DNA of 60,000 nucleotides from Strigamia acuminata (taxonomy: Eukaryota > Arthropoda > Chilopoda > Geophilomorpha > Linotaeniidae), in assembly GCA_949358305.1 (NCBI GenBank), contig CASHSZ010000052.1, positions 64,001 through 124,000 on the forward strand, given 5' to 3'. Positions 1-60,000 of this stretch are shown one piece after another; the stretch's first letter is position 1; each line of letters opens with the position of its first letter. The notes under the pieces were generated by a model. The model searched no databases and was not told the origin of the DNA. It worked only from the letters and a program-made list of their open reading frames with translations. Made by a program: the position numbers and the translations under genes.

Positions 1-34
1 GTTCGACGGACCAACTGTTAACCGACTAAAGCCC
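1..34 (-). repeat. Copy of the GGTTAACAG repeat motif
   Basis: The reverse complement contains GTCGGTTAACAGTTGGTCCG followed by TCGA. The same string occurs twice on the plus strand at 51384-51409 and 51438-51463, with two diverged copies at 51636-51719. Confidence 0.7.
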
Positions 35-3000
35 TTTTTCTATTGTTCAGTTCGACTGACTTTGGTTAGCAGTGCAAAATGAACCTATGCAAGTGACCGT
101 TAACTCAACACTCACATGTTAATGCTAATTCCCTATCCAACGCGACTCTTGTAACGAGATCTCACATGCTTATCACGTTACACATTGCAACGTCACGAGG
201 CAGCTTTGGGAATTTGAGGGTTGACTGACGAATGCCCCGCCCTATCGGCGTACTTCAACAACCTCTCTTTTCTGTTTTGACAAATAAGACTTATCTCTCT
301 TTGGCTCTTTCTAACCTTAATCCGAACCAACGGGGCTTATTGTCCTCTTTCTTCTCCTACTGCCACTCTGACTGCAAGGCAATAGGCCTTGGCTCTTTGA
401 ACCCCAGTCCCAGAATGTATCCAAGAACTGAGTGTGGGACAACACTGGAATCCATTGTGAGTGGACTACTTAACTATGCTACAACTAAATTCCCTAAGAA
501 ACAAATTCGGAAAACTATCTTAACTTAAACCGCAGGAACAACAAGTCTTCAAAAGAGAGAGAAGTGCTGCGTTTCTTTTTCCAAAAATGAAATTCTAAAA
601 CATCCTCAAACACTACCTCTCTCGCTGGCTTTGCTGACCAACCATTGTTCCATTCGTCAACGCGGCACTCTGCTCCGCCAACCGCAAATGGCTAAGCGCC
701 AAATGGGTGCTCGAACAAGCAGGTTAACTAATCGCACAAAAAAAAACCCGAATATGTAACTTTCTATTTCTTATAAAGACAACTTTCAATAAAAAATAAA
801 TTTAAAGACTGTTAACCTCTAATATCTAATTCTACAACTTTGGAGTCTCGAAAAATGCTCTTACAACCCTGATCTGATCAATTAAGCGCCCTTATACCCC
901 TTCCAACCACACAATGTGCAAGGTGGAGACTGCACTTACTAACATCAATTGTCTCGAATTTGAAAGACTGACCCTAATGGACGATCGTTTCACCCTGAAC
1001 AAGCCCCAACATGCAGTAACTAACTTTCCAAAAAGGGGGGTACCCACCCAACTGATCTACAAGCGCCCTCGCAAAGACGCTTGGTGGCTGCGAACTTAAC
1101 AAGCAATTTTCCCCAAAACTCTGAACTAACTTATAACTAAAAGGTTTACACCAAGAAAATAATGACAAACCCAGTAACGCATCCAAACTTCCTAACCAAT
1201 TGTGAACGCACTAAAACAAAGGTACAACACGCTGGAAGTGGGAACATCTACAAATTCTTAGCAGTAACTTCTCAAAAACCTTTTATCACAAACGAGACTG
1301 AATGGAGGACTGATTCCTAAATTTCCGCTTTCTCTAATTAAACAGCTAGTGTGGCTTATCTTATCTCAACCCACGCACAGGTTCTTCTGAAAAACCTCAC
1401 ACACTAACACCTGCTTAAACAATCAACTAAATAATACGGAAGTCCCCCAAAATACAATCAAAACGCACTCTTCCATGTGGTCAGTCCACTGAAAGGCTGG
1501 CGGACAAACACGGCGGCCATTGAGACGGGATCCCTCGCCTCCACTCTCCCACGCAACCCAATATAACTGGCTGAGTGTAGTAGGGGAGAAGGAGCGACCA
1601 CTCGATTGCCACAACCGAAAGAACAAGCAAACGAGCGCGGGACCGCTTCTCATCAGCCTCAAACATGGCCAATCTGCCGTCAGTCAACCTAACAGTTCAC
1701 AATAGACCTGACCTCAAAACTTAATCAACTCTTAAAGCTAGAAAGAACTTCAAACACAAGCAAACAAAATTTTAGACTGAGAGAAGTGTCCAAGTGCTTA
1801 CAGCCTTTCAAAATATTATAACCAAACTTATTTCAAAAATTCAGGAGCGTGGCTCTTTCTCAAATTGCTTGAGCCAGGGGACCATACTCTCAGGTCGCTC
1901 CCACGCAAAGCACCGAGTCTGCTCACACAGTAAAACGTTAAACATAACTGCCTGTATCAACTTCAAAACCAAAAAACCAAACACCGCAAAAGCACCTGGA
2001 TAAAACTCTCAATCTTAACAAACCTCTTTCTAAACTAATAAAAGCAAAGCTTGTCTTCTTTCTTTTCTGCCCTGACGGCAGGCGTCCACCTTCCCGTACG
2101 ACTTGGCGTTAATGCTCAGTTGACTGGAGCGTGACTTGTCCTTTGACTTGTCTGCACCGACCAGCAACCCGCTTGCACCGCTAACTGTCCAGCCGTCTTC
2201 ACCGTCCTGATGTGCCAACCACATGATGCGACCTTGCAACCACAAGCTCCTTGAAGACAATTGCATTGTCCCGCTCAGCTTGACTTGACTCGTACACACC
2301 ACACTGACACCTCCTGGACAAGCTCAACAACAGGAAGGCAAAACTAAATTCTAACTTAATTCAAACAGAAACTCCCCTGCTTTAAGCAGTTATATGGAGT
2401 GCAAAACTTAAACGCTAACTTAAATACAAAAAAGCACACTTCCCCTCCCCCCAGAAGGAACACATCAAAAACCCCGAAAACAGCCCACCAAAAATACACT
2501 TTAATAACTAAAAATGTTCTTCTTCTTTCAGGCTGTAGCTGTTCAACTTGCACATTGCGTTGTGTTTGACTTGGCAGACTCAGGACGTCAATGGCCGCTC
2601 TCACGTGACTCTCTGGCGTGCGCACTTGATGCCGGCCGCTCACGGAACCAGCCGTACAAACGAACCAACTGGCACGCACCAACCCACTTGAATCACTTGC
2701 TGAACATCCAAATGACCTCTTTTCCATGCGCGCTGTACACACGTGCACGAAATCCTGGAATCACGGTACCAAAAAACAGCTCCCTGTAGCAAACAACCTT
2801 GGATCTCACAGGGGAGGACTGGCGAATTGGTCACCAAACTCTGGAAACCGCCCGAGACTGTATAGTGGTTGATGAAACAAGCTGAAATCCTTTCTCTGAG
2901 CCCAAGCCTAACTTGAAGAAGGATTAGGCCTGACTGTATGAAACTAGGCCTAACTGCATTTAGATGAAGTGATTGGCAAAACCTCTTTAGCTGCTGGGTA

Positions 3001-3633
3001 GAAATTCTGTGCTCCCAGGGAGGAGGAGAGCAGGCAAAGCTCTCTACTCACAAGTCATCCTGTTTATTGAAGTAAAATAAACCCAGGAATAATTTATCCA
3101 AAGAAGGAGGAAAAACATCAACTGGCTTTAATACTTAACAACTGATAACAACTGAGTTGCTTCTTTAGCAACCTACTCTTAACAACTGGTCACCTGATTA
3201 CAATAAATGTCAGTGACCAAACAATACAGATTTGAATAATAACAATAGTGCCAACAAGGTTTCCGTATATAGACAACAGATGTCAAACTTAACATAAATA
3301 AAGGCAAAACTTAACCTAACACCTTGAAAACAGTATGACCTGTGCAAACAGCACTTCACTTAAACTTAACAGATAATTCAAAGGCTAAAACTAACATTAA
3401 CTGCACTCAAAACACAATGCTGAGCCCAAACCCCAATTGCCACCAAAAGAGGGCGCAAAGTGTCACAAACCTTAACCCGTAACAACCATACAATAACAAA
3501 GGTAAAAGCTTAGATTAACAACCCTTAATATTGGTAATTTATACAAACAATAACTAGTAAATATTCCCTATGTCCAGGTCTCCTCAAAACCCCAAAAGAA
3601 ATAATAACAGGGCAACAGTGCAGCACCAAATCC

Positions 3634-3648
3634 AAGATGGCGACCATG
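3634..3648 (+). promoter_or_regulatory. YY1/Pho-like motif
   Basis: AAGATGGCGACCATG matches the YY1/Pho core AAGATGGCG. Similar motifs lie in the other element families here (42263, 48989, 41848, 56457, 18792). Confidence 0.3.
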
Positions 3649-4000
3649 CAACTGCTAAAATGACGTGAATGGAGCCAAACAAGGTCGCGAGCGACTCACA
3701 GGCCTTCTCAACGATGGATCTGCGTCTTAGAACGGTCAGTACAGCTTTCCCAGTGCTTGGGCATTGAAACCCGACCAATTCAACTCATTTGCAGGACCCA
3801 CACGACCACGAGAGGCGTCGCAAGGCGTACGCTCACGCCCGACGCTCGCAAACGCTCACAAACGATGTCCAACGCCCATCCAGCGACCCAAGACACCTGT
3901 GGACTACCTTAAACACCAATACAAGTTAGTATAAATTAAATCACAAGCAAAATAAGCACCAAAAACTACAATTGTGCTTATTTCAGGTTCTTCCCATCTC

Positions 4001-4066
4001 CCAGTTCACTTGCGCTATGGCGGCCATCTTGCCGATGCACGCCTATCTCCTTCGCAAGTGAACTGG
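4001..4066. repeat. 14-bp inverted repeat around a YY1-like site
   Basis: CCAGTTCACTTGCG (4001-4014) is the exact reverse complement of 4053-4066. The 38-bp loop contains GGCGGCCATCTTG at 4019-4031, a reverse-strand YY1-like motif. It could form a hairpin in RNA or be a small palindromic insertion; no target duplication was identified. Confidence 0.7.
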
Positions 4067-4341
4067 AAACAGGAGAGAACTTACAAATACTAGAAATAAC
4101 TCAGAAACGTGAAAAAGACACATAAATTAATTACAAAAGACTAAAAACACAACTTTCAAACATTCCAGGTGTGGCAGGCGAAGTGACAACCCTCTTGAAC
4201 TACCAGGATCGTGACAACAAAGCGGCAAACCAACTGGGCATGTCAGATATGTGTTAAAAATCTATCTAAACTTGACAACAAAATTAAAAAGCCTTTTCTT
4301 TCTTTCAGAAGATGAACAACGTGAAATCTCCAGATCCTTTT

Positions 4342-4363
4342 TGTTGCGTTCTTGCTCGCAACA
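4342..4363 (-). repeat. Hairpin terminus of element (TGTTGCG-N8-CGCAACA)
   Basis: This is a 7-bp perfect inverted repeat with an 8-nt spacer, directly abutting satellite. The minus-strand reading matches the termini at 40384, 54633 and 55519 apart from the spacer bases. Confidence 0.75.
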
Positions 4364-7300
4364 ACTGTGATGAGATCAAAAGTCTATTCTCCCAAATCAT
4401 TGGTTGGATGTTTCTAAAACTTACATTGGAGCCTTCTACTAAGGTTTAAACACTATTTCTGAACATTCAGAGACATTAATCTTGTGGTGTTTGTGCTAAG
4501 TCAACTGCGATGTGAAATAAGCTCAAAATTTTTTTTTTAAATTTTATTGCTTGGGTGTTGCTAAAACTTATATTGAAGGCTTCTACTAAGGTTTAAACAC
4601 TATTTCTGAACATTCAGAGACATTGGTCTTGTGTTGTTTGTGCTAAGTCAACTGCGATGTGAAATGAGCTCAAAATTTTTTTTTCAAAATTTAATGCTTG
4701 GGTGTTGCTAAAACTTATATTGAAGGCTTCTACTAAGGTTTAAACACTATTTCTGAACATTCAGAGACATTGGTCTTGTGGTGTTTGTGCTAAGTCAACT
4801 GTGATGAGATCAAAAGTCTATTCTCCCAAATCATCGGTTGGATGTTTCTAAAACTTACATTGGAGCCTTCTACTAAGGTTTAAACACTATTTCTGAACAT
4901 TCAGAGACATTGGACTTGTGGTGTTTGTGCTAAGTCAACTGTGATGAGATCAAAAGTCTATTCAACCAAATCATCGCTTGGATGTTGCTAAAACTTACAT
5001 TGAAGGCTTCTACTAAGGTTTAAACACTATTTCTGAACATTCAGAGACATTGGTCTTGTGGTGTTTGTGCTAAGTCAACTGTGATGAGATCAAAAGTCTA
5101 TTCAACCAAATCATCGCTTGGATGTTGCTAAAACTTACATTGAAGGCTTCTACTAAGGTTTAAACACTATTTCTGAACATTCAGAGACATTAATCTTGTG
5201 GTGTTTGTGCTAAGTCAACTGCGATGTGAATTGAGCTCAAAATTTTTTTTTCAAAATTTATTGCTTGGGTGTTGCTAAAACTTATATTGAAGAGTTCTAC
5301 TAAGGTTTAAACACTATTTCTGAACATTCAGAGACATTGGACTTGTGGTGTTTGTGCTAAGTCAACTGTGATGAGATCAAAAGTCTATTCAACCAAATCA
5401 TCGCTTGGATGTTGCTAAAACTTACATTGAAGGCTTCTACTAAGGTTTAAACACTATTTCTGAACATTCAGAGACATTGGTCTTGTGGTGTTTGTGCTAA
5501 GTCAACTGTGATGAGATCAAAGTCTATTCTCCCAAATCATTGGTTGGATGTTTCTAAAACTTACATTGGAGCCTTCTACTAAGGTTTAAACACTATTTCT
5601 GAACATTCAGAGACATTGGTCTTGTGGTGTTTGTGCTAAGTCAACTGTGATGAGATCAAAAGTCTATTCTCCCAAATCATTGGTTGGATGTTTCTAAAAC
5701 TTACATTGGAGCCTTCTACTAGGGTTTAAACACTATTACTGAACATTCAGAGACATTGGTCTTGTGGTGTTTGTGCTAAGTCAACTGTGATGAGATCAAA
5801 AGTCTATTCTCCCAAATCATCGGTTGGATGTTTCTAAAACTTACATTGGAGCCTTCTACTAAGGTTTAAACACTATTTCTGAACATTCAGAGACATTGGA
5901 CTTGTGGTGTTTGTGCTAAGTCAACTGTGATGAGATCAAAAGTCTATTCTCCCAAATCATTGGTTGGATGTTTCTAAAACTTACATTGGAGCCTTCTACT
6001 AGGGTTTAAACACTATTACTGAACATTCAGAGACATTGGTCTTGTGGTGTTTGTGCTAAGTCAACTGTGATGAGATCAAAAGTCTATTCTCCCAAATCAT
6101 CGGTTGGATGTTTCTAAAACTTACATTGGAGCCTTCTACTAAGGTTTAAACACTATTTCTGAACATTCAGAGACATTGGACTTGTGGTGTTTGTGCTAAG
6201 TCAACTGTGATGAGATCAAAAGTCTATTCTCCCAAATCATTGCTTGGATGTTGCTAAAATTTACATTGAAGGCTTCTACTAAGGTTTAAATACTATTTCT
6301 GAACGTTCAGAGACATTGGTCTTGTGGTGTTTGTGCTAAGTCAACTGTGATGAGATCAAAAGTCTATTCAACCAAATCATCGCTTGGATGTTGCTAAAAC
6401 TTACATTGAAGGCTTCTACTAAGGTTTAAACACTATTTCTGAACATTCAGAGACATTGGTCTTGTGGTGTTTGTGCTAAGTCAACTGTGATGAGATCAAA
6501 AGTCTATTCAACCAAATCATCGGTTGGATGTTTCTAAAACTTACATTGGAGCCTTCTACTAAGGTTTAAACACTATTTCTGAACATTCAGAGACATTGGA
6601 CTTGTGGTGTTTGTGCTAAGTCAACTGTGATGAGATCAAAAGTCTATTCTCCCAAATCATTGCTTGGATGTTGCTAAAACTTACATTGAAGGCTTTTACT
6701 AAGGTTTAAATACTATTTCTGAACGTTCAGAGACATTGGTCTTGTGGTGTTTGTGCTAAGTCAACTGTGATGAGATCAAAAGTCTATTCAACCAAATCAT
6801 CGCTTGGATGTTGCTAAAACTTACATTAAAGGCTTCTACTAAGGTTTAAACACTATTTCTGAACATTCAGAGACATTGGTCTTGTGGTGTTTGTGCTAAG
6901 TCAACTGTGATGAGATCAAAAGTCGATTCTCCCAAATCATCGGTTGGATGTTTCTAAAACTTACATTGGAGCTTTCTACTAAGGTTTAAACACTATTTCT
7001 GAACGTTCAGAGACATTGGTCTTGTGGTGTTTGTGCTAAGTCAACTGTGATGAGATCAAAAGTCTATTCAACCAAATCATCGCTTGGATGTTGCTAAAAC
7101 TTACATTGAAGGCTTCTACTAAGGTTTAAACACTATTTCTGAACATTCAGAGACATTGGTCTTGTGGTGTTTGTGCTAAGTCAACTGTGATGAGATCAAA
7201 AGTCTATTCTCCCAAATCATCGGTTGGATGTTTCTAAAACTTACATTGGAGCCTTCTACTAAGGTTTAAACACTATTTCTGAACATTCAGAGACATTGGT

Positions 7301-7745
7301 CTTTTGGTGTTTGTGCTAAGTCAACTGTGATGAGATTAAAAGTCTATTCTCCCAAATCATCGGTTGGATGTTTCTAAAACTTACATTGGAGCCTTCTACT
7401 AAGGTTTAAACACTATTTCTGAACATTCAGAGACATTGGTCTTGTAGTGTTTGTGCTAAGTCAACTGTGATGAGATCAAAAGTCTATTCAACCAAATCAT
7501 CGGTTGGATGTTTCTAAAACTTACATTGGAGCCTTCTACTAAGGTTTAAACACTATTTCTGAACATTCAGAGACATTGGTCTTGTGGTGTTTGTGCTAAG
7601 TCAACTGTGATGAGATCAAAAGTCTTTTCTCCCAAATCATCGGTTGGATGTTTCTAAAACTTACATTGGAGCCTTCTACTAAGGTTTAAACACTATTTCT
7701 GAACATTCAGAGACATTGGACTTGTGGTGTTTGTGCTAAGTCAAC
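4364..7745 (+). repeat. Satellite array 1 (140/147-bp monomers)
   Basis: Head-to-tail monomers with a period of 140 bp (for example, repeated words 140 bp apart at 5941 and 6081). Three 147-bp type B monomers lie near the left end: AAGGTTTAAA words at 4441, 4588 and 4735 are 147 bp apart. The 994-bp order of array 2 is not regular here, and a variant with CTATTCAACC is common. A dimer carrying AGGGTTTAAACACTATTACTG-type changes recurs 280 bp apart (about 5720 and 6000). There is no coding frame. The array stops at a gypsy-like insertion and resumes in phase at 27268. Confidence 0.97.
7742..7745. other. Target-site duplication CAAC, left copy
   Basis: CAAC precedes the left gypsy LTR, and the same four bases follow the right LTR at 27268-27271. 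Removing the element and one copy restores the normal satellite phase, GTCAACTGTGATG. Confidence 0.9.
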
Positions 7746-8338
7746 TGTGACTGCTATGGTCTCTTCCAGTGTAGTCAGGGGACTGAGAACACTTGGTAGG
7801 GACGCATACTTCACGTAAATGACGGAGACTTCCCACAATATTGGTTGGTTGGCCTTTATTGCGTTGTCTAGGGGTATGGGGAAACCCGTCACCCGCTGCA
7901 GAGGTGCCACGAAGGCACACCGCACCGGCAACCGACCCGCCACACACTGGGTGGGAACCCAATGCGTGGCGTGGTCGGTTCGACTTAACATTCGTGTCGT
8001 ACTTACCTACGACCCACGCGTCCACTCATGGAGGCTGTATAACGGTGGGAGCCGTCATACTGAGTATCATCGTGGTGAATGGTGAGGAGTACAGAGTCAA
8101 ACCGGGACACTGCTTGTCCCTCCCAGATGAACACCTTCTCCTCTCGGGGAGCTGCTGCAGGCACGTCCTTCTCAGGCCGTGTCCAACACTCAACTCTCTC
8201 ACAACACTCCCTCCTCACCACACCACTCCACTCCCTCCTCCCCGGGCTAGGTCAACTACCCACGTAGGGGTTGACCTTTGGGGCCGCACGGTGGTGTGTG
8301 GCAGTGCCGCAGGTCACCTAGGTGGCCTGGCGGTCACA
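7746..8338 (-). repeat. 3' LTR of the gypsy-like element
   Basis: 593 bp, TGTGACTGC...GGCGGTCACA as read on the plus strand, paired with 26675-27267. Differences seen by eye from the partner: TTGGTTGG/TTGATTGG, GTGGCG/GTGACG and GGTCACC/GGTAACC. Plus-strand open frames within it are fortuitous, since they recur in both LTRs and have no domain. Confidence 0.95.
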
Positions 8339-8354
8339 TCTCCCCCCCCCCCAC
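8339..8354 (-). promoter_or_regulatory. Polypurine tract of the gypsy-like element
   Basis: On the minus strand a run of G with flanking purines (GTGGGGGGGGGGGAGA) directly abuts the 3' LTR. This is the expected plus-strand primer site for reverse transcription. Confidence 0.85.
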
Positions 8355-9053
8355 GAAAAGGTAGGTCTAAGGGGCCACACACAACACCGACGGGGACACG
8401 CAAGTCGAGACGGACACAACAACGAAGTCAGTCGAAGACCACAACTTGTCGGGTTACCGGCGCCGACCTTCGGTGCTGGTGGACCGACAACCACCGCACC
8501 GTCGGTCAACGATGTTAGCAGTATTGGGCGACAGGAATCACCTCGCCCTAGACTGGCCGAAAACAAAACAAACTATTGATGCAATACAATGTAAAAAAAA
8601 TAATTCACCGGGCCTGAACGTAACAAGCCCGGGACAAAATCATAAACAAAAAAAATTAAGAGAAACGAAAAATAAAATAAATATGGTAAAACAAAACAAG
8701 GATGGGAGAGGTCGGTCAAGCCTCTCATAAAATAATTGAACTAAAGCTATACGTTAAACAAACATGAAAATGATAAAAAAGAAAAAAAAAGAAATAATAT
8801 ATATACAACGACCGGGACCTGACCAAGATCCACAGTCGGGAGGTCCACCGATGGAACGGGAAAACTCCGGTATCCGTTTTCGTCGGGCACGTGGGCTTGT
8901 GACGTGGCGTCTCCGTCTCGTCACTCGCTTCCGGCTCGGCGTTCATGTCCCGGGACAGGCATCTCACGGCATGCTGTTGGGAAAAAAATATTATCGGGAC
9001 CAGAGGTCCGTCGTTTGTACAATTCTACGTCCAAGGACGACGATCGAGGCTTT
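8355..9053. other. Non-coding 3' region of the gypsy-like element
   Basis: About 700 bp between the downstream frame and the polypurine tract. Parts are A-rich with short G/C-rich hairpins (around 8609-8635 and 8704-8727). No supported gene. Confidence 0.6.
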
Positions 9054-9689
9054 TCACGGTTTCGGCTCGTCATCGGACGATGGCTGCTGCTGAGAGGGGT
9101 CTTGCGGCTCCTCTTCAGTCTCAGTTGCAACCGCTGCGGGTCTTGCTGGGGCTGGCGACGTTCTCGCCGCCTCCAGCACAGACCGTATCGATGGCGGTGG
9201 GGGTATCGGTTGCCCGTCTCCCGCTTCCACCGCCTCCACCGCTCCTGCCGTAGCTGATGGCGACTGGGGGGGTAGCTGAGGCACCTCCTCCGTCGCCGCC
9301 GTCTTGACTGGGGCCAAGGCACGTCGCGCCGCCGCTTCTTCCCTCGACGCCGCCACGGTTTGAGCAGTGCGGGACTTCTTCCCCTTCCCCTTCTGCTTGC
9401 GAGCATCGTGGGTTGATTCGATTGGATCCCAGACGTCGGGGCTAAATTGGTCGGGATAACCCTTCCGTCTATGCACCCGTTTCATCACCACCTCTTCGTA
9501 CGTAGGCGGGGGTGGCGGTGAGTGTGCCGCCAACTCTGGTGGCATCACGATAGGTACAGGCTCGTTGGACGCCGGTACGAACATCCGTTGGTGACCGTAG
9601 TTATTGGTCAACCTCGGGAGCCCGGCCAGCGTCTCCACGTAGCCACGGCAGATTGCCGGGTCGAAATCCGCATGGTCCGCCCCCACCGT
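9054..9689 (-). pseudogene. Downstream frame of gypsy-like element, part 3 (after amber stop)
   Basis: This 211-codon open segment continues, in the same frame, the segment that ends at the TAG at 9692-9690. It is proline-, alanine- and lysine-rich. It contains PPPPPTYEEV near residue 60, which includes a PPxY motif of the kind that binds WW domains of NEDD4-type ligases, and a basic cluster (RKQKGKGKKSR) that could be a nuclear signal. The C-terminal half is low-complexity and acidic. I do not recognise the family. The first Met (9686) lies two codons after the stop, so it could be a separate small protein, a readthrough extension or the tail of a decayed gene. Confidence 0.5.
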
Positions 9690-11011
9690 CTACTCCAGCG
9701 TCCAACTTTGGACCACGAACGGGGATGGTAGGTGGAGATACCATGCGTTCATGGCAGTGCCCACCGCCCACGCGACGATGCGCACCGTCTCGAACCACCT
9801 GATTCTCCTCGCTGCGGCCGATGCGACAGGGGGGATGTTGAGGATTATCCACATCCTCTGTCGGATCAGTGCGACAGCCCTCGTCGTCCTGATGTCACTC
9901 CCGGCCGCGTCCACAAAGCGCAGGTGAAGTTCTCTCCACCGCTTAGCTTCGGCGACCCAGAGCGCCACCACCTGAGCGTTCGCATGCTTGAGGCGCGGGA
10001 CTGCCGTCAGTACAAGTGCCGTGCAGACCACCGGAGCACCAGGCGGTAGGTCGGCGACTTCGAGCGGAACCTGGCCCTCGGCAGGTTCCAAGAACTCCGC
10101 TCCTTTGTGCTGTCCAGAGGGGTGTGGGTCCTGGGAAGGTCCTTCACCTCCTCCGGCCGCTTCTACTCCTGCGCTGACCATCTCGGGGTCGCCGCACCGC
10201 AACAGCTGTGCTTCGAGAGACAAACCCTCCAGCACCGACAATTGCAGCACATCGTCCTCCGAAACAGACAACTCCATCATCTCGTCATCTGGTGCTGGCA
10301 TCAGGGATTGCACCATCGGTAGTTCGGCGCAAGCGCCGTCCTGCCTCTGGGAAACAATACACTCTTCCCGCGGGGTAGATGGCTCCGACCGTCCCGCGAG
10401 ATTCATGAGGCTACCCCAAGTGCGATGGGGCAGTCCTCCCGTCCCGTCGAACTGCGCCACGGGAATTCCGAGTGCGAGTGAAGCGCAAGCGACCGCCTGC
10501 TCACTACAGCCGGCTTCCTCCGTGGGCATCTCGACCACCTGTTCGCCAGACACTCCGGGAAGGTCCAGAGCAAGGGACACTGCCGGTTCAGCCTGTACCT
10601 CGTCTCTGACCACTTCCAACTGCTGTGTGGGTTCCGGCGTACCGTCCGCCACGGGGAGAGTGACAACCATCGGAACAGCCACAACACCCGGTTCGCTGGT
10701 ACCGGATCCACACGATCGCTGTGCGACCGGCAGTACGGCAGCAGCTTCAGCCTCGGCCACCGCTTGCCTCGCCGCCTCGGCGGACCGTGCCTTCCTCGCA
10801 TTGTCCTTGATACGACGACGCAGCAGCTTCCCTGCGGACTCGATCTGAACCGCAGTTGCGCGCGGGTAGGACGCTCGCCACTCCGCCAACGAGGTCTCTA
10901 GCCGTGCGGTCATCTCTTCCGTCCACTTCGACGGCGCTGGCTCTTGCTTCTGGCGCTTCGGGTTCGGCTGGGCTGGGGCCTCTGCCGAAGCCGCCCGCCC
11001 CGCCTGAACCC
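9690..11011 (-). pseudogene. Downstream frame of gypsy-like element, part 2 (unrecognised protein)
   Basis: An open segment of about 438 codons from the copia A insertion point (11011) to a TAG at 9692-9690. It begins with a basic, proline/alanine-rich stretch, then a tryptophan-containing helical segment (KWTEEMTARLETSLAEW) that faintly recalls Myb-like folds. A long acidic low-complexity middle follows. The C-terminal part is more ordered, with several tryptophans and a hydrophobic stretch (VRIVAWAVGTAMNAWYL). The position after pol is where envelope or accessory frames lie in some gypsy relatives, but no signal peptide or clear envelope feature is visible. No function is assigned. Its reading frame matches the flank across the copia insertion. 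Confidence 0.5.
11007..11011. other. Target-site duplication AACCC of copia A, left copy
   Basis: AACCC before the left LTR matches AACCC at 18032-18036 after the right LTR. Five base pairs is usual for copia integrase. Confidence 0.9.
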
Positions 11012-11488
11012 TAAAGCGATTTCCTGGCCAAAACATCGGTTAGAAAGGAGTTGACGAGTGTCTAAACAGGTGCGCGACACCGACATGCGTGCGCCATGTT
11101 TAATATCACATAAAAGTGTACACGCTTCGAGGCTAACAACTGCACTCGGAAAAATAGGATAAATCATTGTTGGATTTCAATGATTTGTCCTTTACATTAT
11201 AAAATAAAAGCAATGACATTCATAATCGATAACTAAGCAATAATAACAATACAGGACTCGCTCTTTTGAGCAGACGATGTTATCAGCGCATGCTGCTAAA
11301 TGGAAACGTTCAACCGCGGTACAGAACCAGCATTAATAAAAATCGAGATCGATTGAACGCGACATCGAGACATTAAATAGCAGCACATTCATTACACATA
11401 TCCGGAAAGTGTGTAATGTAAATATTCACAAACTATACAATATGGCGACAAACAACCAAACACACAATATTTCCACCACAACTCAATA
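11012..11488 (-). repeat. 3' LTR of copia A
   Basis: 477 bp; no difference from 17555-18031 was seen in a line-by-line comparison. It contains AATCGATA (11224-11231, DRE-like), a 9-bp-arm inverted repeat CATTACACA/TGTGTAATG (11390-11418) with CCGGAA in the loop, and AATATGGCGAC (11439-11449, YY1-like). Confidence 0.95.
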
Positions 11489-11500
11489 TATCCCCCTTTG
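11489..11500 (-). promoter_or_regulatory. Polypurine tract of copia A
   Basis: CAAAGGGGGATA on the minus strand lies between the stop codon of the polyprotein (11506-11508) and the 3' LTR, leaving almost no 3' untranslated sequence outside the LTR. Confidence 0.85.
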
Positions 11501-11505
11501 TTTGG

Positions 11506-14500
11506 TTATTTGCGCCTTACAAATAAATGCTCACACAAGGTGTTAAGTCTGGGCTTGGGTAACCATTTGGTCATCACATCGGCGACATTCAGGGCCCCTG
11601 GAATATGCTTAATAGCAAACGTTCCGCGCTCAAACCAGTCCCTGAGGAAATGAAGCTTTACGTCGATATGTTTATTCGCCCTATTCTCTATTCGGTTTTT
11701 GGCGTATTGTATCGCGGGCATACTGTCCGCGTACACGCATGGGGTGTTCCGATTGATGCTGAACATGATGTCGGCATCGTAAAGCCTCTCTAGCCATATA
11801 ATCTCCTTTACGCCATCGACCACGGCCAGAAATTCACTCTCCATGATCGATAACGCAGTCATTGACTGCTTATGGCAGTTCCACATGATCGGAACGCCAC
11901 CCAAATAGACTATGTGACCCCCGAAGCTTCTCCTTTTGTCTGCATCGAGGGCAAACGACGCGTCGGTATACACAGTTAGATTATCATTTCGGCAATTGGA
12001 AAGATTAATCATATAATCCGACGTATTTGCCAGATATCGCAAAATTTGCAATAACATACTAATGTGACGCGTCGAATGTTTCTCATTGTATTGTGAGAGG
12101 ACAATGACCGAGAACAGGATGTCTGGCCTTGTCCTGCTCGCCAAGAACAAGAGACTTCCCACTAAGTTGTGATAGGGGAAAGTGGAATCAACCCGCTCCT
12201 TTTCCGTCACGCCCTGAATAATCGTTCCTGGCGTCCCAGGTACTCTAATCCGAAGGCATGAGTCGACCCCATACAACTTACAAAGTTTTTCTATGTATGC
12301 CCTTTGATGGATCCTAATTTGGCCCCCAGACCTATCAAAGGCTATGCCTAACAAGAGGGTCACGGGACCCAAATCAACCGTGTCAAAGGATTCCCTAATC
12401 CATCGAACAACGCATTCCTCGACGTAGTCATCCTTGGAGAAGAGAACTATGTCGTCCACGTAAAAGATAAGAATTGCGTCGTTGTCTAACGCATAAACAC
12501 AGTTAAGACCCAACAAGGGCACAAATCCCAGTTGGAGTAGACGGTCGTGGAGGGCTTGGTACCACATCCGTCCACTCTGATGTAGTCCATATAATGACTT
12601 CAACAGCATCCAACACTTATGTTGGTTTTCGGCTGTTCTGTAGCCCTTGGGAATCTCCATGAATTGGACCTTATCAAGGTCCCCGTACAAGTACGCGGCC
12701 TTGATGTCAAGGTGGACATCTCTCCAACCTTTCAGTATCACCAAGGTACAGAAAAACACTATAACGAGGACGAAATTGACTACGGGGGAAAATACCTCCG
12801 TAAAGTCAATGCCCGGCCTCTGTTTGAAGCCTTGTGCTACCAAGCGAGCCCGGTAGCGCGCGACTGCACCCGACTGGTCCCTTTTCATTTTATAAATCCA
12901 TTTTGATCCCAAAAGCAACTCTCCTTCGGGCTTATCAATTTCTTTATAGACAGTTCGATCGTCGAAGATATCTGTCTCTTCTTTCATCGCCTTTTCCCAG
13001 TCCCGTTTGTTGGTGTGCCTCATTGCCTCCTCGTAGGTATCAGGCTCTACGGCACAGAAACCGGCAAAAGGGAGTTCGGGTTCTTCACCCTCTAAGGTTT
13101 TGAAGTCAAAAAGATCTGGGTCGTAGTGGTAACCCTCTGCGTCGCACCATCGCGCAACGTCAGTCCGACTTCTAAGTTTGTCTTCATTGGGCGAGAAATA
13201 AACCACATCAATTTTCCCAGCCGTTGCCCCGGCTTTCCGGACAGACTGGACCCGTCTCCACTTAGTCATATCCAGCGGCAGCGACAAAGGATCTTTGACC
13301 TTCTTTCCCTTTTTGCCCGAACCACGACGAGCTTGTATCGTAGGAGGAAGATCAACCTCCTCATCGTCGTCAGGATAAACATTGAAGTAATTCTCGCCAT
13401 CGCCGTTATCCCCCTTCGCCCCACCAATTTCTTCAACTGGATTATCCCCAGCACCAGCATCCCCAACCAAGTCACCTTCAACAGTTTCTATCGCAGGCTG
13501 TTGTATCGCTTGTTTTACAAGCGGCCTCAATTCAGGTCTGAAAACAGGCTTTGGGGTTGTGGGTAAAGGAGGCTTCTCCTTCGGAACCGGGGGTTCAACA
13601 GGGGGCGGAATAGGAGGTGGTAGTGCCTCTTGCACTTCCTCAACAATTTCAGGGATAGGGGCAACGGAATCATCATCATCTCCCTCGGTGTCCGAGGAAG
13701 AATCCCCAAAATGTTTGAATTGGCCACCCTGCGGTTGCTTGATGGGCTGTTGTAGCCGTTTGCCAATCTCATACCAATATGAGTCTTCGAAAATTCGGAC
13801 ATGTTTGGACGCAAAAACTTGATTCCGTACAGGATCCCAAACCCTGTAGCCCCTAGTTGATATTGCGTATCCAATGAGTGCTCCCGCCCAAGCCCTTCCT
13901 TCCAGTTTGCCCTTTCTGACCTGGGACGGGATATGTACAAATGTCTTCGACCCAATACACCTGATGTGTCGCAAAGACAATTTCTTGCCGAAAAACACGG
14001 TATAGGGCACTTTTCCTCCAAGCCCTTCATGGGGGAATCGGTTCTTTAAGTAAACTATGGTCGTCGCTAATTCAGCCCAAAGGGGATAGGGGAAATCATT
14101 TTCCAACATTAAAGCTCTGACGCCACCGACAATGGTACGGTTTGCACGTTCTGCAACAGAATTCATTTCCGGGCTATATGTATTCGTACGAATACATTTC
14201 AAACCAATTTTGGATGCATAATCATCCCAATTCCGCGAAATAAATTCTCCTCCATTATCAGTTTTAATGCATTTCACTTTCCGTGATGTCGTTCTTTCGA
14301 CTTCCGTCAACCAACGTTTAAAATGGCCCAAAACTTCCCCTTTGGTCTTCATCGTTATGATCCACATATAACGTGAATAATCATCAACCAATATAAAGTA
14401 AAAATTAGCCCCACCCAAGGAAGTAGCTTGTGATGCCCCCCAAACATCCATGTGCACTAAATCTAATACTCCCTTAGTGGAAATGGTAATTATCGGGGGA

Positions 14501-16377
14501 AAACTCGCCCTAGTGCTCTTAGCACGGGCACATGCGTCACAAGTGGATAATTCTTTGTTAGACAAATTGATCCCAAAAACGTCCTCGGATTCGGTTAATT
14601 TAATAATGCCTTTAGCATTATGGTGGCCCATTCTGGAATGCCACGTGTCCATACTCTGGGATATTTCTTTCTTTCTCATTTTGATCCCAGTATCCCCGCT
14701 TTTGTTAACTTTCGCAGTCGCATTAGCTTCGGGAACAATAGCAGGAGGTGTCTGAACCTCATTCACTGTTTTCTGTAAATTAATCGCCGCAGGCGCATTC
14801 GCTTTGGTTGGCTCGCTTACTTGCGTACTCAAATTAGATGCGGATTTTCCCATATCCGGCTTACAGAAACTTTTTAGTAAAGCTGACTTAAAATCTAAAA
14901 TGGTTAGTAGCGGTTGTACAAATTTTTCATCCTTCACGGATGATTTGATTAAATCGAGGACAGCAGCTGTATCCTGTTGCGCAGTTAATGCAGCTGTGTT
15001 TACAGAATTAACCTCGACCCGGCAGTTGACTTTGTACAGCCTGTCGCTAGTCCGAACTGCCGAAATCAATGGTTCCTCGATTTTATCTTTGAAAATACTC
15101 ATCTTCCCATCTTTAACAATTGTGCACAACCCAGCCTCATCGGTGCGCCCGAGCGAAATAAGGTTTTTCCGAAAATTCGGTGCGAAGAATACATTCGTCA
15201 AAGTTATTTTCCTCGTTCTTTGTCCATAGAGCGAAGTGAGGACGATGTTGCCCACACCTTCAATCTTCGATTTTCCTTCTCCTTGTAGAACGCTGAAGTT
15301 AGACAACGGTTTGAAGTTTGAAAACCAATTCCGGTTGAAGGAAAAGTGGTCGGTCGCTCCCGTGTCCACGTACCACTGTGAATCGTAGTTTCCGTGCGAC
15401 ACAAGAGATAAGGGCACTGTGGGCTTCTCTTCCGACACCGCAGAATACAAAGTGTAGGGCTCATCTGTATAGGGGTCCAGTTGTGTGAGATTTGCTCTCT
15501 GTGGACCCCCTCTGCCTCGTCCTTTGCCACGGGTGCCTCCACGATTCAATTGGGCTGGCGAGCCAGCGCTGGCGGGGAAAGTCCCTTGCTGTTTCGGCGG
15601 CGATGGGCACTCCCTGGCGAAGTGTCCCGACCCACCGCAAGTAAAACATGTTCCACGCGAAGTTCCGGGGGAATTTGGGGTTTTTCCACGAGGTTTCCAT
15701 TTCCCTTTAGTATAGAAAGCGGTAGTATTGTCTGCCAATACAGGTGGGACGCCAAATTCATTGGTCTGTTCATAAAGGCGATTGTACTCGCCAAGTAAAC
15801 GTTCTTTAACGTTTTTCGCTGTGAATTCCGTATCCGACCAGTGATACGCGGTCTGTTTCACAGCCTCGTATTGTGGGGGCAGAAGATCTAAATATTGGAA
15901 TGCCTGGAATTCATCGGTGACCTCAATTTTAACGTCCTTCAGTTCGACGATTTTGCGGTCGACCCGCCCGGTGAAAACTAGCATTTCCTCATTATCTCGA
16001 AGTTTCATGTTGAGGAATTCACGTCGCAACCGAGCACGACGTGCCCTCGTCGTCGGTTGATAAGCGTCCTTTAGGGCTTCCCAAACTTTCGCAGCGGTGG
16101 GGCAGGCAACAGCTATCACTTGCTGCGGCTCAGCGCAACTCATGCAGATAGTGGACATTGCCTTGTCCTCTCGAGCGTTAAACTCTCGCTTCTCTTTTGC
16201 AGTGGCTGTTGCAGCCAGTGGTGGCTCAGAGCCACTAACATGTCCCCAAACGCCGTTGTATTTGAGCAATAACTGGACCTGCACGGACCAGGTGGCATAG
16301 TTCGTGCCATCGAGCTTTTTAATATCCTTGTAATCGTCGTGCTTTGAAGCCATCACGACGACACCAGGAAAATGCAC
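11506..16377 (-). CDS. Copia A Gag-Pol polyprotein
   Basis: One open frame of 1,623 codons; Met9 at 16353 (MASKHDDYKD) is the likelier start. Numbered from the first Met: copia-type Gag at about 20-230, zinc knuckle CX2CX4HX4C at 244-257, protease DTGAT at 338-342. The integrase has a HHCC zinc site (H580, H585, C613, C616) and a DD35E triad D644, D707, E743. An acidic, proline-rich linker spans about 890-1030, the MBD-like segment about 1032-1096, reverse transcriptase from about 1108 with YVDD at 1306-1309, and RNase H has D1471, E1512 and D1550. Every catalytic motif checked is present, so the protein is probably functional. It would assemble particles, copy the RNA and integrate cDNA. No frameshift separates gag from pol. 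Confidence 0.97.
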   Translation of the reverse strand: MHFPGVVVMASKHDDYKDIKKLDGTNYATWSVQVQLLLKYNGVWGHVSGSEPPLAATATAKEKREFNAREDKAMSTICMSCAEPQQVIAVACPTAAKVWEALKDAYQPTTRARRARLRREFLNMKLRDNEEMLVFTGRVDRKIVELKDVKIEVTDEFQAFQYLDLLPPQYEAVKQTAYHWSDTEFTAKNVKERLLGEYNRLYEQTNEFGVPPVLADNTTAFYTKGKWKPRGKTPNSPGTSRGTCFTCGGSGHFARECPSPPKQQGTFPASAGSPAQLNRGGTRGKGRGRGGPQRANLTQLDPYTDEPYTLYSAVSEEKPTVPLSLVSHGNYDSQWYVDTGATDHFSFNRNWFSNFKPLSNFSVLQGEGKSKIEGVGNIVLTSLYGQRTRKITLTNVFFAPNFRKNLISLGRTDEAGLCTIVKDGKMSIFKDKIEEPLISAVRTSDRLYKVNCRVEVNSVNTAALTAQQDTAAVLDLIKSSVKDEKFVQPLLTILDFKSALLKSFCKPDMGKSASNLSTQVSEPTKANAPAAINLQKTVNEVQTPPAIVPEANATAKVNKSGDTGIKMRKKEISQSMDTWHSRMGHHNAKGIIKLTESEDVFGINLSNKELSTCDACARAKSTRASFPPIITISTKGVLDLVHMDVWGASQATSLGGANFYFILVDDYSRYMWIITMKTKGEVLGHFKRWLTEVERTTSRKVKCIKTDNGGEFISRNWDDYASKIGLKCIRTNTYSPEMNSVAERANRTIVGGVRALMLENDFPYPLWAELATTIVYLKNRFPHEGLGGKVPYTVFFGKKLSLRHIRCIGSKTFVHIPSQVRKGKLEGRAWAGALIGYAISTRGYRVWDPVRNQVFASKHVRIFEDSYWYEIGKRLQQPIKQPQGGQFKHFGDSSSDTEGDDDDSVAPIPEIVEEVQEALPPPIPPPVEPPVPKEKPPLPTTPKPVFRPELRPLVKQAIQQPAIETVEGDLVGDAGAGDNPVEEIGGAKGDNGDGENYFNVYPDDDEEVDLPPTIQARRGSGKKGKKVKDPLSLPLDMTKWRRVQSVRKAGATAGKIDVVYFSPNEDKLRSRTDVARWCDAEGYHYDPDLFDFKTLEGEEPELPFAGFCAVEPDTYEEAMRHTNKRDWEKAMKEETDIFDDRTVYKEIDKPEGELLLGSKWIYKMKRDQSGAVARYRARLVAQGFKQRPGIDFTEVFSPVVNFVLVIVFFCTLVILKGWRDVHLDIKAAYLYGDLDKVQFMEIPKGYRTAENQHKCWMLLKSLYGLHQSGRMWYQALHDRLLQLGFVPLLGLNCVYALDNDAILIFYVDDIVLFSKDDYVEECVVRWIRESFDTVDLGPVTLLLGIAFDRSGGQIRIHQRAYIEKLCKLYGVDSCLRIRVPGTPGTIIQGVTEKERVDSTFPYHNLVGSLLFLASRTRPDILFSVIVLSQYNEKHSTRHISMLLQILRYLANTSDYMINLSNCRNDNLTVYTDASFALDADKRRSFGGHIVYLGGVPIMWNCHKQSMTALSIMESEFLAVVDGVKEIIWLERLYDADIMFSINRNTPCVYADSMPAIQYAKNRIENRANKHIDVKLHFLRDWFERGTFAIKHIPGALNVADVMTKWLPKPRLNTLCEHLFVRRK
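13090..13284 (-). other. MBD-like (methyl-CpG-binding) domain in copia A polyprotein
   Basis: Residues about 1032-1096 read like an MBD: a leading W-R pair (W1040, R1041), RKAG-x-x-AGK (1047-1054), IDVVYFSP, then LRSR-x-D-V (R1069), and a closing YDPDLFDF. In MeCP2 the equivalent stretches are RKSG-x-SAGK, YDVY, FRSK and a terminal FDF; R111, D121 and R133 of MeCP2 contact methyl-CpG and correspond to R1047, D1057 and R1069. The tyrosine equivalent to MeCP2 Y123 is valine here. The segment lies after an unstructured linker and just before reverse transcriptase, so after cleavage it would probably remain on integrase. The assignment is from pattern recognition, not a profile search. Confidence 0.8.
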
Positions 16378-17534
16378 AATAATAATTGGTTATGCACAGA
16401 GAGAACACAATTTCGGAATTTATTCCGCACACACACTTCACAGGAGCACTTAATCACACAATGCACAATTGTCTCTAGTCCCAAAAACCAAAAAGGAAGG
16501 CGAAAATACAGTTTCAACCCGGGGAATCTCAATAAGTGAGATTGGAAAACCTTGACTGGCAATCCACCAACTCTTCCGTCCGACCTCCTGGGGTCGCGGG
16601 ATGGTTGGGGGCCCTGGATAAGCCCAGCCAAGAATACAGTGCTACGTGCCCGACTGGACGTAGGGTAGCACCGAGTCTAACAAGGGACCAACAACAAAAA
16701 CTTAAAACTATACAGAGTTTCACGAAAGTATGCAAATAAATCAAAACAGTCTAGATGTGAAGTTGGCCAATTACGGGATCCTTGCGCCGTAATCGGTTCC
16801 CACGGTGTGTTCAACGTCGGCTTCACGTGTCGAATTAACTCACACGCACGCCGGGGTGCTAATGTGAGGAGAAACCCTCTCAACTGGTGCACCCTGCGTG
16901 CAAAACCAGGGTTTCCTCTTGAAATCGTCGTTGCGCACGTCCGCGCCTTCGTAATTCCACGTCGGGTGTAAATCACGGCTCTTCGTGCTAAATATGGCTG
17001 TGTACGTGGACTTACACGTAAACACAGCTCCAAAACGAATATTCACCGTCGATGGCGATGAAAAACGATCAAAATGGTCGCCACAGAACAAATCTTCGTC
17101 CTCGACGATCCTACGACAAATATCGGTCGTTTTGCGTCGAAACTCCGTCGTGTCGACGTGAATGGGCGTCGTCTCGCTGGCAATACTGATTGCCTCGGCA
17201 AAATAACGTCGTGTTGGCGTGTATCGGTTCAGATGCACGTCTGGGCTGCGATTCGCTTCACGGCCGAATCCAAAATGGCCGCCGCAGGAGAATTTCACAA
17301 CGACGTCGGAAAAAGTGCTTATTTCGCACAGAAAAATTTCGAAATAAAGCTGCTTACACACTAAAATGTCCGTAGTAATGTCCGCACACGTTGCCGATCG
17401 TTTCCAATCGATTTGGCGAAGAAAATCCGTCTGCGTCGGTCGGTTCGCGTTTGCGGCGAAGTCGGGCGACGTCTTGGCTTCGTCTCGCGTCCAAAAAGGT
17501 CGGAAATCCTTTACAAACTGGTCAGGCCGTCGAG
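16354..17534 (-). other. 5' leader of copia A
   Basis: A non-coding leader of about 1.2 kb between primer site and start codon. It is CpG-rich, with AAAATGGCCGCC at 17272-17283 (YY1-like). The short frames on both strands have no domains. The reason for so long a leader is not visible; packaging signals or internal initiation are possible. Confidence 0.6.
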
Positions 17535-17552
17535 AACCATCCTCTGCTACCA
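17535..17552 (-). promoter_or_regulatory. Primer-binding site of copia A (initiator tRNA-Met 3' end)
   Basis: The minus-strand reading TGGTAGCAGAGGATGGTT is complementary to the last 18 nt of animal initiator tRNA-Met including CCA. It lies 2 nt from the 5' LTR. Copia B has the identical 18-mer. Confidence 0.93.
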
Positions 17553-17554
17553 TA

Positions 17555-18031
17555 TAAAGCGATTTCCTGGCCAAAACATCGGTTAGAAAGGAGTTGACGA
17601 GTGTCTAAACAGGTGCGCGACACCGACATGCGTGCGCCATGTTTAATATCACATAAAAGTGTACACGCTTCGAGGCTAACAACTGCACTCGGAAAAATAG
17701 GATAAATCATTGTTGGATTTCAATGATTTGTCCTTTACATTATAAAATAAAAGCAATGACATTCATAATCGATAACTAAGCAATAATAACAATACAGGAC
17801 TCGCTCTTTTGAGCAGACGATGTTATCAGCGCATGCTGCTAAATGGAAACGTTCAACCGCGGTACAGAACCAGCATTAATAAAAATCGAGATCGATTGAA
17901 CGCGACATCGAGACATTAAATAGCAGCACATTCATTACACATATCCGGAAAGTGTGTAATGTAAATATTCACAAACTATACAATATGGCGACAAACAACC
18001 AAACACACAATATTTCCACCACAACTCAATA
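17555..18031 (-). repeat. 5' LTR of copia A
   Basis: 477 bp, apparently identical to 11012-11488 and followed by the AACCC duplication at 18032-18036. Sense-strand termini are TATTG and CTTTA. Confidence 0.95.
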
Positions 18032-18400
18032 AACCCTTGGTGCCGAAGGAGCAGAACCCGATGGACTAGGCTGCCCGTCCCGCGCTCTGACAGCTTCCAC
18101 CGTCAAACCACGTGGTAGGAGGGCATGCCCATGTCGCAACAGGTCTTGCGTCCGCCTCTCCCACGAGTCGACGCTCATTCATGATACCATCGAACGGGTG
18201 CGACTCCGGTCGCCGCCCGGTCGCTGCGAGTGGCGCGCATACCACCTCTGCCTGAGGATGGAAAAATGCACCAGCCCCATGCCGAGGCAGTTGCCGCATG
18301 GTGAATCCCATCCGCCCGCTGATGTCTCCCAGCGCTCGCCTGAGCAAACAGGGCAGATGTGCCACTGTTTGCTACCGTCGCCGCCACCATTTCCCGAATT
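18032..18400 (-). pseudogene. Downstream frame of gypsy-like element, part 1 (5' end)
   Basis: Two segments in one frame. The first (18400-18182) opens after a pyrimidine tract ending in AG and encodes a CPVC...CGNC pair with nearby W and H residues, reminiscent of a PHD-like or other zinc finger but lacking a clear full ligand set. It ends at a TGA (18181-18179) followed at once by an in-frame ATG (18178). The second runs 49 codons to the copia A insertion and stays in frame with the segment at 11011 on the far side. So the gene is broken at an opal stop, the copia insertion and an amber stop. Family unknown. Confidence 0.5.
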
Positions 18401-18430
18401 CTAGATAAAATAAATAAAAAATTAATAAAC
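18401..18430 (-). promoter_or_regulatory. Candidate 3' splice acceptor
   Basis: On the minus strand a T-rich tract (TTTTTTATTTATTTTATCTAG) runs into AG just where the downstream frame opens. This suits a spliced subgenomic RNA for the frame after pol. No matching donor in phase was established. Confidence 0.4.
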
Positions 18431-20783
18431 TACATCAAGGAGTGAAAGGGGAAGGGGGGAAAAAAGTTGGGCTGAGAGTATGACGTAAGGGCTATGAATG
18501 AGGATTCCGGCACGCGGGGGCGACAAACTCAACCTCCCACGCGAACACTTTGATCACGTGTAAACACATGACGTCAGTGGATGTTACACAATCGTCGAAG
18601 ACACCGAGCTGGCGCAAGCCATTTTCGGTGCCCCGGCGATGCAAGCCGAAATAATTTCCTGAATTCGTTAAACCGAATCAGGATGATATAAAATCCTGAC
18701 CAAAGCGTGGTGCCTGGTCTAAGAAATGATGGTTGTAAGAATTTCACACACGACGCGGCAAGGGATGGTGACGGCAACGCAAACCGCAACCAACATGGCG
18801 GACCGTTCTGCACAACGGCCCGGCATGTCGGTGAAGTCTGGCGCCTGAATCAGAACCCAGTTCAGTCGCAGAAAACACGAACAAACCATCGATTGTGACA
18901 AAAAGGATGTCTCGAAAAGAAATACGCGAGCGAGCGAAAAAGTGACACACCTTTTCTGCCTGAACGCGAGCGAAAAGAGAAAAGAAATAAAAACCAAATA
19001 ATCTTATTGAATTAAAAAAAAATAAATTTAGTTGCGCCGGCTGAGAAAGAAACTCGAGTTCGGGACAAAATAAACAAAGGAGGGGTTGAAAACAACAAAA
19101 AAAAAGAAACGAAAAACTCCAAATGGAAGTGGACTTTGATTTCTTCGAGTCGCGCCGCGGCGGCGAGTGATTCGGGAAGCGAACTTCTCGGCTCCTCTTA
19201 CCGCGGCGACAACCCCTCACCGCCCGCTATTGTTTTCCCAGATTGGGGGTCTCAGATCATGCCGCTGGCCACTCAAGTGACCAGCGCACAGGTCATTGAC
19301 CTCAATTAGGGACAATAGGAACAAGGGATGCACGAATTCCGAGGGGTTAGGCGTGGGTCACGGTGTAACCTTTGCCAGCTGACTCGCGAATTCGACGCCG
19401 ATACCCACCTATTTCAGAAAGAAAAACCGGGGACACGGCGAATGGAGGCAAAAACAAAAAAAAAGATACGTAATCCAAAAAAAAAATGAAAAATAAAACA
19501 AAAAAAAAATTAAAACTGAATTGAAGAAGAAAAACTAATCGAGAGAACCTTTCACAGAAACATCGGGAAAAAGAAGAAAGAGAAGCGAAAAGAAGTGATA
19601 GAAAATTCGAGATGGAAGACGGATGGCAAACCGAAACCAATCGCATCAGGTATCACGAAGCGCTTCGTGAGAGAAAACGCCGAAATTTCAGGTTTTCTTC
19701 ACACAAAATACTTCTTAAAATGTTTTCTGAACACTAAACAGTCGAAACCACAAGTGTTTCAGTGAATCGACTCGATCGCGGCGGTCAAAACGACTTTGAT
19801 CCGCCTGCGTTCCTAGCGAGGAGCGGCGGCCGAAACTGCCTGCTCGAGCGCTAAGTTGCACGTAATAACGGGGCTGGGGTACGAGAGAAAGCAATCGGTC
19901 ACGGGTTTTATCGAGAAAAAGGGCCACAGTAAATGATGCAAAAAGAAAATAAATTTGTGTCTTACCCTCATATCGCAACTCAAAAACTTTCTCGAACACG
20001 AACACAAGCAAAAGGTCAGCTGATGCTGTATGATCGCCCTCTCGAAAACAAGTGACACACGGGGACTATGTCCAGAAACAAGAAACCTCGAGTCTAAACA
20101 GAGAACAATCCTCGACCCGTGACCTGTGATTGGGTCCCACGACATCCTCACCCCTCTAATTGGTGCAATAACTAATTCCCAATCTAAAGAGACAATCTTT
20201 CTCAGAAAGCGCAGGAAAAACACCATGAAACAATATTATTTTATTGCCACGACAATTTTCCGAATTTTTAGCGAAAAACTCCCACGATCCCCGGGCAGAG
20301 AAATAAAACCTGCTTAAAAATCGCGGCTGCGGTGCTGAGACCGTTGCCATGGTTACGCTCCTCCGCGAGATTTCATGACGTCACATGAACGCCACGATTC
20401 TCATCGGTTGAGACCGCAACATGATCGCTGAAACTGGCCACGGAAAGCAGGTAATTAAACAAACTTCTCCGACCAATTTCAGTGACTTAATCAATCAATT
20501 CAACAGTGTTATCGGTCCAGTGACCAACACTGATCGATCGGCGACCATCGAGACGAATCACGGGCCTGGTAATCGATTTTCCCAACTTTACCGAGCAACA
20601 AGTGACTGCTACAAAAACGGATGAGTTCGATAAAAAATAAAAAACATCCGTTTCAATAAGTCATTGTTGCAGGGGAACTTACGGTTTCAATTCTGTGTTT
20701 GTCGGTGTGACAATGACGAGGATTCGCCGTGTCTACGCCTGACGAACGTTCTTCACTTTAAATCCAGCCGAAACAAGGAATTT
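18405..20783. other. Spacer between integrase fragment and downstream frame
   Basis: About 2.4 kb without a supported gene. It contains A-rich tracts (about 18960-19110 and 19440-19580), an E-box CACGTG (18555-18560), palindromic CRE sites TGACGTCA (18569-18576 and 20376-20383), TGACGTAA (18482-18489), AACATGGCGG (18792-18801, YY1-like) and an X-box (20343-20356). Integrase catalytic sequence should follow the fragment at 20784, but none is recognisable. Confidence 0.6.
20343..20383 (-). promoter_or_regulatory. RFX X-box plus CRE
   Basis: The minus strand reads TGACGTCA (20383-20376) then, 19 bp on, GTAACCATGGCAAC (20356-20343), an exact fit to the RFX consensus GTNRCC-N(0-3)-RGYAAC. It sits between pol and the downstream frame in the sense direction and could be an internal promoter element. 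No TATA box was identified. Confidence 0.45.
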
Positions 20784-21236
20784 CTAAGTTCCTGGCCAGA
20801 AAAAAATGCGTCGTAGCCTTTTCACCATGTCGGCTGCGTTATCCTGCGTGTAGCGAGGATGCAATCGAATGACGTCGAGGCAACGGTCAGCTAGCGGTGC
20901 AGGCATCAGGATTTTTACGTCCAAGCCTTGCTCCGTCCTGGTTAGTAACGATTCGGGTGAGAACGGGGTATTGATACACAATTCTCCGCATTCGCCGAAC
21001 GTATAATCAGACATGTATTGCGCCATGGCTGGTGGGATTTGGGCCAGAAGACTGTCGTCGTCTCGGTCCTCGTCTAACCATCTCATGATCGCGCTACAGT
21101 CGGCGTCTGCCCGCTGGTTCTGCCTAATCTCATCGTAAGACATGATCGCACCAGCGAGGCTTTCTGAAACGAGTGTGGGCAAGCGCGGAAGCAGCTTTTT
21201 CTTCGCGTGAGGCCGCCAATGTCGTCTCCTCGTCAT
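20784..21236 (-). pseudogene. Truncated integrase N-terminal region of the gypsy-like element
   Basis: An open segment overlapping the end of the pol frame in the +1 frame. It ends with LHPRYTQDNAADMVKRLRR then IFFWPGT, which resembles the zinc-binding N-terminal part of gypsy integrases (HP...RL...F.WPG). It stops at a TAG straight after that motif, with another stop about 18 codons later. The catalytic D,D,E core is absent downstream. A frame shift from pol is needed to reach it, either a programmed event or, more likely in this damaged element, a one-base indel. It would not give a working integrase. Confidence 0.75.
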
Positions 21237-23688
21237 CTAGGCCCACACGAGAAAGAGCAACTGCGATCCGATCGTCCACATCTCTCCTGAATTTAAAAGA
21301 GAATCTCACCTGTTGGAGTTGCATTGCCCACCGCACCAGGCGACCTGACGTGTTGATTGAGTGTAATAACCAAAACAACGCCACGCAACCTGTTTCGATT
21401 TCGAATTTTGAATACGCGATGAAAGATCGAAAGGAAGCGACTGCCTGCAGAACTGCCAGACAATCGAGTTCCGGCGGGCTTAACGCTGTCTCGGCACCTT
21501 GCAGCGCACGACTCGCGTAAGCAACGGGTCTTTTGACCCCCAGATGATCGATCTGCGTGAGGACTGCACCGAGCCCGGTCAAACTTGCGGCAGCCTGGAT
21601 GACAAAGGTCTTGCCGAAATCAGGCATCGGCTGCACGATCCCACGCGAAAGATGATCCTTGAAAAATTCGAATACTCCCTGACACTCGTCGGACCAATTC
21701 CATTCCGCACCCACTGTGAGTAGGTCATCCAGCGGGTTCGACAGATGTTCCAGTCCCTCGATCGGCGGTGTGTCTCCTCCAAACATGCCGAGGAAACGTC
21801 GCAGCTGGGCGACATTCGCTGGTCGCGGGTAGTCCACGATCGCCTGAACACGGCGTTCGTTCGGTCGAAAACCTGCGGGAGTCATAGAATAGCCAAGAAA
21901 GTCCCAAGAAGTAGATATCACACAAGATCCAGACGGGCTAGCGGTCAAGCAAAATTTGCTCAGCCTGCTCAGCACGTCGGACAGGTGTGTCAGGTGTTCC
22001 TCAAAAGTTTTGCTGAACACCACAATCGAGTCCAGGTAGGGCAACGCCCACTTAAACTTCGATTCGCCGAGCACCTTCCCCATCAGCCGTTGAAATGCCA
22101 CAGGGGTATTCAACAATCCGTAGGGCAATTTCACGAACTGAAAGGTACCTTGAGGTGTGTAAAACGCCGTCTTAGGTCTGTCCTTGGGCGCAATCCTTAC
22201 CTGAAAGCAGCCCATAGCCAGATCCAAAGTAGAGAAGAACACACTCCCTTCCAAACAGGCCAAAATCATGGGAATAGACGGGACCGGGTACGTGTCTCTC
22301 TCCGTGACTGAATTCAGCTGTCTAAAATCGATGCAAGCGTCAAAGGTTCCGTCAGGTAATATACTTATCACCGGCTGGTTCCTATAAGCACTGGCACTCC
22401 TTTCTATTTCACCCTTTTTCAGCGCGCATCTCACCAACCGGCGCAGAGCTTTCGCTTGAGCAGGGGATGTTGGTTTGATATCGCACGAGAAGGATGGCTC
22501 ATTAAACGTGGGGATCCGAAGTTCCACCGTCGGATGACAGCCTCCCATCTCGCTGAAGGTGTGGCTGAACTCGTCGAGCACGCGAGCCAATCTCATCTTC
22601 CGCATATCTTCTATTTTGCAGTCTTCCAACAAATCTAATTGTTTGGATGATAGTGACAGTGCGGCCGTGTCGACGCCGTATTCCAGCGTGACCCTTGCCC
22701 ACTTGTCAACATCTGCACCACTGTCGTCTAGCTGTCTAGGCCGAGGAGCGAAAGGAAACGTCATCCCTGGATTATCGGCTTTAAACCAATCGTTCCGGGA
22801 AATGCGAATTACAATGCCATATTCCCTCAACCAACTACACCCCAAAAGGATGAAGTTAGAAGAAGAAGGTAACACCGCAAACCGTAACCAATCTTCCCCC
22901 GTCTGCCAGCTGACGTACAATCTCACCGTCCCCAAGGGACTGGTTACTCTATCGCCCGTCATAACCCTAACGAAATCATCACAGGGTTCAATCGAGGCTG
23001 TTAGTCCATATTTCTCGGCCGCGGCACTACTCATATACTGCCCTGAAGCAGCGGTATCCATAAGTGCCACCGCTTCGCGGTTGGAAAAACGAATGTCGAC
23101 GAACGGGAGAGGGAAATCTCTGCCCAGTCCGGCGACACTCACTGTATCCCAGACCGCTCCGACGGCTAAGCCTACGAAACAGACTTGGTCGGGCGGTGAG
23201 CCGTCTGCTACGACGCCTTCATCCGCCTCGACTGTTTCTAGCGGCTGGGGAGGTGAGATCCGGTCGTAGAGTTCGGCGGGCTGAACCACACCGTTCTCCG
23301 CAACCAGGTCTACCACCTCCGGCTCGCTTTCAACGTCCGAATCGTCCGATGCAGCGGCGCGAGTTATCGTCGACCTGCTGGACAATTCCATGATACGTTT
23401 ACCGAAATCCAATTGCTGCGACACCGCGGATCTTGCCCAAGCCTCCGCCATGTCGCTGGCCTCATTCCGCGCACGAACAGCTGCTTTACGCGCCTGTTCT
23501 GCGGCAAAATTTGACCAAATTGCTTCGCCATGTGCAGCGGCGGCATCAAGTGCTGCCATCTGCTTTTCGCGTTGAAATAATCGAATGAGTTCCATGACAT
23601 CGTCCTGCGTCTTAATGTCGCATGGATCGACGTCGCAAAGAACAGCCAGTTCTCTGGCCCAAGCCGAATCGAGATCCTTGCTTGCCAT
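21130..23688 (-). CDS. Gypsy-like protease-RT-RNase H polyprotein, catalytically damaged
   Basis: One open frame of 852 codons. Residues 1-170 are alanine-rich and helical, with no zinc knuckle. Protease is at about 195-295 with DTAAS (211-215, usually DTGAS) and the flap-side ILLGCSWL (280-287). Reverse transcriptase is at about 395-610: the first acidic motif is kept (LDLA, 488-491) but the usual YxDD reads YLDS (551-554). RNase H is at about 690-815: the usual DAS reads AAS (700-702), the usual TD reads TG (766-767) and ADALSR reads AVALSR (809-814), so only E740 of the four acidic residues remains. The frame is nevertheless uninterrupted. Either inactivation is recent, or the protein is kept for a non-catalytic role. 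Start chosen at the first Met; no upstream gag is seen. Confidence 0.9.
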   Translation of the reverse strand: MASKDLDSAWARELAVLCDVDPCDIKTQDDVMELIRLFQREKQMAALDAAAAHGEAIWSNFAAEQARKAAVRARNEASDMAEAWARSAVSQQLDFGKRIMELSSRSTITRAAASDDSDVESEPEVVDLVAENGVVQPAELYDRISPPQPLETVEADEGVVADGSPPDQVCFVGLAVGAVWDTVSVAGLGRDFPLPFVDIRFSNREAVALMDTAASGQYMSSAAAEKYGLTASIEPCDDFVRVMTGDRVTSPLGTVRLYVSWQTGEDWLRFAVLPSSSNFILLGCSWLREYGIVIRISRNDWFKADNPGMTFPFAPRPRQLDDSGADVDKWARVTLEYGVDTAALSLSSKQLDLLEDCKIEDMRKMRLARVLDEFSHTFSEMGGCHPTVELRIPTFNEPSFSCDIKPTSPAQAKALRRLVRCALKKGEIERSASAYRNQPVISILPDGTFDACIDFRQLNSVTERDTYPVPSIPMILACLEGSVFFSTLDLAMGCFQVRIAPKDRPKTAFYTPQGTFQFVKLPYGLLNTPVAFQRLMGKVLGESKFKWALPYLDSIVVFSKTFEEHLTHLSDVLSRLSKFCLTASPSGSCVISTSWDFLGYSMTPAGFRPNERRVQAIVDYPRPANVAQLRRFLGMFGGDTPPIEGLEHLSNPLDDLLTVGAEWNWSDECQGVFEFFKDHLSRGIVQPMPDFGKTFVIQAAASLTGLGAVLTQIDHLGVKRPVAYASRALQGAETALSPPELDCLAVLQAVASFRSFIAYSKFEIETGCVALFWLLHSINTSGRLVRWAMQLQQVRFSFKFRRDVDDRIAVALSRVGLDDEETTLAASREEKAASALAHTRFRKPRWCDHVLR

Positions 23689-26674
23689 AAGATGCTATTT
23701 CTTTGCAACCAGTGGTAACCAAGTGTGTGCAGTCAAGACCACGCACAGGCAAGGAGTGAGAAAGAATCCAAGGACACTTTCACTTCCAACAAACAAACCA
23801 AAGTCAGGGGTACCTTGACCAATTACAGCCGCCTACAACTAGGTCGACCATAATTATTTCACAAAAGATCTCAGCATCCCTTCCAAAGGAATGTCCGACC
23901 ACTGGCCATGTGTTGGACCTTCGAGCGCTTTTCAGTGCTTCAAGGGTCCTCGATTCTATTTTTAGCTAATTGGCAACTGAGCATCTGGTGAAGACCAAAG
24001 TCGCGCACCGGGGTGCCGTCCTGTTCTTTCAACAGAGTCCGTGCCCTTTATGCTAAAACTGATTAAACAGAGGAGCGGCGGGTCAATGGTCGAAACCCTG
24101 ACCTCGTCATCAACCTGTTACTGCATTCCGAGTACCTTCAAAAATAAAATATGATAAATTACAATGAAAGTCTTTTTATTGAAAACAATAAAACATTAAG
24201 TTTTGGTTCATCTCTCCGCCCCAAAAAATCAAATTAGCGGTTATACTTTGGTATTTTCTAATCCACGCCCCAAAATAAAAAATTAGCGAACACCTTTCTG
24301 GTATTTATCCACGCCCCAAAAGATAGAAAATGGCGAGCACCTTTCCGGCATTTATCCACGCCCCAGAAGATAGAAATGGGCGACTGGAAGTTCTCTGACA
24401 CTCCCAAACTAACAAAACAATGCATGCTTCGTCTTTCCCTTCGTGTTCTAAATTATTCGCGCCAGAACCAAGTAGAAAAAACTGCGTATATCGATTTTTC
24501 GTGGCATTTTCCATCGCGCCCCACAGCTTCGATGCTAAGGTCGTACGTTTTCCTTTGCACTGGTGTACACGTCTACCACCAGGTTTAACCTCTGCTGAAA
24601 ACGCTAAAATCGCGTGTTTTAGGATTCCTCCGATATTGCCTGCTCCTGCACCGAAATCACACCCAAAACACCATCAAGATCGCGATAATCCTGATGAGGC
24701 AAAAAATTGTGACTCAGTCGCCTCAGACTAAGAGTGAAGGGAAATTGGCGAACCGAGCCTGAGTCAGATTGGAGAATATTGCAACTGAACACGGTCCAGC
24801 GCCAGGGAAAGTTAGGTCCAATCCCCGGGAGCCTCACTCCTTTCCAACCCGGATATGAAATTAGAGTAGAAATAGGATAAAAGAAGGGAACAAGAAAAAT
24901 GTGGTGTGTTTCACAAAATTGGGAAAAGGGATCCACACACAGCACATTGAAAAAATAAAAGGGTTTAAAAGATGTTGGGCTGGATTCACAGTCTTCGTAT
25001 TTGCAAGCATTCCACGCGCGGTTTGAAAGCAAACACCGTTAGGCTCGACACTCCAGCAGTCCCCTGCAAGAGCCGCCCTCCCTGCTGTCCGAGACCCAAT
25101 TTCGACAGTAAGGCAGTGAAATTGACAAAAATGTGCCATAAGTGGCCACAAAAACACAAAAAAGCCAAAACCACGTCAAACTGCTTCTACCAGTGCCCGG
25201 GACAGGGTTGGAAACCCAGTCTCCGTGTGCTCTCCTTAAGTACATGTGCCTGTAATTCAAAAGATTAATCAAACCGCTGAAACCAGGAATGTACCTCTGG
25301 CCAGTAATGAACAGCGCTTCCCTAAATATACCGCATTAGTTTATTGCTGTCCGGGCGAAGCACAGGGCTGAACTGGGATATACTGCACCCAGCAGCATGC
25401 CTGCCCACCACAACAACACCACAAACACATTTCCCGCCAAAAAACACACTCGGAAAAAGCACCAAATCGCCCGACCCTGAGGGAGAAATAAAAGAACTTA
25501 ATCTACCAAATGCTAGTGTGGTGTCGACCCTCTAAGACACTCATTACATCAGCGTAACCTCAGGAATGTCATGAGTAACACATTGTTGGCTCGTGAAAAC
25601 CAACCTCTACACACCCCACTTTCAAATTGTGTTTGAAATGATGAACCAGATCTAATTCAACACTCCAAACCACAACATCTGAGCACCTACAAATGGTTTC
25701 TCACCTCTACAGGTTGCACACCAAGAAATGAAAAATCATAAAATTAAAAATAAGGGGTGTCCAACTTGTATGCTGGTTGACCCTTGTCCCCCCAGGCTAA
25801 TTATAGGAACAAACGAGGTCAGACTCAAGCCAAGCCAAACACACAAAGAAAAACACCAAACAAAACAAAATAAAATTGGAAATTAAACTAGTGTGTTGGC
25901 TGAATATTACCTTCACGAGATGAATCTAAAAAAAACAACTCAATCCAATCCTAACCAGACCAAACACAAAAGAAAAATAAACCAAAAAAAAATAATATAC
26001 AATTGCACAAATCAACCCAAGACCTGAGCATTACCCAGCCCAAACAAGAGAAAAAGTGTGGCAGAAGAAAAACAAATGTTTCCCAACCCGGCACAAAAAT
26101 TAAACAACAGCAAAAATGAAAATTCAAACAAGGTCACTGCAGTTCAATTAAGTACAAGGGGTGGAGAACACAAAAGAAGATACACAATGGTGCCTGTTCC
26201 TGTAGCCGCCTAAGAGAGAGAGCAAGACTCCCCAGGCTAATTAGAGGAACAAAACATCAAAGTGCTTTGGTCAGTTGCAGCGCGTCTGAAAATAAATTCC
26301 AGAGCCCCAACCACAACAGCACAGAGAAAAATACAATTCCAAGACCTTCAAATGAAAAAGTGCCCAGCCCTCACAACTAAGCCTCTCACGCGACTCAAAG
26401 TGACAAACAAAAACACCCTTCAAATTCCTCAGTCTCAAAGAAAAACATTTAACCCAAAATCCAAAAAATAAGAAAATGAAAAACAATACAATTGTCCCCC
26501 GCCAAAAAATAAAGCAAAAATGTACCAACACTCTGAACAATGAATAAAACAATCTGCAACAAAAAATCGAAGCAAACGGCAACCACAATGAAACAAAGGG
26601 TTTGCACACAAAGCAAAACAAAATGGCGGGCAAAAAAAAATTTACAAGTTCAAATCCAGGACAGGGCCCTCAAT
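23689..26674. other. 5' leader of the gypsy-like element
   Basis: Three kilobases between the 5' LTR and pol without a recognisable gag. It is A-rich on the plus strand, especially 25850-26650. No clean tRNA primer site abuts the LTR; CCTGGATTTGAAC on the minus strand near 26663-26651 looks like a tRNA T-arm complement but is not preceded by TGG at the expected distance. A short minisatellite lies at about 24205-24375. Confidence 0.6.
24205..24375. repeat. Minisatellite, about 46-49 bp unit
   Basis: CCACGCCCCA recurs at 24263, 24309 and 24356, with a related CCGCCCCA at 24216, each followed by an A-rich stretch and TTAGCG or ATGGCG. About 3.5 diverged copies. Confidence 0.8.
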
Positions 26675-27267
26675 TGTGACTGCTATGGTCTCTTCCAGTG
26701 TAGTCAGGGGACTGAGAACACTTGGTAGGGACGCATACTTCACGTAAATGACGGAGACTTCCCACAATATTGATTGGTTGGCCTTTATTGCGTTGTCTAG
26801 GGGTATGGGGAAACCCGTCACCCGCTGCAGAGGTGCCACGAAGGCACACCGCACCGGCAACCGACCCGCCACACACTGGGTGGGAACCCAATGCGTGACG
26901 TGGTCGGTTCGACTTAACATTCGTGTCGTACTTACCTACGACCCACGCGTCCACTCATGGAGGCTGTATAACGGTGGGAGCCGTCATACTGAGTATCATC
27001 GTGGTGAATGGTGAGGAGTACAGAGTCAAACCGGGACACTGCTTGTCCCTCCCAGATGAACACCTTCTCCTCTCGGGGAGCTGCTGCAGGCACGTCCTTC
27101 TCAGGCCGTGTCCAACACTCAACTCTCTCACAACACTCCCTCCTCACCACACCACTCCACTCCCTCCTCCCCGGGCTAGGTCAACTACCCACGTAGGGGT
27201 TGACCTTTGGGGCCGCACGGTGGTGTGTGGCAGTGCCGCAGGTAACCTAGGTGGCCTGGCGGTCACA
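26675..27267 (-). repeat. 5' LTR of the gypsy-like element
   Basis: 593 bp, partner of 7746-8338, followed by the CAAC duplication (27268-27271) and satellite in phase. Confidence 0.95.
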
Positions 27268-28794
27268 CAACTGTGATGAGATCAAAAGTCTATTCTCCCA
27301 AATCATTGCTTGGATGTTGCTAAAACTTACATTGAAGGCTTCTACTAAGGTTTAAATACTATTTCTGAACGTTCAGAAACATTGGTCTTGTGGTGTTTGT
27401 GCTAAGTCAACTGTGATGAGATCAAAAGTCGATTCTCCCAAATCATCGGTTGGATGTTTCTAAAACTTACATTGGAGCCTTCTACTAAGGTTTAAACACT
27501 ATTTCTGAACATTCAGAGACATTGGTCTTGTGGTGTTTGTGCTAAGTCAACTGTGATGAGATCAAAAGTCTATTCTCCCAAATCATTGGTTGGATGTTTC
27601 TAAAACTTACATTGGAGCCTTCTACTAAGGTTTAAACACTATTTCTGAACATTCAGAGACATTGGTCTTGTGGTGTTTGTGCTAAGTCAACTGTGATGAG
27701 ATCAAAAGTCTATTCTCCCAAATCATTGGTTGGATGTTTCTAAAACTTACATTGGAGCCTTCTACTAAGGTTTAAACACTATTTCTGAACATTCAGAGAC
27801 ATTAATCTTGTGGTGTTTGTGCTAAGTCAACTGCGATGTGAAATAAGCTCAAAATTTTTTTTTCAAATTTTATTGCTTGGGTGTTGCTAAAACTTATATT
27901 GAAGGCTTCTACTAAGGTTTAAACACTATTTCTGAACATTCAGAGACATTGGTCTTGTGGTGTTTGTGCTAAGTCAACTGCGATGTGAAATGAGCTCAAA
28001 ATTTTTTTTTCAAAATTTAATGCTTGGGTGTTGCTAAAACTTATATTGAAGGCTTCTACTAAGGTTTAAACACTATTTCTGAACATTCAGAGACATTGGT
28101 CTTGTGGTGTTTGTGCTAAGTCAACTGTGATGAGATCAAAAGTCTATTCTCCCAAATCATCGGTTGGATGTTTCTAAAACTTACATTGGAGCCTTCTACT
28201 AAGGTTTAAACACTATTTCTGAACATTCAGAGACATTGGACTTGTGGTGTTTGTGCTAAGTCAACTGTGATGAGATCAAAAGTCTATTCAACCAAATCAT
28301 CGCTTGGATGTTGCTAAAACTTACATTGAAGGCTTCTACTAAGGTTTAAACACTATTTCTGAACATTCAGAGACATTGGTCTTGTGGTGTTTGTGCTAAG
28401 TCAACTGTGATGAGATCAAAAGTCTATTCTCCCAAATCATCGGTTGGATGTTTCTAAAACTTACATTGGAGCCTTCTACTAAGGTTTAAACACTATTTCT
28501 GAACATTCAGAGACATTGGTCTTGTGGTGTTTGTGCTAAGTCAACTGTGATGAGATCAAAAGTCTATTCTCCCAAATCATTGGTTGGATGTTTCTAAAAC
28601 TTACATTGGAGCCTTCTACTAAGGTTTAAACACTATTTCTGAACATTCAGAGACATTGGTCTTGTGGTGTTTGTGCTAAGTCAACTGTGATGAGATCAAA
28701 AGTCTATTCTCCCAAATCATTGGTTGGATGTTTCTAAAACTTACATTGGAGCCTTCTACTAAGGTTTAAACACTATTTCTGAACATTCAGAGAC

Positions 28795-29788
28795 ATTAAT
28801 CTTGTGGTGTTTGTGCTAAGTCAACTGCGATGTGAAATAAGCTCAAAATTTTTTTTTCAAATTTTATTGCTTGGGTGTTGCTAAAACTTATATTGAAGGC
28901 TTCTACTAAGGTTTAAACACTATTTCTGAACATTCAGAGACATTGGTCTTGTGGTGTTTGTGCTAAGTCAACTGCGATGTGAAATGAGCTCAAAATTTTT
29001 TTTTCAAAATTTAATGCTTGGGTGTTGCTAAAACTTATATTGAAGGCTTCTACTAAGGTTTAAACACTATTTCTGAACATTCAGAGACATTGGTCTTGTG
29101 GTGTTTGTGCTAAGTCAACTGTGATGAGATCAAAAGTCTATTCTCCCAAATCATCGGTTGGATGTTTCTAAAACTTACATTGGAGCCTTCTACTAAGGTT
29201 TAAACACTATTTCTGAACATTCAGAGACATTGGACTTGTGGTGTTTGTGCTAAGTCAACTGTGATGAGATCAAAAGTCTATTCTCCCAAATCATTGCTTG
29301 GATGTTGCTAAAACTTACATTGAAGGCTTCTACTAAGGTTTAAATACTATTTCTGAACGTTCAGAGACATTGGTCTTGTGGTGTTTGTGCTAAGTCAACT
29401 GTGATGAGATCAAAAGTCGATTCTCCCAAATCATCGGTTGGATGTTTCTAAAACTTACATTGGAGCCTTCTACTAAGGTTTAAACACTATTTCTGAACAT
29501 TCAGAGACATTGGTCTTGTGGTGTTTGTGCTAAGTCAACTGTGATGAGATCAAAAGTCTATTCTCCCAAATCATTGGTTGGATGTTTCTAAAACTTACAT
29601 TGGAGCCTTCTACTAAGGTTTAAACACTATTTCTGAACATTCAGAGACATTGGTCTTGTGGTGTTTGTGCTAAGTCAACTGTGATGAGATCAAAAGTCTA
29701 TTCTCCCAAATCATTGGTTGGATGTTTCTAAAACTTACATTGGAGCCTTCTACTAAGGTTTAAACACTATTTCTGAACATTCAGAGAC
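28795..29788 (+). repeat. Canonical 994-bp higher-order unit (example)
   Basis: Seven monomers in the canonical order, two of 147 bp followed by five of 140 bp. The same arrangement recurs at 37020-38013 and, in array 3, at 58330-59323. Confidence 0.93.
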
Positions 29789-32777
29789 ATTAATCTTGTG
29801 GTGTTTGTGCTAAGTCAACTGCGATGTGAAATAAGCTCAAAATTTTTTTTTCAAATTTTATTGCTTGGGTGTTGCTAAAACTTATATTGAAGGCTTCTAC
29901 TAAGGTTTAAACACTATTTCTGAACATTCAGAGACATTGGTCTTGTGGTGTTTGTGCTAAGTCAACTGCGATGTGAAATGAGCTCAAAATTTTTTTTTCA
30001 AAATTTAATGCTTGGGTGTTGCTAAAACTTATATTGAAGGCTTCTACTAAGGTTTAAACACTATTTCTGAACATTCAGAGACATTGGTCTTGTGGTGTTT
30101 GTGCTAAGTCAACTGTGATGAGATCAAAAGTCTATTCTCCCAAATCATCGGTTGGATGTTTCTAAAACTTACATTGGAGCCTTCTACTAAGGTTTAAACA
30201 CTATTTCTGAACATTCAGAGACATTGGACTTGTGGTGTTTGTGCTAAGTCAACTGTGATGAGATCAAAAGTCTATTCAACCAAATCATCGCTTGGATGTT
30301 GCTAAAACTTACATTGAAGGCTTCTACTAAGGTTTAAACACTATTTCTGAACATTCAGAGACATTGGTCTTGTGGTGTTTGTGCTAAGTCAACTGTGATG
30401 AGATCAAAAGTCTATTCTCCCAAATCATCGGTTGGATGTTTCTAAAACTTACATTGGAGCCTTCTACTAAGGTTTAAACACTATTTCTGAACATTCAGAG
30501 ACATTGGTCTTGTGGTGTTTGTGCTAAGTCAACTGTGATGAGATCAAAAGTCTATTCAACCAAATCATTGGTTGGATGTTTCTAAAACTTACATTGGAGC
30601 CTTCTACTAAGGTTTAAACACTATTTCTGAACATTCAGAGACATTGGTCTTGTGGTGTTTGTGCTAAGTCAACTGTGATGAGATCAAAAGTCTATTCTCC
30701 CAAATCATTGGTTGGATGTTTCTAAAACTTACATTGGAGCCTTCTACTAAGGTTTAAACACTATTTCTGAACATTCAGAGACATTAATCTTGTGGTGTTT
30801 GTGCTAAGTCAACTGCGATGTGAAATAAGCTCAAAATTTTTTTTTCAAATTTTATTGCTTGGGTGTTGCTAAAACTTATATTGAAGGCTTCTACTAAGGT
30901 TTAAACACTATTTCTGAACATTCAGAGACATTGGTCTTGTGGTGTTTGTGCTAAGTCAACTGTGATGAGATCAAAAGTCTATTCTCCCAAATCATTGGTT
31001 GGATGTTTCTAAAACTTACATTGGAGCCTTCTACTAAGGTTTAAACACTATTTCTGAACATTCAGAGACATTGGTCTTGTGGTGTTTGTGCTAAGTCAAC
31101 TGTGATGAGATCAAAAGTCTATTCTTCCAAATCATTGGTTGGATGTTTCTAAAACTTACATTGGAGCCTTCTACTAAGGTTTAAACACTATTTCTGAACA
31201 TTCAGAGACATTAATCTTGTGGTGTTTGTGCTAAGTCAACTGCGATGTGAAATAAGCTCAAAATTTTTTTTTCAAATTTTATTGCTTGGGTGTTGCTAAA
31301 ACTTATATTGAAGGCTTCTACTAAGGTTTAAACACTATTTCTGAACATTCAGAGACATTGGTCTTGTGGTGTTTGTGCTAAGTCAACTGCGATGTGAAAT
31401 GAGCTCAAAATTTTTTTTTCAAAATTTAATGCTTGGGTGTTGCTAAAACTTATATTGAAGGCTTCTACTAAGGTTTAAACACTATTTCTGAACATTCAGA
31501 GACATTGGTCTTGTGGTGTTTGTGCTAAGTCAACTGTGATGAGATCAAAAGTCTATTCTCCCAAATCATTGCTTGGATGTTGCTAAAACTTACATTGAAG
31601 GCTTCTACTAAGGTTTAAATACTATTTCTGAACGTTCAGAGACATTGGTCTTGTGGTGTTTGTGCTAAGTCAACTGTGATGAGATCAAAAGTCGATTCTC
31701 CCAAATCATCGGTTGGATGTTTCTAAAACTTACATTGGAGCCTTCTACTAAGGTTTAAACACTATTTCTGAACATTCAGAGACATTGGTCTTGTGGTGTT
31801 TGTGCTAAGTCAACTGTGATGAGATCAAAAGTCTATTCTCCCAAATCATTGGTTGGATGTTTCTAAAACTTACATTGGAGCCTTCTACTAAGGTTTAAAC
31901 ACTATTTCTGAACATTCAGAGACATTGGTCTTGTGGTGTTTGTGCTAAGTCAACTGTGATGAGATCAAAAGTCTATTCTCCCAAATCATTGGTTGGATGT
32001 TTCTAAAACTTACATTGGAGCCTTCTACTAAGGTTTAAACACTATTTCTGAACATTCAGAGACATTAATCTTGTGGTGTTTGTGCTAAGTCAACTGCGAT
32101 GTGAAATAAGCTCAAAATTTTTTTTTCAAATTTTATTGCTTGGGTGTTGCTAAAACTTATATTGAAGGCTTCTACTAAGGTTTAAACACTATTTCTGAAC
32201 ATTCAGAGACATTGGTCTTGTGGTGTTTGTGCTAAGTCAACTGCAATGTGAAATGAGCTCAAAATTTTTTTTTCAAAATTTAATGCTTGGGTGTTGCTAA
32301 AACTTATATTGAAGGCTTCTACTAAGGTTTAAACACTATTTCTGAACATTCAGAGACATTGGTCTTGTGGTGTTTGTGCTAAGTCAACTGTGATGAGATC
32401 AAAAGTCTATTCTCCCAAATCATCGGTTGGATGTTTCTAAAACTTACATTGGAGCCTTCTACTAAGGTTTAAACACTATTTCTGAACATTCAGAGACATT
32501 GGACTTGTGGTGTTTGTGCTAAGTCAACTGTGATGAGATCAAAAGTCTATTCTCCCAAATCATTGGTTGGATGTTTCTAAAACTTACATTGGAGCCTTCT
32601 ACTAAGGTTTAAACACTATTTCTGAACATTCAGAGACATTGGTCTTGTGGTGTTTGTGCTAAGTCAACTGTGATGAGATCAAAAGTCTATTCTCCCAAAT
32701 CATTGGTTGGATGTTTCTAAAACTTACATTGGAGCCTTCTACTAAGGTTTAAACACTATTTCTGAACATTCAGAGAC

Positions 32778-34191
32778 ATTAATCTTGTGGTGTTTGTGCT
32801 AAGTCAACTGCGATGTGAAATAAGCTCAAAATTTTTTTTTCAAATTTTATTGCTTGGGTGTTGCTAAAACTTATATTGAAGGCTTCTACTAAGGTTTAAA
32901 CACTATTTCTGAACATTCAGAGACATTGGTCTTGTGGTGTTTGTGCTAAGTCAACTGCGATGTGAAATGAGCTCAAAATTTTTTTTTCAAAATTTAATGC
33001 TTGGGTGTTGCTAAAACTTATATTGAAGGCTTCTACTAAGGTTTAAACACTATTTCTGAACATTCAGAGACATTGGTCTTGTGGTGTTTGTGCTAAGTCA
33101 ACTGTGATGAGATCAAAAGTCTATTCTCCCAAATCATCGGTTGGATGTTTCTAAAACTTACATTGGAGCCTTCTACTAAGGTTTAAACACTATTTCTGAA
33201 CATTCAGAGACATTGGACTTGTGGTGTTTGTGCTAAGTCAACTGTGATGAGATCAAAAGTCTATTCTCCCAAATCATTGCTTGGATGTTGCTAAAACTTA
33301 CATTGAAGGCTTCTACTAAGGTTTAAATACTATTTCTGAACGTTCAGAGACATTGGTCTTGTGGTGTTTGTGCTAAGTCAACTGTGATGAGATCAAAAGT
33401 CGATTCTCCCAAATCATCGGTTGGATGTTTCTAAAACTTACATTGGAGCCTTCTACTAAGGTTTAAACACTATTTCTGAACATTCAGAGACATTGGTCTT
33501 GTGGTGTTTGTGCTAAGTCAACTGTGATGAGATCAAAAGTCTATTCTCCCAAATCATTGGTTGGATGTTTCTAAAACTTACATTGGAGCCTTCTACTAAG
33601 GTTTAAACACTATTTCTGAACATTCAGAGACATTGGTCTTGTGGTGTTTGTGCTAAGTCAACTGTGATGAGATCAAAAGTCTATTCTCCCAAATCATTGC
33701 TTGGATGTTGCTAAAACTTACATTGAAGGCTTCTACTAAGGTTTAAATACTATTTCTGAACGTTCAGAGACATTGGTCTTGTGGTGTTTGTGCTAAGTCA
33801 ACTGTGATGAGATCAAAAGTCGATTCTCCCAAATCATCGGTTGGATGTTTCTAAAACTTACATTGGAGCCTTCTACTAAGGTTTAAACACTATTTCTGAA
33901 CATTCAGAGACATTGGTCTTGTGGTGTTTGTGCTAAGTCAACTGTGATGAGATCAAAAGTCTATTCTCCCAAATCATTGGTTGGATGTTTCTAAAACTTA
34001 CATTGGAGCCTTCTACTAAGGTTTAAACACTATTTCTGAACATTCAGAGACATTGGTCTTGTGGTGTTTGTGCTAAGTCAACTGTGATGAGATCAAAAGT
34101 CTATTCTCCCAAATCATTGGTTGGATGTTTCTAAAACTTACATTGGAGCCTTCTACTAAGGTTTAAACACTATTTCTGAACATTCAGAGAC
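32778..34191 (+). repeat. Higher-order unit with a duplicated three-monomer block
   Basis: 1,414 bp = 994 + 420. The block of AAATACTATT-type, GTCGATTCTC-type and plain A monomers is present twice in tandem, a visible unequal-exchange product. Confidence 0.88.
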
Positions 34192-37100
34192 ATTAATCTT
34201 GTGGTGTTTGTGCTAAGTCAACTGCGATGTGAAATAAGCTCAAAATTTTTTTTTCAAATTTTATTGCTTGGGTGTTGCTAAAACTTATATTGAAGGCTTC
34301 TACTAAGGTTTAAACACTATTTCTGAACATTCAGAGACATTGGTCTTGTGGTGTTTGTGCTAAGTCAACTGCAATGTGAAATGAGCTCAAAATTTTTTTT
34401 TCAAAATTTAATGCTTGGGTGTTGCTAAAACTTATATTGAAGGCTTCTACTAAGGTTTAAACACTATTTCTGAACATTCAGAGACATTGGTCTTGTGGTG
34501 TTTGTGCTAAGTCAACTGTGATGAGATCAAAAGTCTATTCTCCCAAATCATCGGTTGGATGTTTCTAAAACTTACATTGGAGCCTTCTACTAAGGTTTAA
34601 ACACTATTTCTGAACATTCAGAGACATTGGACTTGTGGTGTTTGTGCTAAGTCAACTGTGATGAGATCAAAAGTCTATTCTCCCAAATCATTGGTTGGAT
34701 GTTTCTAAAACTTACATTGGAGCCTTCTACTAAGGTTTAAACACTATTTCTGAACATTCAGAGACATTGGTCTTGTGGTGTTTGTGCTAAGTCAACTGTG
34801 ATGAGATCAAAAGTCTATTCTCCCAAATCATTGGTTGGATGTTTCTAAAACTTACATTGGAGCCTTCTACTAAGGTTTAAACACTATTTCTGAACATTCA
34901 GAGACATTAATCTTGTGGTGTTTGTGCTAAGTCAACTGCGATGTGAAATGAGCTCAAAATTTTTTTTTCAAAATTTAATGCTTGGGTGTTGCTAAAACTT
35001 ATATTGAAGGCTTCTACTAAGGTTTAAACACTATTTCTGAACATTCAGAGACATTGGTCTTGTGGTGTTTGTGCTAAGTCAACTGTGATGAGATCAAAAG
35101 TCTATTCTCCCAAATCATCGGTTGGATGTTTCTAAAACTTACATTGGAGCCTTCTACTAAGGTTTAAACACTATTTCTGAACATTCAGAGACATTGGACT
35201 TGTGGTGTTTGTGCTAAGTCAACTGTGATGAGATCAAAAGTCTATTCTCCCAAATCATTGCTTGGATGTTGCTAAAACTTACATTGAAGGCTTCTACTAA
35301 GGTTTAAATACTATTTCTGAACGTTCAGAGACATTGGTCTTGTGGTGTTTGTGCTAAGTCAACTGTGATGAGATCAAAAGTCGATTCTCCCAAATCATCG
35401 GTTGGATGTTTCTAAAACTTACATTGGAGCCTTCTACTAAGGTTTAAACACTATTTCTGAACATTCAGAGACATTGGTCTTGTGGTGTTTGTGCTAAGTC
35501 AACTGTGATGAGATCAAAAGTCTATTCTCCCAAATCATTGGTTGGATGTTTCTAAAACTTACATTGGAGCCTTCTACTAAGGTTTAAACACTATTTCTGA
35601 ACATTCAGAGACATTGGTCTTGTGGTGTTTGTGCTAAGTCAACTGTGATGAGATCAAAAGTCTATTCTCCCAAATCATTGGTTGGATGTTTCTAAAACTT
35701 ACATTGGAGCCTTCTACTAAGGTTTAAACACTATTTCTGAACATTCAGAGACATTAATCTTGTGGTGTTTGTGCTAAGTCAACTGTGATGAGATCAAAAG
35801 TCTATTCTCCCAAATCATTGGTTGGATGTTTCTAAAACTTACATTGGAGCCTTCTACTAAGGTTTAAACACTATTTCTGAACATTCAGAGACATTGGACT
35901 TGTGGTGTTTGTGCTAAGTCAACTGTGATGAGATCAAAAGTCTATTCTCCCAAATCATTGGTTGGATGTTTCTAAAACTTACATTGGAGCCTTCTACTAA
36001 GGTTTAAACACTATTTCTGAACATTCAGAGACATTGGTCTTGTGGTGTTTGTGCTAAGTCAACTGTGATGAGATCAAAAGTCTATTCTCCCAAATCATTG
36101 GTTGGATGTTTCTAAAACTTACATTGGAGCCTTCTACTAAGGTTTAAACACTATTTCTGAACATTCAGAGACATTAATCTTGTGGTGTTTGTGCTAAGTC
36201 AACTGCGATGTGAAATGAGCTCAAAATTTTTTTTTCAAAATTTAATGCTTGGGTGTTGCTAAAACTTATATTGAAGGCTTCTACTAAGGTTTAAACACTA
36301 TTTCTGAACATTCAGAGACATTGGTCTTGTGGTGTTTGTGCTAAGTCAACTGTGATGAGATCAAAAGTCTATTCTCCCAAATCATCGGTTGGATGTTTCT
36401 AAAACTTACATTGGAGCCTTCTACTAAGGTTTAAACACTATTTCTGAACATTCAGAGACATTGGACTTGTGGTGTTTGTGCTAAGTCAACTGTGATGAGA
36501 TCAAAAGTCTATTCTCCCAAATCATTGCTTGGATGTTGCTAAAACTTACATTGAAGGCTTCTACTAAGGTTTAAATACTATTTCTGAACGTTCAGAGACA
36601 TTGGTCTTGTGGTGTTTGTGCTAAGTCAACTGTGATGAGATCAAAAGTCGATTCTCCCAAATCATCGGTTGGATGTTTCTAAAACTTACATTGGAGCCTT
36701 CTACTAAGGTTTAAACACTATTTCTGAACATTCAGAGACATTGGTCTTGTGGTGTTTGTGCTAAGTCAACTGTGATGAGATCAAAAGTCTATTCTCCCAA
36801 ATCATTGGTTGGATGTTTCTAAAACTTACATTGGAGCCTTCTACTAAGGTTTAAACACTATTTCTGAACATTCAGAGACATTGGTCTTGTGGTGTTTGTG
36901 CTAAGTCAACTGTGATGAGATCAAAAGTCTATTCTCCCAAATCATTGGTTGGATGTTTCTAAAACTTACATTGGAGCCTTCTACTAAGGTTTAAACACTA
37001 TTTCTGAACATTCAGAGACATTAATCTTGTGGTGTTTGTGCTAAGTCAACTGCGATGTGAAATAAGCTCAAAATTTTTTTTTCAAATTTTATTGCTTGGG

Positions 37101-40100
37101 TGTTGCTAAAACTTATATTGAAGGCTTCTACTAAGGTTTAAACACTATTTCTGAACATTCAGAGACATTGGTCTTGTGGTGTTTGTGCTAAGTCAACTGC
37201 GATGTGAAATGAGCTCAAAATTTTTTTTTCAAAATTTAATGCTTGGGTGTTGCTAAAACTTATATTGAAGGCTTCTACTAAGGTTTAAACACTATTTCTG
37301 AACATTCAGAGACATTGGTCTTGTGGTGTTTGTGCTAAGTCAACTGTGATGAGATCAAAAGTCTATTCTCCCAAATCATCGGTTGGATGTTTCTAAAACT
37401 TACATTGGAGCCTTCTACTAAGGTTTAAACACTATTTCTGAACATTCAGAGACATTGGACTTGTGGTGTTTGTGCTAAGTCAACTGTGATGAGATCAAAA
37501 GTCTATTCTCCCAAATCATTGCTTGGATGTTGCTAAAACTTACATTGAAGGCTTCTACTAAGGTTTAAATACTATTTCTGAACGTTCAGAGACATTGGTC
37601 TTGTGGTGTTTGTGCTAAGTCAACTGTGATGAGATCAAAAGTCGATTCTCCCAAATCATCGGTTGGATGTTTCTAAAACTTACATTGGAGCCTTCTACTA
37701 AGGTTTAAACACTATTTCTGAACATTCAGAGACATTGGTCTTGTGGTGTTTGTGCTAAGTCAACTGTGATGAGATCAAAAGTCTATTCTCCCAAATCATT
37801 GGTTGGATGTTTCTAAAACTTACATTGGAGCCTTCTACTAAGGTTTAAACACTATTTCTGAACATTCAGAGACATTGGTCTTGTGGTGTTTGTGCTAAGT
37901 CAACTGTGATGAGATCAAAAGTCTATTCTCCCAAATCATTGGTTGGATGTTTCTAAAACTTACATTGGAGCCTTCTACTAAGGTTTAAACACTATTTCTG
38001 AACATTCAGAGACATTAATCTTGTGGTGTTTGTGCTAAGTCAACTGCGATGTGAAATAAGCTCAAAATTTTTTTTTCAAATTTTATTGCTTGGGTGTTGC
38101 TAAAACTTATATTGAAGGCTTCTACTAAGGTTTAAACACTATTTCTGAACATTCAGAGACATTGGTCTTGTGGTGTTTGTGCTAAGTCAACTGCGATGTG
38201 AAATGAGCTCAAAATTTTTTTTTCAAAATTTAATGCTTGGGTGTTGCTAAAACTTATATTGAAGGCTTCTACTAAGGTTTAAACACTATTTCTGAACATT
38301 CAGAGACATTGGTCTTGTGGTGTTTGTGCTAAGTCAACTGTGATGAGATCAAAAGTCTATTCTCCCAAATCATCGGTTGGATGTTTCTAAAACTTACATT
38401 GGAGCTTTCTACTAAGGTTTAAACACTATTTCTGAACATTCAGAGACATTGGACTTGTGGTGTTTGTGCTAAGTCAACTGTGATGAGATCAAAAGTCTAT
38501 TCAACCAAATCATCGCTTGGATGTTGCTAAAACTTACATTGAAGGCTTCTACTAAGGTTTAAACACTATTTCTGAACATTCAGAGACATTGGTCTTGTGG
38601 TGTTTGTGCTAAGTCAACTGTGATGAGATCAAAAGTCTATTCTCCCAAATCATCGGTTGGATGTTTCTAAAACTTACATTGGAGCCTTCTACTAAGGTTT
38701 AAACACTATTTCTGAACATTCAGAGACATTGGTCTTTTGGTGTTTGTGCTAAGTCAACTGTGATGAGATTAAAAGTCTATTCTCCCAAATCATCGGTTGG
38801 ATGTTTCTAAAACTTACATTGGAGCCTTCTACTAAGGTTTAAACACTATTTCTGAACATTCAGAGACATTGGTCTTGTGGTGTTTGTGCTAAGTCAACTG
38901 TGATGAGATCAAAAGTCTATTCAACCAAATCATTGGTTGGATGTTTCTAAAACTTACATTGGAGCCTTCTACTAAGGTTTAAACACTATTTCTGAACATT
39001 CAGAGACATTGGTCTTGTGGTGTTTGTGCTAAGTCAACTGTGATGAGATCAAAAGTCTATTCTCCCAAATCATTGGTTGGATGTTTCTAAAACTTACATT
39101 GGAGCCTTCTACTAAGGTTTAAACACTATTTCTGAACATTCAGAGACATTAATCTTGTGGTGTTTGTGCTAAGTCAACTGCGATGTGAAATAAGCTCAAA
39201 ATTTTTTTTTCAAATTTTATTGCTTGGGTGTTGCTAAAACTTATATTGAAGGCTTCTACTAAGGTTTAAACACTATTTCTGAACATTCAGAGACATTGGT
39301 CTTGTGGTGTTTGTGCTAAGTCAACTGTGATGAGATCAAAAGTCTATTCTCCCAAATCATTGGTTGGATGTTTCTAAAACTTACATTGGAGCCTTCTACT
39401 AAGGTTTAAACACTATTTCTGAACATTCAGAGACATTGGTCTTGTGGTGTTTGTGCTAAGTCAACTGTGATGAGATCAAAAGTCTATTCTCCCAAATCAT
39501 TGGTTGGATGTTTCTAAAACTTACATTGGAGCCTTCTACTAAGGTTTAAACACTATTTCTGAACATTCAGAGACATTAATCTTGTGGTGTTTGTGCTAAG
39601 TCAACTGCGATGTGAAATAAGCTCAAAATTTTTTTTTCAAATTTTATTGCTTGGGTGTTGCTAAAACTTATATTGAAGGCTTCTACTAAGGTTTAAACAC
39701 TATTTCTGAACATTCAGAGACATTGGTCTTGTGGTGTTTGTGCTAAGTCAACTGCGATGTGAAATGAGCTCAAAATTTTTTTTTCAAAATTTAATGCTTG
39801 GGTGTTGCTAAAACTTATATTGAAGGCTTCTACTAAGGTTTAAACACTATTTCTGAACATTCAGAGACATTGGTCTTGTGGTGTTTGTGCTAAGTCAACT
39901 GTGATGAGATCAAAAGTCTATTCTCCCAAATCATCGGTTGGATGTTTCTAAAACTTACATTGGAGCCTTCTACTAAGGTTTAAACACTATTTCTGAACAT
40001 TCAGAGACATTGGACTTGTGGTGTTTGTGCTAAGTCAACTGTGATGAGATCAAAAGTCTATTCTCCCAAATCATTGCTTGGATGTTGCTAAAACTTACAT

Positions 40101-40383
40101 TGAAGGCTTCTACTAAGGTTTAAATACTATTTCTGAACGTTCAGAGACATTGGTCTTGTGGTGTTTGTGCTAAGTCAACTGTGATGAGATCAAAAGTCGA
40201 TTCTCCCAAATCATCGGTTGGATGTTTCTAAAACTTACATTGGAGCCTTCTACTAAGGTTTAAACACTATTTCTGAACATTCAGAGACATTGGTCTTGTG
40301 GTGTTTGTGCTAAGTCAACTGTGATGAGATCAAAAGTCTATTCTCCCAAATCATTGGTTGGATGTTTCTAAAACTTACATTGG

Positions 40384-41982
40384 TGTTGCGAGCAGAAACG
40401 CAACAGAAATAATGATAAGTTGAAAAAAGAGCTTCAGTTTTTTTACCTGAGTCGATGGAATATTCACGTTGTTCTTTCCTTTGTCGTAAGCTATTCGGAT
40501 CTTTGATTATTGGTCGAAATATATCGCAGCAGAATCTTAAGTCATAGAATTTTCGCAAGTAGTTTGAGATTCGGGCGCGTCGCGCCATCTAGCGACAGGG
40601 TCGGGCATCGGGTTTATCTACAAAGATAATTGAAGGTTTTTAATTTCGGTTCCGGTTAGTTTGAATAATTTTCGAGAACTTATCTGACACGGTACAGGCA
40701 GGCATTGGGTCGCTAATTAAAGGCGATAACGGCGAGGATGGGTTTCAAAGCGAAAAGCGAAGTCGTTGTTGATTATCGAGCGGTTTGGTCTGGTCGGAGT
40801 GCACTCGGAAAGATGTTGTTTTGAAGCTGTAGATTTGAATACATTAGTTTAGAAACCACTCCGGTGATTAAATAAAGAGCTTTAGTTGTAATTTACCGTG
40901 GATTAAAGTCCGATGATTCGGCGTTGGGCCGAGGCGAAGCTTCGTTGGTCACCAAGGAGCGTTGATCGGCTAGATCCGCCATTAGAAGACAGTTGGTACA
41001 ACGAGCCTCGTTTTCGATTGAGATTTAATTTGATTCAGAATAAGATTTGTTCGACTTAAGTTTTTATTGTGTGATTTAATACGATTTCGAATTGATTAGT
41101 TGGTTACTTTTTCGTTGTTTTGTGTTTCGGTTAAGATTCAATCGTTTGGTCGGGTGTCACGTGATTTGGCGCATCGTGCATCTTTTCGGTCGAGTTCGGG
41201 TTTTATAACTCGCCCGCGAATAGCATTGGGTTTAGTGCGGGAGATGGGAATTTAATTCCGTGCAATGCAAGGGATTTATTAAATGCGCACAACGAGTGTC
41301 GAGGATGCATTATTTGGGTTCTTTATTCGTATTAAGACAGTGGCCATGTTCGGGATGCGAGAATTACGATTGATTAGATTAAGTTTCCATTGACATTGAT
41401 TAGGCGACGTCTCGTGGCGAAATGTAGCAGTTTTCGGGTTTTCGAGATTTCCATTCAATGTTCGTTGAGGTTTTAATTTTGAAGGTTTGCACCTTCTTTC
41501 AATTCATTTTCGCTGTATTAAATAATCATTAGGGTTTGAGTTATTTATATGCACGATTTTCGATATTAAAGATAAGTTTTTTGGTGTAATTTGAACTCTC
41601 AACGGCCGTTCTTGTTTTGTTGTACGGAGGCCGTTTTGAGACATTGGCTTTTTGATATATTGTTATCTATTTTATTAATAATGCTGTCGTGTTGACGTTT
41701 ATTGTTGTTAGAGACCGTGACACGAGTTTACACATTGTAAAAACAGTTATAGTTTTGTTTTGAACGATTAAACATCGGTTTATATTTGTTCGTAAATAAG
41801 AACGAGTGTTTCTTTTCGTTTTGCACACGAGCGCGAGATTCGAATCTGCGCCATCTTTGATTTACGAAAGACGAGATTGATATTCGAGCCCGAATATCCG
41901 ACAACAGTCATGTTTAAAGCAAAAGCCAGGTTCTCTTGTTTTGGTCGACATGGAGAGGACAATGATGGCCACGTCAGAAAAC
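40384..41982 (+). repeat. 5' LTR of LARD-like element, first part
   Basis: Nearly identical to the solo LTR at 55519 except for 40837-41413 (577 bp), which is replaced by 51 diverged bases there. Contains GCGCCATCTTTG (41848-41859), a reverse YY1-like site. The last five bases (AAAAC, 41978-41982) are the left target duplication of copia B. Short frames shared with 55445-55723 and 56389-56571 have no domain. Confidence 0.85.
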
Positions 41983-42005
41983 TGTTGGTCTATTGGACCG
42001 CCAGT

Positions 42006-42049
42006 TGTGTCGATGTGACATAAAATCTGTGTCGATGTGACGTAAAATC
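42006..42049 (+). promoter_or_regulatory. Tandem 22-bp repeat in copia B LTR
   Basis: Two adjacent copies of TGTGTCGATGTGAC-R-TAAAATC; the second has TGACGTAA, a CRE/ATF-like site, and the first TGACATAA. Both are repeated in the 3' LTR at 48732-48775. Likely an enhancer in U3. Confidence 0.5.
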
Positions 42050-42262
42050 ACATTCTCATTGCCTAATTATCTAATCTCGATGTATTTATCCCGTACTTAT
42101 TTATATCCGATGATATTTGCTTATTTAGATATTTTACATTTGTTTATTACTATTTAACACACAGTATCATGCTGTGTCCAGTGTTTTCTCTTAATTCAAG
42201 CTTTGTTTGATTATGTAATTCGTTTTCACGACACCAGGTGTCGTTAGTATTCTCATCACCTT

Positions 42263-42281
42263 CCAAGATGGCGGCGACCAT
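42263..42281 (+). promoter_or_regulatory. YY1/Pho consensus site in copia B LTR
   Basis: CCAAGATGGCGGCGACCAT contains the full YY1 consensus CAAGATGGCGGC. It lies about 130 bp upstream of a TATA-like TATAAG. Duplicate at 48989-49007 in the 3' LTR. Confidence 0.5.
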
Positions 42282-42394
42282 CGCTTTGGCTCTCGCCCTT
42301 ATGTTTTCACTTTGTAATGACTTCATTTGTAAGTATTTTGGTTTAGTAAACTTATTTTTATGTTTTTAAACACTGCCTGGTTTATTGCACGACA

Positions 42395-42400
42395 TATAAG
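42395..42400 (+). promoter_or_regulatory. TATA-like box in copia B LTR
   Basis: ACATATAAGCGC; transcription would be expected to start about 25-30 bp downstream. Copy in the 3' LTR at 49121-49126. Confidence 0.4.
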
Positions 42401-42540
42401 CGCATTTGCGCGGTCGTTTTATTCGTTTTTCGCTCCCGACGTCGCCCACACGTTCGTACGAGTAGTGCGACGCCTTTGCAACGTTACACTCGAAGTTTCG
42501 AGTGCTTTTTGGTCGTTTTCCTCTGCTACCGACCTACAAT

Positions 42541-42558
42541 TGGTAGCAGAGGATGGTT
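42541..42558 (+). promoter_or_regulatory. Primer-binding site of copia B (initiator tRNA-Met 3' end)
   Basis: TGGTAGCAGAGGATGGTT, 2 nt after the LTR, complementary to the 3' end of initiator tRNA-Met including CCA; identical to copia A. Confidence 0.93.
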
Positions 42559-43458
42559 CTCATCCTTTGCACGCTAATTTTCCACTAACAATTGCCGAAC
42601 ATTCCGCGAATTTCGTGAATTTCGCGGCAATTTTGTATTTTTAGGTTTCCGCGACGATTTCCGGCATTTTTCGGATGTTTCACGACGTGAGACGACGCCT
42701 ACATCCACACAACGCCTTGACGACGTTGTGCACCAGTTATTTTCATTAATTATCGCCGAAAATTCCGCGGGTTACGCGAATTTTGCGGCGATTTTGTTTT
42801 TTTTGCAGATTTCCGACGTTTCGACGACGTTCTTCGATTCGACGACGTCGAGCAGACGTCCGCCATCGAGAAACGAGATTAATTCTCGCTGTGTCACACC
42901 CCGGCGTGTGCACAGTATCGCCGAACTTAAAAAACGACGATTTTCAACGCTTTAAGTGAAGAGCCTCGATTTAAATCGAGAAGAATTTGGATTTTCGAAT
43001 CCAAATTGCGTTTTTCTCAGTTCTTCGAGAGAACTGTGCCGTGTTATCTGATTGCACGAGGCTGTGTGACAACCCACAGCGATTCATCTATTTCTCCTTC
43101 ATTTCGTGAAACTTTGTTAATTTTAAGTGGGTATTTTGGAGTGGGACACTATTAGTATCGGCACTGCCCTACGGACAAGTCTGTCCAAGCGGTGTTTGTA
43201 TTCTAAAGCAAGGCTGAGCCCTGCGCCACCTAGCACTCCCGCAGCCCCAGGAGGCTATAAAGGAAGCTAGGGGGACACTTGCTTTAGGTTCTCAGCCGAT
43301 TGTAGCATCGGCTCCCCTTCTGGTGATATCCGCTTTGAACCACGTGGGAGGTGATTTAGTGAATAGTGCAACGATTTTGTGTGAACAAACATTCGTCCAC
43401 ACCTTCTGTGCCTTAGTGAAGTGCTTCGATCGCCGTTATACCATTCTCCTGAGTCTGT
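42559..43458 (+). other. 5' leader of copia B
   Basis: About 0.9 kb without a domain-bearing frame. AATTCCGCG-type blocks with GCGAATTT are repeated at 42599-42645 and 42761-42800 (imperfect), so the leader contains an internal duplication. Confidence 0.6.
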
Positions 43459-46400
43459 GTGCTGTGTGCGGTGCGCCGAGTCTTCGCAACGATGCAAAAG
43501 ACAATGGAAACGACGGTCAGCCGGATTCCCATCCTCTCTGTCGGGAATTATGAGCCCTGGCAGAGAGCGATGCGGATGCTTTTGAAATCCGAGGGCCTTT
43601 GGAGGCATGTAACGGAGGAGAAGGAGGCCGATCATCTTTTGACTTTAACGGACAAAGAGAAAGAACGTTACATGGTTAAAAAGGACAAAGCTCTCGGACA
43701 CATCTACATGTATGTCAGCGAACCGAAACGTTCAGCCCTGGACAATTGTGACACTCCCAAACAGGCATGGGACGTCCTGGCAAAAGCGTACGCGCCTAGT
43801 TCGCGGGCGCGACGGGCAGCATTACGGTCGGAGTTCTTGACTTTGCATCTCGAACCCAATGAGGAAATGCAGGATTTCATCAATCGAGTGGATCATTTTG
43901 TTCGTCAATTAGCCGACATCAAAGAGGTTACGACAGATGATCACCATGCATACCAGTACCTCAACCGACTACCGCCCGAATACGCACAGGCAACGTTCGC
44001 CATATATCACTGGCCCGATCCAGAATTCACTCCGACTAAAGTTGCCGAACAATTGATTTCCGAATATCTACGGTTGAAACCGATGGGATTGCACAATGTA
44101 CACTCATCTTCTGTGCATTCGTCTGTAAAAGGCCAACAATCCCGAAAGAATTCTCGTCCTCGTCGACCGTTATCGGAAATTAAATGTTTCAATTGTAATG
44201 AGATGGGCCACTACGCGAAGAAGTGTCCCCATCCACGACGGAAGGATCACAATCAACCCCCGGCATCGGCTTCTTTCCAACGCTCTCGAAGCAAGAGCAA
44301 GAAGCGCAACAAAAACGCCGCGCCCAAGCCCGACGATACGCGTCCGCGTGGTTGTTCTCGTCCAACACGAGAAGGGACATTCTTCGCCAGTGCCCCACAA
44401 GCCCCAGCGCGCCCAGTTGCACATTTCATGCAATCCAATGAATGGATTGTCGACTGTGGCGCGACGGACCACGTCTCCTATGTTCGAGCTTGGTTTACGG
44501 ATTTTGTGGACATCGTGCCTTTCGACATCGAACTCGGACAAGGCAAGTCCAAAGTGACTGGAAAAGGAAATGTCCGACTTCTAACCAGGATAGATGACTG
44601 CAATTGCATTGTGAATTTGACAAATGTACTTTTTGCACCGAATTTCGAGGCCAATTTGATTTCGGTTTCCAAAATCGACAAAACACGTCATCACATACAT
44701 TTCTACAACGGTGAAGTCAACATCTATCAATCGGACATTCGAAGTTCTATTCTTCGGGCGAAGGAGAAGGCTGGATTATATTATGTGGACGGTTTATGTT
44801 CGACTCCTTCTGTGTCTGCGGTAATTTCGACCCCAGTGTCGACGATAATTCCGACACCCATTCAGCAAACGCCGGCGCTGACTTATGTCACCACAGAAGT
44901 GGATTTTGAGAACATTCCAAAACCAAAGAAGGGGAAATCGAGACAAGGAGGCAACACGGATTTTCGAATAGAAATGCCGCCGATTCCGAAGCAAATTCAG
45001 AATCAAATTTCCAATCCGACCCAGTCTCTGCCTGTTCCCCAATCCACGCCTATCCAACCAGATCCTCCTATCCAATCCTATTCCAACGTTCTCCAATCCA
45101 TTCCGACAACGCCATTACCTAATACTCCTCCTGCCATACCTCCTCCTCCGAGCAATCCTTCTAAGTCACCAAAGAAGGCAATTGCTAATCCTGCAACCGT
45201 AAAGGATGCTACGGGGCTATGGCATAGCAGATTAGGGCATTTGCACACAAATGCAATGCGCCTGTTGGCAAACAACGAACAAGTATACGGAATGGAACCG
45301 GGAGAAGTAAAACAAGAACTCGCTTGCAATGACTGTCGTCTTGCAAAATCGATTAAAATTTCGCACAAACCGGACCTTCACCCGAGTACTACCAAAGCAC
45401 TCGACCTCCTGCATATGGACGTGTGGGGGCCGGCTCCTGCAACATCTTTCGGTGGAGCTCGTTTCGTTTTAACGATCATTGATGACGCTACACGATATGC
45501 TTGGATCACCCCATTAGCGCAGAAGTCCCAAGTCTTCGCATGCTTTAAGGACTTCGCCGCGAGAGTCGAACGGGTTGCGAATACAACAATCAAAGCCATT
45601 CGCACAGACCGTGGCGGGGAATTCATGTCCAATGAATTCGAGCGCTATTTGAAAGACAAAGGGATCCAAGGGCAGCGAACGAACCCATCGAGCCCACAAA
45701 TGAATGGAACGGCCGAACGCATTAACAGAACGATGGCAGACAACATCCGCGCGATTCATGAAGAAACCAAACTTCCGGCCGGTTTATGGGCAGAGCTTGC
45801 AGTGACTTTCGCTTATATCAAGAACAGAAGCCCTCACTCACGTTTGAAGAATCAAGTCCCCTATGTACTTTGGCGTGAGCGAGCGTTATCTCTCCGACAC
45901 TTACGAAAGATCGGATCCAAATGTTGGGTCCACTACACAGCGCCGGGCCGTAAAAAGCTTGATCCACGCGCATGGGAAGGATATCTCGTTGGGTACGCGG
46001 TTGCAACTCGTGGCTATAGAATTTGGAATCTCATTGATAACAAGGTCACGGAGTCTGCACATGTCCGCATAGGCGAACATCAATCGTATCGCAAATCCTT
46101 ACGAAGCGTACCAAATGGCAATAATGAATCCTTCTATGAACCCAACAACGAGCAACAAAGAGTGTCATTCAACGACACCATCGAATATGCAAACTGGTCG
46201 ATCAAACCAGCATCAGATGACGAACATTCGATATCCGAAGACAAATCTGTATCCAAGTCGGCTTCCAAATCAAAGACGCCACCGATACCGATTGTTCATA
46301 TTCCACCCCCATCAACGCCGGAACGACAGTTATTAGAACTTTGTGCATCAACATTGCCGACTCCAGCTCGTGGTTCTGTATCACATCCGATTACTAATGA

Positions 46401-48501
46401 GGAACACGAACAGATAGCTGAAGGGCAGGACACCGACGATGACGCCGAGCAGATCGAGGAATTTGCGGTTCAACCGGACGCGGAAGAATTGCGACCGAAT
46501 CAGTCTGCACACGTGTCACCGGAAACGTCCAATGCCAGTTCCCCCGGCCTTTCACCACCGACTTCCCCAAATCGTTTCATCACGTTACGTAGGAAAGCCG
46601 GCCCGAACATTTTACAGCACACAATGCCAATCTTCGATCAGGGGCAAATGTCTCCATTGCCTCCTGGCGCAACACATGTTGCAGCTCCTTCTGCCGGCAA
46701 GACATCATTCTATTGGCGTTATGTCGGCGGAAACACAGCATTTCGTAAATGGATTCGCGAAGAACATCTACGCAAAGATCAACAGCCAGGTTCGATAGAC
46801 ATCGACGTCTACTACTTCCCGGAACCCGGCCTCCGACTTCGATCTCGCAGAGACGTCGAAGAGTTCTGTGTTATGAACAATCTCCCTTACGACCCCGAGT
46901 TATTCTTTTTCGGCAATATGGAGCATACACTACCATTGATTCCTCCAGCTCGACATGCCGCTCACCTCTGTCGCACCGAACCGTCATCGTATGCGGAAAT
47001 TCCCAAATTCGACGACGCTCCAAAGTGGCATGAAGCCATCGGTGAAGAGTTAGGAACTTTTAAGGAGCGGGAAATCTATGTCGAAGTGCCGAAACCGCCC
47101 GATACGACCATCCTGGGTTGCAAATGGATCTTCAAACTCAAATCAGATGCGACCGGCAAGATTACTCGATATCGTGCTCGACTTGTCGCCCAAGGCTTTC
47201 GCCAAACCTTCGGAATCGACTACGACGAAGTCTTTAGTCCAGTTGTAAATTTCGTCCTCATTCGTCTATTCTTTTGCCTTTTGGTAGTGCTACGAGGATG
47301 GAAAGATGCACACCTCGACGTCAAATGTGCATACCTGTACGGGGACCTGGAGCACAAGGTCTATATGCGCATCCCGGCAGGTGCCACCTGTAATCACCCC
47401 GACAACGTTTGGTTACTCGTGAAATCTCTTTACGGACTCCACCAGTCTGGCCGACAGTGGTATTTGAAACTGGACGAAGCACTTCGAGCCCTCGGATTCC
47501 GGAAAATGCCCGCATGCAATTGCGTTTACATCTACGGCAATTGCGCGGTTATGTTAGTCTACGTCGATGATATTGTACTTTTCTACGCAGCCGACAGTGT
47601 TTTGGACCGGATTATTCGACTTATTACTTCGAAATTCGACATAGTCAACCTCGGCCCAATCACCAAACTGCTAGGAGTCGAGTTTATCCGCGAATTGGGA
47701 CGCACTTACATCTCCCAACGTGCATACATCGCTAAACTCGTTCAGAAGTACGGTACATCGACAAATCGACTCGTGAAAGTGCCAGTGACACCCGGAACAA
47801 CATTAGTTCGAGCATCGACAGAGGACCTGATCGATTTTCCCTACCGCTCGCTTATCGGGTCACTGCTTTTTCTGGCATCACGAACTCGCCCCGACATCTT
47901 ATTTTCCGTCATATCGCTTTCGCAATTCAACACTTGCTACGATAACACCCACATCCGTGCGCTCCTTCAAGTTCTCCAGTACGTAGCAAATACTATTGAT
48001 TACCGTATCGAACTTTCGAATTGTGCGTCAAGCCAATTATGGGCGTATACGGATGCATCGTGGGCTAGCGATTTGGCGACATCTTTAAGTTTCGGTGGCT
48101 ACATTACATATATCGGGAATGTGCCAATTGGCTGGTCGTGTCGAAAACAATCGACTGTCGCGTGTTCAACTATGGAAGCCGAATTCCTCGCCCTAGTTGA
48201 ATGCGTGAAGGAAACCTTTTGGCTCGATAACATCTTCACCGAATTCCCGATTTTGAACCGCCTGTCTCGTCCGATTATTTACTCCGATGCCTTAGCCAGC
48301 ATACAATTCACATCCAACGACGTGGAAAACTCGAAGACGAAGCATATCCGCGTCAAGTATCACTGGCTCAGGGAATGGTTTACGGCAGGCTGTTTTGATC
48401 TCCGAAAAGTGTCCAGCGAGCACAACGTCGCGGACATATTCACTAAGTGGCTCAGTTCTGAGCGTCTTCAGTCGTTGATCTCCCGTGTGTTCCGACTTTA
48501 G
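43459..48501 (+). CDS. Copia B Gag-Pol polyprotein
   Basis: One open frame of 1,680 codons; Met12 at 43492 (MQKTMETTV) is the likelier start, since the first Met lies in sequence unlike Gag. Numbered from the first Met: Gag at about 28-230, zinc knuckle C243, C246, H251, C256, protease DCGAT at 332-336 (Cys replaces the usual Ser/Thr after Asp). The integrase has its HHCC region (WHSRLGH...CNDC) and DD35E residues D654, D717, E753. A disordered linker spans about 880-1090, the MBD-like segment about 1095-1154, reverse transcriptase has YVDD at 1368-1371, and RNase H carries TDAS (D1532), an EAE motif and YSDA. All catalytic residues checked are present. A protein-rich spacer (about 460-585) separates protease and integrase, as in copia A. 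Confidence 0.97.
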   Translation: MLCAVRRVFATMQKTMETTVSRIPILSVGNYEPWQRAMRMLLKSEGLWRHVTEEKEADHLLTLTDKEKERYMVKKDKALGHIYMYVSEPKRSALDNCDTPKQAWDVLAKAYAPSSRARRAALRSEFLTLHLEPNEEMQDFINRVDHFVRQLADIKEVTTDDHHAYQYLNRLPPEYAQATFAIYHWPDPEFTPTKVAEQLISEYLRLKPMGLHNVHSSSVHSSVKGQQSRKNSRPRRPLSEIKCFNCNEMGHYAKKCPHPRRKDHNQPPASASFQRSRSKSKKRNKNAAPKPDDTRPRGCSRPTREGTFFASAPQAPARPVAHFMQSNEWIVDCGATDHVSYVRAWFTDFVDIVPFDIELGQGKSKVTGKGNVRLLTRIDDCNCIVNLTNVLFAPNFEANLISVSKIDKTRHHIHFYNGEVNIYQSDIRSSILRAKEKAGLYYVDGLCSTPSVSAVISTPVSTIIPTPIQQTPALTYVTTEVDFENIPKPKKGKSRQGGNTDFRIEMPPIPKQIQNQISNPTQSLPVPQSTPIQPDPPIQSYSNVLQSIPTTPLPNTPPAIPPPPSNPSKSPKKAIANPATVKDATGLWHSRLGHLHTNAMRLLANNEQVYGMEPGEVKQELACNDCRLAKSIKISHKPDLHPSTTKALDLLHMDVWGPAPATSFGGARFVLTIIDDATRYAWITPLAQKSQVFACFKDFAARVERVANTTIKAIRTDRGGEFMSNEFERYLKDKGIQGQRTNPSSPQMNGTAERINRTMADNIRAIHEETKLPAGLWAELAVTFAYIKNRSPHSRLKNQVPYVLWRERALSLRHLRKIGSKCWVHYTAPGRKKLDPRAWEGYLVGYAVATRGYRIWNLIDNKVTESAHVRIGEHQSYRKSLRSVPNGNNESFYEPNNEQQRVSFNDTIEYANWSIKPASDDEHSISEDKSVSKSASKSKTPPIPIVHIPPPSTPERQLLELCASTLPTPARGSVSHPITNEEHEQIAEGQDTDDDAEQIEEFAVQPDAEELRPNQSAHVSPETSNASSPGLSPPTSPNRFITLRRKAGPNILQHTMPIFDQGQMSPLPPGATHVAAPSAGKTSFYWRYVGGNTAFRKWIREEHLRKDQQPGSIDIDVYYFPEPGLRLRSRRDVEEFCVMNNLPYDPELFFFGNMEHTLPLIPPARHAAHLCRTEPSSYAEIPKFDDAPKWHEAIGEELGTFKEREIYVEVPKPPDTTILGCKWIFKLKSDATGKITRYRARLVAQGFRQTFGIDYDEVFSPVVNFVLIRLFFCLLVVLRGWKDAHLDVKCAYLYGDLEHKVYMRIPAGATCNHPDNVWLLVKSLYGLHQSGRQWYLKLDEALRALGFRKMPACNCVYIYGNCAVMLVYVDDIVLFYAADSVLDRIIRLITSKFDIVNLGPITKLLGVEFIRELGRTYISQRAYIAKLVQKYGTSTNRLVKVPVTPGTTLVRASTEDLIDFPYRSLIGSLLFLASRTRPDILFSVISLSQFNTCYDNTHIRALLQVLQYVANTIDYRIELSNCASSQLWAYTDASWASDLATSLSFGGYITYIGNVPIGWSCRKQSTVACSTMEAEFLALVECVKETFWLDNIFTEFPILNRLSRPIIYSDALASIQFTSNDVENSKTKHIRVKYHWLREWFTAGCFDLRKVSSEHNVADIFTKWLSSERLQSLISRVFRL
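46738..46920 (+). other. MBD-like (methyl-CpG-binding) domain in copia B polyprotein
   Basis: Residues about 1094-1154: W1098-x-R, an RK pair (R1105), IDVYYFPEP (1115-1123), LRLRSRRDV (R1128) and a closing YDPELFFF. The order and spacing match an MBD and the copia A segment, with about one extra residue before DVYY. The aspartate and following tyrosine of the DVYY motif are kept here, whereas copia A has DVVY. The glycine-rich AGK loop of MeCP2/MBD2 is replaced by DQQPGSID, so DNA contact may differ. It is more diverged than the copia A copy and would be hard to call alone; the shared position and pattern support it. Confidence 0.65.
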
Positions 48502-48696
48502 ACTTTATCGTGACATTCTTTCGTTATTTACCCGACTTCGAGGATCACCGAGTTTCTGCGGGAATATTCGGGCCTACGTGGCGTTTTCAATAACAGTACC
48601 CGGCTCGGCGATTCGACTTTATTGTTTATTTTCGATTATCTTTATCTACTGTAACTCCAGTAACTGTTTTTCGTTTCCCCTGATTCTATCTCCATC
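48502..48696 (+). other. 3' untranslated stretch of copia B
   Basis: About 200 bp between stop codon and polypurine tract; no frame or repeat seen. Confidence 0.6.
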
Positions 48697-48708
48697 GAAA
48701 GGGGGAAT
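48697..48708 (+). promoter_or_regulatory. Polypurine tract of copia B
   Basis: GAAAGGGGGAAT directly before the 3' LTR; compare CAAAGGGGGATA in copia A. Confidence 0.87.
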
Positions 48709-49264
48709 TGTTGGTCTATTGGACCGCCAGTTGTGTCGATGTGACATAAAATCTGTGTCGATGTGACGTAAAATCACATTCTCATTGCCTAATTATCTAA
48801 TCTCGATGTATTTATCCCGTACTTATTTATATCCGATGATATTTGCTTATTTAGATATTTTACATTTGTTTATTACTATTTAACACACAGTATCATGCTG
48901 TGTCCAGTGTTTTCTCTTAATTCAAGCTTTGTTTGATTATGTAATTCGTTTTCACGACACCAGGTGTCGTTAGTATTCTCATCACCTTCCAAGATGGCGG
49001 CGACCATCGCTTTGGCTCTCGCCCTTATGTTTTCACTTTGTAATGACTTCATTTGTAAGTATTTTGGTTTAGTAAACTTATTTTTATGTTTTTAAACACT
49101 GCCTGGTTTATTGCACGACATATAAGCGCATTTGCGCGGTCGTTTTATTCGTTTTTCGCTCCCGACGTCGCCCACACGTTCGTACGAGTAGTGCGACGCC
49201 TTTGCGACGTTACACTCGAAGTTTCGAGTGCTTTTTGGTCGTTTTCCTCTGCTACCGACCTACA
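48709..49264 (+). repeat. 3' LTR of copia B
   Basis: 556 bp, one difference from the 5' LTR, followed by the AAAAC duplication at 49265-49269. Confidence 0.95.
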
Positions 49265-49411
49265 AAAACATGATATGCGTTATCAGATGTCAGAATGGTT
49301 TCAATCGAGTCGAGTAGTGAAAAGTGCTGTGCGAAGATTTGATCGCTCGAATGTTTATTACGAGGTGCGTGAGTTGCCAGTTCTTGCAGCAATCACTGCT
49401 TGCTGGCAACA
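49265..49411 (+). repeat. 5' LTR of LARD-like element, last part
   Basis: Continues the LTR after copia B and matches 56587-56733 of the solo LTR, ending TGCTGGCAACA. Confidence 0.88.
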
Positions 49412-52400
49412 TAGCCCTTTTTGTGGTGCCGTGGATGACCGGGATTCGTCGGGTAGACGAGGAGAGAGCCAGCAACCAGATGAGAATAGAAGTCCCAGGG
49501 TCGCAAAAGGAAGCAGCCGGCGTCAACAGAGAAGTGCCCGCACTGATGGGTTGAGGGCGAAGCGGCAAGCGGTCTCTCGTCGGGCGGTAATCAAGTCGAA
49601 GGAGATTTGGGAAAAATACGTCGCGGGAGGTCGGTTGGTCCGAAAGCGTCGGTCGAGCCGTCGGAAGGGACAATGGCGTCGCGGGACCGGAATGAAGAAG
49701 GTTGCGGAAATTAAGCAGTCGGCGTATAAAGAAGGAGGAACGATCGGAACCCTGAATCTCGGGCGAGCCTAGAAGTTATACACAACGCAATGACACTAGA
49801 AGAGAAGAGTCTTGTGTTTTCTTTTTTCGAATTGTTTATTTGTTTTAAGTTAGCTTAGAGTTGTTTTAGGATTGTTTTGGGGGTCTTTGTTTCGTTCGGC
49901 TAGTGTATGTGTATTGCGGGGTTGTTATGTCGGATTCGATTTGATGTGCGGCATATTAGTAGTCTTAATTTGTGGGGCGTGCTCTGTTTCAGGGCTCAAC
50001 GAGGGTCGTAAGACACTCTTGCCTAATGAAGCGAGTCATTGAAAAACGCCTTGTAAAGTTTACTTTAGTGTGTATGATTTTTAGACTAGCATATTTTCGA
50101 GTTGTTTCCGACCTGACAATTTCGTGAGCGCCGTTCGATGTGGAGAATTTCCGTTACGATCTTAACTTTTAAGTGTTGAGTTTTTCGAATCACATTCAGA
50201 GTTCGAAGTGTGTCCTTTTGGGGGGATTGTTTTTCAATTGCATATGCATAATTAGTCGGTTTTTTTATTGTGAACTGGATTTTCTTTGGAGATTGAAGTT
50301 TCTAGTCAGTCCTTTCTTTTTGTCACGTTGATGAATTAAAGGTAAAAAGCTTTGAGTTAAATTTGAGTTTCAATTGCGAGTTTAGAAATTAATTTCCGAC
50401 GTTTGCGAAAGTTGCATTCAAGCATGAACAAGTCTACGTTGACAGGAAAGGGGCAAGAAGATAAATTCCCTTTATAGATAAAGACGTGGGTTCCCCCAAT
50501 CGACAATTTTGAGATTGGTGTGAGTTTTAATTGAAAAGAAAATTTCGAGTCTCTTAAGTTTGAACGCGGTTGGAATCCGTTTGGGAGTATGCATAATTAA
50601 GAAGCTGGACAGCCTTTTAAAGAACCAGAAAAGAGAATTAGCACACCCCAGGTTAAGGGTCCAACTCGTGAATAGCATAAGAAGTTGTAGTGCAGGCTAA
50701 GTTTATACGTTGAAGAAATCACTGGATTTTGAGGAAATTTAGCTGGCAAGAAATAAGAGATGATGCGTGGAATTTTGATTCTCTATTTAGTTTTCGGGAC
50801 GCCGAATGAAAGAGAGAGTTTTGGGTTTCATCATCCGTGGCAATAGAAAACTATGGTCGACTTCAAGAGGTTTTACTTTTATTAAAGTATCCAAGCGCTT
50901 TGAAGGGGGTCGGAAGCTAGTTAAAGAATATGATTCGCCACGCGCAAGAATAAGTTCAGACTAATGAAGAAACGAGAGAGTTCGTCATTGTCTGCAAATG
51001 CAGCATCGCCTTAGCGGGAGGTCCCAATTGGTCACTTGGATCGAAATTGATATTTCCTCAGGCGGAGAAAGAGCGCAATAAGTTCCGTTGGTGCTGATTC
51101 GCAATAAATCGAACCAAAGAGAGATAAATCTTATTGTACAGAAAAAGAAAGACGAACGTAAAACCTTTACATTGATTTCCTTTCTGGCAAAGGGCCATTT
51201 TGAAATAGAAGTTGTTCGTCAGGAATTTTCCGTGACTCTTTGTCTTTATTTTCAAAGCAACAAGCTACAAGAAGAAAATATTACATTGGTTGTTGGAGAT
51301 TCTTTTAGTAGCAAGTAACTTTCTCTTTTGAGCTGTTAACAGCACGGTCAGTCTAATTTAGAAAGCTTGCAATGTAGAAGTCCAGTCGGTTAACAGTTGG
51401 TCCGTCGAGCTTCACTGAAAGAAGTGAGTAGAAGTTCAGTCGGTTAACAGTTGGTCCGTCGAGTTTCACTAGAATAAGAATGCGAGGGTAATTGACGCGT
51501 GAGACTTTCGCGCTGAATTCACTCCTCAAAAACTGGAAATAAAAAGGGGAGAAACTCGGGAAAGTCTCGAGTTTGCATAAGAAAGTTTTAAAGAAGAAAA
51601 TTCCCCCCTATACAGAAGACAGAAATAGACCAGGCTTTAGTTGGTTAACAGTGGCCCATCAAGCCCAATTATTGGATTAAAGAAAAGGTTTTAGTTGGTT
51701 AACAGCGGTCCATCAAACCTAAAGATAGAAATCCATCTTCCTCCTTGTAGAATAGGAAAAGGCAACAATCATCAGCTCTCAGCTAATAGAATAAAAAGGG
51801 ATCATAAAGTTAAACTGAAAGGATTTTTTAGAGCAATCAGTTAGAGTTAGTCCGGTGCAAGTTGGTCCGAAGAAGTTGTTGATTTGGGAAGAGTCGTGTA
51901 AAGTCAGCCGAAGAAACAAGGTGACAGTAAAAAGGTTCAGTCGAGAAAAGGAGCGAATCCCAGTTTATTGAGAATTAAAGACCCCAGAACCAACAGAAAA
52001 GAATACAAACCTCTCGTCACTTAGAAAAATAGAAATTAATTTAGTTTATTCTTCCAGTCCTTTTATACAGCTCTTTATTTAAGAAAATGCAGAGAATTCC
52101 TCTCGAGAATTTAGTGATTTCAAGTTTCGGAAGTTTCCCGATCGATTTCTTTGAAAGCATAAAGAAACTTCACAGTAAAAATACTTATTCTCCAGGATAT
52201 TACAGTAAGAACAAGTTTAATAAATCGGGAGCAGATTGAGTTTGAACGTAAGAATTTATAATTTCTATTACATTTGAATTCAGGTGTTGGTCAAATATAG
52301 AAGTCGGTGTTAGTATTTATGGCATTAGTCAAAACCACATGAGCCGATCTGTTGAGATATTCATTGCCGCTGGGTGCATCTTAGAAAATAAAACCTCCCT

Positions 52401-54632
52401 CCTTAGATAACCTTTAGTTGTGTTTTTTCCTGACAGTTTCAGTATTAGAAAAGTTCGCCACTTTATTTCGGGAGATTTCCTGAAAAGTGGATCTACTCCT
52501 TGGCGCCGAGTGTGTCAAGATACATGCTGTCGCTTCTTAAATATCAATCCATGCCATACTTAAATCCTGACTAAATAGAAAAATCCTTTACATATAACAC
52601 AAGAATAACAGAACGAGATAGATTAGTTTTTCTGTTATAAGTACCTCCTTTTTCCTTTTTTCCTCTGGAAAGCTCTGATTTAAGGGCAGCCAAAGTAAAC
52701 CGCCTTTGAACACTGGGAATCTTGAGAATTCTGGACGTTCTCAGAAAAATGATTCAATTTGTGAAGTAATGGCTTTGGACTTTCTGTTTGGAAGTTAGCA
52801 AATAAGTCCTTCGCATTGCGGCGTACACTTATGGGTTACGTTGTCCTTTTAGGGTTAGAAAATACATAAAGAAGTAAATAGAATAGAAAACCTTGACCTC
52901 TTAGACCTTCATAACAGTTGAACTAGATAATGGGAGTTTCAAGCCATTTAGATGAATAAATCGCTTTTCCCCTCGGGATTAGACGAGAATGGAAAGCTCG
53001 CCTATTTGATGCAGTTGTTTAGAGCTAAAACGAACGCGGGAGTATGTCGTGACCTGTTCCCACCAGCTTATCTAATGTGACAAGGACAGTGCTTTCATAC
53101 ACACAATCAAATATAAAGTCCCTCTACACCCCTTCTCTCTTTATGATTCTAATGGTTCTTCGTTTGAATGTTCGATTTTTCGACATGCAAGATGGCAAAC
53201 ACCAATGGGTTGCTCGAATCCCTTAGAGACCTCCAGCCAGAGCTAGCAGGAGTAGGGACCCGAAAAGCAATAGAGCTTCCCTTCTTGTTTCTTTTTTGAG
53301 TCGGGAAGGAATTATATGAATATATAAAATAAAATTGGGATTGGAAACGACAAAATGTGTCCGGAAAAGTCCTGCCGGCCACCGGCGGAGTGCACGCCGT
53401 CGGTCGCCGAAGAGGAACGGTCACTAAATTTTTGATCAATTTCCTGTTTTCCTAATCCTAAGTTTTTATATTATGGAAAGAAAATTAAAAAATAGAAGAG
53501 TCCTCATGGCCTCCCTCACTCTTAACTCGAACATTTAACACGGGAAATAAAATACAGGGTGCTTAGAATAAGCTCAAGTTATGGTGGATTCAGATAAATA
53601 TCGAATGTCCCTGATTGGATAACAACAAGAAGCTAACCCATTCATTGGAAAATAGTAGCATGTGGTTTTTACTCTTCACTCATTCTGTTATTAAAATCCG
53701 GTCTTGATAAGGTTTTTCTTTTTCAAACAAAGTTGATGGAGTTTTCCAAGGCAGAATTAAGATAGGAAAATATTAGAGATTTACAGAGCTGATAGTAAAG
53801 GTTGTTGTCTAAGACAAGTGAAGTGGATTAGCATAAAAGAAAAGTCCGCTGTTGCTGAGTCCACGGGTTCGGCAATCTTGACTTCCTCTTTTAAGAATTT
53901 AAGAGAATTTATTAAGACATTCGAGAGTTAACAGAGGACGATTCCGGTTTGTAATAGGAATTTTAAGTAGTCCGGAAGTCGTTGTCTCCGAATAAGAGAA
54001 AAAGTAGTCAAAGAACATCGGCACGTGAAGTGGTTATTTGAGCCGTGTCGAGAGTCACAAGCTATAAGATTAAGACGTTCATTGAGTTAAGTTAGAGTCC
54101 GGTATTCAAAAGAGGTGACCAGATTTTCTCAAGAGAAGCGAGGTCTATTTAAATTAATGCAATGTTACCTCGCTCGAGACGGGACGTTAAAAAACTATCG
54201 GTTGAAATTAACAAAAGGTGTAGACAATCGAGATTAGGGAAGTTAGGTGGTTCCTCCTTCTCCACGAGAACATCATTCTTGGAAAATGTTCCTTCTCTGG
54301 AGGAGGATAGATAATTTCCGAATCTCATTGGCGTCCTTCGTGAATCAAAAATAGTTTTGTTTGCATAAATAATAGAGAGTGTCTGTATCCCTATTCCTCT
54401 CCCTCTTAGGTCCTTAAACTCGGAAAGAAGAGATACGTCCGAGATGGGAACCTGAGAGAGGGGATGGGGCGCGGGGTACAGATAAGAGAGACGGTTGTTC
54501 ATACTAAGCGTCTCCACAACGTCACTTGTTGTACTTAGCGAGGTTAGATGGGTTGTCCTAGTAACAAAGAGATGTGAATTTATTAGGTTTAATTTTCCCC
54601 CCGCTATCGTCTTCCTTTTTTGGTGGGAGCGA
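49412..54632 (+). other. Non-coding interior of LARD-like element
   Basis: 5.2 kb, AT-rich, many short frames but none with a domain. TGGTGCCGTG at 49424-49433 matches the first 10 nt of a tRNA-His-type primer site but lies 12 nt from the LTR and diverges afterwards, so it is only a weak candidate. An arginine-rich frame at about 49413-49772 is probably fortuitous. The GGTTAACAG repeat motif lies at 51384-51719. A purine-rich tract precedes the terminal repeat at 54633. Confidence 0.6.
51384..51719 (+). repeat. Cluster of four GGTTAACAG repeat motifs
   Basis: AGTCGGTTAACAGTTGGTCC plus GTCGAG occurs exactly at 51384-51409 and 51438-51463 (54 bp apart). Diverged copies with TAGTTGGTTAACAG are at 51636-51663 and 51689-51719. 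A reverse-complement copy is at 1-34. Confidence 0.85.
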
Positions 54633-54773
54633 TGTTGCGAGCAGATACGCAACAAAATAATATTCGGAAAAGGGAAAGAAACTTTGGTTCATTTGCATGA
54701 TTCGAGTTACCATTCGTGGAATGTTTACCTTGTAAGTTGTCGGGGTTCGCTGAATCGTTTCGGTCATTTCACT
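54633..54773 (+). repeat. Truncated diverged LTR start
   Basis: Begins TGTTGCG-8 nt-CGCAACA, then GGAATGTTTACCTTGT where the other LTRs have GGAATATTCACGTTGT. It is cut by satellite after about 140 bp. Probably the 3' LTR of the element, or of a sister copy, removed by recombination into the array. Confidence 0.65.
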
Positions 54774-55518
54774 TATTCTCCCAAATCATCGGTTGGATGT
54801 TTCTAAAACTTACATTGGAGCCTTCTACTAAGGTTTAAACACTATTTCTGAACATTCAGAGACATTATCCTTTTAGTGTTTGTGCTAAGTCAACTGTGAT
54901 GAGATCAAAAGTCTATTCTCCCAAATCATCGGTTGGATGTTTCTAAAACTTACATTGGAGCCTTCTACTAAGGTTTAAACACTATTTCTGAACATTCAGA
55001 GACATTGGTCTTGTGGTGTTTGTGCTAAGTCAACTGTGATGAGATCAAAAGTCTATTCTCCCAAATCATCGGTTGGATGTTTCTAAAACTTACATTGGAG
55101 CCTTCTACTAAGGTTTAAACACTATTTCTGAACATTCAGAGACATTGGACTTGTGGTGTTTGTGCTAAGTCAACTGTGATGAGATCAAAAGTCTATTCTC
55201 CCAAATCATTGCTTGGATGTTGCTAAAACTTACATTGAAGGCTTCTACTAAGGTTTAAATACTATTTCTGAACGTTCAGAGACATTGGTCTTGTGGTGTT
55301 TGTGCTAAGTCAACTGTGATGAGATCAAAAGTCGATTCTCCCAAATCATCGGTTGGATGTTTCTAAAACTTACATTGGAGCCTTCTACTAAGGTTTAAAC
55401 ACTATTTCTGAACATTCAGAGACATTGGTCTTGTGGTGTTTGTGCTAAGTCAACTGTGATGAGATCAAAAGTCTATTCTCCCAAATCATTGGTTGGATGT
55501 TTCTAAAACTTACATTGG
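54774..55518 (+). repeat. Satellite array 3, left part
   Basis: About five 140-bp monomers. The first carries ATTATCCTTTTAGTG, not seen elsewhere in the window. The last four match the four before 40384 in type and order and end at the same base. Confidence 0.95.
55515..55518. other. Target-site duplication TTGG, left copy
   Basis: TTGG precedes the solo LTR and recurs at 56734-56737, where the interrupted satellite monomer continues (TTGGAGCC). Confidence 0.85.
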
Positions 55519-56733
55519 TGTTGCGAGCAGAAACGCAACAGAAATAATGATAAGTTGAAAAAAGAGCTTCAGTTTTTTTACCTGAGTCGATGGAATATTC
55601 ACGTTGTTCTTTCCTTTGTCGTAAGCTATTCGGATCTTTGATTATTGGTCGAAATATATCGCAGCAGAATCTTAAGTCATAGAATTTTCGCAAGTAGTTT
55701 GAGATTCGGGCGCGTCGCGCCATCTAGCGACAGGGTCGGGCATCGGGTTTATCTACAAAGATAATTGAAGGTTTTTAATTTCGGTTCCGGTTAGTTTGAA
55801 TAATTTTCGAGAACTTATCTGACACGGTACAGGCAGGCATTGGGTCGCTAATTAAAGGCGATAACGGCGAGGATGGGTTTCAAAGCGAAAAGCGAAGTCG
55901 TTGTTGATTATCGAGCGGTTTGGTCTGGTCGGAGTGCACTCGGAAAGATGTTGTTTTGAAGCTGTAGATTTAAATATATTAGGTCAGAAACTTTTTAGTC
56001 GATTAAATAAATAGCTTTGGATGTGGCGAAATGTAGCAGTTTTCGGGTTTTCGAGATTTCCATTCAATGTTCGTTGAGGTTTTAATTTTGAAGGTTTGCA
56101 CCTTCTTTCAATTCATTTTCGCTGTATTAAATAATCATTAGGGTTTGAGTTATTTATATGCACGATTTTCGATATTAAAGATAAGTTTTTTGGTGTAATT
56201 TGAACTCTCAACGGCCGTTCTTGTTTTGTTGTACGGAGGCCGTTTTGAGACATTGGCTTTTTGATATATTGTTATCTATTTTATTAATAATGCTGTCGTG
56301 TTGACGTTTATTGTTGTTAGAGACCGTGACACGAGTTTACACATTGTAAAAACAGTTATAGTTTTGTTTTGAACGATTAAACATCGGTTTATATTTGTTC
56401 GTAAATAAGAACGAGTGTTTCTTTTCGTTTTGCACACGAGCGCGAGATTCGAATCTGCGCCATCTTTGATTTACGAAAGACGAGATTGATATTCGAGCCC
56501 GAATATCCGACAACAGTCATGTTTAAAGCAAAAGCCAGGTTCTCGAGTTTTGGTCGACATGGAGAGGACAATGATGGCCACGTCAGAAAACATGATATGC
56601 GTTATCAGATGTCAGAATGGTTTCAATCGAGTCGAGTAGTGAAAAGTGCTGTGCGAAGATTTGATCGCTCGAATGTTTATTACGAGGTGCGTGAGTTGCC
56701 AGTTCTTGCAGCAATCACTGCTTGCTGGCAACA
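55519..56733 (+). mobile_element. Solo LTR of the LARD-like family
   Basis: 1,215 bp, starting TGTTGCGAGCAG and ending GCTGGCAACA, with satellite on both sides and TTGG duplications. It is nearly identical to 40384-41982 plus 49270-49411 apart from an internal deletion of 526 bp with a diverged 51-bp patch (55972-56022). It lacks copia B and so gives the empty site. It stands at exactly the same place in the same monomer type as 40384, which implies duplication of array plus element rather than a second insertion. Confidence 0.85.
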
Positions 56734-59700
56734 TTGGAGCCTTCTACTAAGGTTTAAACACTATTTCTGAACATTCAGAGACATTGGTCTTGTGGTGTTT
56801 GTGCTAAGTCAACTGTGATGAGATCAAAAGTCTATTCTCCCAAATCATTGGTTGGATGTTTCTAAAACTTACATTGGAGCCTTCTACTAAGGTTTAAACA
56901 CTATTTCTGAACATTCAGAGACATTAATCTTGTGGTGTTTGTGCTAAGTCAACTGCGATGTGAAATAAGCTCAAAATTTTTTTTTCAAATTTTATTGCTT
57001 GGGTGTTGCTAAAACTTATATTGAAGGCTTCTACTAAGGTTTAAACACTATTTCTGAACATTCAGAGACATTGGTCTTGTGGTGTTTGTGCTAAGTCAAC
57101 TGTGATGAGATCAAAAGTCTATTCTCCCAAATCATCGGTTGGATGTTTCTAAAACTTACATTGGAGCTTTCTACTAAGGTTTAAACACTATTTCTGAACA
57201 TTCAGAGACATTGGACTTGTGGTGTTTGTGCTAAGTCAACTGTGATGAGATCAAAAGTCTATTCAACCAAATCATCGCTTGGATGTTGCTAAAACTTACA
57301 TTGAAGGCTTCTACTAAGGTTTAAACACTATTTCTGAACATTCAGAGACATTGGTCTTGTGGTGTTTGTGCTAAGTCAACTGTGATGAGATCAAAAGTCT
57401 ATTCTCCCAAATCATCGGTTGGATGTTTCTAAAACTTACATTGGAGCCTTCTACTAAGGTTTAAACACTATTTCTGAACATTCAGAGACATTGGTCTTTT
57501 GGTGTTTGTGCTAAGTCAACTGTGATGAGATTAAAAGTCTATTCTCCCAAATCATCGGTTGGATGTTTCTAAAACTTACATTGGAGCCTTCTACTAAGGT
57601 TTAAACACTATTTCTGAACATTCAGAGACATTGGTCTTGTGGTGTTTGTGCTAAGTCAACTGTGATGAGATCAAAAGTCTATTCTCCCAAATCATTGCTT
57701 GGATGTTGCTAAAACTTACATTGAAGGCTTCTACTAAGGTTTAAACACTATTTCTGAACATTCAGAGACATTGGTCTTGTGGTGTTTGTGCTAAGTCAAC
57801 TGTGATGAGATCAAAAGTCTATTCTCCCAAATCATTGGTTGGATGTTTCTAAAACTTACATTGGAGCCTTCTACTAAGGTTTAAACACTATTTCTGAACA
57901 TTCAGAGACATTGGTCTTGTGGTGTTTGTGCTAAGTCAACTGTGATGAGATCAAAAGTCTATTCTCCCAAATCATCGGTTGGATGTTTCTAAAACTTATA
58001 TTGGAGCCTTCTACTAAGGTTTAAACACTATTTCTGAACATTCAGAGACATTGGACTTGTGGTGTTTGTGCTAAGTCAACTGTGATGAGATCAAAAGTCT
58101 ATTCTCCCAAATCATTGGTTGGATGTTTCTAAAACTTACATTGGAGCCTTCTACTAAGGTTTAAACACTATTTCTGAACATTCAGAGACATTGGTCTTGT
58201 GGTGTTTGTGCTAAGTCAACTGTGATGAGATCAAAAGTCTATTCTCCCAAATCATTGGTTGGATGTTTCTAAAACTTACATTGGAGCCTTCTACTAAGGT
58301 TTAAACACTATTTCTGAACATTCAGAGACATTAATCTTGTGGTGTTTGTGCTAAGTCAACTGCGATGTGAAATAAGCTCAAAATTTTTTTTTCAAATTTT
58401 ATTGCTTGGGTGTTGCTAAAACTTATATTGAAGGCTTCTACTAAGGTTTAAACACTATTTCTGAACATTCAGAGACATTGGTTTTGTGGTGTTTGTGCTA
58501 AGTCAACTGCGATGTGAAATGAGCTCAAAATTTTTTTTTCAAAATTTAATGCTTGGGTGTTGCTAAAACTTATATTGAAGGCTTCTACTAAGGTTTAAAC
58601 ACTATTTCTGAACATTCAGAGACATTGGTCTTGTGGTGTTTGTGCTAAGTCAACTGTGATGAGATCAAAAGTCTATTCTCCCAAATCATCGGTTGGATGT
58701 TTCTAAAACTTACATTGGAGCCTTCTACTAAGGTTTAAACACTATTTCTGAACATTCAGAGACATTGGACTTGTGGTGTTTGTGCTAAGTCAACTGTGAT
58801 GAGATCAAAAGTCTATTCTCCCAAATCATTGCTTGGATGTTGCTAAAACTTACATTGAAGGCTTCTACTAAGGTTTAAATACTATTTCTGAACGTTCAGA
58901 GACATTGGTCTTGTGGTGTTTGTGCTAAGTCAACTGTGATGAGATCAAAAGTCGATTCTCCCAAATCATCGGTTGGATGTTTCTAAAACTTACATTGGAG
59001 CCTTCTACTAAGGTTTAAACACTATTTCTGAACATTCAGAGACATTGGTCTTGTGGTGTTTGTGCTAAGTCAACTGTGATGAGATCAAAAGTCTATTCTC
59101 CCAAATCATTGGTTGGATGTTTCTAAAACTTACATTGGAGCCTTCTACTAAGGTTTAAACACTATTTCTGAACATTCAGAGACATTGGTCTTGTGGTGTT
59201 TGTGCTAAGTCAACTGTGATGAGATCAAAAGTCTATTCTCCCAAATCATTGGTTGGATGTTTCTAAAACTTACATTGGAGCCTTCTACTAAGGTTTAAAC
59301 ACTATTTCTGAACATTCAGAGACATTAATCTTGTGGTGTTTGTGCTAAGTCAACTGCGATGTGAAATAAGCTCAAAATTTTTTTTTCAAATTTTATTGCT
59401 TGGGTGTTGCTAAAACTTATATTGAAGGCTTCTACTAAGGTTTAAACACTATTTCTGAACATTCAGAGACATTGGTCTTGTGGTGTTTGTGCTAAGTCAA
59501 CTGCGATGTGAAATGAGCTCAAAATTTTTTTTTCAAAATTTAATGCTTGGGTGTTGCTAAAACTTATATTGAAGGCTTCTACTAAGGTTTAAACACTATT
59601 TCTGAACATTCAGAGACATTGGTCTTGTGGTGTTTGTGCTAAGTCAACTGTGATGAGATCAAAAGTCTATTCTCCCAAATCATCGGTTGGATGTTTCTAA

Positions 59701-60000
59701 AACTTACATTGGAGCCTTCTACTAAGGTTTAAACACTATTTCTGAACATTCAGAGACATTGGACTTGTGGTGTTTGTGCTAAGTCAACTGTGATGAGATC
59801 AAAAGTCTATTCTCCCAAATCATTGCTTGGATGTTGCTAAAACTTACATTGAAGGCTTCTACTAAGGTTTAAATACTATTTCTGAACGTTCAGAGACATT
59901 GGTCTTGTGGTGTTTGTGCTAAGTCAACTGTGATGAGATCAAAAGTCTATTCTCCCAAATCATCGGTTGGATGTTTCTAAAACTTACATTGGAGCCTTCT
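56734..60000 (+). repeat. Satellite array 3, right part (continues past window)
   Basis: 140/147-bp monomers. ATTAATC markers at 56923, 58330 and 59324; the last interval is a canonical 994-bp unit, and the first (1,407) is 147 + 9 x 140. A block with GGAGCTTTC, TCTTTTGG and GAGATTAAAAG markers (57163-57540) matches 38401-38770 in array 2, minus one B2 monomer upstream. Confidence 0.97.

Follow-up and report, generated by a model that had tools for sequence, protein, structure and literature searches.

In 2019, de Mendoza, Pflueger and Lister (Genome Res 29:1277) announced in their title that a retrotransposon family of arthropods had captured a methyl-CpG-binding domain (MBD), and a passage in PMC7343188 links that work to a recent transposable element (TE) family in Strigamia maritima. 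Here we analysed a window of 60,000 nucleotides (the whole stretch of DNA under study) from S. acuminata, in which two copia elements, copia A and copia B, carry a predicted MBD; the window lies on a contig outside the chromosome set (C63). The elements of the 2019 study reportedly are copia elements of S. maritima, and also of spiders, with the MBD located in Pol. The domain reportedly binds CpG-dense methylated DNA, and young copies reportedly accumulate in CpG-dense regions in S. maritima. The two systems share an MBD in an arthropod retrotransposon and the genus Strigamia; they differ in the host species, and our comparison with the S. maritima elements is one of descriptions. MBD-bearing copias are already known in kind, and S. 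acuminata adds members from a sister species. The initial annotation knew of no described copia lineage of this kind, an impression that the 2019 report contradicts. With the present data, MBD-copias are on record from a second centipede species, whose assembly reaches chromosome level (qcStrAcum1.1, with a span of 237.5 Mb in 158 scaffolds according to an excerpt of PMC10556566) and in which their insertion bias could be checked against controls from the same superfamily.

Three further systems resemble these elements in part. The chromodomain of chromoviruses is likewise a chromatin-reading module of the integrase and, in an excerpt of PMC12477314, is held to direct insertion into heterochromatin; it differs in sitting in a Ty3/gypsy gene order, in reading histone methylation and in being an unrelated domain. 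We rejected copia A as a chromovirus because its integrase precedes the reverse transcriptase (RT), and no chromodomain was matched by Pfam in the four copia A pieces scanned. Retrotransposons of dinoflagellates and charophytes have also captured a DNA-methylation protein, a DNA methyltransferase, but as far as the excerpt of PMC5890265 goes this is a writer of methylation and not a reader, and the elements belong to other classes. Finally, LEDGF/p75, a chromatin-binding protein with AT-hooks, holds the HIV-1 integrase on chromatin (PMC11354804, in part); in that account it is a host protein acting in trans and not a part of Pol, unlike the copia MBD.

Copia A consists of the following parts, with Pfam E-values for the domains:

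11506..16377, minus strand: Gag-Pol open reading frame (ORF), 1623 aa, without internal stop
15766..16278, minus strand: Gag (Retrotran_gag_2), E 1.9e-29
15601..15654, minus strand: CCHC zinc knuckle, E 3.1e-7
15130..15375, minus strand: Pol polyprotein beta-barrel domain (Pol_BBD; protease region), E 6.1e-20
14515..14661, minus strand: GAG-pre-integrase domain, E 3e-7
14170..14457, minus strand: integrase core (rve), E 1.1e-7, 32.5 bits, marginally missing the cut-off of 32.6
13774..13992, minus strand: SH3-like domain following the integrase core, E 8.5e-22
13096..13263, minus strand: MBD (PF01429), E 5.4e-12, 45.6 bits, cut-off 21
12238..12951, minus strand: reverse transcriptase (RVT_2), E 9.9e-53
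17555..18031, minus strand: 5' LTR, 477 bp, 0/477 mismatches to the 3' LTR
11012..11488, minus strand: 3' LTR, 477 bp, the same as the 5' LTR
11007..11011, no strand: target-site duplication AACCC (5 bp), second copy at 18032-18036
17537..17552, minus strand: primer binding site TGGTAGCAGAGGATGG, read from the sequence and presumably the complement of the initiator-tRNA 3' end

The Pfam matches thus run from gag, CCHC, Pol_BBD and pre-integrase to rve, SH3-like domain, MBD and RVT_2, and the MBD lies C-terminal to the integrase, where the initial annotation had put it. Both window elements are assigned to Ty1/copia by a single frame with gag, protease region, integrase and RT, by their LTRs and by a 5-bp duplication; RNase H gave no Pfam match in the pieces of them that were scanned. 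The LTRs of copia A seem to end in TA...TA, not TG...CA, and those of copia B and the other inspected families differ from A. Next to copia A, at 9054-11036, there are two open frames with a high GC content, one of 210 aa and a longer one of 448 aa, neither of which has a Pfam match. The insertion point of copia A is the upstream end of the 448-aa frame, and the joined empty site keeps this frame open for 142 nt more. Near copia A on the other side (21130-23688) is an 852-aa frame of Ty3/gypsy type with matches to RT and RNase H and a protease match marginally below the cut-off.

The five motifs on which the MBD reading was originally built (WRR, RKAGATAGK, IDVVYFSP, LRSRTDV and YDPDLFDF) are all present, in that order, in the 1623-aa ORF of copia A. 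A search of PDB sequences with this region returned MBD2 at the top (6cnp, E 1.2e-8), followed by MBD1, MBD3, MBD4, plant MBD6 and MeCP2, and a profile built from ten representative copia MBDs found MBD2 again (2ky8, E 2.7e-15). PF01429 matched all ten representatives at E-values up to 1; the ten include three closely related subfamilies, A, E1 and F, with about 90% identity. Together with the Pfam score well above the cut-off, these searches identify the stretch between integrase and RT of copia A, at the level of sequence, as a methyl-CpG-binding domain. An AlphaFold2 model of the copia A region had a mean pLDDT of 47.5, from an alignment of only two sequences, the window copies.

The second element of the window reads in the opposite direction; the satellite arrays of the window are listed with it:

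43459..48501, plus strand: Gag-Pol of copia B (1680 aa), the other copia of the window that carries an MBD
46750..46917, plus strand: divergent MBD-like domain of copia B, PF01429 E 6.1e-4, 19.8 bits, missing the cut-off of 21
41983..42538, plus strand: 5' LTR, 556 bp, 1/556 mismatches to the 3' LTR
48709..49264, plus strand: 3' LTR; the target-site duplication AAAAC flanks the element on both sides
27268..40383, no strand: array of a 140-bp satellite, CpG-depleted (0.5 CpG per 100 bp)
4362-7750, 54774-55518 and 56731-60000: further arrays of the 140-bp satellite

According to Pfam, the domain order of copia B equals that of copia A. The marginal score of its MBD-like domain, taken alone, is the one point that would suit a coincidental resemblance, with the stretch being an ordinary linker between integrase and RT; nothing in copia A speaks for it. 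We rejected this reading as extremely improbable because three sequence searches matched most of the domain with E-values between 1e-8 and 1e-15.

Within the MBD, W8, R10, R15, D25, R37 and S38 are invariant across the ten representatives, and we take them to be the equivalents of MeCP2 W104, R106, R111, D121, R133 and S134. The Trp and the counterparts of R111, D121, R133 and S134 stay invariant in an alignment of 21 copia MBDs. R111, D121 and R133 are the residues by which MeCP2 contacts methyl-CpG, and the counterparts claimed for them in the initial annotation were found in copia A as in all other representatives. The position of MeCP2 Tyr123 is variable: it is Val in copia A, and in the alignment of the ten it is Tyr in five and Val, Ile or Trp in A, C, D, E1 and F, so that methyl selectivity may differ between families and be weak in some.

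The genome encodes a related host domain. An MBD2/3-type gene (C5:5734327-5734576) shows 81% and 60% identity, in two pieces, to the MBD2 of PDB 2ky8. By our reading of the sequence by eye, an intron splits this gene inside the domain. At this locus (L180, C5:5734260-5734640) the gene reads DVFYY, with Phe at the Tyr123 position, which raises the question of which protein reads methylation in the host. The copia MBDs share the domain with the host gene but are intron-less and strongly diverged: the aligned parts of eight of them show 37-45% identity to that domain (copia A, 45% over 55 aligned positions). Both features would fit an old, RNA-mediated capture of a host MBD gene. One match of the genome search for the MBD (C3:20309085) lies in a host gene that looks BAZ2-like (L159, C3:20303500-20309800), with a divergent exon resembling an MBD and, by eye, PHD and DDT-type exons; we rejected it as the donor. 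DNA-methylase domains gave 11 matches at five places in the genome.

Vertebrate MBD3 has Phe at the Tyr123 position and is reported to lack methyl selectivity. With the Phe of the host MBD2/3-type gene and the Val, Ile or Trp of families A, C, D, E1 and F, this could suggest that the copia MBD is a generic DNA- or CpG-binding module, which would produce a CpG bias without reading methylation. We consider such a module unlikely, since the Arg, Asp and Arg contacts to methyl-CpG are invariant in ten of ten representatives, Tyr is kept in five of them, and the captured MBD is called functionally active in the title of the 2019 paper (Genome Res 29:1277). We favour a domain that would bind DNA in a methyl-selective manner.

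Predicted MBD-bearing copias occur in many copies in S. acuminata, as the initial annotation had invited one to look for. The profile searches of the genome (157 contigs) scored the best 150 candidates each (of 1092 for the MBD, 2633 for RVT_2 and 887 for the host MBD2/3-type domain), so that all copy counts are lower bounds; the 150 MBD candidates were all above the cut-off. We took 149 of them as copia, having inspected the sequence at 30 loci and at 12 more. At 25 of the 30 loci the surroundings of the MBD are near-copies of the copia A type or of a second type (C). Three others (L001, L003, L004) have a copia integrase or RT in frame, and L002 and L006 are broken copies that resemble these. 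When the MBD part was compared with predicted proteins whose length was 0.55-1.75 times that of the query, none of 196 candidates reached E <= 0.001. On C13, a contig of 10.34 Mb taken as the Y chromosome, there are 12 MBD-copias and 4 non-MBD copias among the scored matches.

We examined dN/dS in the MBD of 11 sequences less one that was not recognised (L170) and was left out. The five pairs whose dS was below 1 (A-E1, E1-J, F-J, C-G and L003-L004) gave values from 0.04 to 0.10, and more diverged pairs, which are near saturation, went up to 0.38; in close pairs, then, these ratios show purifying selection on the MBD. An RT tree of 12 rows, from which L003 and L001 were left out as their frames cover the RT only partly, puts all seven MBD rows, two of which nearly duplicate others, on one side of a branch with a support of 100/100. 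The other five rows are non-MBD copias from three families (K1, K2 and K18). B, L004 and the others have no resolved branching order in this tree. The grouping is compatible with a single capture of the MBD, though no proof of it.

We next turn to the insertion sites. Copia A and copia B have 5.5-11.1 CpG per 100 bp in their four flanks of 532 bp, and the 140-bp satellite has 0.5-0.6 in the three of the four window arrays that were measured. Genome-wide, we collected 532-bp 5' flanks of 40 MBD-copias (20 from family A, 20 from other families), 34 of which were usable; six insertions (L061, L064, L077, L145, L151 and L154) were dropped as no LTR-edge pattern matched at the expected place, L145 having a variant LTR start. 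Controls were flanks from four non-MBD copia families (K1-K4; 20 of 20 usable) and 20 random places. The flanks were chosen by family from the best-scoring lists, not randomly, and the random pieces were drawn with a seed from ten contigs. Mean CpG density per 100 bp was 6.72 in MBD flanks, 2.70 in non-MBD flanks and 4.91 at random places (MBD vs non-MBD, p 8e-7, AUC 0.91; MBD vs random, p 0.027, AUC 0.68). Against random DNA, the p-value was 0.078 for the CpG observed/expected ratio and 0.18 for GC content. GC outside CpG was 31.9 in MBD flanks, 30.1 in non-MBD flanks and 32.1 in random pieces (MBD vs non-MBD, p 0.059; MBD vs random, p 0.95); within one genome, copias with and without MBD differ strongly in flank CpG and little in other GC. 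The non-MBD flanks are themselves poorer in CpG than random DNA (p 0.017), so that the contrast between the two groups is partly due to the controls. Insertion into CpG-dense DNA is thus clear relative to non-MBD copias and modest relative to random DNA.

The family means (MBD vs non-MBD, p 0.019) were 9.4 for C, 7.6 for A, 5.3 for E1, 5.0 for E2, 4.7 for D and 4.1 for F among MBD-copias, and 4.25 for K4, 2.6 for K2, 2.0 for K1 and 1.9 for K3 among the controls. Since D, E1, E2 and F are about at the random level, the CpG excess over random DNA comes mainly from A and C, and one of the four family C flanks is extreme (20.7 CpG per 100 bp). Among the best-scoring matches, 67 of 133 placed MBD-copias lie within 2.5 Mb of a chromosome end (expectation 25%), compared with 19 of 147 placed non-MBD copias (Fisher p 1.2e-11); on non-chromosome contigs there are 16 of 149 and 3 of 150, respectively. 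In this comparison the 150 RVT_2 matches were counted as non-MBD as a group and not element by element, because copia A (180 bits) and copia B (194 bits) fall below the list minimum of 233 and because no MBD was seen by eye in the inspected linkers, six of which were scanned with Pfam.

In the place of the MBD, between integrase and RT, non-MBD copias often carry another kind of motif. After grouping them by frame length and score, we found GRP cores in the linker of six of the 11 families (K1, K2, K18, K5, K10 and K13); the core is weak in K7 and absent in K3, K4, K8 and K9. We call these cores AT-hook-like, a presumed assignment based on the AT-hook consensus; Pfam matched no AT-hook in the six linkers scanned. 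The non-MBD linkers come from loci L031-L060 and L172-L179. Both AT-hook-like families sampled (K1 and K2) insert into AT-rich DNA: their flanks have 33.4% GC, falling to 27.5% in the last 60 bp, compared with 37.7% and 37.8% in K3 and K4 (full flanks: K1+K2 vs K3+K4, p 0.026; K1+K2 vs random, p 0.011; K3+K4 vs random, p 0.17).

These motifs bear on the possibility that the insertion pattern is unrelated to the MBD, with nesting in young CpG-rich transposons and AT-seeking controls driving the contrast. In its favour, copia B sequence turned up in four of the 17 flanks from family A, the control flanks are CpG-poorer than random, AT-hook-like motifs are present in two of the four families used as controls, and the hook-less K4 is near the random level. 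We nevertheless find this somewhat unlikely, since the MBD flanks exceed random DNA in CpG at a like GC outside CpG and the hook-less controls K3 and K4 are jointly low in CpG (mean 3.08).

Tethering by the integrase is the best-fitting account of the role of the MBD, which probably steers insertion. A copia lineage of this centipede carries in Pol an MBD that is related to MBD1/2/3/4 and MeCP2 and kept by selection, and we think it likely that this domain tethers the integration complex to CpG-dense DNA. A host MBD gene would have been captured long ago by a copia through an intron-less copy, the donor and the route being those suggested above. As the MBD follows the SH3-like domain of the integrase, it may remain at the C-terminus of the mature integrase, although the protein boundaries after processing of the polyprotein can only be presumed. 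As an extension of the integrase, the MBD would keep this complex attached to CpG-dense and likely methylated DNA, and new copies would land in CpG-rich chromosome regions that are rich in transposons and satellites. Among 719 TEs of the congener S. maritima, a fraction of 0.758 belongs to the highly methylated class (in an excerpt of PMC7343188); CpG-dense DNA at TEs, often methylated there, would be the target of the MBD. Of the tether proposed in the initial annotation, the guiding role gains support from the insertion flanks and the chromosomal distribution; the reading of methylation in this role would follow from the presumed selectivity of the domain.

The CpG bias presumably arises at integration and not through later selection, though selection after insertion could yield an equal distribution. 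Such selection is part of an alternative in which the MBD serves to shield the element from silencing, either by occupying methylated copies or by competing with host MBD2/3 repressor complexes, and in which insertions elsewhere are purged, leaving the CpG-dense, chromosome-end pattern. The purifying selection on the MBD cannot tell targeting from such a function, and a host MBD2/3-type gene and DNA-methylase matches are indeed present. It is, however, rather improbable in our view, more so than a generic module: the MBD sits in Pol beside the integrase and not in Gag or in a separate product, the window copies with 0 or 1/556 LTR mismatches are already in CpG-dense patches, and the 100 bp immediately ahead of the sampled MBD-copia insertion points are also high in CpG (7.35 per 100 bp). 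We therefore retain tethering by the integrase as the preferred account.

On a broader view, the linker between integrase and RT might be an exchangeable slot for readers of DNA composition, with the MBD lineage led to CpG-dense and the AT-hook-like families to AT-rich DNA, so that the genome would be divided between them. We offer this tentatively, as an idea that falls a little short of an even chance. As to the MBD, elements of this kind are already known. Among the papers listed by a full-text literature search, at the level of titles and the starts of abstracts, there was no report of AT-hooks in a copia integrase or of such a division, and the word retrotransposon is absent from an AT-hook review. 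With both MBD and AT-hook-like families in one genome, targeting by integrase-linked readers becomes directly testable, because the PacBio reads of the assembly may carry a methylation signal.

The satellite next to the window copies is abundant in the genome. A 58-base piece of it has 29,137 genome matches with at most two mismatches, about 4 Mb if one match stands for one unit. None of the 74 sampled flanks matched the 140-bp satellite. By eye, a family F MBD-copia with the target duplication CTACT lies inside the satellite on C9 (L137-L138, C9:901585-910085). The satellite matches listed lie near two chromosome ends, the right one of C1 and the left one of C4, and MBD-copias occur there too.
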